From Jatrophihabitans sp. (GTDB taxonomy: Bacteria; Actinomycetota; Actinomycetes; Mycobacteriales; Jatrophihabitantaceae): 64,000 bases of DNA. Below the pieces are notes generated by a model. The model made no database searches and was not told the DNA's origin. It saw only the letters and a program-made list of their open reading frames with translations. Every line of letters starts with the position of its first letter. Position 1 is the stretch's first letter. Of this stretch, positions 1-64,000 are shown one piece after another. The DNA lies in contig DASWNX010000039.1 of the NCBI GenBank assembly GCA_036399055.1, positions 16,573-80,572 of the forward strand. The letters run 5' to 3'. The translations under genes and the position numbers were made by a program.

Positions 1-551
1 AGCATGTCCTCGTCGACCGGCGCGAACGGGCTCTTGTAGCGGGTCTCGAGCTGATCGAGGAACCCGCTGAGCGCGGCGTCGTCCCAGCCCTGCTCGCGCA
101 GGGCGGCCCCGACGGTGCGCCGGACGTAGGGCCAGCGCAGCCGCATCATGCTCGCCCGGCTGAACTCGCCGGTCAGGCTGTTGCCGATCACCACGCCGGT
201 GCTCTCACGCTTGAGGCCCTGGCCATCGGCGAACCCGGCGTCGGCCAGCGCCCGGGCGGCGGTGTCCAACGCCAGCCAGTGCGTCATGTCGGTGGAGCGG
301 TAGGTGCTTCCGGCGACTCGGTACTTCACCCGGTCGAACTCGAAACCCTCGATGACCGCTGCCTTCTGCGAGTAGAACCGGTCAGGTGCGGCGGGGTCGG
401 GGGAGTAGTAGTCCTCCAGCCGCATCCGCTCGTCGGGCAGCCGGCGAAACGCCCGTCGTCCGGCGAGCACGTTCTTCCAGAGGTCCTCGGGGGAGTCGGC
501 GTCGGGGTAGCGGCAGGAGATGCCGACGACTGCGATGCGATCGGCGCTCAT
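1..551 (-). CDS. pksE: Enediyne-type iterative polyketide synthase, N-terminal part (truncated by window edge)
   Basis: The first 183 residues of a ketosynthase-led polyketide synthase are present; the rest lies left of position 1. The protein opens with RIAVVGISCRYPDA and then has RRLPDERMRLEDYY, YRVAGSTYRSTDMTHWLALD and RLRWPYVRRTV. This run is characteristic of enediyne PKSs (SgcE/CalE8 type), which build the polyene precursor of the warhead on one ACP. The ketosynthase catalytic cysteine is not yet reached. The start ATG overlaps the stop of unbU (ATGA), so the two are translationally coupled. The order unbV-unbU-pksE matches the conserved enediyne cassette. Whether the missing part has KS-AT-ACP-KR-DH-PPTase cannot be seen here. 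Confidence 0.9.
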   Translation of the reverse strand, partial: MSADRIAVVGISCRYPDADSPEDLWKNVLAGRRAFRRLPDERMRLEDYYSPDPAAPDRFYSQKAAVIEGFEFDRVKYRVAGSTYRSTDMTHWLALDTAARALADAGFADGQGLKRESTGVVIGNSLTGEFSRASMMRLRWPYVRRTVGAALREQGWDDAALSGFLDQLETRYKSPFAPVDEDM

Positions 552-1555
552 ACCGCCACCGCCGCGGGGGCCTGGCTGATGGAGCGCTCGGCGCCTGCGG
601 CCCGACGCTGCTTGGACTTGGCGATGAAGTGCGCGCCCCACCAGCCCAGACCGCGCAGGGCACACACCGCGGTGGTGGCGAAGAACAGCGTGTAGACGAC
701 GTTGAACTGCATCATCACCGCGTAGACGAAGGCGACCGAGGCGCCGAACATGAACTGGCTGCGAGCCTTGAACGGCGTGGTGCCGGGGTCGGTGATCATG
801 TAGTTGGTGAACAGCACGAAGGCGACTCCGGTCATCGCGCCGAGCGCGGAGAACAGCGAGACGTCCCAGATCCAATGCCGGACGAAGGCCTGGATGGCGA
901 AGGCGCCCAGCCAGCCGACGATCAGGGGGATTTTGCGGGTGAGCATGGCGTTGATCACCGTTCCGGAGGTGACGATGATGAGGGGGATCATCACCCGAAA
1001 GAATGTGTTGGCGTTCTCGGTGAACTGGTAAGGCGGGGCGATGCTGCACCAGTGGCTGAAGCAGAGCAGCACCGCGGTGATGCCGAAGTTGGACGGGTTC
1101 ATGAAGTGCCGCATCCGCCCGGCGATCGGCGCCTGCAGGACATGCTTGGCGCCGACGCCCACCACCACGCCGAAGGCGACCGGCCAGAACTGGTTGTTGG
1201 TGTAAAGCAGCATGCTGACGGCGAGGCTGGTGATGTGGGCCGGCAGCAGTGACTCGTAGAGGCCGCGGAAGCCGTTGCCCCGGTACTTCGGCTGCCGCCG
1301 GTGCACCCACGCGCTGATGGTCTCGAAGAAGATCTCTGTGGAATAGCCCACCAGCACCGACAGGATCGGCCACAACCACGGTTGCTCGAAGCCGAGCCAC
1401 GCGTAGCCGAAGATGTTGAGAACGCTGATCGAGATGGCGAAGTTGCGCAGCGCGATATAGCGAGGGTCGGCCTTGGGCTTGCCGGCCGGCGCTGGAGCCG
1501 CGACCAGCGGCGATGGGCTAGGCGCAGCCGGTTGCTGCTGGATAGTGGCGGTCAT
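548..1555 (-). CDS. unbU: Enediyne biosynthesis membrane protein UnbU (E5-like)
   Basis: This 335-residue integral membrane protein has about seven hydrophobic segments and belongs to the conserved UnbU/E5 family found beside enediyne PKS genes. After a Pro/Ala-rich cytoplasmic start, segments run from about residue 40 to 320. The motifs HFMNPSNFGI (middle) and NYMITDPGTTP (late) resemble membrane subunits of RnfD/NqrB type, so an electron-transfer or cofactor role is possible; that is inference. I chose the ATG at 1555 because AGGAGG lies just upstream and because it overlaps the unbV stop (ATGA). The stop overlaps the pksE start in the same way, giving a tightly coupled three-gene unit. Confidence 0.88.
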   Translation of the reverse strand: MTATIQQQPAAPSPSPLVAAPAPAGKPKADPRYIALRNFAISISVLNIFGYAWLGFEQPWLWPILSVLVGYSTEIFFETISAWVHRRQPKYRGNGFRGLYESLLPAHITSLAVSMLLYTNNQFWPVAFGVVVGVGAKHVLQAPIAGRMRHFMNPSNFGITAVLLCFSHWCSIAPPYQFTENANTFFRVMIPLIIVTSGTVINAMLTRKIPLIVGWLGAFAIQAFVRHWIWDVSLFSALGAMTGVAFVLFTNYMITDPGTTPFKARSQFMFGASVAFVYAVMMQFNVVYTLFFATTAVCALRGLGWWGAHFIAKSKQRRAAGAERSISQAPAAVAV

Positions 1556-3540
1556 CGGCTTGATACCTCCTGGACAGTGTCCGTCAGGACGAGGGAGTGG
1601 ACGCCAGGCGTCATCTTGAGTTGTTGCTTGTGCAGTCGGCCGTCGACGTCGCGCCATTGCAGCTCCACGTCGGCTTCTGCGCTGAAGTCACCGAGGCCGA
1701 AGTGGACCTCGAAGCTCCGGAAGCCGCCGTGACCGCCGCCGCCGTCGAGTTGAGAGATCCTCTTTCCGTCCGGGGTGGTCACGGTCACCGTCGCGTTGTA
1801 GGCCGGCGCCCCGATATTGGCCAGTCCCTTGCCAGCTACCGCGCTGCTGTCACTGGCAGGGCGGTAGAGGTGCAGGTTGAGGTAGTTGCCCTTGTTCGGA
1901 GACTGGTTGGCGTAGAAGGCCGGTGGCCCCCACTGCCGTGCGATCGCGAAGTCCAGGGCTCCGGTGCCGGTGGTGTCAGCCGTGGCGAGCCCGCGGCTCG
2001 GAATGGGCACATCGGTTCCGATCTGAGAGCTGATGTTGACGTACTTGCCATCGGAGTTCTTGGCGTAGAAGGCCATGTGCTGATTGCCGGCGACGTCGTC
2101 ACCGGGGCCGACGTTCGGCCACATCGCGGGGTTGCTGAGCAGGTCGTCGTTGGTCATGGCCATCTCCTGTAGCCATGGCCACCGGTCGATCTTGCCCTTG
2201 ACGAAGCCGGTCGCCTGCAGGACGGACAGGTCACCGTTGTTGAGGAAGTCGCCCATCTTGACGTCCCAGCACCAGCCGGTCCAGCCCATTCCGTACTTGA
2301 CGGCCTGCTGCTCGAAGGGCGCGATGCCGGCGTCGAGCTTCTTCTTCATCTCGGCTTGGTCCTTGGCCTGGTTGATGAAGATGAAGTTGCTCTCCTGCAG
2401 GCCCCACTTGGCGGTGATGTTGCTGACCGCGAGGTCGAACTTGCCGGTGCGGTTGAGATCACCGAAGTCCGCGCCCATTCCCTTGAACGAGTCCTTGCCG
2501 AGCACGAAGGACTTGGCAGTCGTCGGCGCGCGCTGCCCGCTGGCCTCCTTGAACCTGATGTCGCCCGGGGTCGAGATGTTGTACAGCAGGTGGTCGTGGC
2601 CGAAGTCGTTGGCGATGTAGATGTCAGGCAGCCCGCTGCCGGTCAGGTCGGCGCCGGTGATGGCCAGCGTCCACCCGGTGGAGACCTGGTAGGGGATGGC
2701 GGCCTGCTGCTCGATGTAGTGCACGGTCGGCTTGTCGCCGGAGGTGGCGCTGTGCCAGCGCAGCACCCGGTCACCGCCGCCGTTCTTGGCGGTGGACAGC
2801 GAGTTGTTCATCTCGACGTTGTTCTGGCCGTGGGGATTGAGCACGTCGGACTCGGGGAAGTAGTTGCCGATGATGATGTCGGGGTGGCCGTCGCCGTCGA
2901 GGTCGCCGACATAGTCGGCGTCGGTGTTCCACCGCGGGCCGTGGTACCTGCCGTCCAAAGACTGCGAGGGAATGAGCTCCTGGGGCCGGTAGGAGGCCAT
3001 GGACAGGGTGGTGGCGCTGCTCTTGGCCAGGAACAGGATGGGGGTCCGGCCCCAGTAGGTGACCAGCAAATCCATCCGGCTGTCGCCGTTGAAGTCGCCA
3101 GGGTTGCAGCCTGTCGGCGCCATCGCGGCGTCCATCGGCAACGGGCTGGGGTCGAGCACGAACGGCGAGAACCGGTCCGCCGCCACCGCGGTCGGCGTGT
3201 AGGTGACGATCACGTCGTTGGTCCGGGTGTCCACGATGCACATGCCGTCCGAGCGCCCGTTGCCCACCAGGTCATTGATCGCGATGCTGGCGCCGACCGA
3301 GGAGATCCAGGCCGCGATCTTGGCGTATGCGCGGTTGACCGGGCGGATGGTCTCCATCTTCTGGTCGTTGTAGCCGGCAGGCATGGCGATGGGCAGCTCT
3401 TTGAACTTGTACTTGCTCGCCACTGTCTCCGCGCCGTAGGTCGCCACCCGGCTTTGAGCGACCACGTACAGGGAGACCAGGACCACGGCGGCCACCAGGC
3501 CGGGAACCAGCTTGCGGACACGTTCACGGGACACTGCCAT
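1552..3540 (-). CDS. unbV: Enediyne biosynthesis protein UnbV (E4-like), FG-GAP/CRTAC1 family
   Basis: This is a 662-residue protein with a single N-terminal hydrophobic segment (about residues 10-28, LVPGLVAAVVLVSLYVV), so it is membrane-anchored or exported. Several FG-GAP-like calcium-binding repeats follow (GDFNGDSRMDLLV, GDLDGDGHPDIII, GADLTGSGLPDIYIAND, GDLNRTGKFDLAV), consistent with a beta-propeller. The C-terminal 100 residues match the ASPIC/UnbV domain (GGGGHGGFRSFEVHFGLG). UnbV homologues are conserved in enediyne clusters, but I know of no settled biochemical role. The ATG at 3540 is preceded by a GAAGGG-type site; an in-frame start upstream would only add an atypical leader. The stop overlaps the unbU start. 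Confidence 0.9.
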   Translation of the reverse strand: MAVSRERVRKLVPGLVAAVVLVSLYVVAQSRVATYGAETVASKYKFKELPIAMPAGYNDQKMETIRPVNRAYAKIAAWISSVGASIAINDLVGNGRSDGMCIVDTRTNDVIVTYTPTAVAADRFSPFVLDPSPLPMDAAMAPTGCNPGDFNGDSRMDLLVTYWGRTPILFLAKSSATTLSMASYRPQELIPSQSLDGRYHGPRWNTDADYVGDLDGDGHPDIIIGNYFPESDVLNPHGQNNVEMNNSLSTAKNGGGDRVLRWHSATSGDKPTVHYIEQQAAIPYQVSTGWTLAITGADLTGSGLPDIYIANDFGHDHLLYNISTPGDIRFKEASGQRAPTTAKSFVLGKDSFKGMGADFGDLNRTGKFDLAVSNITAKWGLQESNFIFINQAKDQAEMKKKLDAGIAPFEQQAVKYGMGWTGWCWDVKMGDFLNNGDLSVLQATGFVKGKIDRWPWLQEMAMTNDDLLSNPAMWPNVGPGDDVAGNQHMAFYAKNSDGKYVNISSQIGTDVPIPSRGLATADTTGTGALDFAIARQWGPPAFYANQSPNKGNYLNLHLYRPASDSSAVAGKGLANIGAPAYNATVTVTTPDGKRISQLDGGGGHGGFRSFEVHFGLGDFSAEADVELQWRDVDGRLHKQQLKMTPGVHSLVLTDTVQEVSSR

Positions 3541-3915
3541 GATTAACCCTTCGCGGAGTAACAAGATCGACTGCATTGACGTTGCTGTCGGGGGGATCGG
3601 TGCGAAGTGCAAGCGCGACGCGAGGCGACGCCTGGGCCACCGTCCTGCTGTGAGCAACAGGACAAGGCCTCAGGCGCCGCTTTGCCTGCCTGCCATCGCC
3701 TACCGTTGTGAATTGGCCACCTTCGTCGATCAAGAATGCGACCCGGCCGGTTCGCTGGCCTCTCCCACCTTGCCCGGCTAACGCCGATGGTCTTTCAACA
3801 TGTTTTCAAGGCGATAACGAATCCGACGAGCTCCGGGTCGAACTGCCCAGCGGGCGCCAGGCGCCTGTCATCAGCCGGCGACGCAGCCGGCGATCGAGGA
3901 CTGCGCCAGGCGCGC
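3541..3915. other. 375-bp gap inside the enediyne locus, likely holding the unbV-unbU-pksE promoter
   Basis: I see no convincing gene here on either strand. It separates the AhpD-like gene from unbV, both read on the minus strand, and is far longer than the other gaps in this locus, which are overlaps or tens of bases. A separate promoter for unbV-unbU-pksE is therefore likely. A weak hairpin (CCTGCTG/CAACAGG around 3644-3662) and an AT-richer patch at 3790-3830 are the only visible structure. Confidence 0.45.
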
Positions 3916-4983
3916 TCAGCAGCTGATCTGCAACCAGCTGGCGATCTGGCGGGCGGCTGCCATGCTGGCCCACGAGGTGGTGGCGATCAGCGCTTGGTCA
4001 CCGGGCTGCTCGCGGCCGAAGGCGTCGATGACCGACTGGTCGACCTGGAAGGGCGCCAGCGCGGTGAGCAGCACGAGCCGGCCGCTGGCCTGCTGGCCGG
4101 CCGGCAGCGCCAGCACCTCTTCCTCAACCCAGGACCGGCTCAGGCCGAGCTGCCGGCCGTCCCAGCCGGCCAACCGTGACCGCAGCGCAGTCCGCACGGG
4201 TGTCGGGACGTGCGTGTGACCGGCCGCCTCGATGGCTGCGCTCGCGCGGGCGAACGCCTCGGCGATGTGCGGGCTGCCGGCCGCCCACCACAGCTCCGGC
4301 GGCAGCGGCGCCGCGGGCAGTAGCTCCAGTGAGGCGCCCGGCTGATGAGGATGACCGGCGGTGGCGCTGATGAACCGTCCGAGCACCCGCAGAACGCCGC
4401 CGCGGGCCAGCGTGGGAAGGGCCGGCGGCAGTGGCGAGTCGTCGAGGAAGATGTCGACCATCCGGTTGACGTAGTGAAAGGAGACGGCGACGCCGGCGAT
4501 CTCGGGCGCCTGCTCCAGAGAGAAGGGCGCGTCCTGGGGTCGGCCGTCTGGGCGCATCCCCGACCGGCGCGCCCACTGGGCCAGCGCCCGCACGTCAGGA
4601 TCTGCGATCGAGTCCATGTCGCCGGAGGTGACCGCGGCCGCGGTCGGGCCGCCCAGCAGCCCGGACAGCGTCGCCGAGTGCACCGTGACGCAGTACGGGC
4701 ACGCGTTGCCCAGCGACACGGCCGCTGCGACGGCTTCCTTGGCGCCCCGCGAGACCTGGCCGTCAGCCAGCAGCGGCTCCCGCAGCATCATCCAGCTGGC
4801 GGCCAGCGGCCCGGGCGCCGGCGAGTGCAGCGCCACCGGCGGCGCCAGCATGCCGAAGTCCCGCTCGGCCTGCCGGTAGACCCTGGTCACCATGTCGTCA
4901 GCGCCGCCTGTTCGGGCCGGGGTGACGTGCTTGATGCGATCCAGCGATCGGCGAAGCGCCTTCTGCAGAAGTGACTTGGCCAT
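3916..4983 (-). CDS. AhpD/carboxymuconolactone-decarboxylase-like protein in the enediyne locus
   Basis: The 355-residue protein has an AhpD-like core near residues 75-110 with the redox-type motif NACPYCVTVHSATL (CxxC followed by His). This is the hallmark of the CMD/AhpD fold. The family usually carries one or two such cores in 150-200 residues; the remaining 240 residues are Ala/Pro-rich and helical and I do not recognise them. It sits immediately before unbV, where enediyne cassettes usually carry the E3/UnbL gene, so it may be that protein, but I cannot confirm it by sequence alone. I chose the ATG at 4983 for its AGGAG site; an in-frame ATG seven codons upstream is less well placed. Confidence 0.7.
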   Translation of the reverse strand: MAKSLLQKALRRSLDRIKHVTPARTGGADDMVTRVYRQAERDFGMLAPPVALHSPAPGPLAASWMMLREPLLADGQVSRGAKEAVAAAVSLGNACPYCVTVHSATLSGLLGGPTAAAVTSGDMDSIADPDVRALAQWARRSGMRPDGRPQDAPFSLEQAPEIAGVAVSFHYVNRMVDIFLDDSPLPPALPTLARGGVLRVLGRFISATAGHPHQPGASLELLPAAPLPPELWWAAGSPHIAEAFARASAAIEAAGHTHVPTPVRTALRSRLAGWDGRQLGLSRSWVEEEVLALPAGQQASGRLVLLTALAPFQVDQSVIDAFGREQPGDQALIATTSWASMAAARQIASWLQISC

Positions 4984-5015
4984 CGACGCTCCTAGTGGGT
5001 GCACATGGGCCGACG

Positions 5016-6671
5016 TCAGCCGGCGAGCAGCCGAGCGGCTGCCTTGTCGGCCTGGTTGCGGGCGCTGACGGCGCCGTCCGGAGACGGGGCGCCATAGCGG
5101 ACGTCGACACCGCGTCGCTGGGCCGCCCGGATGATCGCCGGCATGGCCCGCTCGGCCAGGGCGGCGATGGTCATCGCCGGATTGACGGTCAGCGCGCCGG
5201 GCACCGCCGAGCCGTCGGTGACGAAGATGCCCGGATGACCGCGCAGCTCGTGGTCAGCGTCCAGCGCCGAGGTCTTCGGGTCGTCGCCGATCCGGCAGGA
5301 CGCCAGCGGGTGCACGGTGACCGCGCCCACCACGTCATTGGTCCAGGGCATCACCTTGGCCAGGCCGTCCTTCTCCAGGATGCTCCTGACCGCGGCGTCT
5401 CCCTTGGCCCAGCCGTTGAGGGTGTTCTTGGTCGGCTGGTACCTCAGCGGGCCCAGACCGAACATCTGCTGGGACACCCGCATCGAGCTACCGGTAGGCG
5501 GCGGCGGTCCGAAGACGCCTTCGTTGTCGTCCTCGGACATGATGAAGACGGTCAGCCAGGACTGCCAGCGCCGCAGCATCTCCTTCTTCTCCTTGCCGAA
5601 CCAGGTCGGTCCGGTGGCGTCGGCCACCTGGGCCAGGGTGGTGCCCAGCCCCGGTGGGAAGTACAGCTGCTCCAGGGAGAACCGGTCGTACTCCGGCAGC
5701 GAGCCGTCCTGCCAGTCCCAGCACGCGGCGACCGGGCCCTTGCCGATCTGCCCTGCCTCGAAGGCCTTGCCGCCACCGCGGTTCAGGCCCAGCACGTCAC
5801 GAACCCGGTCCTCGTTCAGCACGGCGGTGTTGAGGCGCTCGCCGTTGCCGGAGAAGTACTTGCCGACCGCCTCCGGCATCGTGCCCAGGCTGGGCTCCGA
5901 GCGCCGCAGGATGACCGGTGTCGCCACCGAGCCGGCCGCCAGCACGATGAGCTTGGCGTCGATGACGCCGTTGCCGGTCTGCTCGCGGTAGTCGACCTCG
6001 TCCAGGGTGTTGTAGTGCACCCGGTAGCCGCCGTCGGAATCGCGGGTGATCTGCTGGACCTCGTGCAGCGGCCGGATCTCGGCGCCGTGCGCGAGCGCGG
6101 CGGGAAGGTAGTTGAGCAGCAGTGAGCGCTTGGCGTCGAACTTGCAGCCCGACATCATCCAGTTGCAGTTGACGCACCGCGAGACGTCGACCGCGGCCGG
6201 AGCCGGATTGCAGGTGTGACCGGCGTTGGCGCACGCCGCTGCCCACAGCCCGCCGGCGTAGGGCACGGTCTCCCACGTCTGCTTGGTGACCGGCAGCGAC
6301 TCGGCCACCCGGTCATACCAGGGCTCCAGGCTGTCCCGACTGACGGCGGCCGGCCACATCCGACGGCCGACGCTGCCCTGCCGGTCGAAGATGAAGCGCG
6401 GCGCGCGCGGCATGGTGGCGAAGTACACGACGCTGCCGCCGCCCACGCAGTTGCCGCTGAGCACGCTCATGCCTTCGCCCACGGTGAAGTCGAGCATCCG
6501 GGTGGTGGACGAGCCGAGTGCGAAGTCATGCTCGAAGTCCTCGGCCTCCAGCCATGGGCCGCGTTCGAGCACCACCACCCGGGCGCCGCCGGCAGCCAGG
6601 TGGTAGGCCGCGATCGCGCCGCCGAAGCCGCTGCCGATGACGAGGACGTCGGTGCTTTCGGTGCTGCTCAT
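5016..6671 (-). CDS. GMC-type FAD-dependent oxidoreductase (cholesterol-oxidase-like branch)
   Basis: This 551-residue flavoprotein begins with a Rossmann FAD-binding motif (VLVIGSGFGGAIAAYHLA, then VVVLERG at about residues 9-38). A cysteine-rich stretch follows (SRCVNCNWMMSGCKF, about residue 165-180), and it ends with the GMC C-terminal signatures HPLASCRIGDD and GSAVPGALTVNPAMTIAALAERA. Such enzymes oxidise alcohols using FAD. The ATG at 6671 overlaps the stop of the small upstream gene (ATGA). Pairing of a GMC enzyme with a small subunit-3-like protein resembles membrane gluconate dehydrogenases. A role in tailoring an enediyne or its polyene precursor is inference from location. Confidence 0.85.
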   Translation of the reverse strand: MSSTESTDVLVIGSGFGGAIAAYHLAAGGARVVVLERGPWLEAEDFEHDFALGSSTTRMLDFTVGEGMSVLSGNCVGGGSVVYFATMPRAPRFIFDRQGSVGRRMWPAAVSRDSLEPWYDRVAESLPVTKQTWETVPYAGGLWAAACANAGHTCNPAPAAVDVSRCVNCNWMMSGCKFDAKRSLLLNYLPAALAHGAEIRPLHEVQQITRDSDGGYRVHYNTLDEVDYREQTGNGVIDAKLIVLAAGSVATPVILRRSEPSLGTMPEAVGKYFSGNGERLNTAVLNEDRVRDVLGLNRGGGKAFEAGQIGKGPVAACWDWQDGSLPEYDRFSLEQLYFPPGLGTTLAQVADATGPTWFGKEKKEMLRRWQSWLTVFIMSEDDNEGVFGPPPPTGSSMRVSQQMFGLGPLRYQPTKNTLNGWAKGDAAVRSILEKDGLAKVMPWTNDVVGAVTVHPLASCRIGDDPKTSALDADHELRGHPGIFVTDGSAVPGALTVNPAMTIAALAERAMPAIIRAAQRRGVDVRYGAPSPDGAVSARNQADKAAARLLAG

Positions 6672-7237
6672 GCGGGACTCCCAGAAGCGGTGGTGGCCGG
6701 ATGGATCTCGGCGAGCTGACGGCCGTAGGTGTAGTCGGGGAACCGCCACAGGCCGTCGGCGTCCGGCGGCCTGAAGCCGAGGGTCAGCAGGCCGGGGTGT
6801 CCGCCGGCCAGCGCGTCGACGGTGTGCAGGTGCGCGCCGCTGTCGAAGGACATGGTGGAGAACATCGCCAGGTTCACCCAGCCCTGGCGCTCCGGGTGAT
6901 CCCCGGCGGTCAGCCGCAGCACCAGGGCGGCCCGGTGGTCGTAGTCGAGGCTGACGAAGGCCGGGACGCTGTCATCGAGCTCGATTCCCTGCTCGCCCGC
7001 GTACTCGCGGGCGTGGCCGTTGAGCATCGCGGCCAGGATGGGCAGGTACAGGGACAACCCACCCGCCGGGGATTCGAGCAGTTCGACGGCGCCCGCCGCC
7101 ACCGCCCCGCCGTCATGGGACACCCCTGCCACCGCCCGGTCACCAGGCCAGCGCTTGTTCCCGGGAACGATCGTGTCGGCGAAGGCCTCGAGGGTCATCA
7201 CCTTGATCTGCTCCTCGTCGGAGGTAGTCGGTTCCAT
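6668..7237 (-). CDS. Small partner of the GMC oxidoreductase (DUF5987/gluconate-dehydrogenase subunit 3-like)
   Basis: The 189-residue protein opens with the helix TLEAFADTIVPGNKRWPGD, the pattern seen in gluconate 2-dehydrogenase subunit 3 and DUF5987-type proteins that accompany GMC flavoproteins. No signal peptide or metal-binding motif is obvious. The ATG at 7237 has a strong AGGAGAGG site, and the stop overlaps the start of the GMC gene (ATGA), which supports a two-subunit enzyme made in fixed ratio. The family assignment is from pattern recognition; the functional link to enediyne production is inferred from its place in the operon. Confidence 0.7.
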   Translation of the reverse strand: MEPTTSDEEQIKVMTLEAFADTIVPGNKRWPGDRAVAGVSHDGGAVAAGAVELLESPAGGLSLYLPILAAMLNGHAREYAGEQGIELDDSVPAFVSLDYDHRAALVLRLTAGDHPERQGWVNLAMFSTMSFDSGAHLHTVDALAGGHPGLLTLGFRPPDADGLWRFPDYTYGRQLAEIHPATTASGSPA

Positions 7238-7286
7238 CGCAAGCCTCTCCTGTTGCGCCGGTAGCTGGTTCTGGCCCGGAGCCGCC

Positions 7287-8108
7287 TCAGCGACGGGCGG
7301 CCAGCGTGCTCAGGTGGTGGTGAAACTGCCCGGGCCGGCGACCCTGGCCGGCCGGTCCTCGGTAGGCCTGAGCGATCTGGAGCCAGTGCTGGGCGTCCGG
7401 GCCGACGGCGGTGATCGCGAGGTCCTCGGGGTGCCGGCGGCGGGTGACCAGCAGGCAGAAGTCCTCCGCCGGGCCGCTGATCCGCTGGTCGGCGTCCTCG
7501 GGACCGAACTGCCACTGGGCGCCGGAGGGCGCGGTCAGCTCGAAACGGAATCGCACGTCCGGGACGGGCTCATCGCGAGCCAGGTAACCGAAGTCCCAGG
7601 TGCGCACCGCGAACGCGACGAGGAATCTGATGCGGTCAGTGCGGCGACGCTGGACGCCGAGCGTGTCGGCGATGTCCTGGCCGTGCGCGAAAGCCTCCGT
7701 CATCCCGGCCATCATCAGGATGCCGCGCGGCAGTGGTCTGACCAGCCACGGCACCAGCTGGTCCGCGGGCACCGAGGCCAGCGCCTGCATCGCGGCGGCC
7801 CGCTCGGCCCGCCAGCGGCTGAAGAGCACCTCGGGCGGGTGGGGCAGGTACTGGCTCAACGCGTTGGCCACGCTGACGGTGAAGTCCGGGTCGAGTCCTC
7901 GCATCAGCGCGATGAAGGCATCCGGATCGGAGGCGGACAGCCCGGCCATCCGGAACGTCGCGGCCAGGTGCGCGACCTGATGTGCCACGGTCCAGCCAGG
8001 CGCCGGGGTGGGCAGCTTCCACTGCTCGTCGGCCAAGCCGGCCAGCAGCTCGTCCAGCTCGTCACATTCGGCTGTCAATGCCTCGGTCGGGTCCGGGTGC
8101 TGGATCAC
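7287..8108 (-). CDS. TIGR03084-type protein (mycothiol-dependent maleylpyruvate isomerase-like)
   Basis: This 273-residue protein has a DinB/MDMPI-like N-terminal helical bundle (residues 1-160) with WTVAHQVAHLAA, where the histidines fit a metal site, and TEAFAHGQDIADTLG. A C-terminal domain (about 170-260) follows, as in the TIGR03084 family of actinobacteria. Relatives use mycothiol or act as thiol-dependent transferases or isomerases; the substrate here is unknown. I chose the GTG at 8108 because GAGAGGA lies just upstream and the family N-terminus aligns there. It is the first gene of the minus-strand operon that leads into the enediyne genes, so it could supply thiol-dependent detoxification or self-resistance. 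That is inference. Confidence 0.72.
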   Translation of the reverse strand: MIQHPDPTEALTAECDELDELLAGLADEQWKLPTPAPGWTVAHQVAHLAATFRMAGLSASDPDAFIALMRGLDPDFTVSVANALSQYLPHPPEVLFSRWRAERAAAMQALASVPADQLVPWLVRPLPRGILMMAGMTEAFAHGQDIADTLGVQRRRTDRIRFLVAFAVRTWDFGYLARDEPVPDVRFRFELTAPSGAQWQFGPEDADQRISGPAEDFCLLVTRRRHPEDLAITAVGPDAQHWLQIAQAYRGPAGQGRRPGQFHHHLSTLAARR

Positions 8109-8130
8109 GTGATCGTCCTCTCGCCGCTGC

Positions 8131-8198
8131 GTCGCTGCGTGCCGGTTGTCGCTGCGTGCCGGTTGTCGCTCCGTGCCGGTTGTCGCTCCGTGCCGGTT
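8131..8198. repeat. Four tandem copies of a 17-bp repeat between divergent genes
   Basis: The unit GTCGCTGCGTGCCGGTT occurs at 8131-8147 and 8148-8164, and with one change (GTCGCTCCGTGCCGGTT) at 8165-8181 and 8182-8198. The copies are directly adjacent with no spacers. They lie 23 bp upstream of the start of the minus-strand TIGR03084-like gene and about 200 bp before the giant DUF11 gene. This position would suit an array of regulator binding sites for either promoter. A 17-bp period is about 1.6 helical turns, so successive sites would not face the same side. Confidence 0.9.
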
Positions 8199-8382
8199 TG
8201 TCTGATCGAGCGTCCTGCAGCGCCTTGGCGAGTGTTTCTCTGTCCGTGCCCGGAAGGCGGCAGTCGGCCGGTTGGAAGTCCGGGAGTCCCGGGCCGCGGC
8301 ACCCGCGGCTGAAAGCGGCGAAGCGGGCGGGTGGCGAGGCAGCCAGGGAACCGTTCGCACCTCATCTGAATCTCACATCGGT

Positions 8383-8388
8383 TACGCT
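8383..8388 (+). promoter_or_regulatory. Putative -10 element for a leaderless transcript of the DUF11 gene
   Basis: TACGCT lies six bases before the ATG at 8395, and no ribosome-binding site is visible. TANNNT at this distance is the usual layout for leaderless actinobacterial genes. The same hexamer and spacing recur before the LysR gene at 51035. Confidence 0.5.
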
Positions 8389-8394
8389 GCGCGT

Positions 8395-11300
8395 ATGTCA
8401 TGGAAACGGTGCGTGATGAAGTGGAGGTCTCCGGCGCGCCGGGCGACCGCGCTGGTCACGGCCTGCGTCGTGGCGAGCCTGAGCACTAGCATGCTGCAGG
8501 CGCCGCGAGCCTCGGCTGCCTCGCCCGCGATCACGGCGAGCTTGCAGGCGCCGGCCACCGTGCTCGCCGGCAAGCCGGTGAGCTTCACCCTGACCGCCGC
8601 GAACCCCTCGGCCGCCGGTGCGCAACCGGAGTACAACACCTCGTTTCGCGATCTGCTGCCGCCGGGCCTGACCTACCAACCCGGCTCGACCACGCCCGCC
8701 GACCTGGGCGAGCCGACCGTCCTGACCGACCCCGGCAACGGCCGGCAGACCCTCATCTGGAGCGACGTCTTCGACCTGGCCATAGGATCCTCGGCCAGCC
8801 TCAGCTTCTCGGCCACCGCGAGCCTGCCGGTCGGCAGCACGGCGAACAACGTCATCACCGCCTATGCCAGCACCGAGCCGCGCTACGTCGCGCACTTCAC
8901 GGCGGCCGGCCTGCCGATCGCCGACTCCCGGATCCAACCGGCGGCCAGCAATCAGGGCTCGACCGTGATCACCGCCTTGCAGCTGAGCAAGACCGAGTCC
9001 AGCCCGGCCGCCAAGCTGCTACGCGGCGCGCACCAGCATTCCACGGTCTACACCCTGCGGCTGGGCAACAGCAGCCAGGCCGCCACCACCGGCGTCACCG
9101 TGCTGGACTACCTGCCGGCCGCGCAGGAGTTCCTCGGCTGCGGCCAGCTGGACAACACCGCCGGCGCGACCGTGGAGTACCCCGGGGCCGCGCGGCTCAG
9201 CACGACTCCCGCGGTAGGCACTGACTGCCTGGCGCCCACCTCGGTGGACACCGTGCTCAACCCGCCCGCGAACGGAACCGTCAGCTACCCACCCGGCGTC
9301 TACACCAAGCTGACCTGGACGCTGGGCACGCTCGCCGCCGGCCAGGTCAGCACCATCCGCTATGCCGCCGCCGTCGCGCTGAGGCAGAACGCGCTGTTCG
9401 CCTCCGGCCCGAGCCCCGCCTCGCTCGGCCAGGCCGCCAACCTCGACAACAACACCGGCGCGAGCACCCGTCAGCTCAACGACGCAGCCCCGCTGGTCAA
9501 TTACGCCCACGCCGAGGGCAGTTACACCGGCGCCGCCATCGGCGGCGCGGCCAGTGTGTCGGACACCAGCCATCAGGTGAGCGTGCACGATCTGCGGATC
9601 CAGAAGTCGGTCACCCCGTCGGAGTTCGTGGCCGGCGGCCTCGCCGGTTACACCCTGCGCCTGGACTCGGGGGAGTACACCGACGCCTCGGCCATCGTGA
9701 TCACCGATGTGCTGCCCAACGGGACCTGCCCGCTGGACGAGAACGGCAACCACGCCGCCGGGGCCCCGGCCGACTGCGCGCCGGGCGCCGGCTTCGCGCC
9801 GTCACTGCCTTACCAGTCGGTCAGCCAGAACCCCGACGGCAGCTTCACCGTCGTCTTCCAGCCGGTCGCGGTGCCCCGCAACGGCTCACTGAGCATCACC
9901 TACGCCGCCCGCAACCGGGCCAGCTACACCGGCGGCCCCCTGGCCGGGTTGCCGCCGGCGGCCGGCGACAGCTTCACCAACACCGCGACCGGGCAGGGAA
10001 CCTCGACACCGGCGCCGGGCACCGGCGTGACCGCGGACCAGCCGGTCCGCGATGCCAGCTCGGCGACCCAGACCAGCTCCACCAGCACCCTGAGCGCCTC
10101 GGTCGCCGCGCGCACCACCCCGATGGACTGCTCGGCCCCCGGTCTCAGCTACGGCGCGGGCAACCCGGTGTTCGCCAAGGGCGATCGGATCTGCTTCCAG
10201 CTGCGGGTCGGGTTGTCAGCGGTCAACCAGACCCGCAACGCGGTGCTGACTGACTTCCTGCCAGTCGACACCGCCTACGAGGACGGCAGTGTCAGTTACC
10301 CGGCCGCCAACACCGTCGACCCGGCGCAGATCAGCTTCGACGCGGCCGCGGCCGCCAGCGGAGCGCTCAGCTGGCGGCTGGGGACGACCCAGGCCGACGG
10401 GTCCACCACGGTGGCCGCGGGCAAGGTGTTCGTGGTCCGCTTCAGCGTCCTGGTGACGGCTCCGGCGCCTGGCCCCGCGCCGGACAAGCTGGGCAACATC
10501 GCCAAGCTGCGCAGCACCGACAGCGCGGGAAAGGCCAGCTCGCTGCGGGCCGGCGCCGACTTTCAGATAGCGGCCGCGCCGCCGGTCGCGATAGCCAAGG
10601 GGGTGGCCAGCCTCAACGGCGCCGTGCCGGCGCCGGGCCCCAACGCTGACCACGTGCTGGTCCGCCAGGGCGATTCGGTGGTGTTCGAGATCGAGGTCGA
10701 CAACACCGGCAGCGCCGCCACCAGCAACGCTGTCGCCGTCGATGACCTGCGACTGTGGGACGTGCTGCCCGCAGGCCTGCGGTGCGCCCAGCTGAGCGCC
10801 GTCAGCGACGCCGGCGTCTGCACCGATCCGGCGGCGCCAGGGCACCCGGCCTTCACCGGCGACTCCAGCCTGAGCGCCCTGGTGTGGAGCGGCGCCGCGC
10901 TGCCCGCCGGCGCCCGCAAGAGCTACCGGTACACCGTGACCATTCCAGCCGGGGTGAGCGTCTCGACGGTCTTCGACAACACCGCCGCGGTGCGCTCGTA
11001 CTCCGCGGGCACCGACCTGCCCGGAGCCGGGACCGGCAGCGCCACCTTCTACCCGAGCGCCAACATCGAGAGCACCGTCCTGCCCGGCCAGTACGACGCC
11101 CCGGCCGCCAGGGACACCAGTGACGTCTACCTCCGCAATGTCACCGTCAGCTCCGGTGTCAGCTCCGCCGTCGCCGAGACCGGCAACATCGGCGCCGAGC
11201 CGAGCCCTGCCGGCAGCACTCAGGCCACCATCGGCGAGCAGCTGAGCTGGACGGTCACCGCTCGGGTTCCTGCCGGCTCGAGCGTCTACAACGCCTTTCT

Positions 11301-14300
11301 CAGCAGCCCGTTGCCTGCCGGGCTGTCACTGGTCAGCGCCGTCGCGACGTACACCGCAGACGCCGGGTCGCCGGCCGACCAGCCGCTGCCCGCCGGCTTC
11401 ACCTTCGACCCCGCCGCGCCGAGCATCCGTTGGCCGGCCAGCTATGACAACAGCACCGGCGCCGACCACCTGTTCGCCCTGACGATCACCGCCCGCCTGG
11501 CTTCGGTGGCGGCGAACCAGCATGGGGTGAGCCGTACCAGCACCGCCGCGTTCAGCAGCGCCACCGCGGTCACCGGTGGCGCCCTGCTGCCGGCCCGGAC
11601 GGCGGCCTCCAGCGTCACCGACGTGGAGCCCCTGCCCTCGCTGACCAAGACCAATGACGCCGGCGCCGGCGTGGCCGGCGGCCAGAGCGTCTCCTATCTG
11701 GTGAAGGCGGCCAACGCCGCCGGCCGGCCGGCGCTGCACGACAGCTGGGTGGCCGACTGCCTCCCGCCGGGCCTGACCTTCACCGGCTACGCCACGCCGC
11801 CTGCCGGGGTGAGCGCCGCCGCGGCCACCGCGGGGGACGGCAGCAACGGCTGCCCCCCGGGCACGACCCTGCTCAGCTGGAACGTCGGCGACCTGGCCGG
11901 CGGCTCGTCGCGCAGCCTGGCCTACAACGTCACCGTCGACCCGTCGGCGTCGGGCAAGGCCAGTTATCCCAACCTCGCCGCGCTCACCGGCAACAGCCTG
12001 ACCGGCGTCCGCACCTCGCCTGCCCAGCAGGGCAACCCGGCCGGCCGGCAGTACAGCGCCGGCGCCACCAGCACGGTCCTGGTCGTCGGCGCCACCGCGC
12101 TGACGTCGGTCGCGCCGGCCTCGGCCACGGTCGGCGGCGTCGTGAACTACACCACCTCGGCGGTGCTGCCGGCTGGAGTGAACTTCTACAACCTGTCGCT
12201 GATCGACCAGCTGCCGGCCGGCATCGACCCCAGTTCGGTGACGCAGGCTGCGATCAGCTGCGCCTACGCAGACAGCTCGCCGTGCACTCCTGACACCGCC
12301 GTCCGGCTGTCCTCGGCCGCCGGAGCGGGCGCCGCCACCCTGATCGGCTGGCTGCTCGGCGACGTGCCCACCGCCAGCCAGACCAGGACGGTCAGCGTCC
12401 AGTACTCGGCGCGCGTCGCCGACATCGCCGGCGTCAGCGCCGGCTCGGTGCTGCCCAACTCCGCGCGCGTCGGCTGGGACAACGCCGCCCGGACGCCTCC
12501 GGCCGGGGCAGGCGCGGCCTACGAGCAGTCGAGCCCGAGCGCGGCCGCGGCTGTCACGGTGCTCGAGCCGGGACTGTCGGTGGCCAAGGCAGTAAGCAGG
12601 CTGCATCCCGAACCCGGCCAGAGCTTCGGCTACACCGTCACGGTCAGCAACCGCAACACCGCTGCCACGAGCGCCGCCCACAACATCACGGTCACCGACA
12701 CGGTGCCGGCCGGTGTCGTCGTCGACCCGGCCAGCGTCTCCGGCGGCGGCAGCGTCAGCGGCGCGCACCCCACCACTGGCGGTGGGGTGCTGTCCTGGAC
12801 CCTGCCGGGCCCGCTCGCCAAGGGCGCCTCGCTGCCGGGACTCAGCTACACCGCCACCCTGGCTCCGTCGGGCTCGGTGACGGCCGCGGCGCTGGTCAAC
12901 ACCGCGCGGATCACCGGCTATGACTCGTTGCCGGTCGGCGGCCGGCACTACACCGGGCCGAGCGCGACCGCCACGATCACCGCGTACTTCCCCAGGGTGA
13001 CGACCACCAAGTCGACGCCGGCCACCAGCACCGCCTACATCGGCGAGTCGTTCAGCTGGCTGGTGACGGTGCGCAACACCGGCTCAGGAGTGGCCTACCA
13101 GGTCGCCAGCACCGACACGTTGCCGCCGAACTGGAGCTATGACGCCGGCAGCGCGCGGGTGTCGGTCGCAGGCGGTCCCGCCACCGCGGTCGAGCCGGCG
13201 GTGGTCAGCGCCGGCGCGGTTCAGACACTGAGCTGGACCGGCTTGGGCGCCCTCAACCCGACAGCGGCGCTGACCATCGCGTTCACCGCGACACCCCAGC
13301 CTGGCGTGAGCGGGTCACCCGGCGTGGGCCTGACCGTCAACCACACCAACTCGGCCTCCTCCAGCGCGCAGGACGCCACCGGCGCCAGCGCCAACGGCGC
13401 CGGCGGCTACACCGCCGGCCCGGGCAGCGCCGCGGCGCGCATCGCCTCCGCCGACCTGAGCCTGACCAAGGCGGTCGGAGCGGCGCCGGTCGCCGGCGGC
13501 AGCGGCAGCTGGGTGCTCACGGTGCGCAATAACGGGCCGAACCCGGCCACCGGTCCGTTCACCGTCGTCGACCAGTTCAGCAACCCCTCGCCCAGCGCGG
13601 TGAGCTCGATCAGCGCCTCGGGCGCCGGCTGGTCCTGCAGCACCGCCTCGCCGATCAGCTGCCAGCGCACCGCGGCCGGCGACACCCTGGCCAGCGGCGC
13701 GTCCTTCCCGGCCATCACGATCGGCTACTCGGTGGATCCCTCGGCGCCTGAGGGCAGCACGCTGTCCAGCGTCGCGACCGTCAGCGCGCGAACCCAGGAC
13801 CCCGCCACCGCCAACAACAGCGCCAACGCCGTCGCGACCGTGCGCGCCCGCGCGGACCTGGCGGTCACCGTCGGCCTCGCCTCGCCCCAGCTGATCGCCG
13901 GAGCGCCAGCCAGCTACCAGGTGGCCGTCACCAACTCCGGTCCTTCCAACGCGGTCGGCCCGATCAGCGTCGACGCCTCGCTGCCGGCGGGCAGCAGCTT
14001 CGTGTCGGCCTCCGGCGCCGGCTGGAGCTGCGACCCGATCGCGGCTGGAACCACTGGCGCCGTCCTGCACTGCACGATGCCCGGCCCGCTCAGCGTCGGC
14101 GCGGCGCCGGCCGCCGTGTCGGTGACGGTGGCCATCGCCTCCTCCCAGACCGGGCCGGTCACCGCCACAGCCAGCGTGGCAGCGCCCACCGCCGACCCCA
14201 CTCCCGCCAACAACTTCGACGTCCAGACCGACACGCCGTCGCTGCGCGCCGACCTGGTGATTCAGAAGCTGCACCTGACCGACCCGTTCGTCGCCGGCGG

Positions 14301-17148
14301 CCGGGCCGACTACCAGATCCAGGTGCGCAACGCCGGTGAGTCCGACGCGAGCGGGGTCGCAGTCAGCGACACCTTGCCGGCCGGGCTGAGCTATCACTCC
14401 TTCGACTCCACTGACCCGAACTGGACCTGCTCGGCGGCCGGGCAGCAGGTCAGTTGCGGTTACTCGGCATCGCTCGTGGCCGGCGCCGGCTCATCGTTCA
14501 CCCTGTCGGTCAACCTGGCGGCCGGCTTCGTGGGCCCGGCCTCCAACACCGCGACGGTGTCGGCCAGCACCCCTGACCCGGTGCCTGCAAACAACAGCGA
14601 TGTCGATGACTCCTCGGTGTCCCAGGTCGCCGACCTCTCGATCGCGGCCTCGCACACCGGCAGCGCGATCGCCGGCAACCTGCTGACCTTCGAGCTGGCA
14701 GTCCACAACGCCGGGCCCTCCGACATCACCGGCCCGGTCACGGTGCTCGACTCGCTGCCGGCCGGCATGAGCTTTGACTCCGCCACCGGCGCCGGCTGGA
14801 GCTGTGACTACGCCAGCGGCGCCAGGGTGCTCAGCTGCGTCCTGGCAGCCGGCCTGGCTGCCGGCGCCGGGGCCGGCAGGCTCGACGTCGTGGTGCGCCT
14901 GAGCCCCGACACCGGACCGGCCACCATCGCCAACACCGCGACGGTGAGCAGCGGCGCCGCCGACTCCGACCTGGCCGACAACGCCGACACCGACCAGGTC
15001 GGAGTGCTCACCAGCGCGGCGCTGAGCCTGACCAAGACCCTGAGCACGCCAACGCCGGTGCTGGCCGGCGCCACCGCCAGCTTCGTGCTCTCGGCCAGCA
15101 ACGCCGGTCCCAGCGATGCCGTCACCGTCACCGTCACCGACACGCTGCCGGCCCAGCTGAGCTTCCGGTCCTACACCGGCAGCGGCTGGGCCTGCTCGGT
15201 GGCCGGGCAGTCGGTGGTATGCGCGCGTGATCGGCTGGCCGCCGGCGCCACGGCGCCGGACCTGGTGCTGAACACGCAGGTCTCGGCGTCGACGCCGGTG
15301 ACCCTGCCGGCCGGGGCCGCGACCCTGGTCAACAATGCCGGCATCGAATCCAGCACGGCAGGCAGCCGGACGAACCCGTCACCGGTGCCGGTCGCGGTGC
15401 GAGCCCAGGCCGAGCTGGCGCTGGTGGTCGCGCCGACCCGCCCGCAGGCCGACGCCGGTGAGAGCCTGGGCTGGCAGCTGACGGTGAGCAACACCGGTCC
15501 CAGTGACGCAGCCGGGCCCATCACCGTCACCGACACGCTGCCCAGCTACCAGAGTTATCTGTCGGCCAGCGGTGGCTGGGACTGCTCAGCCGACGCGGCT
15601 CCGGCGCCGCCGTCAGCGACGGCGCGCCAGACGGTGACCTGCGCTTTGGACCAGTCGCTGGCCGTCGGTGAGACAGCGCCGGTGCTGCAGCTGCAGGTGC
15701 AGCTCGATCCGCTGAGCCCAGCAGGCGCCGAGACCAACCAGGCGCTCGCCAGCTCGCCCACCCCGGGCACGCCCGCCAGCGGCTCGGCCACGGTGGTGGT
15801 CGGAAAGCTGGCTGACCTCAGCTTGGCGATGCTGCACACCGGCAACGGGCGGGTCGGTGAGCCCATGGACTTCACCCTGCGAGTGCGCAACGCCGGGCCC
15901 TCGACTGCCGGTCAACTCACGATCAGCAACCCGTTGCCGGCCGGCCTGAGCTTCGTCTCGGGCGCCGGCAGCGGCTGGACCTGCGCCGCCGACGCCGACC
16001 AGCTGGTCAGCTGCGCGCTCAGCGATCCGGTGGCTGCCGGCGCGGACAGCGCCGCCCTGACCCTGCGCGTGCTGGTCGGCGCGGCGGCTTATCCCAGCGT
16101 GGCCAACCCTGCCACGGTGAGCTCGGGCGATCCGGCGCTCACCGGCAGCGCCGACGCCACCGACCAGCTCGCGGTGGACCCGGCAGCCCAACTCGGGATC
16201 ACCCTCAAGCACCAGGGTGATCTGGCGGTGGGGCGGTCAGCGAGCTATCTGATCACCGTCACCAACTCCGGCCCGACCGCCAGCCCTGGACCGATCCGAG
16301 TGTCTGACACCTTGCCGGACGGCCTCAGCTACCGCTCGGCCGCCGGAGCGGGCTGGAGCTGTGTGGTCAGCGGCCAGCAGTTGACCTGCGATCACGACGG
16401 GGCGCTGCCGGTGGCCGGGACCACCAGCATCACGGTGACCGTCGCGGTGACGGCCCGCGCCTACCCGGAGGTGACCAGCGCCGCCACCGTCACCGGTCCG
16501 GGCTCGTCGCCGGCGACCGGTTCGGACACCGCGCCGGTGCAGCCGTCGGTGGCGCTCAGGTTGGGCAAGTCGCTGATCTCCTACGTCAACGGCGTGGCCA
16601 GCTACCGGCTGACGGTGACCAACCAGGGCCAGAACGCCACGGTGGCGCCGGTGATCGTCACCGATCCGCTGCCGACCGGCCTGAGCTACGCCTCGGCCAC
16701 GGGCGACGGCTGGCTCTGCACCCGGGCCGGGACGGTGCTGCGCTGCGCGCACCAGGCTTCTCTGCCGATCGGGCCCGCGTCGCCGATCACCTTGGTGACG
16801 CTGGTTTCGGCAGCGCCGGCAACAGTGATCCGCAACGTCGCCACCGTCACCGGTGGTGGGGGCCAGAGCTCGAGCACCGTCGTCGCGAGCGACGCGGCCA
16901 TCCTGACGGTGAGCCTGTCCGGCTCGGGATCGTCTGGTTCGGGATCGGCTGGCTCCGGGCCGTCTGGTTCGGGACCGTCTGGCTCGGGGCCGTCTGGTTC
17001 GGGACCGTCCGGCGCCGGGCCGTCTGGCTCGGGCGCGGGATCGCTGCCCCGCACCGGGCGCGAGCTGGGCCAGCCGGTCGCGCTGGCGCTGCTGTTGCTG
17101 CTGGCGGGTCTGGGCCTGCGGCTGTCCGGCCGTCGACGCACCGGATGA
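8395..17148 (+). CDS. Giant secreted DUF11-repeat surface protein with LPRTG sortase anchor
   Basis: The product is 2917 residues. A signal peptide covers about residues 1-43 (basic MSWKRCVMKWRSPARR, hydrophobic ATALVTACVVASLS, then ASAAS). About nineteen DUF11-type beta-sandwich modules follow, each with a YxVxVxNxGPS core and a DTLPAGLS turn. The last nine begin near 13450, 13855, 14245, 14630, 15020, 15410, 15810, 16190 and 16550, a period of about 129 residues. Each carries a GWxC cysteine and usually a second cysteine 10-20 residues on; the earlier modules are more divergent. A Gly/Ser/Pro linker leads to LPRTG at residue 2884, a hydrophobic stretch and RRR, a classical wall-sorting signal. 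Similar proteins act as adhesins or surface-layer components; the exact role is unknown. No sortase gene is present in the window. The start was chosen from the signal peptide and the -10 at 8383. Confidence 0.9.
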   Translation: MSWKRCVMKWRSPARRATALVTACVVASLSTSMLQAPRASAASPAITASLQAPATVLAGKPVSFTLTAANPSAAGAQPEYNTSFRDLLPPGLTYQPGSTTPADLGEPTVLTDPGNGRQTLIWSDVFDLAIGSSASLSFSATASLPVGSTANNVITAYASTEPRYVAHFTAAGLPIADSRIQPAASNQGSTVITALQLSKTESSPAAKLLRGAHQHSTVYTLRLGNSSQAATTGVTVLDYLPAAQEFLGCGQLDNTAGATVEYPGAARLSTTPAVGTDCLAPTSVDTVLNPPANGTVSYPPGVYTKLTWTLGTLAAGQVSTIRYAAAVALRQNALFASGPSPASLGQAANLDNNTGASTRQLNDAAPLVNYAHAEGSYTGAAIGGAASVSDTSHQVSVHDLRIQKSVTPSEFVAGGLAGYTLRLDSGEYTDASAIVITDVLPNGTCPLDENGNHAAGAPADCAPGAGFAPSLPYQSVSQNPDGSFTVVFQPVAVPRNGSLSITYAARNRASYTGGPLAGLPPAAGDSFTNTATGQGTSTPAPGTGVTADQPVRDASSATQTSSTSTLSASVAARTTPMDCSAPGLSYGAGNPVFAKGDRICFQLRVGLSAVNQTRNAVLTDFLPVDTAYEDGSVSYPAANTVDPAQISFDAAAAASGALSWRLGTTQADGSTTVAAGKVFVVRFSVLVTAPAPGPAPDKLGNIAKLRSTDSAGKASSLRAGADFQIAAAPPVAIAKGVASLNGAVPAPGPNADHVLVRQGDSVVFEIEVDNTGSAATSNAVAVDDLRLWDVLPAGLRCAQLSAVSDAGVCTDPAAPGHPAFTGDSSLSALVWSGAALPAGARKSYRYTVTIPAGVSVSTVFDNTAAVRSYSAGTDLPGAGTGSATFYPSANIESTVLPGQYDAPAARDTSDVYLRNVTVSSGVSSAVAETGNIGAEPSPAGSTQATIGEQLSWTVTARVPAGSSVYNAFLSSPLPAGLSLVSAVATYTADAGSPADQPLPAGFTFDPAAPSIRWPASYDNSTGADHLFALTITARLASVAANQHGVSRTSTAAFSSATAVTGGALLPARTAASSVTDVEPLPSLTKTNDAGAGVAGGQSVSYLVKAANAAGRPALHDSWVADCLPPGLTFTGYATPPAGVSAAAATAGDGSNGCPPGTTLLSWNVGDLAGGSSRSLAYNVTVDPSASGKASYPNLAALTGNSLTGVRTSPAQQGNPAGRQYSAGATSTVLVVGATALTSVAPASATVGGVVNYTTSAVLPAGVNFYNLSLIDQLPAGIDPSSVTQAAISCAYADSSPCTPDTAVRLSSAAGAGAATLIGWLLGDVPTASQTRTVSVQYSARVADIAGVSAGSVLPNSARVGWDNAARTPPAGAGAAYEQSSPSAAAAVTVLEPGLSVAKAVSRLHPEPGQSFGYTVTVSNRNTAATSAAHNITVTDTVPAGVVVDPASVSGGGSVSGAHPTTGGGVLSWTLPGPLAKGASLPGLSYTATLAPSGSVTAAALVNTARITGYDSLPVGGRHYTGPSATATITAYFPRVTTTKSTPATSTAYIGESFSWLVTVRNTGSGVAYQVASTDTLPPNWSYDAGSARVSVAGGPATAVEPAVVSAGAVQTLSWTGLGALNPTAALTIAFTATPQPGVSGSPGVGLTVNHTNSASSSAQDATGASANGAGGYTAGPGSAAARIASADLSLTKAVGAAPVAGGSGSWVLTVRNNGPNPATGPFTVVDQFSNPSPSAVSSISASGAGWSCSTASPISCQRTAAGDTLASGASFPAITIGYSVDPSAPEGSTLSSVATVSARTQDPATANNSANAVATVRARADLAVTVGLASPQLIAGAPASYQVAVTNSGPSNAVGPISVDASLPAGSSFVSASGAGWSCDPIAAGTTGAVLHCTMPGPLSVGAAPAAVSVTVAIASSQTGPVTATASVAAPTADPTPANNFDVQTDTPSLRADLVIQKLHLTDPFVAGGRADYQIQVRNAGESDASGVAVSDTLPAGLSYHSFDSTDPNWTCSAAGQQVSCGYSASLVAGAGSSFTLSVNLAAGFVGPASNTATVSASTPDPVPANNSDVDDSSVSQVADLSIAASHTGSAIAGNLLTFELAVHNAGPSDITGPVTVLDSLPAGMSFDSATGAGWSCDYASGARVLSCVLAAGLAAGAGAGRLDVVVRLSPDTGPATIANTATVSSGAADSDLADNADTDQVGVLTSAALSLTKTLSTPTPVLAGATASFVLSASNAGPSDAVTVTVTDTLPAQLSFRSYTGSGWACSVAGQSVVCARDRLAAGATAPDLVLNTQVSASTPVTLPAGAATLVNNAGIESSTAGSRTNPSPVPVAVRAQAELALVVAPTRPQADAGESLGWQLTVSNTGPSDAAGPITVTDTLPSYQSYLSASGGWDCSADAAPAPPSATARQTVTCALDQSLAVGETAPVLQLQVQLDPLSPAGAETNQALASSPTPGTPASGSATVVVGKLADLSLAMLHTGNGRVGEPMDFTLRVRNAGPSTAGQLTISNPLPAGLSFVSGAGSGWTCAADADQLVSCALSDPVAAGADSAALTLRVLVGAAAYPSVANPATVSSGDPALTGSADATDQLAVDPAAQLGITLKHQGDLAVGRSASYLITVTNSGPTASPGPIRVSDTLPDGLSYRSAAGAGWSCVVSGQQLTCDHDGALPVAGTTSITVTVAVTARAYPEVTSAATVTGPGSSPATGSDTAPVQPSVALRLGKSLISYVNGVASYRLTVTNQGQNATVAPVIVTDPLPTGLSYASATGDGWLCTRAGTVLRCAHQASLPIGPASPITLVTLVSAAPATVIRNVATVTGGGGQSSSTVVASDAAILTVSLSGSGSSGSGSAGSGPSGSGPSGSGPSGSGPSGAGPSGSGAGSLPRTGRELGQPVALALLLLLAGLGLRLSGRRRTG
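16918..17040 (+). repeat. In-frame Ser/Gly/Pro repeat encoding the wall-spanning linker
   Basis: Eighteen-base units encoding GPSGSG (with variants SGSGS and GPSGAG) are repeated in frame just before the LPRTG signal of the DUF11 protein. The alternation of TCTGGTTCGGGA and TCTGGCTCGGGG shows recent tandem expansion. Such low-complexity linkers commonly span the cell wall and vary in length between strains. Confidence 0.8.
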
Positions 17149-17155
17149 GACCGGC

Positions 17156-18331
17156 TCACTGACCGGGTTCGAACACCGCCCGGACACAGCCGTCCTTGTG
17201 GTTCTTGAACAGGTCGTAGCCGTGCGCGGCCTTGGCCAGCGGCATCACGTGGGTGGCCAGGTGCCGGGTCTGCAACTCACCGCGTGCCATCCGCTGCAAC
17301 AGCATCGGGATGTAGCGGTGACCGTGCTGCTGCGCGCTGCGCAGGGTCAGGCCCTTGTTCATGATCGCGCCCAACGGGAACTTGTCGACCACGCCGCCGA
17401 ACACGCCCAGCACGAAGACGCTGCCCCCTTTTCGGCATGTGAAGATCGCCTCGCGCAGCGCGAGCGGCCGGTCGGTGCCCAGCCGCCGTTGCTGTTTGAA
17501 CTGGTCATAGCCGTACAGCGGTGACGGGCTGCCCGAGACCATTCCGACCGCCTCGATGCAGACGTCGGGGCCGCGGCCGCCGGTTCGCTCACGCAGCTCG
17601 GCAGAGACGTCACTGGTGCGGTAGTCGATGAGCTGCGTGCCGGGCTGGGCGCCCGCCTGGCCCAGCCGCTCGGGGACGCCGTCGATGACGATGACCTCGG
17701 CCGCGCCGAGCGAGGTCGCGGCCTGGGCGGCGAGTTGTCCCACCGCCCCGGCGCCCCAGACCGCCACCACATCGCCGGGTTGGACGCCGCCGAGGTCAGC
17801 GCCCATCCAGCCGGTGGGCGCGGCGTCGGATGCGAACAGCGCGGTCAGGTCATCGACCTCGTCCGGAATCAGGAACATCCCCTGATCGGCGTAGGGGACC
17901 CGGATGTAGTCGGCGTGGCTGCCGGCGAAGCCGCCGAGAGCGTGCGAGTAGCCGTAGCAGCCGCCGGTGGCGTGGCCCCACAAGCTCTCAGAAACCGCTG
18001 GATTCGGATTTCCGTTGTCACACAGGGAGAAAAGCTGATGACGGCAGTACCAGCAGTGCCCGCAGCTGATGAACGAGCAGACCACCACCCGGTCCCCGAC
18101 ATGGCGGCGGGTCACGGCTGAGCCGACCTCGACCACCTCGCCCATGAACTCGTGACCTAGCACGTCGCCGGGGCGCATCGTGGGCAGGTAGCCGCCCAGC
18201 ACATGCAGGTCCGAACCGCAGACCGAGCTCAACCGCACCTTGACGATGGCGTCGTGAGCGTTGAGCAGCCGCGGATCGGGAACCGTCTCGACCGACAACT
18301 CATCGACGCCCGACCAGCACAACGCCTTCAC
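17156..18331 (-). CDS. Zinc-dependent alcohol dehydrogenase, formaldehyde-dehydrogenase-like
   Basis: This is a 391-residue medium-chain dehydrogenase. Catalytic zinc ligands are CGSDLH (Cys about 38) and GHEFMGEVVEVG (His-Glu, about 60). Structural-zinc-type cysteines lie at CGHCWYCRHQLFSLC (about residues 95-109). The NAD-binding motif is VWGAGAVGQLAAQAA (about residues 192-206). The extended C-terminal half with DQFKQQRRLGTDRP resembles the glutathione-independent formaldehyde dehydrogenase branch. The start is GTG, overlapping the stop of the upstream gene (GTGA), so the two are co-translated. The substrate is not determined by the sequence. Confidence 0.85.
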   Translation of the reverse strand: MKALCWSGVDELSVETVPDPRLLNAHDAIVKVRLSSVCGSDLHVLGGYLPTMRPGDVLGHEFMGEVVEVGSAVTRRHVGDRVVVCSFISCGHCWYCRHQLFSLCDNGNPNPAVSESLWGHATGGCYGYSHALGGFAGSHADYIRVPYADQGMFLIPDEVDDLTALFASDAAPTGWMGADLGGVQPGDVVAVWGAGAVGQLAAQAATSLGAAEVIVIDGVPERLGQAGAQPGTQLIDYRTSDVSAELRERTGGRGPDVCIEAVGMVSGSPSPLYGYDQFKQQRRLGTDRPLALREAIFTCRKGGSVFVLGVFGGVVDKFPLGAIMNKGLTLRSAQQHGHRYIPMLLQRMARGELQTRHLATHVMPLAKAAHGYDLFKNHKDGCVRAVFEPGQ

Positions 18332-18819
18332 AGCACGCCTTCCTGATCGGTGTCACCGGTCATCAGATCCACCAGCAGGCCCGCAGCCGGCTGTCTCCGT
18401 TTGCCGGCCGGCTGCGGTTCGATGGCCAGCACCTCACCGACCTCGACGAGTTGCTTGGCGTGCAGCAGCGCGTTGCGGATCTGGCGGTGCGGGTCTTCGC
18501 CCTTCCACATCGTCGAGTCGGGTTTGGGGCCCGGTCTGGTACGCGCTGAGAGTCGGGTGCCGCGGTCGCCCGGCGCCGGGGCAAACCTGGTCTCGATCAG
18601 CCCAGCCAGCTTGGCCAGCGGCTCGGGCAACCGGCCCTGCGGGGCAATGGCTTCCGGCGTTGCCAGAATTGTGACGCTCTGCCATTGAGAGGGGTCTGAC
18701 AGCGTTTCCTCGTCAACCCATCCAGACGCCTCAACCCGCTCAGACAGCCGGCGCCGGAGCGCCTTGGCCGAAGAGGCGCCGCAGGACCGGAGCAAGGCGG
18801 GGAATCTGAATACCTTCAT
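18328..18819 (-). CDS. Hypothetical protein coupled to the zinc dehydrogenase
   Basis: The product is 163 residues and I do not recognise the family. It is basic and soluble with no signal peptide or membrane segment. Its N-terminus (MKVFRFPALLRSCG) precedes an Arg-rich helix and a central beta-rich part. The start ATG at 18819 has AGGAG seven bases upstream. The stop overlaps the GTG start of the dehydrogenase, so both proteins are likely needed together. Confidence 0.6.
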   Translation of the reverse strand: MKVFRFPALLRSCGASSAKALRRRLSERVEASGWVDEETLSDPSQWQSVTILATPEAIAPQGRLPEPLAKLAGLIETRFAPAPGDRGTRLSARTRPGPKPDSTMWKGEDPHRQIRNALLHAKQLVEVGEVLAIEPQPAGKRRQPAAGLLVDLMTGDTDQEGVL

Positions 18820-19241
18820 TTTGGGACTCCTGGCCGACCGCCGCACGGCCGACGCCTGATGCGCCGAGCTTTACAGGCGCGCTTCACGCTGTGCGCCGCG
18901 CCCCGGTCCCAGCTACGCGACACCAGGAGTCTTCGCGTCCGGCCCTGCGCAGTCAAGGCGGCTTGGTCGCCACCACACCCCGTCCTTGCCGCCGTCGAAC
19001 CGATAAGTGTCACCCTCGCCCTCCCTGCCGTGTCGCGGGTGTGAACCGGCGCTGCCCCGACTTCGCGCCCGCACGCCGGTCCTCGTGCCGGCGACGCCTT
19101 GCGGGTCGAAGGGGGATGACCCCCAGCGAGTCGCTGCCTGGGGGAAGAAATATGCCACGTGCACCGGGGTTTGTGCCCGTCACCTCCTGAAAGCCGCAAC
19201 CGCTTCGCCCGGCCCACGGGTAGCCCACTTATGATCGATCG
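18820..19241. other. 422-bp intergenic region with two mutually exclusive hairpins
   Basis: No gene is convincing here. The region divides a minus-strand operon from the plus-strand uracil-DNA glycosylase. At 19112-19125 GGGGG-ATGA-CCCCC can fold. The same C run can instead pair with CTGGGG at 19139-19144, around an inner CAGCGA-G-TCGCTG stem. I could not match either strand to a riboswitch class I know. Confidence 0.4.
19230..19235 (+). promoter_or_regulatory. Putative -10 element for a leaderless glycosylase transcript
   Basis: TATGAT lies six bases before the ATG at 19242 with no ribosome-binding site between them, matching the TANNNT-N6-ATG pattern seen at several genes in this window. 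Confidence 0.5.
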
Positions 19242-20000
19242 ATGACAAGCCGAGGCCCGACGCAGGTCGCGTCCTTGGCCGAACTCGATGCCGCGGTCGC
19301 CGATTGCCGGGCCTGCCCGCGGCTGGTCTCCTGGCGCGAGGAGGTGGCGCAGGTCAAGCGCGCCGCCTTCCGGGACTGGGACTACTGGGGCCGTCCGGTG
19401 CCCGGCTTCGGGCCGGCGGACGCCGCGATGGGGATCGTCGGGTTGGCCCCGGCCGCGCACGGAGGCAACCGGACCGGCCGGATGTTCACCGGTGACCGTT
19501 CCGGTGACGTGCTCTACGCCGCGCTGCACGCGGTGGGCCTGGCCTCGCAGCCGACTTCGGTGTCAGCCGGTGACGGCATGCGCCTGTCAGGCGTGCGGAT
19601 CACCGCTCCGGTTCACTGCGCGCCGCCGGATAACCGGCCCACCCCAGCCGAGCGGGACACCTGCCGGTCGTGGCTGCTGCGCGAGCTCCAGCTGCTGCGG
19701 CCGACGCTGCGCACGGTGGTGGTGCTGGGCGGTTTCGGCTGGCAGGCCCTGCTTCCGGTGCTGGCGGCGTCGTCCTGGCGGCTGCCCCGTCCGCTGCCGG
19801 CGTTCGGCCACGGCGTCATGGTGCGGCTACCGGCGGCCGACGGCGGGCCGGAGCTGAGCCTGTTCGGTTGCTACCACGTCAGCCAGCAGAACACCTTCAC
19901 CGGACGGTTGACTCCGGCGATGCTGCGAGAGGTGTTGGCTGCCGCCGGGGCCGCGGCGGGACTGCTGCCCTCGGGAGCCGGTCCAGAGCCCGGAAGGTGA
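19242..20000 (+). CDS. Family 5 uracil-DNA glycosylase (UdgB-like)
   Basis: The 252-residue enzyme removes uracil and related deaminated bases from DNA in base excision repair. The cysteine motif CRACPRLV near residue 23-30 begins the iron-sulfur ligand set used by families 4 and 5. Motif A is [19 protein letters not shown], where the Ala-His replaces the acidic residue of other families. Motif 2 is [13 protein letters not shown] near residue 215. These together place it in family 5 rather than family 4. The next gene begins eight bases after the stop, so they may be co-transcribed. The start is set by the -10 at 19230. Confidence 0.88.
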
Positions 20001-20007
20001 GCCGAAG

Positions 20008-21036
20008 ATGAGCGGCGCCAGGATCACCGCGGCGTTGGACCGGTATCAGCGGCGGCATCCGTGGGCCGGTCTGCCGTTGGCGGTCATCTATAAGTTCATC
20101 GACGACCAGGGCAACGTGTTGGCGGCGTTGATCACCTACTACGCCTTCGTCTCACTTTTCCCGTTGTTGCTGCTGCTGGTCACCGTGCTCGGTTATGCCC
20201 TTTACGGCAACGAGGAGCTTCAGCGGCAGGTGCTCAATTCCGCACTCAGCCAGTTCCCGGTGATCGGCGAGCAGCTGCAGACCAACATCGATCCGCTGCA
20301 GGGCAAAGTGCTGGGTCTGGTCGTCGGAATCCTCGGCAGCCTGTACGGCGGCCTCGGCGTCGCCCAGGCGGGCCAGAACGCGATGAACAAGGTGTGGGCG
20401 GTGCCGCGCAACGCGCGTCCGAACCCGATCAAGGCGCGTGGCATCAGCCTGTTGCTCTTGTTGCTGCTGGGCGGCGGCGTTCTGACCACCACTGTGCTGT
20501 CGGCGCTGACCACCAGCGCCGACGAGTACGGCAGCGACCTTGGGGTCGGAGCTCGGATCCTGAGCACCGTGCTGTCGGTGGCGGTGAACGCCGTGCTGTT
20601 CGTGGTGGCGTTCCGGCTGATGACCGCCGAGCACATCCGGGCTGATCAGGTCCGCGGCGGCGCGCTGGCGGCAGCGGTGGGTTGGCAGGTGCTGCAGCAG
20701 ATCGGCACCTACTACGTCGGCCACGAGCTCAAGGGCGCCAGCGCCACCTACGGAGTGTTCGGACTGGTGCTGGGCCTGCTCGCCTGGATCTACCTCGGCG
20801 CGCTGGTCATCGTCCTGTGCGCCGAGTACAGCGTCGTGCGGGCCAAGAGACTGTGGCCGCGCAGCCTGCTTGCGCCGTTCACCGACAATGTCCGGCTGAC
20901 CGAGGGTGACCGCCGCGCGTACTCCTCCTATCCCATGACCGAGAAGCACAAGGAGTTCGAGACGGTCGAGGTGGACTTCGACGAGCCGGATGCCTCGGCC
21001 GGGCCGAAGGGTCCTGACGCGCAGGAGCCTGATTGA
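20008..21036 (+). CDS. YihY/BrkB-family inner membrane protein
   Basis: This 342-residue protein has about six membrane segments. The family core starts at GNVLAALITYYAFVSLFPLLLLLVTVLG and ends with WIYLGALVIVLCAEYSVV. An acidic cytoplasmic tail of about 50 residues follows (EFETVEVDFDEPD). Family members were once annotated as ribonuclease BN, which is incorrect; their function is unclear. The ATG is preceded by GGAAGG, eight bases after the glycosylase stop. Confidence 0.88.
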   Translation: MSGARITAALDRYQRRHPWAGLPLAVIYKFIDDQGNVLAALITYYAFVSLFPLLLLLVTVLGYALYGNEELQRQVLNSALSQFPVIGEQLQTNIDPLQGKVLGLVVGILGSLYGGLGVAQAGQNAMNKVWAVPRNARPNPIKARGISLLLLLLLGGGVLTTTVLSALTTSADEYGSDLGVGARILSTVLSVAVNAVLFVVAFRLMTAEHIRADQVRGGALAAAVGWQVLQQIGTYYVGHELKGASATYGVFGLVLGLLAWIYLGALVIVLCAEYSVVRAKRLWPRSLLAPFTDNVRLTEGDRRAYSSYPMTEKHKEFETVEVDFDEPDASAGPKGPDAQEPD

Positions 21037-21082
21037 CGCTCCGGCTGACTCCCGCGCCGACAGTCCTGCGCGACCGCCCGAC

Positions 21083-21127
21083 TACTCTGAGGTGATGGCT
21101 GAGCGACCAGGAGCGGGAGCGTTGTGA
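21083..21127 (+). promoter_or_regulatory. Leaderless 10-codon leader peptide coupled to the FKBP gene
   Basis: TACTCT at 21083-21088 lies six bases before an ATG at 21095. That ATG opens a ten-codon frame (MAERPGAGAL) whose TGA stop at 21125-21127 overlaps the ATG of the FKBP lipoprotein (TGATG). The arrangement predicts a transcript beginning at the leader ATG, with ribosomes handed to the main gene. It could also be chance, since GGGAG at 21115-21119 would serve the main gene by itself. Confidence 0.4.
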
Positions 21128-21687
21128 TGATCGGCAAGCGGACGGCGGCTGTGGTGGCACTGAGCGCGGCGGTGCTGTTGACCGGTTGCTCCAGTGACGA
21201 CCCGCCGGCAGACGCGCCCGCGATGGCGACCGCGCCGGCCTCGTCGGCCGCGCCGGCCGAGGTCAGCTTCAGCGGGGTCGTCCTTGACCGCGCCGCCGAC
21301 CTGACCGCCAAGCCCAGGGTGGCCGCCAAGTCGGCGACCAAGCCCACGGCCCTGCAGGTCAAGGATGTGGTGACCGGGACGGGCACCGCCGCCACGCCGA
21401 AATCCGTTGTCACCGTCCAGTACGTCGGTGTCCGCTATGCCGACGGCAAGCAGTTCGACGCCTCCTGGGACCACGGCGGCCCCACCAGTTTCTCGCTGCA
21501 ACAGGTCGTGCCGGGTTTCACGCAGGGCATCGGTGGCGCGCCGGGGGCCGAGCCGATGAAGGTGGGCGGTCGCCGCATCATGATCCTGCCTGCGGCGTTG
21601 GGTTACGGCCGCACCGGAAGTCAGGACGGCAGCATTCCTCCGGACGCGCCGATCGTCTTCGTCGTCGACCTCATCGCCGTGAAGTAG
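21127..21687 (+). CDS. FKBP-type peptidyl-prolyl cis-trans isomerase lipoprotein
   Basis: The 186-residue protein starts with a lipoprotein signal (KRTAAVVALSAAVLLTGC; lipidated Cys about 21). An Ala/Pro-rich spacer follows, then an FKBP domain from about residue 78 to the end: VTVQYVGVRYADGKQFDASWD, VVPGFTQGIGG and PAALGYGRTG, with the usual proline-binding aromatic residues. It likely helps fold exported proteins at the outer face of the membrane. I chose the ATG at 21127 because GGGAG sits seven bases before it; the GTG one codon earlier is also possible. Confidence 0.88.
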   Translation: MIGKRTAAVVALSAAVLLTGCSSDDPPADAPAMATAPASSAAPAEVSFSGVVLDRAADLTAKPRVAAKSATKPTALQVKDVVTGTGTAATPKSVVTVQYVGVRYADGKQFDASWDHGGPTSFSLQQVVPGFTQGIGGAPGAEPMKVGGRRIMILPAALGYGRTGSQDGSIPPDAPIVFVVDLIAVK

Positions 21688-21730
21688 CCGGGGTCCGGTA
21701 AGCGGCGCAGTCCCGCGCCAGAGCTGTCTG

Positions 21731-21754
21731 CTGTCTGATAGCGCTGACAGACAG
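21731..21754 (+). terminator. Hairpin after the FKBP gene
   Basis: CTGTCTG (21731-21737) and CAGACAG (21748-21754) form a seven-base-pair stem with a ten-base loop, 43 bp after the FKBP stop. It is followed by GGGGG rather than a T run, so a terminator role is only plausible. Confidence 0.3.
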
Positions 21755-21758
21755 GGGG

Positions 21759-21875
21759 ATGCCCTGTGGCCTTCCCCTGCCGGCCCTCCCGCACCCGGGC
21801 GACCGGATTCAGCGCCATCTCACCGCGCTGATCGGCCGCGCCGACTGCCCGTTGTGCGGCATGCTGGTGCTTTAG
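21759..21875 (+). CDS. Possible 38-residue protein with a CPLC motif
   Basis: An ATG directly after GGGGG opens a 38-codon frame ending 16 bases before the oxidoreductase start. Its end, GRADCPLCGMLVL, contains CxxC. There is no proof it is translated; it could equally be 5' untranslated sequence. A bound metal or redox role would be speculation. Confidence 0.22.
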   Translation: MPCGLPLPALPHPGDRIQRHLTALIGRADCPLCGMLVL

Positions 21876-21891
21876 CGTATTCCAGGAGGCA

Positions 21892-22920
21892 ATGACAGTG
21901 GCTACCCGCTCCCGCGAGATCCAGTTGGTCGCCCGGCCGCGTGGCGAGCCGGTGGAATCGGACTTCCGGATGGTGAGCACGGAGGTGGCCGATCCCGGCC
22001 CGGGCCAGGTGCTGGTGCGCAATGTGGCGATGTCGGTGGACCCCTACATGCGCGGCCGGATGAACGACGTGCCGTCCTACGTGCCGCCCTGGCGGCTGAA
22101 CCAGCCGGCCGACGGCGCCGCGGTGGGCGAGGTCGTGGCCTCCCAGGCCGACGGCCTGCCGGTCGGCAGCCTGGTCACGCACGGGCTCGGGTGGCGCGAG
22201 TACGCGCTGGCGCCAGCCCGGCAGGTCGAGCGGGTGGAGTTGGTGGCCGGGCTGTCGTCCTCGAGTCACCTCGGCGTGCTGGGGATGCCTGGCCTGACGG
22301 CCTATGCCGGGCTGTTCGAGGTAGCCGGGTTCAAGGCGGGGGAGTCGGTGTTCGTCTCCGGCGCGGCCGGCGCGGTCGGCAGCCTGGTGGGCCAGTTCGC
22401 CCGGTTGCGTGGCGCCTCTCGGGTGGTCGGCAGCGCCGGATCGGCTGCGAAGCTGCGTTTTCTGACCGAGGAGCTCGGCTTCGACGCGGCGTTCGACTAT
22501 CACGAAGGCCCGGTCGCTGACCTGCTGCGGCTGGCCGCCCCCCAAGGGATCGACGTGTACTTCGACAATGTCGGGGGTGAGCATCTGGAGGCCGCGCTGG
22601 ATTCGCTGTCGGTGCACGGCCGGGTAGCCCTGTGCGGCGCCATCTCGCTCTACAACAGCATCGAGCGGCCGGTCGGTCCGGCCAACCTCGCACTGGCGAT
22701 CAGCAAGCGGTTGAGCTTGCGCGGGTTCCTGGTCACCGACCAGGCCCATCTGCGGTCGGAATTCCGAGACGTGGTCACCGGCTGGTTGACCTCGGGCCAG
22801 CTGGTGGTCGCCGAAACCGTGGTGGAGGGCCTGGAGCAGGCGGTGCCGGCATTCATCGGCATGTTGCACGGCGCCAACACCGGCAAGATGGTGGTCCGGC
22901 TGGCGCCGGACCCGGCCTGA
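21892..22920 (+). CDS. NADP-dependent MDR oxidoreductase (CurA/YfmJ-like alkenal/enone reductase)
   Basis: The 342-residue zinc-independent medium-chain reductase has VDPYMRGRMND near residue 45 and GVLGMPGLTAYAGLFE near 125. The NADP-binding motif is VFVSGAAGAVGSLVGQFA near 150, followed by YFDNVGGEHLEAAL near 223. These fit the leukotriene B4 12-hydroxydehydrogenase/curcumin reductase branch, which reduces the double bond of unsaturated aldehydes and ketones. The ATG is preceded by AGGAGG at a good distance. Confidence 0.87.
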   Translation: MTVATRSREIQLVARPRGEPVESDFRMVSTEVADPGPGQVLVRNVAMSVDPYMRGRMNDVPSYVPPWRLNQPADGAAVGEVVASQADGLPVGSLVTHGLGWREYALAPARQVERVELVAGLSSSSHLGVLGMPGLTAYAGLFEVAGFKAGESVFVSGAAGAVGSLVGQFARLRGASRVVGSAGSAAKLRFLTEELGFDAAFDYHEGPVADLLRLAAPQGIDVYFDNVGGEHLEAALDSLSVHGRVALCGAISLYNSIERPVGPANLALAISKRLSLRGFLVTDQAHLRSEFRDVVTGWLTSGQLVVAETVVEGLEQAVPAFIGMLHGANTGKMVVRLAPDPA

Positions 22921-23005
22921 GCCAGGCGGCGATACCACGGGGCCGGCCCAATCCACCACGGTGAGCTGATCCGAATTCCTGTCAACGCCAGTCAGGAGCC
23001 ACGAT

Positions 23006-23209
23006 ATGAGCACCCATGCTCGACAACGAAACAGCTTCGCGCTGACCGCCGCCGACCGCTGCGACCGGTGCTCGGCACGAGCCGTCGTGGTCACCGTCAT
23101 GCGCAGCGGTGGCTCCCTGCTGTGGTGCGCGCACCACTACGGCCTGAACGAGGCCGCGCTTCGGGACGGCGCGGCCGTGGTCATGCGTGACGAGCGGCCG
23201 ACCCGCTAG
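23006..23209 (+). CDS. Small zinc-ribbon-like actinobacterial protein (DUF7455 type)
   Basis: The 67-residue protein has CDRCSARAVV followed by LLWCAHHYGLNE. The CxxC plus C-x-HH set suggests a bound zinc. This short family is widespread in actinobacteria and often lies near sigma factor or housekeeping genes; I know of no defined role. An AGGAG site precedes the ATG. Confidence 0.75.
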   Translation: MSTHARQRNSFALTAADRCDRCSARAVVVTVMRSGGSLLWCAHHYGLNEAALRDGAAVVMRDERPTR

Positions 23210-23265
23210 GGCCGTGCCTGGCGGCCGGCAGCCGGCGGCGCGGTCACGCCCGGCGGGGGATCGAG

Positions 23266-23697
23266 TCAGGCACGCACCACTACGACCGGGCAGGTGCCCT
23301 GCCGGACGCAGTACTCGGCCACCGAGCCGAGCAGCATGCCGGGAAACGCCGCCCGACCCCGCGCCCCGACCACCAGCAGCGTGGCGCCGGCGGACTGGGT
23401 CAGCAGCGCGGGTCCGGCCGGGCCTTCGATGACGTGCTTGGTCACCGGCACGGTGGCGGCCGCCTGCGGGTTCTCGGCCAGCACGCCGTCCATGATCTCG
23501 TCCAGGACCTCGCCGGTCTCCTGTGCCAGGTCCACTCCCGGTGGCACCCGGGTCAGGTAGTTGGGCCAGCGCCAGCTCGACACCGCGCGCAGGCCGGTGC
23601 CGGTGAGCGCGGCCTGACTCAGTGCCCAGCGCGCCGCGTCCCGGCTGGTCTCTGAGCCGTCGACGCCGACCACGATCACCTGCGACGGGCTGGTCAT
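23266..23697 (-). CDS. Universal stress protein, UspA family
   Basis: This 143-residue single Usp domain begins VIVVGVDGSETSRDAARWAL. It carries the ATP-binding signature GARGRAAFPGMLLGSVAEYCV near residues 108-128 (G-2x-G-9x-G-S) and ends CPVVVVRA. ATP-binding members are linked to stress and hypoxia responses in actinobacteria. The ATG at 23697 overlaps the stop of the upstream membrane protein (ATGA). It is the last gene of the symporter operon. Confidence 0.87.
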   Translation of the reverse strand: MTSPSQVIVVGVDGSETSRDAARWALSQAALTGTGLRAVSSWRWPNYLTRVPPGVDLAQETGEVLDEIMDGVLAENPQAAATVPVTKHVIEGPAGPALLTQSAGATLLVVGARGRAAFPGMLLGSVAEYCVRQGTCPVVVVRA

Positions 23698-24005
23698 GAC
23701 GGGTTCACCGGGTGCGGCTCGATGCGCAGCGGCCGCAACGCGCGCCACAGCAGGAAGAGCCCTCCCAGCACCAGCATCCCAAGGCCCAGCCAGAGGTTGA
23801 TGTTGATCCCACTGGCCTTCTGCCGGGCGGTGTCGGAGGTGAAGAAGCCGGCGACGGTCAGCATCACCCCGTAGACGGTGAACAGCCCGCCGATCAGCAA
23901 CCGGATGTCGAACAGCTTGTACATCGCGGACTTGGGCGCGTCCGGGTCTGCTGAGGTGCCAGCCGAGTTCGACGCCGCGCTGGCGCCGGAAACAGGTTCA
24001 GACAT
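23694..24005 (-). CDS. Small membrane protein of the symporter operon
   Basis: The 103-residue protein has a polar, Ala/Ser-rich N-terminus of about 28 residues. Two membrane helices follow (LLIGGLFTVYGVMLTVAGFF and LWLGLGMLVLGGLFLLWRAL) with a short basic tail. I do not recognise a named family. It lies nine bases after the symporter stop and overlaps the stress-protein gene, so an accessory role with the transporter is likely. Confidence 0.7.
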   Translation of the reverse strand: MSEPVSGASAASNSAGTSADPDAPKSAMYKLFDIRLLIGGLFTVYGVMLTVAGFFTSDTARQKASGININLWLGLGMLVLGGLFLLWRALRPLRIEPHPVNPS

Positions 24006-24014
24006 GGTGGCCTC

Positions 24015-25694
24015 CTAGGCGAAGATGATGGACAGGACGACGACGATGCCGAGCGCGGTGAAGCCCAGCAGCTTCGGTGAGGCCCACCAGACCGGCTTGG
24101 GCACCGACTCGGGATTCGGCGCGCTCGGATCGTGCACGCCCCACACCAGGCCGGCCAGCTCGGCCACCGGCTTGGGCCGGGTGACCAGGGTGACCGCGAC
24201 CGTGACCGCGGCGTCGGCCACGAACGCGGTGATCGCTCCGTAGAAGTTGAGCATCTGCGCGTTGATGGTCGAGTGAGTCGGGTCGTAGACGCCGCCGGGG
24301 TAGAAGTAGGCGAAGTTGTAACCGGCGAAATGCATCACGCCGGCGCCGAGGGTGCCCGCCACCAGGCCCCAGAAACCCGCCCAGGGCGTGGTCCGCTTCC
24401 AGAACATCGCGATGATGAAAGTCGCGAACAGCGGTGCGTTGAAGTAGGAGAACAGCAACTGGATGTAGTTCATGATGTTGCTGTAGCCCGAGGCGATGAA
24501 GGCGGTGCCGATACCGACCAGGATGCCCAGGACGGTGACGATCCGCCCGACCTGCAGGTAGTAGCTGTCCCGGCGGCCCTTGACCACATATGTTTGCCAG
24601 ATGTCATAGGTGAACACGGTGTTGAACGAGCTGACATTGGCCGCCATGCCTGCCATGAACGCGGCGAGCAGGCCGGCCAGCGCGATGCCCAGGGCGCCGT
24701 TGGGCAGGAACCGGTTCATCAACAACGGGATGGCGTCGTTGTAGGTGAACTCGCCTTCCTGTCCGAGATTGGGTATCAGCACCAGGGCGATCAGGCCTGG
24801 CAGGATGGTCAGCGCCGGGATGAAGATCTTCGGGAACGCGCCGATCAGCGGGGTGCGCTGCGCGGCGGACAGGTCCTTGGCCGACAGGGCGCGCTGGACC
24901 TCGGCGAAGTTCGTCGTCCAGTATCCGAACGAGAGCACGAAACCCAGGCCCATCACGATGCCGATCCAGTCACCCAGCGGGTTGGTCCAGTTTCCGACGT
25001 TCGTCCCACCCCAGGTGGAGAAGGCCTCCGGTCCCAACTCGGTCTGGCCGACCTTGTCTTTCAGCCCGCCGTAACCGCCCACGTTGTGCAGGCCGATCAC
25101 CACCAGCGGGATCAGGCCGGCGACGATGACGAAGAACTGCAGCACCTCGTTGTAGATCGCCCCGGACAGCCCGCCCAGGGTGATGTAGGCCAGCACGAAC
25201 AATGCCGACAGCATGATGGAGACCCAGATCGGCCAGCCGATCAGCGCGTTGATGACCAGGGCCAGGGCGTAGAGGTTCACGCCGGCGGTCAGCACCGCGG
25301 CCGCCGCGAAGCTCAGCGCGTTGAACAGGTGGGTAGGCCGATTGAACCGCCGCAACAGGAATTCCGGAACGGTGCGCACCCGGGAGCCGTAGTAGAACGG
25401 CATCATCACGATGCCGAGGAACACCATGGCCGGCACCGCGCCGATCCAGTAGAAGTGCAGCGTCGCCATGCCGTACTGGGCGCCGTTGGCGGCCATGCCG
25501 AGGATCTCGATGGCGCCCAGGTTGGCCGAGATGAAGGCCAGTCCGGTGACCCAGGCGGGCAGCGACCGGCCCGAGAGCAGGAAGTCCTCGCTGGTGGCGA
25601 TCGCACGTCTGGCCATCACGCCGATCCCCACGACGAGGATGAAGTAGATCGCCAGAATCGTGTAGTCGAACAAGTTCACATCGAGCCGAAGCAC
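24015..25694 (-). CDS. Sodium:solute symporter (SSS family)
   Basis: The 559-residue protein has about 14 membrane segments. Family features include SEDFLLSGRSLPAWVTGLAFISANLGAIE near residue 35, GLSGAIYNEVLQFF near 190, and GLLAAFMAGMAANVSSFNTVFTYDIW near 340. The latter resembles the sodium-site region of sugar or solute symporters. The C-terminus ends with a hydrophobic segment. The transported solute cannot be told. The start is a GTG with AGGAGG eight bases before it. It is the first gene of a three-gene operon with a small membrane protein and a universal stress protein. Confidence 0.87.
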   Translation of the reverse strand: MLRLDVNLFDYTILAIYFILVVGIGVMARRAIATSEDFLLSGRSLPAWVTGLAFISANLGAIEILGMAANGAQYGMATLHFYWIGAVPAMVFLGIVMMPFYYGSRVRTVPEFLLRRFNRPTHLFNALSFAAAAVLTAGVNLYALALVINALIGWPIWVSIMLSALFVLAYITLGGLSGAIYNEVLQFFVIVAGLIPLVVIGLHNVGGYGGLKDKVGQTELGPEAFSTWGGTNVGNWTNPLGDWIGIVMGLGFVLSFGYWTTNFAEVQRALSAKDLSAAQRTPLIGAFPKIFIPALTILPGLIALVLIPNLGQEGEFTYNDAIPLLMNRFLPNGALGIALAGLLAAFMAGMAANVSSFNTVFTYDIWQTYVVKGRRDSYYLQVGRIVTVLGILVGIGTAFIASGYSNIMNYIQLLFSYFNAPLFATFIIAMFWKRTTPWAGFWGLVAGTLGAGVMHFAGYNFAYFYPGGVYDPTHSTINAQMLNFYGAITAFVADAAVTVAVTLVTRPKPVAELAGLVWGVHDPSAPNPESVPKPVWWASPKLLGFTALGIVVVLSIIFA

Positions 25695-25869
25695 AGTGCC
25701 GACCTCCTGGACGCCGCGACTGGCTGGCGTGTCCGCGCAGCCGGATCCGTCCGGGTGAGAGGTGAGAGGTCAGCCCTGAGCGGGCCGGAGAGGAGCCGGC
25801 CCTGGCGCGGATCGCCGCATCAGCGCACCCGAACTAGGCTGCCGGTTCGAGCCTTCCTGCGAAACTACT

Positions 25870-25886
25870 CAAACCGACGAGGTTTG
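25870..25886 (-). terminator. Short hairpin downstream of the GCS2-like gene
   Basis: CAAACC and GGTTTG form a six-base-pair stem with a five-base loop, 35 bp beyond the end of the minus-strand ligase gene and about 180 bp before the symporter start. There is no clear T run, so it is a weak terminator candidate. Confidence 0.3.
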
Positions 25887-25920
25887 CAAGCGGCGGCCAT
25901 TGTTGTGCGCTGGGCGCGCC

Positions 25921-27399
25921 TCAGTCCGACCATGTGTGCACCGGCTCGTTGCTGTGCATGTGCTCGACGTAGCGCCCGAGCATCTCGCGTAGGGAGTCCC
26001 GGCGGTCAAGTGGCCGCTTGTCGTCATCGATGCGGTGGAAGGCCTTGACCTGCCATTCCGCGCCGTTGACATGGCTGGTGCAGCGCTGCTCGATGATGCC
26101 CAGCAGCCGGTCGCGCACGGCCGGGTCCATGCCCCACCGGTCCAGGCCTTCGTAGGCCATCGGCAGCAGCCTGCGCAGCACCAGCTCGGTGGCGGGCACC
26201 TCGCCCAGCCCTGGCCAGTAGATCTGGGCGTCGATGCCGTGCCGCGCGCCGGCGTAGAAGTTGTCCTGGGCGGCGGCGAAGGAGAGCCTGGTCCAGATCG
26301 GGCGGTCCTCCTCGGCCAGCACCCGGAGCAGGCCGTAGTAGAAGGCCCCGTTGGCCAGGATGTCGACCACGGTCGGCCCGGCCGGCAGCACCCGGTTCTC
26401 CACCCGCAGGTGCGGCTTGCCGCGGAAGACGTCATAGACCGGCCGGTTCCACCGGTAGACGGTGCCGTTGTGCATCCTCAGCTCCTGCAACCGCGGCGTG
26501 TCACCGCGGTCGAGCACCTCGGCGGGTTCCTCGTCCTCGCAGATCGGCAGCAGGGCCGGGAAGTAGGTGACGTTCTCCTCGAACTGGTCGAAGATCGAGT
26601 TGATCCAGCGTTCGCCGAACCAGACCCGCGGCCGCACCCCCTGGGACTTCAACTCGGCCGGCCGGGTGTCGGTGGCTTGTTCGAACAACGCTATCCGGGT
26701 CTCGCGCCAGAGCTCCTTGCCGAACAGGAACGGCGAGTTGGCGCCCAGGGCCAGCTGGACCCCGGCGATGCTCTGGGCGGCGTTCCAGTTGTTGGCGTAC
26801 ACCTGAGGGCTGACCTGCAGGTGGAACTGGACGCTGGTGCAGGCGGCTTCGGGCGCGATGGTGTCGGCGTAGGTGGACAGCTTCTCGGGGCCGTCGATGG
26901 CGATGTGCAGGTCTTCGCCGCGGGCGGCGAAGATCTGCTGATTCAGCAGCGCGTAGCGGGCGTTGGCGCTCAGCGCATCAGAGGTCAGGTCGGCGGCGGT
27001 CAGCGTCGGCAGGATGCCGATCATCACGATGTGCGCGCCCTGGCTGCGCGAGCGCTCCTCGGCGTCGTTCAGGCTCGCCCGCAGGACCGCCTCCAGATCC
27101 TGCATCGACTGCCCGGCCAGCTCCCGCGGCGGGACGTTGATCTCGATGTTGAACTGGCCCAACTCCGTCTGGAAGTCGGGGTTGGCGATGGCCTGCAGCA
27201 CCGCCGCGTTGCGCATCGCCGGATCATGGCCTGCTCCGATCAGGTTGAACTCGATCTCCAAGCCGGTCATCGGCCGTTCGAAGTCGAACTTCGACTCGGT
27301 CAGCATCCGGGCGAAGACATCGAGGCAGCGCCGGACCTTCTCCCGGTAGCACTGCCGGTCCTGCCGGGTGAACTCCACTCTGTCGACGTCGTCACCCAT
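25921..27399 (-). CDS. GCS2-type carboxylate-amine ligase (glutamate-cysteine ligase family)
   Basis: The 492-residue enzyme belongs to the glutamate-cysteine ligase fold. It carries GLEIEFNLIG near residue 46 (metal and ATP ligands), FNIEINVPP near 83, SVQFHLQVSP near 190, and later WNRPVYDV and LRVENRVLPAGPTVVD near 335. Members join the gamma-carboxylate of glutamate to an amine; EgtA of ergothioneine synthesis is one example. No egtB or egtD gene is nearby, so the amine here is unknown. The ATG has GGGAGG upstream. It is divergent from two esterase genes and an ATP-grasp gene with only 132 bp between starts. Confidence 0.82.
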   Translation of the reverse strand: MGDDVDRVEFTRQDRQCYREKVRRCLDVFARMLTESKFDFERPMTGLEIEFNLIGAGHDPAMRNAAVLQAIANPDFQTELGQFNIEINVPPRELAGQSMQDLEAVLRASLNDAEERSRSQGAHIVMIGILPTLTAADLTSDALSANARYALLNQQIFAARGEDLHIAIDGPEKLSTYADTIAPEAACTSVQFHLQVSPQVYANNWNAAQSIAGVQLALGANSPFLFGKELWRETRIALFEQATDTRPAELKSQGVRPRVWFGERWINSIFDQFEENVTYFPALLPICEDEEPAEVLDRGDTPRLQELRMHNGTVYRWNRPVYDVFRGKPHLRVENRVLPAGPTVVDILANGAFYYGLLRVLAEEDRPIWTRLSFAAAQDNFYAGARHGIDAQIYWPGLGEVPATELVLRRLLPMAYEGLDRWGMDPAVRDRLLGIIEQRCTSHVNGAEWQVKAFHRIDDDKRPLDRRDSLREMLGRYVEHMHSNEPVHTWSD

Positions 27400-27531
27400 C
27401 TCGAGGCGCCTCCCTGCTCGTATGACCCCGGCTTGGAACTAACAGCTTGGCAGAGTTCGCCGGTTCAGGTCGAGGCTGGTGGTCCTCGGGGGGTGAGCGA
27501 CTGGCCGGCGTCGGCGCTAGGGTCACATTCG

Positions 27532-28596
27532 ATGACTACTATCGCGACCTCCGCCGGCCCGGTCGTCGACGCCATCGGCGTGACCCTGCGGCTGCACGAC
27601 CCGCATGCCCGCTTGCGGGGAGTCCGGCTGTCCCAGGACATCCGGATCCCCGGGGATCAACTGGATTTCAGCTACCGGCGAGGCTGGTGGACCTTACGGG
27701 TGCAGCGCCCGGCGGTGGACCGGATGGAGTACCTGCTCGAGCTGCGCCACCCCAACGAGGGCCGCGAGACGATTCCCGACCCGGCGAACCCGCTGCGCGT
27801 GAGCGGGGCCTTCGGCGACAAATCGGTGATCGAGTTCCCCGACTACCACAGGCCGGCATGGCTTGACCTGCCGCTCGCGCCGGCGAGCGTCGCCGATCTG
27901 GCGATCGGCAGCCGAGAGCTCGGCAGCACGATCCGCGGCCGGCTGTGGTCGCCCCAGGCGCTGGAGGCCCAGCAGCCGGCGCCGCTGCTGATCGTCCACG
28001 ACGGGCCGGAGTACGACTCGCTGGCAGGGCTGACCACCTTCACCGGCGCGCTGATCGAGGCCGGCCGGCTGCCGATGCTGCGGGTGGCGTTGCTGGCCCC
28101 GGGAGACCGCAACCGCTGGTACGCGGTCAACCCCGCCTACGCCCGGGCGCTGGCCGGCGAGGTGCTGCCGGCGCTGGCCGAGGCGGCGCCGAGCACCGTG
28201 CGAGTCGGCGCCGGCGCCAGCCTCGGAGCGCTGGCGATGCTGCACGCCCACCGGCAGTCCCCGAACTCCTTCGACGGCCTCTTCCTGCAGTCCGGCAGCT
28301 TCTTCAGCGTCGAGTCCGACGCCCACGAGCGGCGGTTCGCGCGGTTCGGCCCGGTGACCAGGTTCGTGCGGGAGGTGGTCCAAGCCGTCGCGGACCCGCA
28401 TCCGCTGCCGGTGAGCATGACCTGCGGGGTCATCGAGGAGAATCTGGCGAACAATCAGGCGATGGCCGCGGCGCTGCGCCGCCTCGGCTATCCGGTGGAA
28501 TTGCGCGAGGTGCGCGACGTGCACAACTACACGGCTTGGCGCGACGCCTTCGACCCGCAGCTGGTCGAGCTGATCCAGACGGTGGTGGGCTCGTGA
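27532..28596 (+). CDS. Esterase-like alpha/beta hydrolase (enterochelin-esterase family)
   Basis: The 354-residue protein has an N-terminal beta-rich part (residues 1-130) like the carbohydrate-binding-like module of Fes-type esterases. An alpha/beta hydrolase domain follows: PLLIVHDGPEYDS (oxyanion strand), GAGASLGALAMLHAH (nucleophile elbow, G-A-S-L-G with Ser near 227), and VRDVHNYTAWRDAF holding the likely catalytic His near 331. Such enzymes cleave esters or transfer acyl groups. TAGGGT lies eight bases before the ATG at 27532, so transcription may be leaderless. The stop overlaps the GTG start of a second hydrolase. Confidence 0.78.
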   Translation: MTTIATSAGPVVDAIGVTLRLHDPHARLRGVRLSQDIRIPGDQLDFSYRRGWWTLRVQRPAVDRMEYLLELRHPNEGRETIPDPANPLRVSGAFGDKSVIEFPDYHRPAWLDLPLAPASVADLAIGSRELGSTIRGRLWSPQALEAQQPAPLLIVHDGPEYDSLAGLTTFTGALIEAGRLPMLRVALLAPGDRNRWYAVNPAYARALAGEVLPALAEAAPSTVRVGAGASLGALAMLHAHRQSPNSFDGLFLQSGSFFSVESDAHERRFARFGPVTRFVREVVQAVADPHPLPVSMTCGVIEENLANNQAMAAALRRLGYPVELREVRDVHNYTAWRDAFDPQLVELIQTVVGS

Positions 28597-29333
28597 AGCG
28601 GCAACAGGTCGAGCTGGCCGGACGGCACTTCACCGGCACGGTGGTGGCCCACGGCCACTACGGGCGTCCGGTGCTGGTCTTCGCCGCGGAGGGTGGCAGC
28701 GCGCACGACTTCGAGAGCAACGGGATGCTGGCGGCGGTGGCCGACCTGGTCGAGGCCGGCCGGGTCAAGTTCTACTGCGTCGACAGCGGCGACGCCCACA
28801 GCTGGTCGGACAACAGCCTGCCGACCGAGGAGCGCGCCTGGCGCCACGGCGGCTACGAGGCGTGGGTGCTGGAGCAGGTGGCTCCGTGGATGTCTGACGA
28901 CAGCGCCGGCGCCTCGGAGTTCCTCACCCTCGGGTCCAGCCTGGGCGCCTACCACGCGGCCAACTTCGCGCTCAAGCGAGCTGACCTGTTTCCGCTGGCC
29001 CTGTGCCTGTCCGGCAACTACGACCCGACGACCTGGCATCCGTGGGGCGAACTGGGTTCCCAGACCTACTTCAACAACCCGATGGCCTACGTGGCCAACC
29101 TCTCCGGCGATCACCTGAACTGGCTGCGCAGCCGGGTCAACCTGCTGCTGGTGGTCGGCCAGGGCGCCTGGGAGGTGCACCCGACCCAGTCGCTGCCCAG
29201 CACCCGGGCCTTCGCCGGCCTGCTGGCCGCCAAGGGCATCCGGCACGAGCTGGACCTGTGGGGCTTCGACGTGCCGCACGACTGGGAGTCCTGGCGTGCT
29301 CAACTGGCACACCATCTGCCGCGATTCTGCTGA
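28593..29333 (+). CDS. Second esterase-like alpha/beta hydrolase
   Basis: The 246-residue hydrolase starts with GTG inside the stop of the first esterase (GTGA). The core has VLVFAAEGGSAHDFE (oxyanion region) and LGSSLGAYHAANFAL (nucleophile elbow G-S-S-L-G, Ser near 113). The C-terminal GFDVPHDWESW has the likely catalytic His near 230. It is shorter than the upstream gene and lacks its N-terminal domain. Two different hydrolases in fixed stoichiometry beside two ligase-type enzymes suggest one pathway. Confidence 0.77.
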   Translation: MKRQQVELAGRHFTGTVVAHGHYGRPVLVFAAEGGSAHDFESNGMLAAVADLVEAGRVKFYCVDSGDAHSWSDNSLPTEERAWRHGGYEAWVLEQVAPWMSDDSAGASEFLTLGSSLGAYHAANFALKRADLFPLALCLSGNYDPTTWHPWGELGSQTYFNNPMAYVANLSGDHLNWLRSRVNLLLVVGQGAWEVHPTQSLPSTRAFAGLLAAKGIRHELDLWGFDVPHDWESWRAQLAHHLPRFC

Positions 29334-29350
29334 AGGAGCATGATCATCCC

Positions 29351-30601
29351 ATGACGGAGACGACACACCTGCTGGGCCTGCTGCTGGGCACCGAAGAGGA
29401 CTGGCCGAGCGCGTTCGAGTCGATCGTGCGGCGGATGGGCCCGGTGGGCACCGGCGCCAATGCCGAGCAGCTGCACCACTTCGACGTCGAACGGGTCACC
29501 ATCGAGCCGTTCGACCTGCGGTACAAGCCGCGCTATGACCTGGTGATCGACCGGCTGGCGTACTGGTACTACGTTCCGCGGGAGTGGTTGAAGAAGGCCG
29601 CGCTGATGGATGACATCTACCTGCTCAACAGCCCGTTCACCTTTCAGAGCATGGAGAAACACGCCGCGTACTGCGCGATGATGCGGCTCGGGCTCAAGGT
29701 TCCCGAAACCGTCCTGGTGCCCTACAAGAACCCGCCCGAGCACGCCAAGTACGCCTACACAGCCGCCCGCTACAACCAGCCGTTCGACCTCGACGTGATC
29801 GCCGAGCGCATCGGCTACCCGATGTTCATGAAGCCCTACGACGGCGGCGCGTGGGTCGGTGTGAGCCAGATCCGTGACCGGGAGGAGTTGCACCGCGCTT
29901 ATGACCAGTCCGGTCAGCGGTTGATGCACCTGCAGAAGTCGGTCGCCGGCTATGACGTCTTCGCCCGGAGCCTGTCCATCGGCGCCGAGACGATGGTGAT
30001 GAACTTCGACCCCGACCAGCCGATGCACGCCCGGTACTCGGTCAGCCACAATTTCCTGACCCCCGAGACCGGCGATGAGGTGCTGACCATCGGCCGGCTG
30101 GTCAACGCCTTCTTCCGGTGGGAGTTCAACTCCTGCGAGACGCTGGTCAAGGACGGCGAGGTCTATCCGATCGACTACGCCAACGCCTGCCCCGACGTCG
30201 CGCTGACCAGCCTGCACTACTACTTCCCGTGGGCGATGAAGGCGCTGGTGAAGTGGTCGGTGTTCTGCACGGTGACCGGGCGCAAGGCCCGCTATGACCT
30301 CGACACCCGCCGGTACTTCGACATCGCCGACCGGCAGGAGCTGTCCTATGCGGACAAGCTGGCCTGCTACCGGCAGCTGGCCGACGACTATTTCGACGTC
30401 GAGCGCTATCAGGAGTTCTGCGCCAGCAGGCTGGCCAACCTGGACGAGGTCGTGCTGGAGTGGGTGGCCGGCCCGGAGTTCGACCAATTGCTCGTCGACA
30501 CCGTCCGCTCGACCTTTCCCTCACACGAGCACGACCACTTCATCGACCACTACCGCGGGCTGCTGGGCGCCTGGGTGCGCGACGAGCAGGCCGGCTCCTG
30601 A
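29351..30601 (+). CDS. ATP-grasp carboxylate-amine/thiol ligase
   Basis: The 416-residue protein has an ATP-grasp fold. NSPFTFQSMEKHAAYCAMMRLG near residue 97 begins the fold, and YPMFMKPYDGGAWVGVS near 156 holds the nucleotide-binding lysine and glycine loop. VYPIDYANACPDVA near 275 provides metal-binding acid and Asn residues. Such enzymes form an amide or similar bond through an acyl phosphate. The ATG follows AAGGAG by 11 bases and lies 17 bases after the second esterase. With the GCS2 enzyme it gives this locus two ATP-dependent ligation steps. The product is unknown. Confidence 0.8.
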   Translation: MTETTHLLGLLLGTEEDWPSAFESIVRRMGPVGTGANAEQLHHFDVERVTIEPFDLRYKPRYDLVIDRLAYWYYVPREWLKKAALMDDIYLLNSPFTFQSMEKHAAYCAMMRLGLKVPETVLVPYKNPPEHAKYAYTAARYNQPFDLDVIAERIGYPMFMKPYDGGAWVGVSQIRDREELHRAYDQSGQRLMHLQKSVAGYDVFARSLSIGAETMVMNFDPDQPMHARYSVSHNFLTPETGDEVLTIGRLVNAFFRWEFNSCETLVKDGEVYPIDYANACPDVALTSLHYYFPWAMKALVKWSVFCTVTGRKARYDLDTRRYFDIADRQELSYADKLACYRQLADDYFDVERYQEFCASRLANLDEVVLEWVAGPEFDQLLVDTVRSTFPSHEHDHFIDHYRGLLGAWVRDEQAGS

Positions 30602-30626
30602 GCCCGCGGTAGGCAGCAGGCCTCGC

Positions 30627-30650
30627 GCACCTGCACCTGCACCTGTACCT
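30627..30650. repeat. Hexamer repeat between convergent genes
   Basis: Three copies of GCACCT followed by GTACCT lie between the ATP-grasp stop and the stop of the ArsR-AHSA1 gene. No function is apparent. Confidence 0.6.
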
Positions 30651-30657
30651 GGGCCGC

Positions 30658-31410
30658 TCAGCTGTACATGAGCGAGCCCGGCGTGGTCAGCACCTGTCCG
30701 GTCTCCAGCCAGGTCTTGAGACCGGACAGGATCATCGGCCAACCGCCGTAGAGCTGCTCGTTGGCGCCCTCGCGCAGTTGGTCGTGGGTGACCACCAGCC
30801 GGCAGGAGTCCCCGACCGGCTCGATCTCCCAGGTGACCCGGGAGGTGCCCTCGTCCTTGACCTCATCGCTCCAGAGCGCGCGCATGCTCTGCACCAGCCG
30901 GCGCGGCGGGTCGACCTCGAGGATCTCGCCCTCGCCGAGCGGGCCGTCGGCCTTCGGGCTGGTCTGGGAGAAGCGCGAGCCGACGGTCCAGTCGCAGGTG
31001 ATCTGCACCCCGAAGTTGTACTTGCTCCTGATCTCGCTGTCGGTGATCGCCTCCCAGAGCCGTTCGGGGGTCGTGCGGATGTAGATCTCGAACACCTTTT
31101 CCATCGGAGTCTCCAATCGTTGCTTGAGCTCGCTGAGCGCCGCGGCCCACGGTTCGGCGTACTTGCTCACCCACCGGTCGTGGACGAGCCGGATCGGCAC
31201 GGGGTTGAGGTAGTGCAGCTTCTCCCGGCCCTGACGCCTGGTCACGACCAAGCCGGCCTCTTCGAGCAGCTTGAGGTGCTTCATCACGCCGAAGCGGCTC
31301 AGCTCGAAGCGGGCGGTCAACGCGTTCAGGCTCTGGCCGTCCTGCCGGAACAGCTCGTCCAGCAGGCTGCGCCGGGTCGGATCGGCCAGAGCTCGAAACA
31401 CCGCGTCCAC
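30658..31410 (-). CDS. ArsR-family repressor fused to an AHSA1/SRPBCC ligand-binding domain
   Basis: The 250-residue fusion has an N-terminal winged helix (residues 1-95: FRALADPTRRSLLDELF, then FGVMKHLKLLEEAGLVVTRRQGREKLHYLN) and a C-terminal AHSA1 domain (residues 103-240: FEIYIRTTPERLWEAITDSE through YGGWPMILSGLKTWLETG). ArsR and AHSA1 are often separate neighbouring genes. Here one chain could bind both DNA and a hydrophobic ligand. No arsenic-type cysteine pair is visible in the winged helix. The start is GTG, seven bases from a TATCGT -10, next to a perfect palindrome, so it is probably autoregulated. Confidence 0.87.
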   Translation of the reverse strand: MDAVFRALADPTRRSLLDELFRQDGQSLNALTARFELSRFGVMKHLKLLEEAGLVVTRRQGREKLHYLNPVPIRLVHDRWVSKYAEPWAAALSELKQRLETPMEKVFEIYIRTTPERLWEAITDSEIRSKYNFGVQITCDWTVGSRFSQTSPKADGPLGEGEILEVDPPRRLVQSMRALWSDEVKDEGTSRVTWEIEPVGDSCRLVVTHDQLREGANEQLYGGWPMILSGLKTWLETGQVLTTPGSLMYS

Positions 31411-31417
31411 CGGACCG

Positions 31418-31442
31418 ACGATAGGTGACTATTTAGTCACCT
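31418..31442 (-). promoter_or_regulatory. Perfect palindromic operator and -10 of the ArsR-AHSA1 gene
   Basis: AGGTGACTA at 31423-31431 and TAGTCACCT at 31434-31442 form a perfect nine-base inverted repeat with a two-base centre. On the minus strand the likely -10 (TATCGT, 31418-31423) abuts it by one base and lies seven bases before the GTG. A dimeric winged-helix protein bound here would block polymerase, which fits self-repression. Confidence 0.75.
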
Positions 31443-31755
31443 GTCAAGGCCCGGGCAAGGCCGCCGGGCATCACACGTGGTTCGCGTCGCTCATGCCGTC
31501 CGTGCGGCGCGGCAGCTCGCCGTTGCTCTGTTGGCCGCGGCTGGCAGGCGGAAGAACTTGGGGAAGCGACCCGCCAGGGACGGTCCACTGGCTCCGTGAG
31601 GTCAATCGGCCGACACTGTTGGGAAGCGTACGGTAATGCCCGGCAGCCTTAGATATGCTGCTCAGACCTTGTGTCCCGTATGCCTGATGGAGCTCCGCCT
31701 TGAACCCGTTTCTAACTTGCCGGGCCGGGGAGTCGTGACTAAGGCAAAGGGGCGA
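31443..31755. other. 313-bp gap between the ArsR fusion and the lower-GC gene pair
   Basis: I see no convincing gene. The sequence moves from typical high GC to a lower-GC composition at about 31600, which may mark the boundary of acquired DNA. The promoter of the following pair should lie here, but I cannot place it with confidence. Confidence 0.35.
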
Positions 31756-32169
31756 ATGCGGAACTCGGCCGGCTTGGTCGACATGACTGTTAGGCCGGAA
31801 CCTCCGAGGCCGTATCAGCCCCCGCCTGCCTCACAGTGCGAGGTTAACGAGACAGACTCGAACATCACAGATACGGATCGAGTTTATCTCCGAGTGCACA
31901 GTTACAAGAACCGCATAGTGGACTTCGCGCTGATGCAGTACCGTAAATACGGAGGAGAGTGGGTAGAAGTACTACGCATAGACTGCACGCACGGGTCAAT
32001 ACACAGACACGAGTTCGACCCCGACGGAACCGAACGCCGCATCGAAATGATACCGATCCCGACATCGACTGGCAGGGGCCAGCAGTCTTGGGATGTTGTG
32101 GATGCTGGATACCAGGAAGCGTACGACTGGATGTTCGGTACATGGGACGAACGAGCGAAGGCGTGGTGA
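31756..32169 (+). CDS. Conserved hypothetical protein (DUF7718-like), lower GC
   Basis: The 137-residue product has a Pro-rich N-terminus and a compact C-terminal domain with VYLRVHSYKNRIVDFALMQ, WVEVLRIDCTHGSIHRHEF and QEAYDWMFGTWDER. The D-C-x-H-x-x-x-H-x-H pattern looks like a conserved family feature and resembles short proteins often found in mobile or defence-associated contexts. Codon use is clearly less GC-rich than in flanking genes, which suggests transfer. I chose the ATG at 31756 because AAAGGGG lies just before it; the ATG at 31783 is an alternative. A second small gene follows five bases after the stop. Confidence 0.65.
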   Translation: MRNSAGLVDMTVRPEPPRPYQPPPASQCEVNETDSNITDTDRVYLRVHSYKNRIVDFALMQYRKYGGEWVEVLRIDCTHGSIHRHEFDPDGTERRIEMIPIPTSTGRGQQSWDVVDAGYQEAYDWMFGTWDERAKAW

Positions 32170-32174
32170 GGCAC

Positions 32175-32708
32175 ATGAGTGACCGCAGGGATGACAGGCT
32201 GCGCGCAGGTCGTGCTCTGGCGCGCCACCTCGGCACCCCTGAAGGACGTGAACTCTTCCAGCAAAATCGCGTGCGAAACTCAGATGCCTTGCTTCTGGTC
32301 CTCGATAGCGATTCCACGCGGGAGGTCTACCAGAGGATCGTCAAGGAGGTCCCAGAGCCGCCTGCCGCGCTGGGTATCTACTTCGCGGACTCCGACCGGT
32401 TGGTCTTCATGACGCTGTCCCCGACTCGTAGTACTAAGCCAGCCGAGTCGTCTTCCGAGGGGGGTGGATCCAACTCCAGCAGTAGCTGGGAGGAGGACCC
32501 GCACGACGTCCACGGAGATACCACTATTGGCCAGCTGCATGAGTACATGACGGCAACCAAGCGTGCGTCCCTGAGCGTCGTTCTGAACAAGACCAACGGC
32601 AGCAGCGCGATTGCAGCACCGTACCGGCCTACCAAGACCAAGCAGAGTGCTCCGTCCAACGACCTCTCAAGCATCGTGGGACGACGGTTCGTGCTCACCC
32701 CTAACTGA
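32175..32708 (+). CDS. Hypothetical protein paired with the DUF7718-like gene
   Basis: The 177-residue protein is of unknown family. An N-terminal helical part (MSDRRDDRLRAGRALARHLG) leads to a beta-rich segment (ALLLVLDSDSTREVYQ, ALGIYFADSDRLVFMTLSP). A low-complexity Ser/Gly/Glu stretch near residues 90-105 and a basic tail follow. Base composition matches the preceding gene and not the flanks. GTGAGG before the ATG and a five-base gap show co-translation. A perfect hairpin closes the unit. Confidence 0.6.
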   Translation: MSDRRDDRLRAGRALARHLGTPEGRELFQQNRVRNSDALLLVLDSDSTREVYQRIVKEVPEPPAALGIYFADSDRLVFMTLSPTRSTKPAESSSEGGGSNSSSSWEEDPHDVHGDTTIGQLHEYMTATKRASLSVVLNKTNGSSAIAAPYRPTKTKQSAPSNDLSSIVGRRFVLTPN

Positions 32709-32726
32709 CTGACGCGCGTGCCCTTC

Positions 32727-32754
32727 ATGCCTCTGCTCAGCCGAGCAGAGGCAT
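32727..32754 (+). terminator. Strong hairpin after the lower-GC gene pair
   Basis: ATGCCTCTGCTC (32727-32738) and GAGCAGAGGCAT (32743-32754) form a perfect 12-base-pair stem with a four-base loop, 18 bp after the stop. There is no T run, as is common for actinobacterial terminators. It also lies downstream of the convergent GGDEF-EAL gene. Confidence 0.65.
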
Positions 32755-32871
32755 ACGCATGCGTGCCTCAGGCCCGAGAATTGTCCTGCCTAAATTCCGT
32801 CAGCGCATAACGCGACTCGGACGGCTCCGCCGCTTCGAGTTCTTACGGTCACCGACGGCTATAGGCGGAAG

Positions 32872-35112
32872 CTAGTCGAGTGGCAAGGGACGGCCAAGCA
32901 GGTAGCCCTGGCCGTGATTGCACCCCAGCGCCCGAACCGAGGTCAGCTGCTCCTGGGTCTCGATGCCTTCGGCGACGGTGGTGATCCCCAGTTCCTGGCA
33001 CAGCCCGATGACGCTGCGCACGATGGCCCGGGCGCTGCGGTCGGCGGCGATGGGCGCGACGAAGCTGCGGTCGATCTTGACCGTCGACACCGGCAGGTCG
33101 CGCAGCAGAGACAGCGAGGAATAGCCGGTGCCGAAGTCGTCGAGGGCGATCCGGACGCCTAAGTCGGCAACCTCACGCACCTCCTTGATCGCCGCCGGTG
33201 AGGCCTCGACCAGGGCGCTCTCGGTGATCTCCAGGTGCAGCCGGTCCGGGGACAGGCCGCTCGCGTCGAGCCCGCGCCGGATCTCAGGCACCAGTTGGCC
33301 CCTGCCCAACTGGCTGCCGGAGGCGTTCACCGCGACCCATTGAGCGCTGCCGCCGGTCAACCGGGCGTCGCCGGCCGCCCGGCAGCAGGTGGCCAGCATC
33401 CACCAGCCGAGCGGGACGATCAGGCCGGTCTGCTCGGCCATCGGCAGGAAGTCGTCCGGGTCCAGCAGGCCTTGCTCGGCGTGCTCCCATCGGACCAGCG
33501 CCTCGTGGCCGACCGCGGTGTTGTCGAGCAGGTTGACGATCGGCTGGAAGTAGGGCACCAGCCCGCGGTTCTCGGCCAGCGCGCTGCGCAGCGAGTGCTC
33601 CAGCTCAAGCTCATGCAGGGTGACGGGCTTGTCCTGCGTCGGGTCATACATCTCGATCCGCGACCGGCCCCGGCGCTTGGCGCGCAACAGGGCCAGGTCT
33701 GCCTCGCGCAGCACCTCGTCGGGGTGGTCGTGGCCGGGGCCGCTGACGGTGATCCCGATGCTCAGGCTGGCCGTGTGCAGATGCCCGCGAACCACCAATG
33801 GCTGCTGCAGCGCCGACGCCAATCCCTGGGCCAGGCCATGCAGCCGCTCCGGATCGTTGACGTCGGGCACCAGCGCCACGAACTCGTCGCCGCCGACGCG
33901 GCCCAGGGTGACGCAGGCGGGCAGCGCGTCGCGCAACCGGTGCGAGAGCACCAGCAGCAGCTCATCACCGGCCTCGTGACCGAGGCTGTCATTGACGATC
34001 TTGAAGCGGTCCAGGTCGCAGTACAGCACTCCGGCGGGCCGGCCGGAGTTGAGGTAGCCGGCCAGCAGCTCCTGCAGCAGCGTGCGGTTGGGCAGTTCGG
34101 TCAGCGGGTCGTGCATCGCCCGGTGAGCCAGCCGGTCCTCGGCCTGCTTGCGCTGTGTCATGTCGTTGATCTGGGCGACGACGTTCTGCAGCTCACCGGC
34201 CGAGTTGCGGATCACGCCCACGTGCAGCAGGCCGTACACCAGATGCCCATCGGCGTGCACCATCCGCTTCAGGCTCTCGTAGGTGTCGCGAGAGCCGCCC
34301 ACCAGCTGGTGGAAGACCGCGGTGTCCAGGTCGACGTCATCGGGGTGGGTCAGCTTGTCGAAGCTGCGGCCCAGCAGCTGCTCGCGCGAGAAGCCCAGCA
34401 TCTTGGCCAGTGACTCGTTGACCTGGACCAGCACCCCGGAAGGGTTGACGATGGCCGCGCCGATCGGGCTGCGCTCGAAGGTCACCTGCCAGCGGTGCTC
34501 GGCTTCCCAACGGCGTGCCTCGGCGTGATCGCGTGCCCGGGACTCCGCGATCGCCACCGCGGCCTGGTTGGCGAACAGCTCCAGCACCGTCCGCTGCTCG
34601 AGGTCGGGCCGCTCGCCGCTGGCCGGCTGGTCGACGCTGAGGACGCCCAGCAGCGATCCGTCCTGGTCGAACAGCGGGGCGAACAGCAGGTCCTCGTTAT
34701 GCCAGTCGCCGGGCTGGGCGGCCCCGGCGTCATTACCCGTCCAGGTGGCGATCCGGTCGAGCACCTGGCGGTCCTGCTTGTGGCTGAAGAACCGCAGCGA
34801 ACCCCATGGATCGGCTGCGTCCAACAGGTCCTGCCAGTCCCGCACCGAGCTGCCGCGGCCAAGCAGCTGCTCGATCCCGGGTGGGCCGGCCACGGCCCGC
34901 ACCACCACCTGGCCGCCGGCGTCCACGACGTTGATGGCGGCGGCGCCGAACTCCAGGAACTCAACGGTGGCTTCGGCGATGCGGTTGAGGGTCTGGTCGA
35001 TGTCGCTGATCGCCCCGAGCTCGCGCACCACGGCGAGCAGCCGCTCCAGCCATGACCGGCGCAGGTTGCTGACCCTGGGCCGCGGCGAAACCATTATGGC
35101 AGTTTCACACAT
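32872..35112 (-). CDS. GAF-PAS-GGDEF-EAL cyclic-di-GMP signalling protein
   Basis: The 746-residue soluble protein has a GAF domain (about 25-165), a PAS domain (about 175-300; ERSPIGAAIVNPSGVLVQVNESLAKMLG), a GGDEF domain (about 310-470; GRVGGDEFVALVP intact) and an EAL domain (about 490-740; GHEALVRWEH intact, with LDDFGTGYSSLSLLRDLPV). Both catalytic signatures are preserved, so synthesis and breakdown of cyclic-di-GMP are both possible. No RxxD inhibitory site is seen five residues before GGDEF. The start is uncertain: ATG codons at 35157, 35112 and 35094 all lack a clear binding site. Confidence 0.87.
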   Translation of the reverse strand: MCETAIMVSPRPRVSNLRRSWLERLLAVVRELGAISDIDQTLNRIAEATVEFLEFGAAAINVVDAGGQVVVRAVAGPPGIEQLLGRGSSVRDWQDLLDAADPWGSLRFFSHKQDRQVLDRIATWTGNDAGAAQPGDWHNEDLLFAPLFDQDGSLLGVLSVDQPASGERPDLEQRTVLELFANQAAVAIAESRARDHAEARRWEAEHRWQVTFERSPIGAAIVNPSGVLVQVNESLAKMLGFSREQLLGRSFDKLTHPDDVDLDTAVFHQLVGGSRDTYESLKRMVHADGHLVYGLLHVGVIRNSAGELQNVVAQINDMTQRKQAEDRLAHRAMHDPLTELPNRTLLQELLAGYLNSGRPAGVLYCDLDRFKIVNDSLGHEAGDELLLVLSHRLRDALPACVTLGRVGGDEFVALVPDVNDPERLHGLAQGLASALQQPLVVRGHLHTASLSIGITVSGPGHDHPDEVLREADLALLRAKRRGRSRIEMYDPTQDKPVTLHELELEHSLRSALAENRGLVPYFQPIVNLLDNTAVGHEALVRWEHAEQGLLDPDDFLPMAEQTGLIVPLGWWMLATCCRAAGDARLTGGSAQWVAVNASGSQLGRGQLVPEIRRGLDASGLSPDRLHLEITESALVEASPAAIKEVREVADLGVRIALDDFGTGYSSLSLLRDLPVSTVKIDRSFVAPIAADRSARAIVRSVIGLCQELGITTVAEGIETQEQLTSVRALGCNHGQGYLLGRPLPLD

Positions 35113-35141
35113 AGCGCACGGTCTAACCAGCCGGTCGTCCA

Positions 35142-35300
35142 ATGGGCTGCGGATCATCAGCAATGTACTGGGACCATTTCGGCCACGTTCTGGTCAAGGA
35201 CACCGACAAGGCCGCCCGGCTGCGCGCCGAGAAGGCCGTGATCGACGGCCAGCCGGTGGACGCCAAGGCCAACCTCTGGCAGCGCCTCGCGCGGGTCTGA
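35142..35300 (+). pseudogene. Short coding-like fragment of unknown origin
   Basis: An in-frame ATG at 35142 (a second at 35163) opens a short frame with strongly GC-biased third positions ending at 35300. It contains HVLVKDTDKAARLRAEKAV and WQRLARV, which looks like the C-terminus of a larger enzyme. It overlaps the 5' end region of the GGDEF-EAL gene on the other strand. I cannot name the parent family; it could also be a real small protein. Confidence 0.35.
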
Positions 35301-35311
35301 CGGCGGGGGTA

Positions 35312-35340
35312 TTTACCTTAAATGACCTAATAGTTATAGA
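35312..35340 (+). promoter_or_regulatory. Promoter of the secreted protein gene
   Basis: TTTACC (35312-35317) and TATAGA (35335-35340) are separated by 17 bp in a short AT-rich stretch, 38 bp before the ATG at 35378. This is the clearest -35/-10 pair I see in the window. Confidence 0.55.
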
Positions 35341-35377
35341 ATGCGGCTATCTACCCCCACCCAGAGGAGAGGCCGCC

Positions 35378-36172
35378 ATGCGCCACAAGACCACCCTGCG
35401 CGCCAGCCTCGCTGCTGGCGCGCTCGCCCTGGGGCTCGCCGTCGCCGGGGCCACCCCGGCCAACGCCGCGACCCCGCTGGACGACGACTTCAGCAGCTAC
35501 ACCGTTGGCCAGAAGGCCGAGGGCACGACCTTCGGCAACTGGACCAACGTGTTCGACGGCGCCCGCTGGAACCCCGACAACACCTACACGCGCGGCGTCA
35601 CGTCAATCATCCAGCCCGGCGGCGTGGGCACGACCAAGTACCTCCAGCAGTCCCCGCCGCCCGCGCTCGCACCGGGCCAGACGTTCTCCAGCCTCACGAC
35701 GTCCAACGCCTCGTTCTCGGGCGCGTACACCCTGCTCGCCGAGTACGGCAACGAGGTCCAGCTGCGGCAGGGCTCGACCCCGAACCCGTGGGAGCGTGGC
35801 TGGCTGCTCTTCAACTACACCAACAACAACAGCTTCGTGGCCGTCGTGCTGAAGACCAACGGCTGGCAGCTGTCCAAGGAGTACACCGACCCGGTGGACG
35901 GCTCCCAGCGTGAGTGCTTCCTGGCGACGGGCACGTCCCCAACGTACTCGCTCAGTTCCTGGAAGCGCGTCACCGTCACCCAGACCGTCAACGCCTCTGG
36001 CCAGCCGACATGGGTGGTCCAGGCCCGCACCGGCTCGAACGCACTGACCACGCTGACGACCTACACCGACACCGGCGCCTGCGGTGTCACGCCGTACACC
36101 TCCGGCAAGATCGGCTTCTACACCGAGGACGCCAAGCTGCGCTGGGGCTGGGCTCGCGTCACCACCCCCTGA
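35378..36172 (+). CDS. Secreted beta-sandwich (LamG/DUF1080-like) protein
   Basis: The 264-residue protein has a standard signal peptide (MRHKTTLRASLAAGALALGL through ANAAT, cleavage near residue 31). The mature part is rich in Thr, Asn, Trp and Tyr. It starts LDDDFSSYTVGQKAEGTTFG and ends KIGFYTEDAKLRWGWARVTT, a jelly-roll pattern shared by concanavalin-like and glycoside-binding domains. No catalytic residues are recognisable. A GGAGAGG site and a good promoter precede it. It may bind carbohydrate outside the cell. Confidence 0.75.
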   Translation: MRHKTTLRASLAAGALALGLAVAGATPANAATPLDDDFSSYTVGQKAEGTTFGNWTNVFDGARWNPDNTYTRGVTSIIQPGGVGTTKYLQQSPPPALAPGQTFSSLTTSNASFSGAYTLLAEYGNEVQLRQGSTPNPWERGWLLFNYTNNNSFVAVVLKTNGWQLSKEYTDPVDGSQRECFLATGTSPTYSLSSWKRVTVTQTVNASGQPTWVVQARTGSNALTTLTTYTDTGACGVTPYTSGKIGFYTEDAKLRWGWARVTTP

Positions 36173-36397
36173 TCGGATCGCGGCCAGGTTCTTGATCACA
36201 CCCGACAGGCGCAGCATGCCGCCGACCCGCTGGATCAGTAGCCCCAGTCAGGCGCTGGCGGCGGGTCGGCGGCTTGCGCCGAAGGCGGCGGCGTTGCCGA
36301 GGCGGCCCTGTAGCTCGCGCAGCCCGGTTGGCCACGGACCTCTAAGTGCGGGCCAGGTCCCCGCTCGCGCTGCTGAAGCCCTTGGTGATCTTGATCA

Positions 36398-37576
36398 TCA
36401 TGCGTGCAGGACGACCGCCAGGCCCTGCCCGACGCCGATGCAGATCGCGGCCAGGCCGTAGCCCCCGCCCCGGGCCTTCAACTGGTGCGCCAGGTGCGTG
36501 ACCACCCTCGCCCCGGAACAGCCCAGCGGATGCCCGAGGGCGATGGCGCCGCCGTGGATGTTCACGATCGCCGGGTCGAGTTCGGGCCAGTCGGCCAGGC
36601 AGGCCAGGGACTGGGCGGCGAAGGCCTCGTTCAACTCCACCATCGCCAGGTCGCCCCAGCCGATGCCGGCTCGGCTCAGGGCGGTCCGGGCCGCCTCGAC
36701 CGGGCCGATCCCGAAGAGCTGGGGCTCGACGGCGGCCACCGCCCGCGACACAATCCGGGCCAGCGGCTGCCGTCCGGCGGCCCGTGCGCCGGCCTCGTCA
36801 CCGATCAGCAGGGCGGCGGCTCCGTCATTGAGAGGGCTGGCGTTTCCGGCGGTCACCGTGCCGTCCGGCCGGAAGGCCGGCGCCAGTTTGGCCAGCGCGG
36901 CCAGCGAGCTGTCGGCGCGGATGCTCTCATCGCGGCTGAGCTCCACTCCCGGATAGCCGACCACCTCGGCGGAGTAAGCGCCCGCATCCCAGGCGGCGGC
37001 GGCTTTCTGGTGGCTGGCCAGGGCGTACTCGTCCTGGGCCTGTCGGGTGATGCCGTACTTCTCGGCCAGCAGCTCCGTGCACTCGCCGAGGGAGACGGTC
37101 CAGTCGCCGGGCATCGCGGGGTTGACCATCCGCCAGCCCAGCGTGGTCGAGTGCAGCGTCTCGGAGCCGGCCGGAAAGCCCTTGGCCGGCTTGGGCAGCA
37201 CCCAGGGCGCGCGGGTCATCGACTCGACGCCACCGGCGATGGCCAGCGAGGCGTCACCGACTGCCACCGCCCGGTTGGCCGCGATCAGCGCCTCCATGCC
37301 CGACCCGCACAGCCGGTTCAGGGTGACGCCCGGGACCGAGGTGGGCAGTCCGGCCAGCAGCGATGCCATCCGCGCGACGTCCCGGTTGTCCTCACCGGCG
37401 CCGTTGGCATTGCCGAAGAACACGTCATCGAGCAGGGCCGGATCGAGTTCGGGTGATCGTGTGACCACCGAGCCGATCACATGGGCTGCCAGGTCGTCCG
37501 GGCGGATTCCGGCCAGCGCGCCGTTGTAACGACCGATCGGGGTTCGAACCGCGTCAAGAATGTAGACATCAGTCAT
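36398..37576 (-). CDS. Acetyl-CoA acetyltransferase (thiolase)
   Basis: The 392-residue thiolase starts MTDVYILDAVRTPIGRYNGA. The nucleophilic cysteine is in NRLCGSGMEAL (Cys90). The C-terminal NIHGGAIALGHPLGCSGARV carries the histidine and second cysteine. The enzyme joins or cleaves acetyl groups on CoA thioesters, in fatty acid or aromatic acid breakdown or in ketone metabolism. Length and motifs are normal. The divergent DUF5302 gene begins 134 bp away. Confidence 0.9.
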   Translation of the reverse strand: MTDVYILDAVRTPIGRYNGALAGIRPDDLAAHVIGSVVTRSPELDPALLDDVFFGNANGAGEDNRDVARMASLLAGLPTSVPGVTLNRLCGSGMEALIAANRAVAVGDASLAIAGGVESMTRAPWVLPKPAKGFPAGSETLHSTTLGWRMVNPAMPGDWTVSLGECTELLAEKYGITRQAQDEYALASHQKAAAAWDAGAYSAEVVGYPGVELSRDESIRADSSLAALAKLAPAFRPDGTVTAGNASPLNDGAAALLIGDEAGARAAGRQPLARIVSRAVAAVEPQLFGIGPVEAARTALSRAGIGWGDLAMVELNEAFAAQSLACLADWPELDPAIVNIHGGAIALGHPLGCSGARVVTHLAHQLKARGGGYGLAAICIGVGQGLAVVLHA

Positions 37577-37710
37577 GCGTTCTATTTTGCCCTGCCCGCG
37601 GCCGGCGCGGGTGTCCGGCCGGTCACGTTGGCGCGCCGGTGGCCACCGTCGCGACCTCGCGCCGGACGCCGGCGTTTGAAGTCGCGTGAGCGCCGTGACA
37701 GGCTGGCGCA

Positions 37711-38010
37711 ATGGCCGCCGCAGATCAATCCCCGTCCGACCCGAGCGCTTCAACCGACCCGAGCGCTTCAACCGGCCCCGCCGCGCCGACCGAGGCCGAG
37801 CAGCCAGCCGACGCCGAGCACCCAGCCGACGCCGAGCACTCAACCGCGGAAGCGGCCGACGTCAAAGCGCGATTCCGCGACGCGTTGGAGCGTAAGAAGA
37901 GCCAGCACGCCGACGGCGTGGCCGGTGGGGGACCCAGCTCGGCCAAGATCCATGACGTGCACTCTCGGGCCGGCGGCAAGCGCCAGTTCCGGCGTAAGAG
38001 CGGCGGCTGA
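37711..38010 (+). CDS. DUF5302 family protein
   Basis: The 99-residue protein has an acidic, repetitive N-terminal half made of short repeats (PSAST, EHPADA) and a conserved basic C-terminal half (VKARFRDALERKKSQHAD, then HDVHSRAGGKRQFRRKSG). The family occurs in many actinobacteria and has no known function; the tail looks nucleic-acid binding. The last 64 bases are repeated at 41578-41641. CAGGCT six bases before the ATG may be a weak leaderless -10. Confidence 0.75.
   Translation: MAAADQSPSDPSASTDPSASTGPAAPTEAEQPADAEHPADAEHSTAEAADVKARFRDALERKKSQHADGVAGGGPSSAKIHDVHSRAGGKRQFRRKSGG
37947..38010 (+). repeat. Direct repeat, left copy (3' end of DUF5302)
   Basis: These 64 bases recur at 41578-41641 with only two changes (AGCGGCGG against AGTGGTGG). 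The copy includes the last 20 codons and the stop of the DUF5302 gene. It marks the left edge of a 3.6-kb bracketed segment. Confidence 0.92.
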
Positions 38011-38049
38011 CGGTCAGCCCTGACCGTCATGACCCTGGCCGCGGCGGGC

Positions 38050-38135
38050 GCCGTCACCGTCGTCGCCGGCTCGCCACGCGAGATCGCCGACACCCTGCTG
38101 CGCCGCCGGGATCGCCTGGGCCTGTCCTCCGGTCG
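38050..38135 (+). pseudogene. Fragment resembling the C-terminus of a luciferase-like F420 oxidoreductase
   Basis: Translation gives VVAGSPREIADTLLRRRDRLGLS. This matches the usual closing segment of luciferase-like monooxygenases (GTPEEIAEDLLERRERWGIS type). Nothing upstream continues the frame as a full enzyme, so this is a remnant. The identification rests on a short stretch. Confidence 0.4.
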
Positions 38136-38138
38136 GCA

Positions 38139-38330
38139 CGGCGATCATCGAGCGTCTGGGCATCGCTGAGGATCAGCGGCATCTCGACATCGCCGCGGGC
38201 ACGGGCGAGCTGGTCTGAGCATCGCGCGACTGGCCCCGAACGCAAGGGTGGTGCTGACCGACCTGGTAGCGGAGATGCTGGACATCGCCGTGCGACGTGC
38301 CCGAGTGCAGGGGCTCGCCCAATATCGAGA
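38139..38330 (+). pseudogene. Frameshifted fragment of a SAM-dependent methyltransferase
   Basis: One frame gives IERLGIAEDQRHLDIAAGTGE, which holds methyltransferase motif I, and then hits a stop at 38216-38218. The sequence continues in another frame as IARLAPNARVVLTDLVAEML and AVRRARVQGL, the usual second strand and helix. A frameshift near 38210-38220 and missing ends show a decayed gene. Confidence 0.6.
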
Positions 38331-38555
38331 CGACGGTATGCAGCGTCAACGGTGCTAGTTCACGTGGAGGCACGCAGGCGCAAGTTGCTTGGCCTGGCAA
38401 TGGCCGCCGCCGGTGTCCAGTACCCGCTTCGCCGGCAGCGGGGGCAGCAGGCCCGAGACGTGTGGGGAGATGCCACCAGTAAGCCGTAGCGACCGTGCCG
38501 GTCGGTCCCGGCCGTGGGACCGTCCGGTTGGGATCGGCATTCTGACGAGCATTTC

Positions 38556-38628
38556 GGGGCCATAGCTCAATGGCAGAGCGTCGCCTTTGCAAGGCGGAGG
38601 TTAGGTGTTCGATTCTTATCTGAAGATG
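38556..38628 (+). pseudogene. Decayed tRNA-Ala copy
   Basis: The first 47 bases closely match the intact tRNA-Ala that starts at 38686, including the anticodon arm with TTTGCAA. The T arm (AGGTG against CTTAT) does not pair, and the 3' acceptor strand (CTGAAGA) cannot pair with GGGGCCA. It should not fold into a working tRNA. Confidence 0.75.
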
Positions 38629-38685
38629 GATAGCTAGAGGCCAGACAAACTGGGCGTTGTATCGTCCTGGAGGTCTCCAGCACGC

Positions 38686-38757
38686 GGGGCCATAGCTCAG
38701 TTGGCAGAGCGCCGCCTTTGCAAGGCGGATGCCGGGGTTCGAGTCCCCGTGGCTCCA
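38686..38757 (+). tRNA. tRNA-Ala (anticodon TGC)
   Basis: A complete cloverleaf can be drawn. The acceptor is GGGGCCA/TGGCTCC, the D stem GCTC/GAGC, the anticodon stem CCGCC/GGCGG with loop TTTGCAA (anticodon TGC at 38719-38721), and the T stem CGGGG/CCCCG with TTCGAGT. The discriminator is A and CCA is not encoded. Confidence 0.96.
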
Positions 38758-38854
38758 CTCGGGAAAGTGCCGTTCCGAACCGCACCGCCAAGCCGACGTT
38801 GACCAAACTCGCGTTGGTCAGGCGGGGCGGCCATCGGCTGGGGAGAATCGCGCA

Positions 38855-39196
38855 GTGGGCATCTATGTCGAACTTCGAGACCACACGGGTCGGGCGGTCA
38901 CCGGCTTGACGGACCCCAACGGGGGAACCTTCGATGCGGCTGGTGACTTCGACCGATTCATCGATCGCCCGCCCTATGGTCAGGTGTCAGGGGACATGCC
39001 GGTCATCACGTCGGTTGACCCCTATGGAGAGACGAGGCTGCCTTCCGGGGTCATGGGCCAATTGATCGCTGACTGCACTAGGGCGCTAGAGGTCGCAGAA
39101 GACGGTCCAGAGCGAAGGGGTCTCATCCGACTACGCGCGCTTGCGCAGGAGTGCTCACGTCGCCCGGACTCGGCCCTCTTCTGGATCGGGGACTAG
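38855..39196 (+). CDS. Hypothetical protein
   Basis: The 113-residue soluble acidic protein starts at GTG with GGGAGAA upstream. Sequence features such as IYVELRDHTGRAVTGLTDPNG and LIADCTRALEVAEDGPERRG suggest a small alpha/beta protein, but I do not recognise the family. It follows the tRNA by about 100 bp inside the segment bracketed by the 64-bp repeats. Confidence 0.6.
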   Translation: MGIYVELRDHTGRAVTGLTDPNGGTFDAAGDFDRFIDRPPYGQVSGDMPVITSVDPYGETRLPSGVMGQLIADCTRALEVAEDGPERRGLIRLRALAQECSRRPDSALFWIGD

Positions 39197-39254
39197 TTGC
39201 AGCCGTTGGCCCTATAGGCGTCGCCGGTCGGTCTTGCGCCGAAGCTCTACCAGC

Positions 39255-39405
39255 TCAGGTGGCCCGCACCCAGTCCTGCTGCTCACGCAGAACCTCGGCG
39301 AGGTCATCGGGGATTGGGAAGCGTCGCCAACGGTCGGTCTTGAACCTGCACGAACTCGATCCAGTAGCCGCCCTCCCCGTTGTGCCAGAGGGCGTCGAAC
39401 GGCAT
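39255..39405 (-). pseudogene. Frameshifted small gene
   Basis: On the minus strand one frame reads MPFDALWHNGEGGYWIEFVQ. A second frame continues KTDRWRRFPIPDDLAEVLRE and ends QQDWVRAT before the stop at 39255-39257. Joining them needs a single-base shift near 39346. The two halves read as one small conserved-looking protein, so this is either a recent frameshift or a sequencing error. The true start may lie further upstream. Confidence 0.45.
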
Positions 39406-40019
39406 CGCGATCAGTGTTTCGGCTGAGGTTTGACGCCAGTGCCTCAGGAGCGGACCCGGGCGGTGTGTGATGGGCTGGCCGCGGCGTTGCGGCTGCCCGC
39501 AGCAGCTTCTCATCGCTCAAAGAACTGCCAACGGTGGGATATCGCCAGCCGCCTTTTCCGCATTGCTCTCCCACTCGGCACCGCGCGGACCCGTCGTCCG
39601 GCGTAGTAGCTGCCTGTGAATTCTCCAACGTTGCTAAAGGGGGCTCAGTGCGGGCGGAAGCCGAGACAGCGGGCTGAGTTACTGAACCCCGAGCAGGGCG
39701 TGACTATCGAAGCTATTGGCGACTGGTTATCTGTGAATCATTGCGTGACGCGCCGACTCTAACCAGCCACTTCACGAAACTGATACGTAAGGTACCCACT
39801 CCGTGTGCCGATATGTAACGGTATGGGGAATGGAGGCAAGAGCGATGGAGTGTCCGCCAACTTCCAAAATTTGTCCGCCGCCTTGGCATTCCCAAGAGTC
39901 TCCCCGGCGGCCCGTAACCGAATCGGCGAGTACAACAACGGTCTCCGTTCGACCCTCAGCTTCGCCATGTAAACGACCGCAGCTCGATAACTCCAATTCG
40001 CATCTACCTTAGGGGAACA
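39406..40019. other. 614-bp gap before the secreted beta-propeller gene
   Basis: I see no convincing gene. Composition is less GC-rich than usual, especially 39700-40010. TACCTT at 40005-40010 and AGGGGA at 40011-40016 lie directly before the ATG at 40020 and could be the -10 and a weak ribosome-binding site. Confidence 0.4.
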
Positions 40020-41366
40020 ATGCACAGTCAGACACGACCACGGCGCCGCCTCGCGACCGTCACTGCAGGAGTAGCGGTATCGCTCGGGCTGATGGTGAGC
40101 CAGGCGCTGCCCGCCTTCGCCGCGGCGGTGTACACCCCGCTGATCGCTTCCGACGCAGCCGCGTATTCCCGGCTCGGCGAGTTCCTCGCGGTGTCGACCG
40201 ACGGCAGCACGACGATCGTGGGAAGCGCAACTCGCTACACGGGTGCGACTCCTACCTCGGCGGATCGGCCGGGCGCCGCCTATATCTACAGCGGCATCCC
40301 GGCCGAGACCGGGCTCACACGAACCGAAGACGCCATTCTGGTCGCCGACGACGGGATGTACGAGTCGCTGAACGATTGGTTCGGTTCCGCTGTTGCCCTC
40401 TCGGCGGATGGCAACATCGCGGCTGTCGGTGCGCGGGGCTACCAGAACGGCGTCGGTGCGGTTTACATGTTCGAGCGTTCCGGCGGCGTCTGGACGAAGA
40501 CTGCGAAGATCCTCACCCCGTCGGCAAAGAACTTTGGCTACTCCGTTTCACTCAGCGACAACGGGTCCACCCTCCTGGTGGGCGCGCCGGGGTTCCTATA
40601 TTCGAATTCGGAGCCCAGCGCGGCTTACTTCTTCACCCGGGACGCCTCCGCGGCCTGGACCTACAGGACGTCGGTGTCGACCGGACTCGGCGGTGTACAG
40701 CTCGGCACGTCCGTCGCGCTCAACGGTACCGGCACGACGGCCGTGGTCGGCGTGCCCAAGTACTACACGACCGTCTCCGGCGTCAGGAAGACCCAGCCGC
40801 GCGCCCAGACGTACACCTTCAACGGCATCGCCGCCGCGACGCAGTACGTCTACACCGACCCCAGTACCGACACCTCATCCAACTTCGGCGTCTCGATCGA
40901 CATCTCGTCCACCGGCGCCGCCGTTCTGGTCGGAGCGCCCGGCGTCGACTCCAGCACTAGCGGTACCACAACGACCTACCGGCCCGGAGCCGGCTACCTT
41001 TTCAGGTCTGGAAGTAACACCGCCACTATGTTCAGCGCCACGCTCCCCTCCTCCGGCCACGCCGGTGCACACCTCGGCGCTTCCGTTGGCATCTCCCCCG
41101 ACGGCCTGACAGTGGTCCTCGGCGCACCCCAGGCAAACCTCTTCCTCGAGTACGGCGGCGGCGGCACCGCGCGCCTCTGGAAGAACACCACCGGCACCTG
41201 GCCCACGGGGGGCGGATCGAATGTCTACCCGGGCGGGTACAACAGCGACCAGTTCGGCATCAGCGTCAGCGTGGCCAACAACGGACGCATGGCCATCGGT
41301 GCGCCGGGTAAGGCCGCCTCCGGTATGACCTCCGCAGGCACCGCATACGTCATCAACATCTCCTGA
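40020..41366 (+). CDS. Secreted seven-bladed FG-GAP-like beta-propeller protein
   Basis: The 448-residue protein has a signal peptide (MHSQTRPRRRLATVTAGVAV through AFAAA, cleavage near residue 36). Seven repeated blades follow, each ending in a VGAPG-type turn and an aromatic strand: TIVGSATRY, AAVGARGY, LLVGAPGF, AVVGVPKY, VLVGAPGV, VVLGAPQA and MAIGAPGK. This is the integrin-alpha-like FG-GAP pattern and suggests a complete propeller that binds ligands outside the cell. Strong DxDxDG calcium loops, as in UnbV, are not evident. The gene ends in a perfect hairpin. Confidence 0.83.
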   Translation: MHSQTRPRRRLATVTAGVAVSLGLMVSQALPAFAAAVYTPLIASDAAAYSRLGEFLAVSTDGSTTIVGSATRYTGATPTSADRPGAAYIYSGIPAETGLTRTEDAILVADDGMYESLNDWFGSAVALSADGNIAAVGARGYQNGVGAVYMFERSGGVWTKTAKILTPSAKNFGYSVSLSDNGSTLLVGAPGFLYSNSEPSAAYFFTRDASAAWTYRTSVSTGLGGVQLGTSVALNGTGTTAVVGVPKYYTTVSGVRKTQPRAQTYTFNGIAAATQYVYTDPSTDTSSNFGVSIDISSTGAAVLVGAPGVDSSTSGTTTTYRPGAGYLFRSGSNTATMFSATLPSSGHAGAHLGASVGISPDGLTVVLGAPQANLFLEYGGGGTARLWKNTTGTWPTGGGSNVYPGGYNSDQFGISVSVANNGRMAIGAPGKAASGMTSAGTAYVINIS

Positions 41367-41380
41367 TCAGGAACTTGTAA

Positions 41381-41419
41381 CAGAACGGCCGGCTCCGCTC
41401 GACGGAGCCGGCCGTTCTG
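41381..41419 (+). terminator. Perfect 17-bp hairpin terminator
   Basis: CAGAACGGCCGGCTCCG (41381-41397) and CGGAGCCGGCCGTTCTG (41403-41419) form a perfect stem with loop CTCGA, 14 bp after the propeller gene stop. No T run follows. It is the strongest hairpin I found in the window. Confidence 0.8.
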
Positions 41420-41577
41420 CGCACCCGGCCGCACGGGGCGGCAGTTGAGGCGGTCCTAGCACGAGGAACCCGGGTGGCCGGGGTGCGCGCGACGACGAGA
41501 GCCTGCTGGGCTGACTGCTGGAATCGGCCTTCCGGAACGCGCCTGAGCTCACCATCGCCATCGCCTCGGGCACGTCG

Positions 41578-41641
41578 GATCCATGACGTGCACTCTCGGG
41601 CCGGCGGCAAGCGCCAGTTCCGGCGTAAGAGTGGTGGCTGA
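41578..41641 (+). repeat. Direct repeat, right copy (DUF5302 3' end remnant)
   Basis: The copy is identical to 37947-38010 at 62 of 64 bases and still encodes IHDVHSRAGGKRQFRRKSGG and a stop, but there is no upstream half of the gene. It lies in a gene-free stretch (41420-41785) that also carries a short coding-like remnant (ESAFRNAPELTIAIASGT) just before it. Confidence 0.92.
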
Positions 41642-41785
41642 GAGCGTTCTCGACTGATTTCTCAACTGGCTGGCGCCAGAGCGGCATCATGGGTCACAAT
41701 AGCCACGTACGTACCACCGCTTTACTTCTAGATGGCTGCGCTTGGGGAAGACGTTGCCGTCGAGTCGAAGTTGCGGAGGTGCGCG

Positions 41786-42298
41786 ATGTCTGCTGCTCAT
41801 GTGGCGTCATCCACGCGAGGTGTGGTGTTCATTCACTGCTGCCCGCCCGCCATCGGTCCCCATGTCGAGTGGGCACTGGCTGGCGTGCTCGGCCGACCCT
41901 GCAAGCTGCAGTGGAGCGCCCAGCCCGCCGCCCCCGGTCAGCTACGCGCCGAGGCGACCTGGGTAGGCCCGATCGGGATGGCAGCCCGTTTGTCGGCGTC
42001 GCTGCGCGCCTGGCCGATGCTGCGCTTCGAGGTGACCGAGGAGGGCACCGGCGCCACCGACGGTGAACGGCTGGCCTACGTGCCGGGACGAGGTTTTCAC
42101 CGCAGCGCGGTGTCGGCCAACGGCGATGTCGTGGTGAGCGAGGAGCGGCTGCGCGGCCTGCTCAGCCGGGCCACCTCCGCCGACGAGTTCGCCCATGGAC
42201 TGCACGAGATTCTCGGCTCGTCCTGGGACGCCGAGCTAGAGCCCTACCGGGCAGCCGGTGACGGATCGCCGGTGATCCTGATGCACAAGGTCGTGTGA
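41786..42298 (+). CDS. DUF3145 family protein
   Basis: The 170-residue protein has GVVFIHCCPPAIGPHVEWAL near the start, WVGPIGMAARLSASLRAWPMLRFEVTEE in the middle, and PYRAAGDGSPVILMHKVV at the end. The family is restricted to actinobacteria and typically lies just beyond the fatty acid synthesis operon, as here. The function is unknown. The ATG at 41786 has GGAGG seven bases upstream. Confidence 0.87.
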   Translation: MSAAHVASSTRGVVFIHCCPPAIGPHVEWALAGVLGRPCKLQWSAQPAAPGQLRAEATWVGPIGMAARLSASLRAWPMLRFEVTEEGTGATDGERLAYVPGRGFHRSAVSANGDVVVSEERLRGLLSRATSADEFAHGLHEILGSSWDAELEPYRAAGDGSPVILMHKVV

Positions 42299-42347
42299 AA
42301 GCAGGTTCGTGCGGGAGCAAGCCGTCCTGAGACCATCAGCCCCAGGC

Positions 42348-43601
<1,254 letters not shown>

Positions 43602-43697
43602 CGTTGGCTTTCCTCTGTTCGTCTACGTCGGGTGTGCGCGGCGCTTCGGCCGGCCGGTCGCTGCAGCGGTGGCTGGCGGCGCGACCAGCCGGTCGTC

Positions 43698-43943
43698 TCA
43701 GCTGGGGTTGGCGCTGATGTAGCTGACGGCGTCGCCGACAGTCTTGAGCTTGGGCAGCTCCTCGTCGGGGATCTTGACGCCGAACTTCTCCTCGGCCGCC
43801 ATCGCGACCTCGACCATGGACAGCGAGTCGACATCGAGGTCGTCGGTGAAGGACTTGTCGACGGTCACGTCCTCTTCGGCGACATCGGCCACCTCATTCA
43901 GGATCTCCGCCATGCCGGCCAGGATCTCTTCATTCGTTGCCAC
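43698..43943 (-). CDS. acpP: Acyl carrier protein
   Basis: This is an 81-residue acidic four-helix carrier. The phosphopantetheine attachment site is Ser40 in DLDVDSLSMVE. The start is GTG at 43943, with GAGAGGTAGAG shortly upstream. It lies between fabH and fabF, the conserved position in actinobacteria, and carries the growing acyl chain. Confidence 0.94.
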   Translation of the reverse strand: MATNEEILAGMAEILNEVADVAEEDVTVDKSFTDDLDVDSLSMVEVAMAAEEKFGVKIPDEELPKLKTVGDAVSYISANPS

Positions 43944-44127
43944 GGGTGCTCTACCTCTCTGCGTCGAAGGCCATGCCTTCTCCTGAATCGCCGTGTCCCG
44001 ACTGGGGACGGCGTCGTTCTCGATGGTGCTGACCGCGGCTGGGCCGCAGTCCCTCACTGGCCTCGGTGGGCTTGCCCTGACCGGCGACGGCGCTGCCGGG
44101 TGGGCAGGCGCCGCCGGGTCGGCGGGC

Positions 44128-45096
44128 CTAGGGCGTCAGGATTACCTGGCCCGCATAGGTCAAACCCGCCCCGAACCCGACCAGCAGGACGGGCGCGCCG
44201 CTGGCGACCTCGCCGCGCTCCAGCATCTTGGACAGGGCGATCGGGATGGAGGCCGAGGAGGTGTTGCCGGAGTTGACGATGTCGCGGGCGACCACCACGT
44301 TGGGGGCCTTGAGCTTCTTGGCAATCAGGTCGATGATCCGCAGGTTGGCCTGGTGCGGCACGAAACCGGCCAGTTGCCAGGACTGCAAACCCGCGGCGGC
44401 GCAGGCCTGCAAACCCACGTCTGCCATCTTCGAGGTCGCCCAGCGGAACACCGTCTGGCCCTCCTGCCGCAGGGTGGCCGATGCGGCGTCGGTGGTGATC
44501 GCGTGGGCGTTGTCACCGTCGGAACCCCAGACCACCGGCCCGATGCCCACCGAGTCGCTGGGGGTCACCACCGCCGCGCCTGCCCCGTCGGCGAAGATGA
44601 TTCCGGTGCCGCGCTCCAGCAGGTCGACGTAGTCGGTCAGCTTCTCCGAGCCGACCACCAGCACGTTGCGGGCGTGCCCGGCGGTCACCGCCTCGGAGGC
44701 CGAGTTCAGGGCGTAGACGAAGCCGGCGCAGGCGGCGTTGATGTCATAGGCGCCGGGTGAGTCGATGCCGAGGCGGCTGGCGAGTTCGGCGGCGCCGCCG
44801 GGCACCTGCTGCTTGCCGGTGCAGGTCGCCAGAATCACCAGGTCGATGTCGGTGGCCGAGATGCCGGAGTTCGCCATCGCCTTGCTGGCGGCGGCCACTC
44901 CCATGTCGATCATCGTCTCGTCCATCGCGAACCGGCGTTCGGCGATTCCCACCCGGCTCTTGACCCATTCGTCGTTGGTGTCCACGCCGCGGGCGACGAG
45001 GTCGTCGTTGGTGATGACAGTCGGCGGCTGGTAGTGGCCCAGACCGGCTATCCGGCTGCCGGCCGGGCGGGGCGGGGTCGAAAGCGTGATGTTCAT
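44128..45096 (-). CDS. fabH: 3-oxoacyl-ACP synthase III (KAS III)
   Basis: The 322-residue enzyme starts fatty acid synthesis by condensing an acyl-CoA with malonyl-ACP. The Cys-His-Asn triad is visible: NAACAGF (Cys123), VPHQANLRIID (about 250) and VNSGNTSSAS (about 282). The ATG shares one base with the fabD stop (TGATG), showing translational coupling. Confidence 0.93.
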   Translation of the reverse strand: MNITLSTPPRPAGSRIAGLGHYQPPTVITNDDLVARGVDTNDEWVKSRVGIAERRFAMDETMIDMGVAAASKAMANSGISATDIDLVILATCTGKQQVPGGAAELASRLGIDSPGAYDINAACAGFVYALNSASEAVTAGHARNVLVVGSEKLTDYVDLLERGTGIIFADGAGAAVVTPSDSVGIGPVVWGSDGDNAHAITTDAASATLRQEGQTVFRWATSKMADVGLQACAAAGLQSWQLAGFVPHQANLRIIDLIAKKLKAPNVVVARDIVNSGNTSSASIPIALSKMLERGEVASGAPVLLVGFGAGLTYAGQVILTP

Positions 45097-46109
45097 CAGG
45101 ACATCCCGGTGGTGGCGGGTTGGACGGCCGCGGGGCCGCTGGATGAGGTGGCTGTCAGCGAGTCCTGCTCGGGTGCTGTCTGTTCAGAAGGCTCTTCGGC
45201 GAGCAGCTGGCGCGCCGCTTCCAGATCGGCCGGTGACTTCACGGCGACCCGTCGCACGTCGGGCAGCTCACGCCGCGCGATGCCACTCAGGGTGCCGGCC
45301 GGCGCGAGCTCGATGGCGCCGGTGACGCCCAGGGCGCGCAGGGTGTCCAGGCACAGGTCCCACCGGACCGGCCGGGTGACCTGAGCGACCAGCCGGGCCA
45401 GCACGGTAGGCCCGTCGTCGACCACGGCGCCGTCGGCGTTGGAGAGCAGGACCTGGCTCGGATCAGCCGGGCTCAGCTGGGCCGCCACGGCTCGCAGACT
45501 CTGCTCGGCGGGGCTCATGTAGTCGGTGTGGAAGGCCCCGGCGACCTGCAACGGCCGGATCCTGGCCAGCGGTGGGGGGTTGGCGGTGAGAGCGGCGATC
45601 GCCTCGACGGAGCCGGCAGCCACGATCTGGCCCGCTCCGTTGCGGTTGGCAGGCGTCAGGCCGGCGTCCACAATGGCAGCCAGCACCTCGTCGACCTCCC
45701 CGCCGATGACGGCGACCATCGAGGTGGGCGTGGCCGCACAGGCCGCGGCCATCTCCGCTCCACGCCGAGCCGCGAACGAGATCGCCTGCGACGGCGTCAG
45801 CGTGCCGGCGATGGCCGCGGCGGTCACCTCGCCGACGCTGTGACCGGCCAGCACGACCCGGCTGCCTATCGTCAACTGGCTGGCGGTGATCAGACCCATG
45901 GCCACGATCAACGGCTGGGTGACGGCCGAGTCTTTGATCTCCTCGGCGTCAGCGGTGGTGCCCAGCCGTGCCAGGTCCAGGCCGGCGAGCTCGGAGAAGG
46001 CCGCGACCTGCTCGGCCACACCCTCCAGTTCGAGCCAGGGCGCGAGCATGCCGGGGGCCTGGGATCCCTGTCCGGGAGCGAGTATGGCGATCACACTCTT
46101 ACGGTGCAC
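45096..46109 (-). CDS. fabD: Malonyl-CoA:ACP transacylase
   Basis: The 337-residue enzyme loads malonyl groups onto ACP. It has APGQGSQAPGM at the start, the nucleophile in LAGHSVGEV (Ser91), and AFHTDYMSPAEQSL with the catalytic His near 193. The start is GTG; an in-frame GTG five codons later is an alternative. The C-terminus carries an extra polar tail of about 30 residues (LLAEEPSEQTAPEQ). It is the first gene of the fab operon. Confidence 0.92.
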   Translation of the reverse strand: MHRKSVIAILAPGQGSQAPGMLAPWLELEGVAEQVAAFSELAGLDLARLGTTADAEEIKDSAVTQPLIVAMGLITASQLTIGSRVVLAGHSVGEVTAAAIAGTLTPSQAISFAARRGAEMAAACAATPTSMVAVIGGEVDEVLAAIVDAGLTPANRNGAGQIVAAGSVEAIAALTANPPPLARIRPLQVAGAFHTDYMSPAEQSLRAVAAQLSPADPSQVLLSNADGAVVDDGPTVLARLVAQVTRPVRWDLCLDTLRALGVTGAIELAPAGTLSGIARRELPDVRRVAVKSPADLEAARQLLAEEPSEQTAPEQDSLTATSSSGPAAVQPATTGMS

Positions 46110-46155
46110 TGTCTGCAGCCCTTACGGCGAGCACGGCTCGCACAGTGTTCTCACC

Positions 46156-46173
46156 GTTAAGTTAGAGGTTAAC
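46156..46173 (-). promoter_or_regulatory. Inverted repeat in the fab operon promoter region
   Basis: GTTAA (46156-46160) and TTAAC (46169-46173) form a short inverted repeat in an AT-rich stretch about 50 bp upstream of fabD. This is a sensible place for the operon promoter and for the FasR-type regulator encoded just upstream. Five-base arms are weak evidence. Confidence 0.35.
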
Positions 46174-46242
46174 TACAATCGAGAAGATTCTGGACGGCGA
46201 TGTAAGCGGTTGCAATGCAAGGATTCCGCTAATTGGCCGAGC

Positions 46243-47457
46243 CTACGGTGAGGTGATCTGACCGTTCTGCGACGCCGCCGGACGGGCCGCGCCGGAGCCG
46301 TTGAGCCGGCCCAGCACCAGCGCCAACTGGATGGTGAAGGCGCCTCGGGGGTCGGTGGGCGCCTGCCCGCACAGCTCGGCGGCACGCCGTAATCGGTAGC
46401 GCACCGTGTTGGTGTGCACGAACAGCGCCCGGGCGGTGGTCTCCAGCGCCCGGCCGCCGTCGAGGTAGCTGACCACCGTGTCCAGCAGCACATTCCCGGC
46501 CTCGATCAGCGGTTGGTACACCGTGTCGATCAGCTCCTGCTGGGCGCCGAGGTCACCGGCGATGGTCCGCTCGGGCAGCAGGTCATCAGCAGACACCGGG
46601 CGCGGCGCCGCGGGCCAGCCGGCCACCGCGCGCAGCCCGCTCAACGCCGTCGCGGTCACCTCCGCCGCGCCCTCGATCCCCGGCGCCGAACCGCCCACCA
46701 CCACCGGCGCGTCGTCGAACTCCTGCAGGACCGCCCTGGCCGCGTCCAGCGGGTCGGTGATGCCGCCCAGGACGACGACCAGCCGGCCGCCGTGCACCCC
46801 GGCCAACACGTCGAAGCCCGCCCTGCGCGCCGCCCGGTGCACCGAGTCCAGCGCCTGGGTGGCGTCCAGGTCGATCGGCGCCGAGCCCACCACGGTGGTG
46901 ACCGCGCCCTCGGCCCGCCAGCCCAGCGCGGCAAGCTGGCTGACCGGTGACCCCTCCTCGGTGGACCGCACGCCGCGTACCAGGCCGTCGATCACCAGCG
47001 CCTCGAGCCGGGCGTCCCAGCGGCCCCGGCTCTCGGCCGCGCCGGCGTAGACCCTGGCCGCGGCGAAGGCGATCTCGCGGGAGAAGCGCAACATGGCGTC
47101 GGCGACGTCCTGCTCCTCGCCCGGGCCGGCCAGGGACGGGACGTGCTCCTCGACCACCGCGATGGTCTGACGCACCAGCTCAACGGTCTGCTGCAGGGAC
47201 ACCCGGCGGGCCAGCTCACGCGGTGCGGTGCCGAACACCTCACCGGTCAGCCGCAGCACCTGATCGGGCGAGCGCAGCCATTCCACGAAGGAGCCGATGC
47301 CAGCCTGCGCCACCAGCGTGACCCAGGAGCGCTGGTCGGCGGGCAACCGGCGAAACCAGGCCAGTTGCTCATCCATCCGGGCCAGGCTGCGGGTGGCCAG
47401 CGCGCCGGAGGACTGCTCGATCCGGCTGATCGTCGCCTCGCTCAGGGTGCCGCCCAC
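46243..47457 (-). CDS. fasR: PucR/CdaR-type regulator of the fatty acid operon (FasR)
   Basis: The 404-residue regulator has a GGDEF-like central region and a C-terminal PucR helix-turn-helix: YLDGGRALETTARALFVHTNTVRYRLRRAAELCG (near residue 345-380). In Streptomyces and mycobacteria a gene of this family lies directly upstream of fabD and activates the operon; the same order is kept here. The GTG at 47457 is chosen because TAGGCT lies seven bases before it and no ribosome-binding site is present. The divergent pirin gene starts only 33 bp away. Confidence 0.85.
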   Translation of the reverse strand: MGGTLSEATISRIEQSSGALATRSLARMDEQLAWFRRLPADQRSWVTLVAQAGIGSFVEWLRSPDQVLRLTGEVFGTAPRELARRVSLQQTVELVRQTIAVVEEHVPSLAGPGEEQDVADAMLRFSREIAFAAARVYAGAAESRGRWDARLEALVIDGLVRGVRSTEEGSPVSQLAALGWRAEGAVTTVVGSAPIDLDATQALDSVHRAARRAGFDVLAGVHGGRLVVVLGGITDPLDAARAVLQEFDDAPVVVGGSAPGIEGAAEVTATALSGLRAVAGWPAAPRPVSADDLLPERTIAGDLGAQQELIDTVYQPLIEAGNVLLDTVVSYLDGGRALETTARALFVHTNTVRYRLRRAAELCGQAPTDPRGAFTIQLALVLGRLNGSGAARPAASQNGQITSP

Positions 47458-47464
47458 GCCGCCG

Positions 47465-47470
47465 AGCCTA
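47465..47470 (-). promoter_or_regulatory. Putative -10 element for leaderless fasR
   Basis: On the minus strand TAGGCT is seven bases before the GTG of fasR. It lies five bases from the AGGAGG of the divergent pirin gene (47476-47481), so the two control regions are packed together. Confidence 0.45.
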
Positions 47471-47489
47471 GTGTGAGGAGGTGGGCACC

Positions 47490-48221
47490 TTGCAGGTACG
47501 CCGCGGCCTGGACCGGGCGCGCAGTCGCACCGAGTGGCTGGACTCCCGGCACTCATTGGCGTTCGGCTCGCACTATGACCCGGAGAACACCTGCTTCGGT
47601 CCGCTGCTGGCCCACAACGAGGACCTGCTGCAACCAGGTCCGGGCTATCGGCCGCACCTGCACCGCGACGTCGAGATCCTCACCTGGGTGCTCGCCGGGT
47701 CCCTGAGGCATCGCGATGAGACGGGGGAGTCCACGCTGGTCGCGGCCGGGCAACTGCACCACGTCAGCGCCGGCAGCGGCATCCGGCATACCGAGTCCAG
47801 CGCCAGCGAGGACCTGCCCGTGCGACTGGTGCAGATGTGGCTCAGCCCCGACGAGCTGGGACTGGCGCCGAGCCACCGGCTGCTGCGGGTGGGCGAGCGG
47901 CTGGAAACGGCTGAGCTGGTGCTGATCGCCTCCGGCCAGGTTCGGGCCGATGACCCCGACGTGGTGCGCATCCGGCAGCCGGGCGCCCAGTTGTCGGTCG
48001 CCAGGCTGCCGGCCGGCGCGACGGTGACGCTGCCCGCCGCGCCCTACGTCCACGTGTTCCTGGCCTCGGGCTCGGCGACGGTCCAGGCGCCGGACGGCGT
48101 GACCGGTCAGCAGGCGCTGGTGGCCGGTGACGCGCTGCGGATCACCGACGGCGGCGGCGAGCGGATGTCGGCCGGTGAGCCTGCCGAACTGCTGGTCTGG
48201 CAGATGCACGCCGGCCGGTAG
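47490..48221 (+). CDS. Pirin family protein
   Basis: The 243-residue bicupin protein has an N-terminal cupin with the metal motif HLHRDVEILTWVLAGSLRHRDETG (two His and a Glu) and QLHHVSAGSGIRHTE, and a degenerate C-terminal cupin. Pirins bind iron; some oxidise quercetin or bind regulators. I chose the TTG at 47490 because AGGAGG (47476-47481) lies eight bases before it. The GTG at 47481 overlaps that site and is unlikely to be used. Confidence 0.85.
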   Translation: MQVRRGLDRARSRTEWLDSRHSLAFGSHYDPENTCFGPLLAHNEDLLQPGPGYRPHLHRDVEILTWVLAGSLRHRDETGESTLVAAGQLHHVSAGSGIRHTESSASEDLPVRLVQMWLSPDELGLAPSHRLLRVGERLETAELVLIASGQVRADDPDVVRIRQPGAQLSVARLPAGATVTLPAAPYVHVFLASGSATVQAPDGVTGQQALVAGDALRITDGGGERMSAGEPAELLVWQMHAGR

Positions 48222-48286
48222 CCGCGCCTGTCGGGCGACACGTCAGGGCCAGCGGTCTCCGGCGCCGATCGAGGGCCTAGATTCGT

Positions 48287-48292
48287 TAGCGT
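48287..48292 (+). promoter_or_regulatory. Putative -10 element of the cytosine methyltransferase gene
   Basis: TAGCGT lies six bases before the ATG at 48299, matching the leaderless pattern. GTGAGGG in the spacer could also act as a ribosome-binding site from an upstream promoter (TAGATT at 48278). Confidence 0.42.
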
Positions 48293-48298
48293 GAGGGC

Positions 48299-49471
48299 AT
48301 GCCGACGTTGACCGCGCTCCCCGGCGGCTCGGCGGCCAGGTACCCCGCCGCCGAGTTCTTCGCGGGCATCGGCCTGGTGCGCCTGGGCCTGGAAGCGGCG
48401 GGATTCGGCGTCGTCTGGTCCAACGACATCGAGCCGGACAAGCAGGACATGTACCGCGGGCACTTTCAGGACGCGCCGCTGACGCACGAGTTCCACCTCG
48501 GCGACATCGGCCAGGTCTCGGGCGCCTCGTTGCCGCCGGAGCTGTCGCTGGCCTGGGGCTCCTTTCCCTGCACCGACCTCTCGCTGGCAGGTTCCCGGCG
48601 TGGCCTGGCCGGCAAGGCATCCGGCGCCTTCTGGCACTTCACCCGGGTGCTGGAGGAGATGGGCGAACGCCGGCCGCCGGTCCTGGCGCTGGAGAACGTC
48701 GTCGGCCTGGCCACGAGCCATGGCGGCGAGGACCTGGCCGCGGCGGTGGGGGAGCTGAACCGGCTCGGCTACTCCATCGACGTGCTGACCCTGGACGCCA
48801 GACGGTTCGTGCCGCAGTCCCGGCCCCGGCTGTTCCTGGTGGGCGCGCTGGACGCGCCCGCAGACTCGCCGGTCCGCAACAGCGAGCTGCGCCCCGACTG
48901 GCTGCAGGCGGTGTTCGGCGACCCCACGTTGATCACCCATCAGGCGGCGCTGCCCGTCCCGCCGCCGCCGATGACGGCAGGTCTGGGTCAGCAGGTCGAG
49001 GTCTTCGACCCCGCCGACGACCAGTGGTGGCCCGCCGAGCGCACCGCCGCGTTCGTGGGGTCACTGAGCCCCTTGCAGTCGCGTCGCCTGCACGCCATGC
49101 GGGAGCTGGACGCCTACTCTCACCGCACTGCCTACCGGCGGACCCGAGAGGGGATAGCGGTGTGGGAGATCCGCCCCGACGACGTCGCAGGATGCTTGCG
49201 CACCGCCCGGGGCGGGTCGTCCAAGCAGGCCGTGGTGCAAGCCGGCCATGGCGAGGTGCGGGTGCGCTGGATGACCCCCCGTGAATACGCCAGGCTCATG
49301 GGCGCCCCCGACTATCGCTTGGATGGACTTCGGCGAAACCAGGCCTTGTTCGGCTTCGGCGACGCGGTGTGCGTTCCGGTGGTCACCTGGTTGGCAGGCA
49401 ACTACCTGATGCCTCTGGTCCGCGGCCAACTGCGGTCCGGGGACACCGCGCTGTCGGTGGCCGGCGCCTGA
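48299..49471 (+). CDS. DNA (cytosine-5) methyltransferase, Dcm-like
   Basis: The 390-residue enzyme has the ordered C5-methyltransferase motifs. Motif I is EFFAGIGLVRLGLEAAGF (from residue 19). Motif IV is GSFPCTDLSLAG with the nucleophile Cys91. Motif VI is ENV (132-134) and motif VIII is QSRPRLFLVG (173-182). The C-terminal GDAVCVPVVTWLAGNYL is motif X-like. The target recognition domain lies at about 200-310, and the site recognised cannot be read from sequence. A Vsr-type endonuclease gene follows 50 bp downstream; no restriction endonuclease is seen. Confidence 0.92.
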   Translation: MPTLTALPGGSAARYPAAEFFAGIGLVRLGLEAAGFGVVWSNDIEPDKQDMYRGHFQDAPLTHEFHLGDIGQVSGASLPPELSLAWGSFPCTDLSLAGSRRGLAGKASGAFWHFTRVLEEMGERRPPVLALENVVGLATSHGGEDLAAAVGELNRLGYSIDVLTLDARRFVPQSRPRLFLVGALDAPADSPVRNSELRPDWLQAVFGDPTLITHQAALPVPPPPMTAGLGQQVEVFDPADDQWWPAERTAAFVGSLSPLQSRRLHAMRELDAYSHRTAYRRTREGIAVWEIRPDDVAGCLRTARGGSSKQAVVQAGHGEVRVRWMTPREYARLMGAPDYRLDGLRRNQALFGFGDAVCVPVVTWLAGNYLMPLVRGQLRSGDTALSVAGA

Positions 49472-49521
49472 CGCTGTCGGCGCAGGGCGCGCTCGCGGTG
49501 GGCGCGTCGTATCGTGGGGCG

Positions 49522-50025
49522 GTGGCCGAAGAGTCCTGGGCATCGACACCGGCGGTGCGTAGCTCGATGCGGTCCAACAAGAGCAGGGACACCAAGCCGG
49601 AGCTGGCGGTTCGGCGGGCGCTGCACGCTCTGGGCCTGCGTTACCGGGTCTGTGAGCGCCCCTTGCCGGCAGTCCGCCGGACGGTTGACGTGGTCTTCCG
49701 GCGGGACCGGGTGGCCGTGGAGGTGCGGGGCTGCTTCTGGCACGGGTGCGCCCAGCACTACCGCGGCCCGTCCACCAACGGCGGTTACTGGGCTGAGAAG
49801 GTGGCCCGCAACATCGCCCGGGACGCAGACACCGAGCGCCGGCTGTCCGAGGCCGGCTGGACCCTGCTGGTGGTGTGGGAGCACGAGGACCCGCAGTCGG
49901 CGGCCCTGCGGGTGCGCCAGGTCCTCAGCGAGGCCCGCGGCGGCGCCGGCTCGAACACCGGCTCGAACGCCGACTCGAGCGCCGGCTCGAACACCGGCCA
50001 GTTGAGCGGTGCGTCCTCCGGCTGA
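49522..50025 (+). CDS. vsr: Very short patch repair endonuclease (Vsr)
   Basis: The 167-residue protein has SSMRSNKSRDTKPELAVRRAL at the start, then VRRTVDVVFRRDRVAVEVRG with the catalytic Asp (about 56) and CFWHGCAQHY (71-80), then KVARNIARDADTERRL and VVWEHED. These are the standard Vsr motifs. Vsr nicks T:G mismatches made by deamination of 5-methylcytosine, so it protects the sites of the adjacent methyltransferase. The last 25 residues are a repeated tail (GSNTGSNADSSAGSNTG) outside the family core. The GTG at 49522 was chosen from the family start and a GGGGC upstream. Confidence 0.9.
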   Translation: MAEESWASTPAVRSSMRSNKSRDTKPELAVRRALHALGLRYRVCERPLPAVRRTVDVVFRRDRVAVEVRGCFWHGCAQHYRGPSTNGGYWAEKVARNIARDADTERRLSEAGWTLLVVWEHEDPQSAALRVRQVLSEARGGAGSNTGSNADSSAGSNTGQLSGASSG

Positions 50026-50043
50026 CAGGCAGCGCAGAGGCGG

Positions 50044-50964
50044 TCACAGCGCCTGACCGGCTGCTGCCGGTGCCGACGCGCAGGGCCGCGGGGCCTCGGC
50101 CGCCGGCCGGGCAGGACGCTGCGCGGCCGTGACGGCAGCGGCGTTGGCCGCCACCACGATGGCGATGCCGACCCACTCGTGCACGCCGAGGAGTTGGCCC
50201 AGCAGCACCATGCCGGCAAGCCCGGCCAGCACCGGGTGCATGCTCATGAAGACGCCGAACAAGCGCTGGGGCACGTAGCGCAGGGCCGTCAGGTCCGCGG
50301 CGTAGGGGATGACCGAGGACAGCACGCCGGTCCCCAGCGCGTAGAGCAGCGGCATCCCGGTCATCCGGCCCTGCGCCACCAGCACCGCCAGGACGGGTAG
50401 GTAGGCGATCGCCGACAGGCCGGTGGCGACCGCCGGCGCCTGCAGGCCCGGCAGCCGGGTCCCGGCGAGGCGGTTGAGCAGGATGTACACCGCCCAGCAC
50501 GCCGCGGCCAACAGGGCCAGGCCTAGTCCGAGGTAGTCGCTGGAGGGCCCCGGCAGCACCAGCACGTAGACGCCCACTCCCGCGCCTGCCGCGGTGAGCA
50601 GGTCCAGCCGGGACCGCGAGCCGGCCAGCGCCACGGCCAGCGGCCCGAGGAACTCCAGCGTGACCGCAAGGCCCAGGCCGATCCGGTCGATCGCGGTGTA
50701 CAGCGACAGGTTCATCACGGCGAAGACCGCGGCCAGCAGCAGCGCGGGCCACCACTGCGCCCAGCTCATGCGACGCAGCGGCGGTCGTGCCACCGGCAGC
50801 AGGACGGCGGCGGCGACGAACTGCCGGACTGCCACCACCCCGGCAGGCCCGATAGCCGGGAAGGCGTGCGCGCCGACGCCGGCGCCGACCTGGTTGCTCA
50901 GGCCGCTGAGGATGAGCATCACCACGCCACTGCGCATCGTGCGCGGCGTCCGGTCTCGTGTCAC
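50044..50964 (-). CDS. EamA/RhaT-type drug/metabolite exporter
   Basis: The 306-residue membrane protein has ten helices in two EamA halves: GLSNQVGAGVGAHAFPAIGPAGVVAVRQFV at the start, LYTAIDRIGLGLAVTLEFLGPLAVAL, and later AADLTALRYVPQRLFGVFMSMHPVLAGLAG. Family members export amino acids, sugars or other small molecules. The divergent LysR gene 70 bp away probably controls it, a common exporter-regulator pairing. The start is uncertain between GTG 50964 and ATG 50937. Confidence 0.85.
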   Translation of the reverse strand: MTRDRTPRTMRSGVVMLILSGLSNQVGAGVGAHAFPAIGPAGVVAVRQFVAAAVLLPVARPPLRRMSWAQWWPALLLAAVFAVMNLSLYTAIDRIGLGLAVTLEFLGPLAVALAGSRSRLDLLTAAGAGVGVYVLVLPGPSSDYLGLGLALLAAACWAVYILLNRLAGTRLPGLQAPAVATGLSAIAYLPVLAVLVAQGRMTGMPLLYALGTGVLSSVIPYAADLTALRYVPQRLFGVFMSMHPVLAGLAGMVLLGQLLGVHEWVGIAIVVAANAAAVTAAQRPARPAAEAPRPCASAPAAAGQAL

Positions 50965-51022
50965 CGGCCCAGTCTTGGGCCGCGGCGGCTCACAAGTGAA
51001 ATGCCTAGCTGTCATCCAGCGA

Positions 51023-51028
51023 TACGCT
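51023..51028 (+). promoter_or_regulatory. Putative -10 element for leaderless LysR gene
   Basis: TACGCT lies six bases before the ATG at 51035, with no ribosome-binding site. Hexamer and spacing are the same as at the DUF11 gene (8383). Confidence 0.5.
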
Positions 51029-51034
51029 TGACGC

Positions 51035-51889
51035 ATGAATGCCGTCGAGCTGCGACACCTTCGCGCGCTGGTCGCGGTGGTCGACGAGGGCGGGTTCACC
51101 CACGCCGCGGCCTCGCTCGGGGTCTCCCAGGCGGCGGTCAGCCGGACGATCGCCGGGCTCGAGCAGGCCCTGGGCGCCCGGGTGCTGCGCCGCACGACCC
51201 GCGAGGTGACGCTCTCGCCCGTCGGATCGCGGGTGATCGGGCACGCTCGCAGGGTGGTGGAGGAGACCGCGGCGATGGTGCGCGCCGTCTCCGAGGCCAC
51301 GGCAGCGGTGCGGGTGGGCTACGCCTGGGCTGCCCTCGGCCGCCACACCACCACAGTGCAGAAGCAGTGGGCGGTCGAACACGGCGGCGCCGAACTCGTC
51401 TTCGTGCAGTCCAACACGCCGACCGCGGGACTGAGCGAAGGCCTGGTCGACGTCGCGGTGCTACGACGGCCGGTGACCGATGACCGGTTCGCCACGGCCC
51501 TGGTCGGGGTGGAGCCGCGCTTCGCCGCGGTGGCGACCGGTCACGCCCTGGCTCGGCGCCGCAACGTCACGCTGCACGACTTCGCCGGACGCACCGTCGC
51601 TGTCGACGGGCGGACCGGCACGACCACCGAGCAGCTCTGGCCGGCCGACTCCGCACCCGTGGGCACCCGCGGCGTGGACGGCGTCGACGAGTGGCTCACC
51701 GTCATCGCGGCCGGCCAGGCGGTCGGCATGACGTCGGAGGCGACCGCACGTCAGCATCCGCGCCCGGGGGTCATCTACCGTCCCGTCCGGGACGCGCAGC
51801 CGGTGGCCGTGCGGCTGGCCTGGTGGCGCGACAGCCCGCCGCCGGCGCTGTCGGACCTGCTCCAGCTCATCTGCCGGGCCTATGGCTGA
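51035..51889 (+). CDS. LysR-family transcriptional regulator
   Basis: The 284-residue protein starts MNAVELRHLRALVAVVDEGGF. The helix-turn-helix is THAAASLGVSQAAVSRTIAGLEQALGARVLRRTTR (about 20-55). A periplasmic-binding-protein-like effector domain covers about 90-280. It is divergent from the EamA exporter and likely regulates it in response to the exported compound. The stop overlaps the proposed start of the sirtuin gene by eight bases. Confidence 0.9.
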   Translation: MNAVELRHLRALVAVVDEGGFTHAAASLGVSQAAVSRTIAGLEQALGARVLRRTTREVTLSPVGSRVIGHARRVVEETAAMVRAVSEATAAVRVGYAWAALGRHTTTVQKQWAVEHGGAELVFVQSNTPTAGLSEGLVDVAVLRRPVTDDRFATALVGVEPRFAAVATGHALARRRNVTLHDFAGRTVAVDGRTGTTTEQLWPADSAPVGTRGVDGVDEWLTVIAAGQAVGMTSEATARQHPRPGVIYRPVRDAQPVAVRLAWWRDSPPPALSDLLQLICRAYG

Positions 51890-52790
51890 CCAGCGTTTGA
51901 TGTGCGCCACTCGGCTCCCTCCGCCAGCCGTGGCGACCTACCGTGGTCAGGTGCAGGACGCCGACTTCGAGAAGCTGGTCAAGCTCACCCGCCCGGGCAA
52001 CGTCGTGGTCCTCAGCGGCGCGGGGCTTTCCACCGAGTCCGGAATCCCGGACTACCGGGGACCGACCGGGCGGCTGCACCCCGCCACGCCGATGACCTTT
52101 CAGGAGTTCACCGCCAGCTCGACGGGACGGCAGCGCTACTGGGCGCGCAGCCATCGCGGCTGGCAGCGGATCGAGCAGGCCGAGCCCAACGAAGGTCATA
52201 AGGCAGTGGCCCGCCTGCAGCGCGCCGGCCTGCTGAGCGGCGTCATCACCCAGAACGTTGACGGCCTGCACCAGGCGGCCGGCGCCCGTGAGGTGATCGA
52301 GCTGCACGGCGGCCTGAACCGGGTGATCTGCCTGAGCTGCCGGTCGATCAGCCCGCGTGAGGAGCTCGACGAGCGGCTGTCGGCGGCCAACCCGCGCGCC
52401 CGCGACCTGCGCAGCACCGGGCCGGTCAAGCCGGACGGCGACGTCGAGCTCGCCGACTCCGAGATCACCTCCTTCCACGTGGTGGACTGCCTGGACTGCG
52501 GCGCCGGCCCGCTCAAGCCCGACGTGGTCTTCTTCGGAGAGAACGTGCCCGCCGAGCGGGTGGCCCGCTGCTATGCCCTGGTCGAGGCGAGCCAGCTGCT
52601 GCTGGTGCTGGGATCATCGTTGACGGTGGCCTCCGGTTTCCGGTTCGTCCGGCGTGCGGCCGCCCGCGGCATCCCGGTCGCGATCGTCAACCAGGGCGCC
52701 ACCCGCGGTGACCCGCTGGCCGACGTGCTGCTCGACGGCCCGCTCGGCAAGCTGCTGCCGGCGCTGGCCGCCGCCGCGGTCGAGAGCTGA
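51882..52790 (+). CDS. Sir2-type NAD-dependent protein deacylase (sirtuin)
   Basis: The 302-residue sirtuin removes acyl groups from lysines using NAD. It has VVLSGAGLSTESGIPDYRG (about 42-60), TQNVDGLHQ (about 123), IELHGG with the catalytic His (about 142), and two cysteine pairs CLSC and CLDCG for zinc. PDVVFFGENVP and LGSSLTVASGF follow. The ATG at 51882 overlaps the LysR gene; ATG 51900 and GTG 51951 are alternatives, and the family core needs only the latter. Confidence 0.9.
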   Translation: MADQRLMCATRLPPPAVATYRGQVQDADFEKLVKLTRPGNVVVLSGAGLSTESGIPDYRGPTGRLHPATPMTFQEFTASSTGRQRYWARSHRGWQRIEQAEPNEGHKAVARLQRAGLLSGVITQNVDGLHQAAGAREVIELHGGLNRVICLSCRSISPREELDERLSAANPRARDLRSTGPVKPDGDVELADSEITSFHVVDCLDCGAGPLKPDVVFFGENVPAERVARCYALVEASQLLLVLGSSLTVASGFRFVRRAAARGIPVAIVNQGATRGDPLADVLLDGPLGKLLPALAAAAVES

Positions 52791-52872
52791 GCGAGGCGGG
52801 CCGGGTTGCCAGCCGGCGGTAGGGCGCGCCGGTGGCAGGCCGGTGCGAGAGACCGACAGGGAGGACGGGTCC

Positions 52873-54171
52873 ATGGAGCTGTCGCGACTGGATGACGTCG
52901 AGGCCTTCGACGAGCTGGCCGACGTCGAGGTCGGTGAGCTGCGCGAGCTGCAGCTGCGCCGGCTGAGGTGGTCCCTGCGACATGCCTATGACAACGTCGC
53001 CCACTACCGGGCGGCATTCGACGGCGCCGGGGTTCATCCGAACGACCTGACCTCGCTGGCCGACCTGGCCCTGTTTCCCCTCACGAGCAAGGCAGAGCTG
53101 CGGCAGAACTACCCGTTCGGCATGTTCGCGGTGCCCCGCGAGCAGGTGGCGCGGGTGCATGCCTCCTCCGGCACCACCGGCAAGCCGACCGTCGTGGGCT
53201 ACACCGCGCAGGACATCCAGACCTGGGCGTCGGTGATGGCCCGCTCGATCTACGCAGCCGGTGGCCGGCCGGGCGACATCGTGCACGTGGCCTACGGCTA
53301 CGGCCTGTTCACCGGCGGGCTGGGCGCCCACTACGGCGCCGAGAGGTTGGGTTGCACGGTCGTGCCGGTGTCCGGTGGCATGACGGCGCGGCAGGCGCAG
53401 CTGATCACCGACTTCGAGCCCCGGATCATCATGGTCACGCCGTCCTACTTCCTGTCGATCTTGGATGAGCTGGCCCGCCAGGGCATCGACCCTGCCGAGA
53501 CGTCCCTGCGAATAGGCGTCTTCGGCGCCGAGCCGTGGACCGAGGCGATGCGCGCGGAGATGCAGCAGCGGGCCAGGCTGACCGCGCTGGACATCTACGG
53601 CCTGAGCGAGGTGATGGGCCCCGGGATCGGCCAGGAGGCGGCCGGGCATCCCGGCCGCCTGCAGGTGTGGGAAGACCACTTCTACCCGGAGGTGATCGAT
53701 CCGCAGACCGGTGCGGTGCTGGCGGAGGGCCACACCGGCGAGCTGGTGCTGACCTCGCTGACCAAGCAGGCGATGCCGGTGGTGCGCTACCGGACCCGGG
53801 ACCTGACCAGGTTGCTGCCGGGCGGCGCCTACCCTGCCTTCCGCAGCATCGAGAAGATCACCGGACGCACCGACGACATGATGATCATCCGCGGCGTCAA
53901 TGTCTTCCCCACCCAGATCGAGGAGCTGCTGCTGTCGGTGCCGGAGCTGTCGCCGCACTTCGAGTGCGTCCTGAGCCGGCCCGACCGGCTGGACGAGCTG
54001 AGCGTGCGGGTCGAGTCGCGCGAGCCCGGGGCCGCCACCGGCGCCCTGGCAGCGACGCTGGGCGCCCTGATCAAGGACCGGATCGGGGTGAGCGTCACCG
54101 TCGAGGTGCTGGCCCCGGAGTCGATCACGCGCTCGCAGGGCAAGGCCGTCCGGGTGCTTGACCGGCGCTGA
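52873..54171 (+). CDS. Phenylacetate-CoA ligase (PaaK-like)
   Basis: The 432-residue adenylate-forming enzyme makes an aryl-CoA thioester with ATP. It has HASSGTTGKPTVVGYT (P-loop-like, about 95-110), TALDIYGLSEVMGPGIG (about 235-252), VVRYRTRDLTRLLPGG (about 300), and KITGRTDDMMIIRGVNVFPTQIEE (about 330-352). The C-terminal PESITRSQGKAVRVLDRR closes the family fold. No other phenylacetate pathway genes are nearby, so the substrate may differ. GGGAGGAC precedes the ATG. Confidence 0.88.
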   Translation: MELSRLDDVEAFDELADVEVGELRELQLRRLRWSLRHAYDNVAHYRAAFDGAGVHPNDLTSLADLALFPLTSKAELRQNYPFGMFAVPREQVARVHASSGTTGKPTVVGYTAQDIQTWASVMARSIYAAGGRPGDIVHVAYGYGLFTGGLGAHYGAERLGCTVVPVSGGMTARQAQLITDFEPRIIMVTPSYFLSILDELARQGIDPAETSLRIGVFGAEPWTEAMRAEMQQRARLTALDIYGLSEVMGPGIGQEAAGHPGRLQVWEDHFYPEVIDPQTGAVLAEGHTGELVLTSLTKQAMPVVRYRTRDLTRLLPGGAYPAFRSIEKITGRTDDMMIIRGVNVFPTQIEELLLSVPELSPHFECVLSRPDRLDELSVRVESREPGAATGALAATLGALIKDRIGVSVTVEVLAPESITRSQGKAVRVLDRR

Positions 54172-54252
54172 GCCGATGAACTAGCAATGACGGTCGAAGA
54201 ATCGGTGACGCACCGTCATCTCGGGTGACGACAGATCGGAGGTCAGGGGGGC

Positions 54253-55176
<924 letters not shown>

Positions 55177-55203
<27 letters not shown>

Positions 55204-55965
55204 GCTGTTCGGTGCTCCGGCCGCGCTGCTCGCTGCTCCGGCCGCGCTGCTCGCTGCTCCGGCCGCGCTACTCGCTGCTCCAGCCGCAGTGGGCTGGCGT
55301 TGCGGACGGGCTTCGACGGCCATCCGCTCGCTGGCCGAGGCGAAGCCGAGCCAGGTGTGCCGGTTGCCGGCCCAGCACCAGCCGACCTTGGGCGCGTTGC
55401 GGCGCTCCCTGCCATCCCTGCCGGTGCCGTTGCTGATCCAGATCGCCGGGGTACGGGCGTCCAGGCTGCCGTTGGGCCTGCGCAGCCGGGATCCGACGGT
55501 CATGAAGCAGCAGTTGCGCTCGAGGATGCCGGGTTGCTGCAGCAGCCAGTGCAGGCCTTCGACCAGGGTCAGCGGGCTGCTGCCGGCCGCGGCGATGGCC
55601 GGCAGCGCCTCGTCCGGGCTCCAGTTGCGCATGCCGTCGCCGCGGTCGAGTCCCCGCACCAGGTACAGCGCGCCGGCCGGCGGCGTCGACAGCTCGATGG
55701 CGGTGAAGTCATCGACGTCCTGCATGTCCGAGACGACGAAGCCGCCGTGCCCGTCCCGGCTCAGCAGCGGGGCCAGCGCCGAGGCCGGCACCCGGGCGGG
55801 GTGGATCACCAGCAGGCTGCCTGCCGCTGCGTCCTCGGGCGCCGCCGCGCGCAGCTCGCCGGCGCTCATGCCGGCCAGGTCGTGCACCCCGGCGGCGACC
55901 AGCCGCTCGACCTGCTCGGACAAGGACGGCAACGCGGCGGCGGAAACGGAGGCGGCAGCAGGCAA
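55177..55965 (-). CDS. DUF5701-like protein
   Basis: The 262-residue protein has EQVERLVAAGVHDLAGMSAGELRA near the start, SLLVIHPARVPASALAPLLSRDGHGGFVVSDMQDVDDF in the middle, and NCCFMTVGSRLRR and KVGWCWAGNRHTWLGFASASER later. The family is common in actinobacteria and has no known role. I chose the TTG at 55965 because AGGAG lies eight bases upstream. The tail is an unusual repeat (SSAAGAASSAAGAASSAAGA) encoded by the 21-bp repeats and running into the convergent gene. Confidence 0.75.
55225..55287. repeat. Three 21-bp tandem repeats inside the DUF5701 3' end
   Basis: GCTGCTCGCTGCTCCGGCCGC occurs at 55225-55245 and 55246-55266, and with two changes at 55267-55287; a partial copy precedes at 55211. 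In the minus-strand gene each unit adds seven residues (AAGAASS), so copy number changes keep the frame. Confidence 0.9.
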
Positions 55966-56110
55966 GGCAGGGCTCCTGAACTCGGGTGGCGAGTCAACGC
56001 CATTCCTCCCCGAGAAGTTCCCATCTGTCGCGAGTGCGTTACAGGCAGCACTCCACTGGGGTCCTTGCTTGTCAGCTAGTACTACGTAACGCAAGTTCAG
56101 CAAAGGAGAA

Positions 56111-56734
56111 CTACGGCTGGTCATCGTTGTCGGACGCTTCAGCGATCTCCGCGCGAGTCTTCGCTTGCTGAATTAATTGGCGGGCTAGTAGGTAGAGGAG
56201 GCCCAATGCGACGGCGAGTGGAACGATCCCCGCAATCCTGTAGACCACTGCCAGCTTGGACAGGTGCTCCAGCTTCGTCAGGCGAGAACTGTCGTTCTCA
56301 ATGGTTGCCAAGATTGACCGTTGGGCCGTCGCTAGCTCGGCTATCGCGGCTTGGTCAGAACGATCACTCAACGTCTGGACAGTATTGATCAACCTGGTCC
56401 GTGTCGCATCGTCGGTGAGGTACTTCTCTTGAGAGGCGGCTCTGTGTGAGTAGTAAAAGGAAGTCGCGGTAAGGGCGAGGCCAATCGAGATGAGCATGGC
56501 TACCGCGGCCCACTGTAGGCGCCAGTATCGCGGCCAAGAGATGATCTTCGTCAGCGCTTGAAGTCGCCAGATGACGATAAGATCTATGTGCTCTTGCTCG
56601 GATACGGGCACCTTGGCGCGGATATCGAGCAACTCCTGAATCTCTTTGCGCGCCCGTGCCCGCGTGCCTGATGAGAAGGCGGTGATGACGGCGACCAGCA
56701 GCGTCACTGCTGACCCGACGATGAGAGTCAGCAT
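56111..56734 (-). CDS. Hypothetical membrane protein, lower GC
   Basis: The 207-residue protein has three membrane helices: LTLIVGSAVTLLVAVITAF (residues 2-20), LQWAAVAMLISIGLALTATSF (about 73-93) and IAGIVPLAVALGLLYLLARQ (about 168-187). A helical coiled segment (about 100-160, DRSDQAAIAELATAQRSI) is placed outside the membrane. Codon use is less GC-rich than in the neighbours. I do not recognise the family. It lies next to a toxin-antitoxin pair, which suggests an accessory patch. Confidence 0.6.
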   Translation of the reverse strand: MLTLIVGSAVTLLVAVITAFSSGTRARARKEIQELLDIRAKVPVSEQEHIDLIVIWRLQALTKIISWPRYWRLQWAAVAMLISIGLALTATSFYYSHRAASQEKYLTDDATRTRLINTVQTLSDRSDQAAIAELATAQRSILATIENDSSRLTKLEHLSKLAVVYRIAGIVPLAVALGLLYLLARQLIQQAKTRAEIAEASDNDDQP

Positions 56735-56922
56735 GCGCAGGGGCAGTCAACGGTAGTCGTTGGCACATGCGAAGAGTAGAGCAGGTGACTCGAGAGCAAA
56801 TGGCGCATGCCGAAAGCGGATCCCGTAACTCCAGTTAGGGGACGCGTTGACGGTGTAAATTTGCGAGTCGTCCTTTCTTGCCCGCTCTCGCCAACTCTGT
56901 AGGCGAGCACCAAGTCGATCAG

Positions 56923-57348
56923 TTAGGCCAGCGGCGCCAGCTGTACGCCTGCCGCTTGCGCGCCGGTGCGTAGCCGGCGATCCCATACAGCGAACACGGT
57001 GCCGGTCAAACCCACTGCCAGCAGGCTCGCCAGATGCACCGCGTCAGCGCCGGTCAGCGAGTGCCGAGCAGCCAATGCGCCGGCGTCGGCCGCGATCGCC
57101 CTGGTCAACTCGACAGGCCGGGTCGCCGCCCAGAAGTCCTCCCAGAGCGATTCAGCCTGCGACTGCTCGCCCCGGTCGAGCCGCTCGGCTCGGCCGGCGG
57201 CGGCCAACGCGGCGCGTACCTCGGGATAAGCCAACCGGCTGGAGACTGCCACATCGCAGGCGTCCCACAGCCCCGCGGCCAGGTCGCTGCCGGCTTCGTC
57301 GATGATCAGTTTCACGAACGCACTGCTGTCGAAATAGACGATCGCCAT
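56923..57348 (-). CDS. PIN-domain toxin (VapC-like)
   Basis: The 141-residue PIN domain RNase has the acidic residues expected for metal binding: VYFDSSAFVKL (Asp7), YPEVRAAL (Glu near 43), LTGADAVHLASL (Asp near 100) and AVWDRRLRTGA (Asp near 121). It follows the antitoxin gene after six bases. VapC toxins cleave tRNA or rRNA when the antitoxin is degraded. Confidence 0.87.
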   Translation of the reverse strand: MAIVYFDSSAFVKLIIDEAGSDLAAGLWDACDVAVSSRLAYPEVRAALAAAGRAERLDRGEQSQAESLWEDFWAATRPVELTRAIAADAGALAARHSLTGADAVHLASLLAVGLTGTVFAVWDRRLRTGAQAAGVQLAPLA

Positions 57349-57354
57349 GGGTTG

Positions 57355-57618
57355 TCAGCGGCGCTGCTCGGCGACCAGCTCCGAGACTGAACCGGTTGCC
57401 CGCGCCCGGACAACGCCTCGTGCAGATGGCCGGTCGGCACGCTCCGGCCTGCCCAGAACGCCCTGCTCAGTCAGCCGCTCGATCAGCGGCGCCGTGTCGA
57501 TCGGCAGCAGCCGCGCCACCGGGACACCTCGTTCTGTGATGACCACCTCTTCACCGGTGCGAACATGTTCGATCCAGCCCGACAGTTCCGCTCTCAGCCT
57601 GCTTATCGCGACGTCCAC
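57355..57618 (-). CDS. Phd/YefM-family antitoxin
   Basis: The 87-residue protein starts VDVAISRLRAELSGWIEHVRTGEEVVITERGVPVARLLP, the standard Phd/YefM DNA-binding fold; the C-terminal half wraps and blocks the toxin. The GTG at 57618 is chosen because TACGCT lies six bases before it. An inverted repeat overlapping that -10 fits autoregulation by the antitoxin. Confidence 0.83.
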   Translation of the reverse strand: MDVAISRLRAELSGWIEHVRTGEEVVITERGVPVARLLPIDTAPLIERLTEQGVLGRPERADRPSARGVVRARATGSVSELVAEQRR

Positions 57619-57624
57619 CAACCC

Positions 57625-57654
57625 AGCGTACAACACAGCAGAGTTGAATTGTAC
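57625..57654 (-). promoter_or_regulatory. -10 element and inverted repeat of the toxin-antitoxin operon
   Basis: On the minus strand TACGCT (57625-57630) is six bases before the antitoxin GTG. GTACAA (57628-57633) and TTGTAC (57649-57654) form an inverted repeat with a 15-base centre that overlaps the -10, the usual place for toxin-antitoxin self-repression. Confidence 0.5.
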
Positions 57655-57706
57655 ACCGAGCCGGGAATGAGCGTGGCTCGTCTAAGCCGGCTGGCTGACC
57701 GACGGG

Positions 57707-60481
<2,775 letters not shown>

Positions 60482-60643
60482 CTTTGGGCAAGAAGATGTG
60501 ACCTCTGATGTTTACTGATCGGTATCCCGGAGGGTTGCATAGCCGCCGAAGTGTGGTTATCTACCGGGGCACGATTACCAACGGTGAGGATGTCCTTCAC
60601 CGCCATCCCACCTGTACCGCTATGGCACACATGGAGGCCGGCA

Positions 60644-61102
60644 GTGAGCACCACCCCCGGAACCGGGGAAAACACGACTGCATTGGTTGACCGCCTCGGC
60701 ATCGAGCCAGGCATGGTTGTGCAGGAGTTGGGCTATGACGACGATGTCGACCAGGCTCTGCGCGAAGCGATCGAGGACCGCCTGGACGACGACATGGTGG
60801 ACGAGGACTCAGATGATGTGGTCGACGTCGTCTTGCTCTGGTTCCGGGAGGACGACGGCGACCTCGTCGACGCCCTGGTGGACGCCATCGCCCCGTTGGC
60901 CGACAACGGGGTGATCTGGTTGCTGACGCCCAAGCGTGGCCGGGCCGGCTATGTGGAGCCCTCAGACATCTCTGAAGCGGCCCCGACGGCGGGGCTCTCC
61001 CAGACCTCGCTGCTGCCGCTGGCCGCCGGCTGGACCGGCGCCCGGCTGGTGAGCAGGCGCGCCAAGGCCGGCGTCGAGCGTGGCAAGGCAGACCGCCGAT
61101 GA
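60644..61102 (+). CDS. DUF3052 family protein
   Basis: The 152-residue acidic protein has RLGIEPGMVVQELGYDDDVDQ near 17-37, DVVDVVLLWFREDDGDLVDALVDA near 57-80, and WLLTPKRGRAGYVEPSDISEAA. The family is actinobacterial, of unknown role, and usually next to aceE or ahpE. The GTG at 60644 has GGAGG seven bases before it. The stop overlaps the peroxiredoxin start (ATGA), so the two are co-translated. Confidence 0.87.
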   Translation: MSTTPGTGENTTALVDRLGIEPGMVVQELGYDDDVDQALREAIEDRLDDDMVDEDSDDVVDVVLLWFREDDGDLVDALVDAIAPLADNGVIWLLTPKRGRAGYVEPSDISEAAPTAGLSQTSLLPLAAGWTGARLVSRRAKAGVERGKADRR

Positions 61103-61611
61103 CCACTTCGCATCCCGATTCGATCCCCGGCCTGAGCCCGTTGCCGGTCGGCGCCGAGGCCCCGGACTTCACGCTGCGTGACCAGAACAACGAGGTCGTG
61201 ACACTGTCGTCGTTTCGGGGTTCCAAGGCCGTGCTGCTGGTGTTCTACCCGTGGGCCTTCACCAGCATCTGCACCGGTGAGCTGGGCACGATCCGTGACA
61301 ACATCGACGACTTCGCCAACGACGCGGTGCAGGTGTTGACGCTGAGTATCGACTCGTCCTTCGTGCACAAGATCTTCTCCCAGCGTGACGAGCTGAACTT
61401 CCCGCTGCTGGCCGACTTCTGGCCCCATGGCGAGGTCGCCCAGGCGTACGGGGTCTTCAACACCGATTCCGGGGTCGCCAACCGGGGGACGTTCCTGATC
61501 GACCGGGACGGCGTCATCCGCTTCAGCGAGGCCAAGGAGATCGGTGTCGGGCGCGATCCGCAGCGCTGGCTGGACGAGATCGCGGCGTTGACCACCGGAG
61601 TGGCCAGCTAG
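61099..61611 (+). CDS. ahpE: One-Cys peroxiredoxin, AhpE-like
   Basis: The 170-residue thioredoxin-fold peroxidase has its peroxidatic cysteine in FYPWAFTSICTGELG (Cys58) and no resolving cysteine, as in mycobacterial AhpE, which uses mycothiol/mycoredoxin for recycling. It reduces hydroperoxides and peroxynitrite. Later motifs are LSIDSSFVHKIFSQRDELNFPLLAD and GTFLIDRDGVIRF. It overlaps DUF3052, matching the mycobacterial gene order near aceE. Confidence 0.88.
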   Translation: MTTSHPDSIPGLSPLPVGAEAPDFTLRDQNNEVVTLSSFRGSKAVLLVFYPWAFTSICTGELGTIRDNIDDFANDAVQVLTLSIDSSFVHKIFSQRDELNFPLLADFWPHGEVAQAYGVFNTDSGVANRGTFLIDRDGVIRFSEAKEIGVGRDPQRWLDEIAALTTGVAS

Positions 61612-61663
61612 CCCTGTTGCTGCCGGGGCCGGCCGGGTCGGCTGGCTAAGGCCAGTACCGGCC

Positions 61664-61718
61664 GTCGAGCCAGGAGCGGCCGGTTAGCCAGGAGCGGTCG
61701 CCTAGCTAAGAGCAGTCG
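61664..61718. repeat. Degenerate 18-bp repeats between convergent genes
   Basis: Related units GTTAGCCAGGAGCGGTCG (61683-61700), CCTAGCTAAGAGCAGTCG (61701-61718) and a 19-base form at 61664-61682 lie between the peroxiredoxin and SURF1 stops. A further partial copy follows near 61734. No function is apparent. Confidence 0.55.
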
Positions 61719-61734
61719 CCTAGCTTTGCTGTGC

Positions 61735-62628
61735 CTAGGAGCGGCCGGCGAGCCGGTCGTCCAGCGAGGCCTTCTTGGCCTTGGCGGCTGCCCTGCCGGT
61801 GGGCGGCTGGGCGTCGCGGCTGCCCGGTTCGGGGCCGGGACTGCCCGGCGCCACCGGCAGCGCCTGTCCGGCCCGGTCACGTCGCCGCTCGGCGGCGGCC
61901 ATCACGAACGGCGCGCACAGCGCCAGCAGGGCGAACAGGTACCACTGCACCACGTAGGCGGCGTGCTGCGGCTCCTCGGCGCCGCCGGCCGGGTTGGACA
62001 GGTCCGGGCCAGGCAGCGTGGTCAGCCCGGCGGCGCCCGGCTGGCCGGCCAGCAGCTCGGCGTAACCGGTCCAGACCGGGGCGCCGATCCGGCGGGCCTG
62101 GGAGACCGGGTTGACGGACTCGACCTGCCGTCCGGGCAACTGGCCGAACTTATCGGGCTTGCTGCCGGCGGGCTCAAGGCGGGTGGTGATCGAGACGGTG
62201 CCCGACGGGCTGGGCGGGATGGCCGGCGTGGTCGTGGCCGCACCGGTCTGGCGCACGAAGCCGCGGGCGACCAGCAGCACGCCGTCGGCGGTCTTGAGCG
62301 GGGTGAGCACGATGACGCCGACGTCACCGCCGACGCTCTGCTTGCGCAGCAGGGTCTCGTGCTCGCTGAGGTACCTGCCGGTCGCGGTCACCTGGCGGTA
62401 TCTCTGCGCCGCGCCGTCGGAGATCGGGGCGGCGGCCTTGCCCAGCGCCGCGGTGACGTCCACCGGACGGTCCCGGGTCTCGGCGCGCAGTCTCTGGTTG
62501 GTCTCGCGCTTGTCCTGGAACCGCTCCGCCTGCCAGGTTCCGGCCAGGACGCAGACGGTGGCGAGCACCAGCATCAGGCCGAACAGCCCCAGGTAACGGG
62601 GTTGCCGCAGGGTCGAAAGCACGCCCAT
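61735..62628 (-). CDS. SURF1 family cytochrome oxidase assembly protein
   Basis: The 297-residue protein has a membrane helix near each end (YLGLFGLMLVLATVCVLAGTWQ, about 12-33, and YVVQWYLFALLALCAPFVMA, about 223-242). Between them lies an outside domain with RYRQVTATGRYLSEHE, VLLVARGFVR and a late Tyr/Trp-rich part, the SURF1 pattern. It helps assemble heme-copper cytochrome oxidase. The C-terminal 45 residues are a basic Ala/Pro-rich tail. The ATG at 62628 fits the family start. Confidence 0.88.
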   Translation of the reverse strand: MGVLSTLRQPRYLGLFGLMLVLATVCVLAGTWQAERFQDKRETNQRLRAETRDRPVDVTAALGKAAAPISDGAAQRYRQVTATGRYLSEHETLLRKQSVGGDVGVIVLTPLKTADGVLLVARGFVRQTGAATTTPAIPPSPSGTVSITTRLEPAGSKPDKFGQLPGRQVESVNPVSQARRIGAPVWTGYAELLAGQPGAAGLTTLPGPDLSNPAGGAEEPQHAAYVVQWYLFALLALCAPFVMAAAERRRDRAGQALPVAPGSPGPEPGSRDAQPPTGRAAAKAKKASLDDRLAGRS

Positions 62629-62744
62629 GACACTACGACGGCGTGCTGTGGAACGGCACCGGTACCCTTGCACGGTTGTCGCCGGTCCTGACCGGGGCGG
62701 CTCGGTCGGCAGGTTGCGGCCGGGTGCTCCGGTGGGGCTGGTCA

Positions 62745-62819
62745 GGGCGCTTAGCTCAGCGGGAGAGCACTCGGTTTACACCCGAGCGGTCGTTGGTTCG
62801 ATCCCAACAGCGCCCACCA
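62745..62819 (+). tRNA. tRNA-Val (anticodon TAC)
   Basis: The acceptor is GGGCGCT/AGCGCCC, the D stem GCTC/GAGC, the anticodon stem CTCGG/CCGAG with loop TTTACAC (TAC at 62777-62779), and the T arm TTGG with TTCGATC. The discriminator is A at 62816 and an encoded CCA follows at 62817-62819. Confidence 0.96.
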
Positions 62820-62930
62820 GAACACGCTCACTCCAACCACTGACCGAGAACGTCGGCCGGTGTCGGCAGTGGCCGAAGGTGCTTCGATGATCCTGCCGAT
62901 GACCGGTGTGCGCAGAGGGGAACCGCCACG

Positions 62931-63503
62931 ATGACCGCCTACACGACGTTGCCCGATGACCTTCCGGCCCCGCAGGACGACGGCGCGGCCGACCACCTGC
63001 CCGGGCTGCCGATGCCGGCGCTCTCGCTGCGCGCCAGCGACGGGCAGGCCGTCGACCTCGGCGCCCTGGGGCCGGGGCGAACGGTCATCTACCTCTACCC
63101 GCGCACCGGCCAACCGGGCGTGGAATTGCCGCAGGGCTGGAATGCCATTCCGGGTGCTCGTGGGTGCACCCCGGAGTCATGCGGGTTCCGCGACCATTTC
63201 GCCGACCTCCGGGCTGCGGGCGTCGCCGCGGTCTGGGGCCTGTCCAGTCAGGACCCGGACTACCAGGCTGAGGCGGTCCACCGGCTGCACCTGCCGTTCG
63301 GCATGCTGTCGGACCCGCAGTTCGCCCTGGCCGACGCCCTGAACCTGCCGACCTTCGCCGCGGCCGGGCACGACCGGTTGTACTCCCGCCTGACTCTGGT
63401 GGTCCGCGACGGCGCGATCGAGCACGCGTTCTACCCGGTCTTCCCGCCGGACACGCACGCCCAGCAGGTCCTGGACTGGCTGCTCGCCAACCCGCGGGGC
63501 TAG
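62931..63503 (+). CDS. Peroxiredoxin, BCP/PrxQ-like
   Basis: The 190-residue redoxin has TVIYLYPRTGQPG near 51-63 and the paired cysteines Cys79 and Cys84 in GCTPESCGFRDHF, the atypical two-Cys layout of PrxQ. LPFGMLSDPQFALADALNLPTF follows. It reduces peroxides. GAGGGG lies before the ATG. The insertion between the fold's second strand and the cysteine loop (VELPQGWNAIPGA) is longer than in most BCP proteins. Confidence 0.85.
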   Translation: MTAYTTLPDDLPAPQDDGAADHLPGLPMPALSLRASDGQAVDLGALGPGRTVIYLYPRTGQPGVELPQGWNAIPGARGCTPESCGFRDHFADLRAAGVAAVWGLSSQDPDYQAEAVHRLHLPFGMLSDPQFALADALNLPTFAAAGHDRLYSRLTLVVRDGAIEHAFYPVFPPDTHAQQVLDWLLANPRG

Positions 63504-63564
63504 CAGGGGAGTGAGATCGGCCAGCCCTGTGTGAACCGGGTTCGGTTAGGGCACACTTCCTCAG

Positions 63565-63690
63565 ATGACGACCGACCTGTCAGCGCCAGGGCCGCTCATT
63601 CCGCGCGTACCCGTGGCGTACGGACTGCCGAGGCCGGCGCGAGCTGAGCGCCACCTGCCGCTGGCCAGCGCCCGGGTCCCGGTGCTGTGA
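63565..63690 (+). CDS. Possible 41-residue protein coupled to the next gene
   Basis: ATG at 63565 opens a 41-codon frame with GC-biased third positions, ending in a TGA that shares one base with the next ATG (TGATG at 63688-63692). It starts MTTDLSAPGPLIPRVPVAYG and is Pro/Arg-rich. No ribosome-binding site is visible. It could be a leader peptide, a small protein, or chance; I recognise no family. Confidence 0.35.
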   Translation: MTTDLSAPGPLIPRVPVAYGLPRPARAERHLPLASARVPVL

Positions 63691-64000
63691 TGGCCGCTGG
63701 ACAGGGCCTGACGCTGTGGGTGCGGGCCGAGTCCCGGCTCACGGAGCGGCGTGCCCCGCTGGCGCCTGCTGACGTGGCGCAGCTGATCGGCGAAGGCATC
63801 GAGGTGGTCGTCGAGCGGTCCGCCCAGCGGGTGTTCACCGATGCCGACTACGCCGCTGCCGGCGCCCGGCTGGCCGAGACGGGCGGCTGGCCGGACGCGC
63901 CGGCCGATGCCGTGGTGCTCGGGCTCAAGGAGCTGCCCGCCGAGCCGTTCGCGCTGCGACACCGGCATGTCTTCTTCGGCCATGCCTACAAGGACCAGCC
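63690..64000 (+). CDS. Saccharopine dehydrogenase (lysine-forming)-like protein, N-terminal part
   Basis: The first 103 residues are present; the gene runs off the right end. TLWVRAESRLTERRAPLAPADVAQLI and VERSAQRVFTDADYAAAG match the N-terminal alanine dehydrogenase/PNT-like domain. VVLGLKELPAEPFALRHRHVFFGHAYKDQ is typical of the single-chain NAD-dependent saccharopine dehydrogenase (LYS1-type). The ATG overlaps the stop of a short upstream frame. Confidence 0.8.
   Translation, partial: MAAGQGLTLWVRAESRLTERRAPLAPADVAQLIGEGIEVVVERSAQRVFTDADYAAAGARLAETGGWPDAPADAVVLGLKELPAEPFALRHRHVFFGHAYKDQ

Follow-up and report, generated by a model that had tools for sequence, protein, structure and literature searches.

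A compact gene cluster of predicted nine-membered enediyne type in Jatrophihabitans sp.

Extent and gene content of the cluster

The window analysed here, a 64,000-nucleotide stretch of a Jatrophihabitans sp. contig (C39), begins inside what is, judged from its sequence, a small and nearly complete gene cluster of the enediyne type, the class that makes antitumour antibiotics such as C-1027, with a nine-membered core as the prediction. The class is known and the member new; the cluster is unusual mainly for its low gene number. Enediynes rank with the most potent natural antitumour compounds, and the assignment of their genes to core formation or decoration is still in progress. A search of the literature found no enediyne report for Jatrophihabitans, the single paper listed being a lichen survey, and the pathway can now be placed in this genus. 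No 16S rRNA gene was detected in the window genome (G000); its rpoB is closest to that of Saccharothrix (84%) among 14 named genomes compared, with a Micromonosporaceae genome at 83%, and so does not settle the family. Enediyne clusters often measure 80-120 kb and hold 50-75 genes (Yan 2016, PMC5181780); the present one comprises 15 genes in about 23.5 kb (C39:1141-24680), and its counterpart in a sister genome has six more genes within its bounds. The two form a natural comparison for asking which of the E genes a pathway can do without, beginning with E6.

Window positions 1-8108 form the right third of the cluster (Table 1), and the contig continues 16.6 kb leftward beyond the window (position in locus L004 minus 16572 = window position). 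The 15 genes are HxlR/E1, E2, E3, E4, E5, PksE, E7, AraC, E8, E9, E10, E11, an AhpD-like protein, a flavin monooxygenase and an alpha/beta hydrolase. Left of the window lie the remainder of the polyketide synthase (PKS) gene and then the E10 thioesterase; farther left are two DUF1702 genes (E2, E3), an E7-type P450, the flavin monooxygenase, the hydrolase and two regulators. The preliminary description, made from the window, had assigned the rest of the cluster to the left. This portion exists, but amounts to only about 15.4 kb, up to an IS481 element, and four cluster genes between 3916 and 8108 had been overlooked. The predicted E10 thioesterase was indeed found leftward; of the E7/E9-type genes expected there, E7 is on the left, but E9, like E8 and E11, is inside the window.

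Table 1. Features of the window at and beside the right end of the cluster
Feature	Window position	Strand	Evidence
Enediyne PKS (PksE/E), N-terminal 183 codons	1..551	-	ORF, Pfam, motif alignment, 54% to SgcE
UnbU / E5, RnfD-like membrane protein	548..1555	-	54% over 294 aa to C-1027 gene, 305 bits
UnbV / E4, ASPIC + FG-GAP protein	1552..about 3600	-	46% over 660 aa to C-1027, 562 bits
AhpD/carboxymuconolactone-decarboxylase-like protein, conserved in enediyne clusters	3916..4983	-	46% to C-1027 cluster protein
GMC oxidoreductase, E9 type	5016..6671	-	73% over 541 aa to C-1027 gene
DUF5987 protein, E8 type	6668..7237	-	286.7 bits; 57% to C-1027 gene
TIGR03084 / mycothiol-dependent-isomerase-like metal-binding protein, E11 type	7287..8108	-	288.8 bits, cut-off 247.95; 53% to C-1027
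Giant DUF11-repeat surface protein, outside cluster	8413..17148	+	TIGR01451, 6.1e-92

Both borders were assessed against the sister genome (G002, same genus). On the left, IS481/IS110 elements mark the border, with GGDEF/EAL genes beyond by synteny with G002; the 141-bp terminus of C39 is repeated at an end of contig C29 and in C12, so this border rests partly on synteny. On the right, the cluster is bounded by the divergent giant DUF11 gene, whose G002 counterpart is 82% identical. The same DUF11 gene and an alcohol dehydrogenase adjoin the G002 cluster, which supports the border proposed earlier near 8108. The surface-protein gene said to begin at that position does adjoin in the opposite direction, but it starts near 8413; the TIGR03084 gene, the rightmost of the cluster, has its called start at 8108 (C39:24680).

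The PKS and the conserved cassette

The full PKS measures 1969 aa (L004:11214-17123, the gene extending to C39:11214), and Pfam matches gave the domain order KS-AT-ACP-KR-DH. The KS Cys, AT GHSLGE, ACP LSS, KR and DH motifs align with the PksE proteins of C-1027, the calicheamicin-type cluster and dynemicin, and identity to the C-1027 enzyme is 54% over 1977 columns. The expected enediyne layout was thus recovered by Pfam as far as the DH; a C-terminal PPTase had no Pfam match at E 0.001 and is a candidate domain, judged from motifs. These are D-E and W..E..K residues at the C-terminus, which we take to be PPTase motifs; they align with the C-1027 and dynemicin enzymes, and the W..E..K stretch is also present in the calicheamicin-type PksE.

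The start of the PKS gene overlaps the stop of UnbU, and the UnbV/UnbU junction has the same ATGA form. UnbV matched UnbV_ASPIC (3.5e-11) and FG-GAP_3 (3.4e-15) in Pfam; its start lies at 3495 by codon score, with 3600 taken for searches. The NQR2/RnfD-like match of UnbU (23.8 bits) stays below the Pfam cut-off of 27.7. Scores of 1895, 305 and 562 bits against the C-1027 cluster exclude chance for the identity of PKS, UnbU and UnbV, and the coupled unbV-unbU-PKS order described previously is confirmed.

The E10 hot-dog thioesterase matched 4i4j (7e-69) and CalE7 (1.2e-63) and is 71% identical to the C-1027 enzyme; the E7-type P450 is 65% identical to its C-1027 counterpart. Each of the two DUF1702 proteins best matches a different one of the two in C-1027: one is 58% identical to the first and 38% to the second, while the other, E3, is 53% identical to its partner, again with 38% crosswise. 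The single DUF1702 copies of the ten-membered regions are nearer the second gene (51% vs 40% for the calicheamicin-type, 33% vs 31% for dynemicin), and for this reason the first is taken as E2. Which C-1027 gene is E2 was our prior assumption, with which this comparison agrees; the numbers E2-E5, E7-E9 and E11 on the C-1027 genes are likewise assumed, the C-1027 records naming only SgcE6, SgcD and SgcG. Among the remaining window genes, the DUF5987 and GMC genes share 4 bp (ATGA) at their junction, and the AhpD-like protein matched Pfam CMD and NCBIfam ahpD_dom, both below cut-offs.

Comparison with related clusters

Fourteen of the 15 genes each have a partner of their own in the C-1027 cluster (Streptomyces globisporus C-1027 plasmid SGLP1, NZ_CP013739.1) at 37-73% identity: HxlR/E1, E2-E5, PksE, E7, AraC, E8-E11, the AhpD-like protein and the flavin monooxygenase. 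The fifteenth, the alpha/beta hydrolase, has a weak 80-aa match alone. The earlier recognition of an enediyne-type cluster proved correct. Compared with C-1027, E2, E3 and E7 here lie on the opposite strand, and seven genes separate E7 from E4. The C-1027 cluster additionally carries E6, a StrR-type regulator, a chromoprotein, and sugar and aromatic side-group genes; of 14 further C-1027 proteins searched against C39, two gave a match, one to the hydrolase just named and one to a 26% identical PaaK-type ligase well away from the cluster (C39:69547-70791).

The sister genome holds an orthologous cluster (C5:26977-57373) in which the 15 genes keep the same order at 75-91% amino acid identity, with the same right neighbours. 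Inside it are six extra genes, encoding E6, a second P450, an N-acetyltransferase, an FkbM-type methyltransferase, an enoyl-CoA hydratase and a CoA-transferase; left of its E2 stands a membrane-protein gene, where the window genome has IS481/IS110. A plasmid cluster of Streptomyces sp. NBC_00523 (NZ_CP107837.1, a record without product name) is also related (PksE 66%, E10 78%, GMC 76%, UnbU 69%) and contains all of E2-E5 and E7-E11, plus E6 and further genes.

The calicheamicin-type (G093) and dynemicin (G090) clusters have E3, E4, E5, PksE and E10 in common with the window cluster, the set that Yan 2016 (PMC5181780) describes as present in each of the ten enediyne clusters compared. In a sample of 79 other PksE loci, E6 was present in 61, the AhpD-like gene in 50, DUF5987 in 36, GMC in 32 and TIGR03084 in 25.

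Completeness and possible decay

All 15 genes are open, without internal stops, and pairwise dN/dS against G002 is 0.15-0.44, values with which a recent loss of function is compatible. Searches with SgcE6 and the G002 E6 found no E6 flavin reductase on C39, and BLAST of the C39 gaps detected no remnant of E6 or of the other five sister genes. We found no genes beside the cluster for a chromoprotein, a sugar or aromatic side groups; the sole match to the neocarzinostatin-family apoprotein profile PF00960 (20.6 bits, cut-off 25) lies inside an 1875-aa frame on contig C15. Profile scans of the C39:1-24.7 kb proteins and C-1027 protein probes recognised no transport, peripheral or self-resistance gene, the last having been anticipated to the left.

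Such losses could mean that the cluster is decaying and the enediyne no longer made, the open frames being recent leftovers after the loss of E6 and tailoring genes. We regard this as an unlikely alternative. It draws on the six absent sister genes, on the IS481/IS110 elements in the place of the sister's conserved membrane-protein gene, and on the rest of the genome offering no closer E6-like protein than one of 38% identity; against it stand the 15 open genes with intact PKS motifs and, within the limit just given, the dN/dS values. The absence of E6 is itself open to another reading. SgcE6 is described as the source of reduced FAD for the C-1027 halogenase and hydroxylase (PMC6165268), and since C39 carries a homologue of neither enzyme, this cluster may be able to dispense with E6. 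Three other loci (L025, L038, L082) carry E2 with no E6 found in their flanks, which also speaks against decay. E6 is not among the features by which Yan 2016 (PMC5181780) delimits the nine-membered group. As to the origin of the cluster, decay is compatible with the best explanation.

Ring size

The prediction that fits the cluster best is a nine-membered core, because E2, E7, E8, E9 and E11 have no counterpart in the 140 kb around the ten-membered PksE genes. Within 140 kb of the calicheamicin-type and dynemicin PksE, no homologue of these five, of E6, of the AhpD-like protein or of the flavin monooxygenase was found, and the P450s of these regions are <30% identical. The two references were recognised by their E10 proteins (97.9% to CalE7, 2w3x; 100% to DynE7, 2xem). 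According to Yan 2016 (PMC5181780), E2 is present exclusively in nine-membered clusters and serves for prediction, while an R3 gene is the exclusive ten-membered marker. The tiancimycin R3 (TnmR3) is an AarF/ABC1/UbiB kinase-family protein (PMC9464397), and we assumed that the R3 marker is of this UbiB/ABC1 type; no such protein occurs among the 17 proteins scanned in C39:1-24.7 kb.

A PksE tree had been suggested for telling nine- from ten-membered enediynes, but it does not separate them, and gene content was used for ring size instead. In the tree the calicheamicin-type PksE clusters with that of C-1027, dynemicin is distant, and the window PKS falls in another, wider clade (support 0.999) that includes Kitasatospora sp. 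CB01950, predicted by Yan 2016 (PMC5181780) to be ten-membered. The tree excluded 31 rows shorter than 1650 aa, contains one gene twice (L110, L186), and had rows cut at 2100 aa, whereby the calicheamicin-type row loses its C-terminal end. An E7-type P450 also occurs in CB01950, so E7 is not a clean nine-membered marker.

The sister membrane-protein gene (C5:25679-26518) has counterparts in the calicheamicin-type region and in that of dynemicin, but none in the C-1027 stretches. We rejected it as an R3 candidate, as the tiancimycin R3 is described as a kinase-family protein. With E2 beside this ten-membered-region gene, the sister cluster indicates that gene content in the lineage is mixed, and the two are likewise combined in L037, L069 and G043:C147. 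E2, E8, E9 and E11 might then be an unreliable signal of ring size in this lineage, and the product ten-membered or an otherwise different enediyne. This we consider distinctly improbable: the mixed loci and the clade common with CB01950 lend it some weight, but the genes present are those of C-1027, have no counterpart within 140 kb around either ten-membered reference, and are accompanied by no R3-type protein among those scanned.

That the PksE cassette yields a polyene or another non-enediyne metabolite is very improbable, since E3/E4/E5/E/E10 are present together with E2, E7, E8, E9 and E11 and co-occur elsewhere, even though no transport, resistance or peripheral gene was recognised and no chromoprotein found.

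Proposed pathway and product

The product of this compact enediyne core cluster is most likely a sparsely decorated enediyne of nine-membered type, or its cycloaromatised form. The sparse decoration is predicted from a cluster without E6, the five further sister genes, a chromoprotein, or sugar and aromatic side-group genes. By analogy with the family, PksE and E10 would make a linear polyene from malonyl units and release it. E3/E4/E5 and E2, with the oxidative enzymes (E7 P450, E8/E9, the AhpD-like protein and E11), would then convert the polyene to the nine-membered core. More speculatively, and with rather low probability in our view, the cluster may be a naturally stripped pathway that has kept functional genes for a nine-membered core (E1-E5, E, E7-E11) and shed E6 and the peripheral, chromoprotein and resistance genes, giving a near-bare core or cycloaromatised product; if so, it would reveal the genes sufficient for the core.

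Gene content and borders of the cluster

The window genome (G000; 4.53 Mb, 46 contigs, 99.5% complete) carries an enediyne cluster of 15 genes at C39:1141-24680, on the window contig, which is 80,572 bases long and extends 16,572 bases left of window position 1 (the window is C39:16573-80572). The preliminary description had predicted the rest of the cluster on that side: E10 and an E7-type P450 lie there, whereas the DUF5987, GMC and TIGR03084 genes sit inside the window. A 166-aa frame (C39:6717-7217) with no Pfam match, not called by the codon-based gene finder, was left out of the count.

Features of the cluster, its surroundings and the sister genome G002
Feature	Location	Strand	Remark
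Partial IS481 transposase	C39:1-810	-	NCBIfam 251.1 bits, above cut-off
DUF1702 gene	C39:1141-2106	+	
DUF1702 gene	C39:2290-3261	+	
Cytochrome P450	C39:about 3266-4648	+	
AraC-type regulator	C39:4767-about 5585	-	
HsaA/acyl-CoA-dehydrogenase-type flavin monooxygenase	C39:7258-8439	-	
Alpha/beta hydrolase	C39:8872-9744	+	
HxlR regulator	C39:9822-10475	-	
E10 thioesterase	C39:10732-11211	-	
PksE	C39:11214-17123	-	1969 aa
UnbU (E5), UnbV (E4), AhpD-like, GMC oxidoreductase (E9), DUF5987 (E8), TIGR03084 (E11), in that order	window, up to 8108	all -	
Giant DUF11-repeat surface protein	window 8413-17148		divergent, directly right of TIGR03084 gene
C5-cytosine DNA methyltransferase, then short Vsr-type endonuclease	window 48299-50025		
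G002 membrane protein, 279 aa	C5:25679-26518 (L101:15679-16518)	-	beside E2
G002 second locus: DUF1702 gene, E7-type P450 (60%), AraC regulator	C6 (L103:15111-17509)		
G002 third, distant DUF1702 gene	C7:289868-290731		

PksE contains KS, AT, ACP, KR and DH domains in that order (Pfam), and its catalytic motifs align with those of the C-1027, calicheamicin-type and dynemicin enzymes. Of the parts proposed for a search to the left, ACP, DH and E10 were found; Pfam gives no PPTase match, but residues at the C-terminus align with the C-1027 and dynemicin enzymes. E10 matches 4i4j (7e-69), CalE7 (1.2e-63) and DynE7 (about 2e-38), and two bases separate the PKS stop from the E10 start. ATGA overlaps occur at the UnbV/UnbU, UnbU/PksE and DUF5987/GMC junctions.

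The right border proposed near 8108 is supported: the minus-strand genes end there, the divergent DUF11 gene follows, and the right neighbours are the same in the sister genome G002, of the same genus. The DUF11 protein, with a Gly-Ser-Pro-rich C-terminal stretch, is kept beside the G002 cluster (82%). At the left border lies an IS481 element broken by an IS110 transposase (C39:1-810 and L128:1-1660), with sequence common to several contig ends. At the start of contig C29, C39:1-141 recurs as its reverse complement, and the IS110 transposase (188.5 bits) comes next, inside the IS481 remainder; the element's other end recurs in C8, C9 and C15. Since the same 141 bp are also in C12, the assembly alone allows C29 or C12 as left neighbour. 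Synteny favours C29: left of the 279-aa membrane protein, G002 has genes matching C29:1669-7941 at 88%. Farther right in the window, no restriction enzyme was recognised among six proteins scanned around the methyltransferase and Vsr-type genes.

Comparison with C-1027

The C-1027 cluster, on plasmid SGLP1 of Streptomyces globisporus C-1027, has a row of an HTH gene, two DUF1702 genes, UnbV, UnbU, PKS, SgcE6, P450, AraC and StrR-type regulators, DUF5987, GMC, thioesterase and TIGR03084, with an alkylhydroperoxidase and an acyl-CoA-dehydrogenase-type gene further along. Its record labels only SgcE6, SgcD and SgcG; the remaining E numbers are those we take its genes to bear. Fourteen of the 15 window-cluster genes each pair with a C-1027 gene: E2 58%, E3 53%, E4 46%, E5 54%, PksE 54%, E7 65%, AraC 37%, E8 57%, E9 73%, E10 71%, E11 53%, AhpD-like 46%, flavin monooxygenase 62% and HxlR 42% (over 102 aa). 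SgcE1 is described as HxlR-like (PMC2657911). SgcE6 as query gave no match on C39. Of 14 more queries from C-1027, among them the halogenase, SgcC-type hydroxylase, aminomutase, transporters, SgcD and SgcG, only two matched there, both weakly, one to a PaaK-type ligase and one to the alpha/beta hydrolase.

Conservation across PksE loci

Mining for enediyne clusters of this kind has been extensive (Yan 2016, 81 strains, 28 clades; PMC5181780), and the amycolamycin cluster spans about 76 kb (PMC8037709); the present one is a further cluster, notable for its compactness, its host and the sister comparison.

A scan of named genomes with six peptide patterns found at least 79 distinct PksE loci. 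The counts cover at most 10 kb of flank, which in many loci stops at a contig end. Among the 79 loci listed, neighbours were E10 (77), E5 (71), E4 (70), E3 (62), E6 (61), E7 (57), AhpD-like (50), E8 (36), E9 (32), E11 (25), E2 (11), HxlR (5), flavin monooxygenase (4) and a second P450 (0). The AhpD-like, GMC, DUF5987 and TIGR03084 genes belong with PksE, because they recur beside it in these loci; carriers of the E8/E9 set among them are mostly Amycolatopsis. Plasmid records matching PksE number 208, and in 49 of them the match takes in 80% or more of its length. The Pseudonocardiales bacterium BP_201 MAG (L031, L059) has two PksE genes, 55% and 82% identical to that of the window. An E10-type thioesterase match (E 1e-15 or better) occurs in 84 of 160 genomes of the genus of G058, taken as Micromonospora since the CalE7 and DynE7 matches are in it; enediyne-type clusters look very common there.

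Ring size

Yan 2016 describes E3/E4/E5/E/E10 as a cassette common to ten compared clusters, and predicts 9- or 10-membered rings by which of E2 and R3 is exclusively present (PMC5181780). Our ten-membered references, calicheamicin-type G093 and dynemicin G090, were recognised by E10 (97.9% to CalE7, 2w3x; 100% to DynE7, 2xem). The 140 kb surrounding each PksE contain a single DUF1702 gene, closer to E3 than E2; all P450s there are <30% identical to the E7 type, and GMC, DUF5987, TIGR03084, AhpD-like, flavin monooxygenase and E6 have no match. C-1027, unlike these regions, carries the whole set, E7 included. On its gene content, the window cluster is therefore predicted to make a nine-membered ring.

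Set against this prediction is the PksE tree, built with FastTree from 109 rows and 1706 columns and rooted at the midpoint. The window and G002 enzymes pair (support 1.0) within a wider clade (0.999; narrower node 0.57) containing Kitasatospora sp. CB01950, predicted to be ten-membered (Yan 2016, PMC5181780). A Phytohabitans study inferred ring size from a PksE tree of this sort (PMC7692728), as had been suggested here; in ours, the calicheamicin-type enzyme stands beside that of C-1027 (support 1.0) and dynemicin far away, and the tree does not tell the two classes apart.

Sister cluster, E6 and functional state

DUF1702 occurs in 7 of 61 genomes examined, the window genome included, and in two of eight other genomes of the genus. 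The orthologous G002 cluster (C5:26977-57373) shares the 15 genes at 75–91% amino acid identity, with right neighbours identical in kind. Its extras are an enoyl-CoA hydratase, a CoA-transferase, a P450 (57% to a C-1027 P450), an N-acetyltransferase, an FkbM-type methyltransferase and E6; none of the six is on C39, where only flanking sequence aligns across three gaps. As E6 accompanies 61 of the 79 other PksE loci listed, its absence from the window cluster is most likely a loss. SgcE6 serves the C-1027 halogenase and hydroxylase (PMC6165268), so the joint absence of all three fits. For the flavin monooxygenase that the cluster keeps, a reductase would still be required; G000 has three flavin reductases elsewhere, 34–38% identical to E6.

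No chromoprotein was found, and none of the cluster genes was recognisable as a resistance gene. Relative to G002, dN/dS is 0.15–0.44 for the 15 genes (flanking alcohol dehydrogenase 0.10, DUF11 0.37), and none has an internal stop in either genome, which speaks for constraint over the lineage, as distinct from present-day activity.

The 279-aa membrane protein of G002 has no Pfam or NCBIfam match and no relative in the C-1027 stretches examined. Relatives occur in the calicheamicin-type and dynemicin regions (55–56%) and in 20 of the 79 PksE loci listed; the type stands together with E2 in G002, in loci L037 and L069, and in G043:C147.
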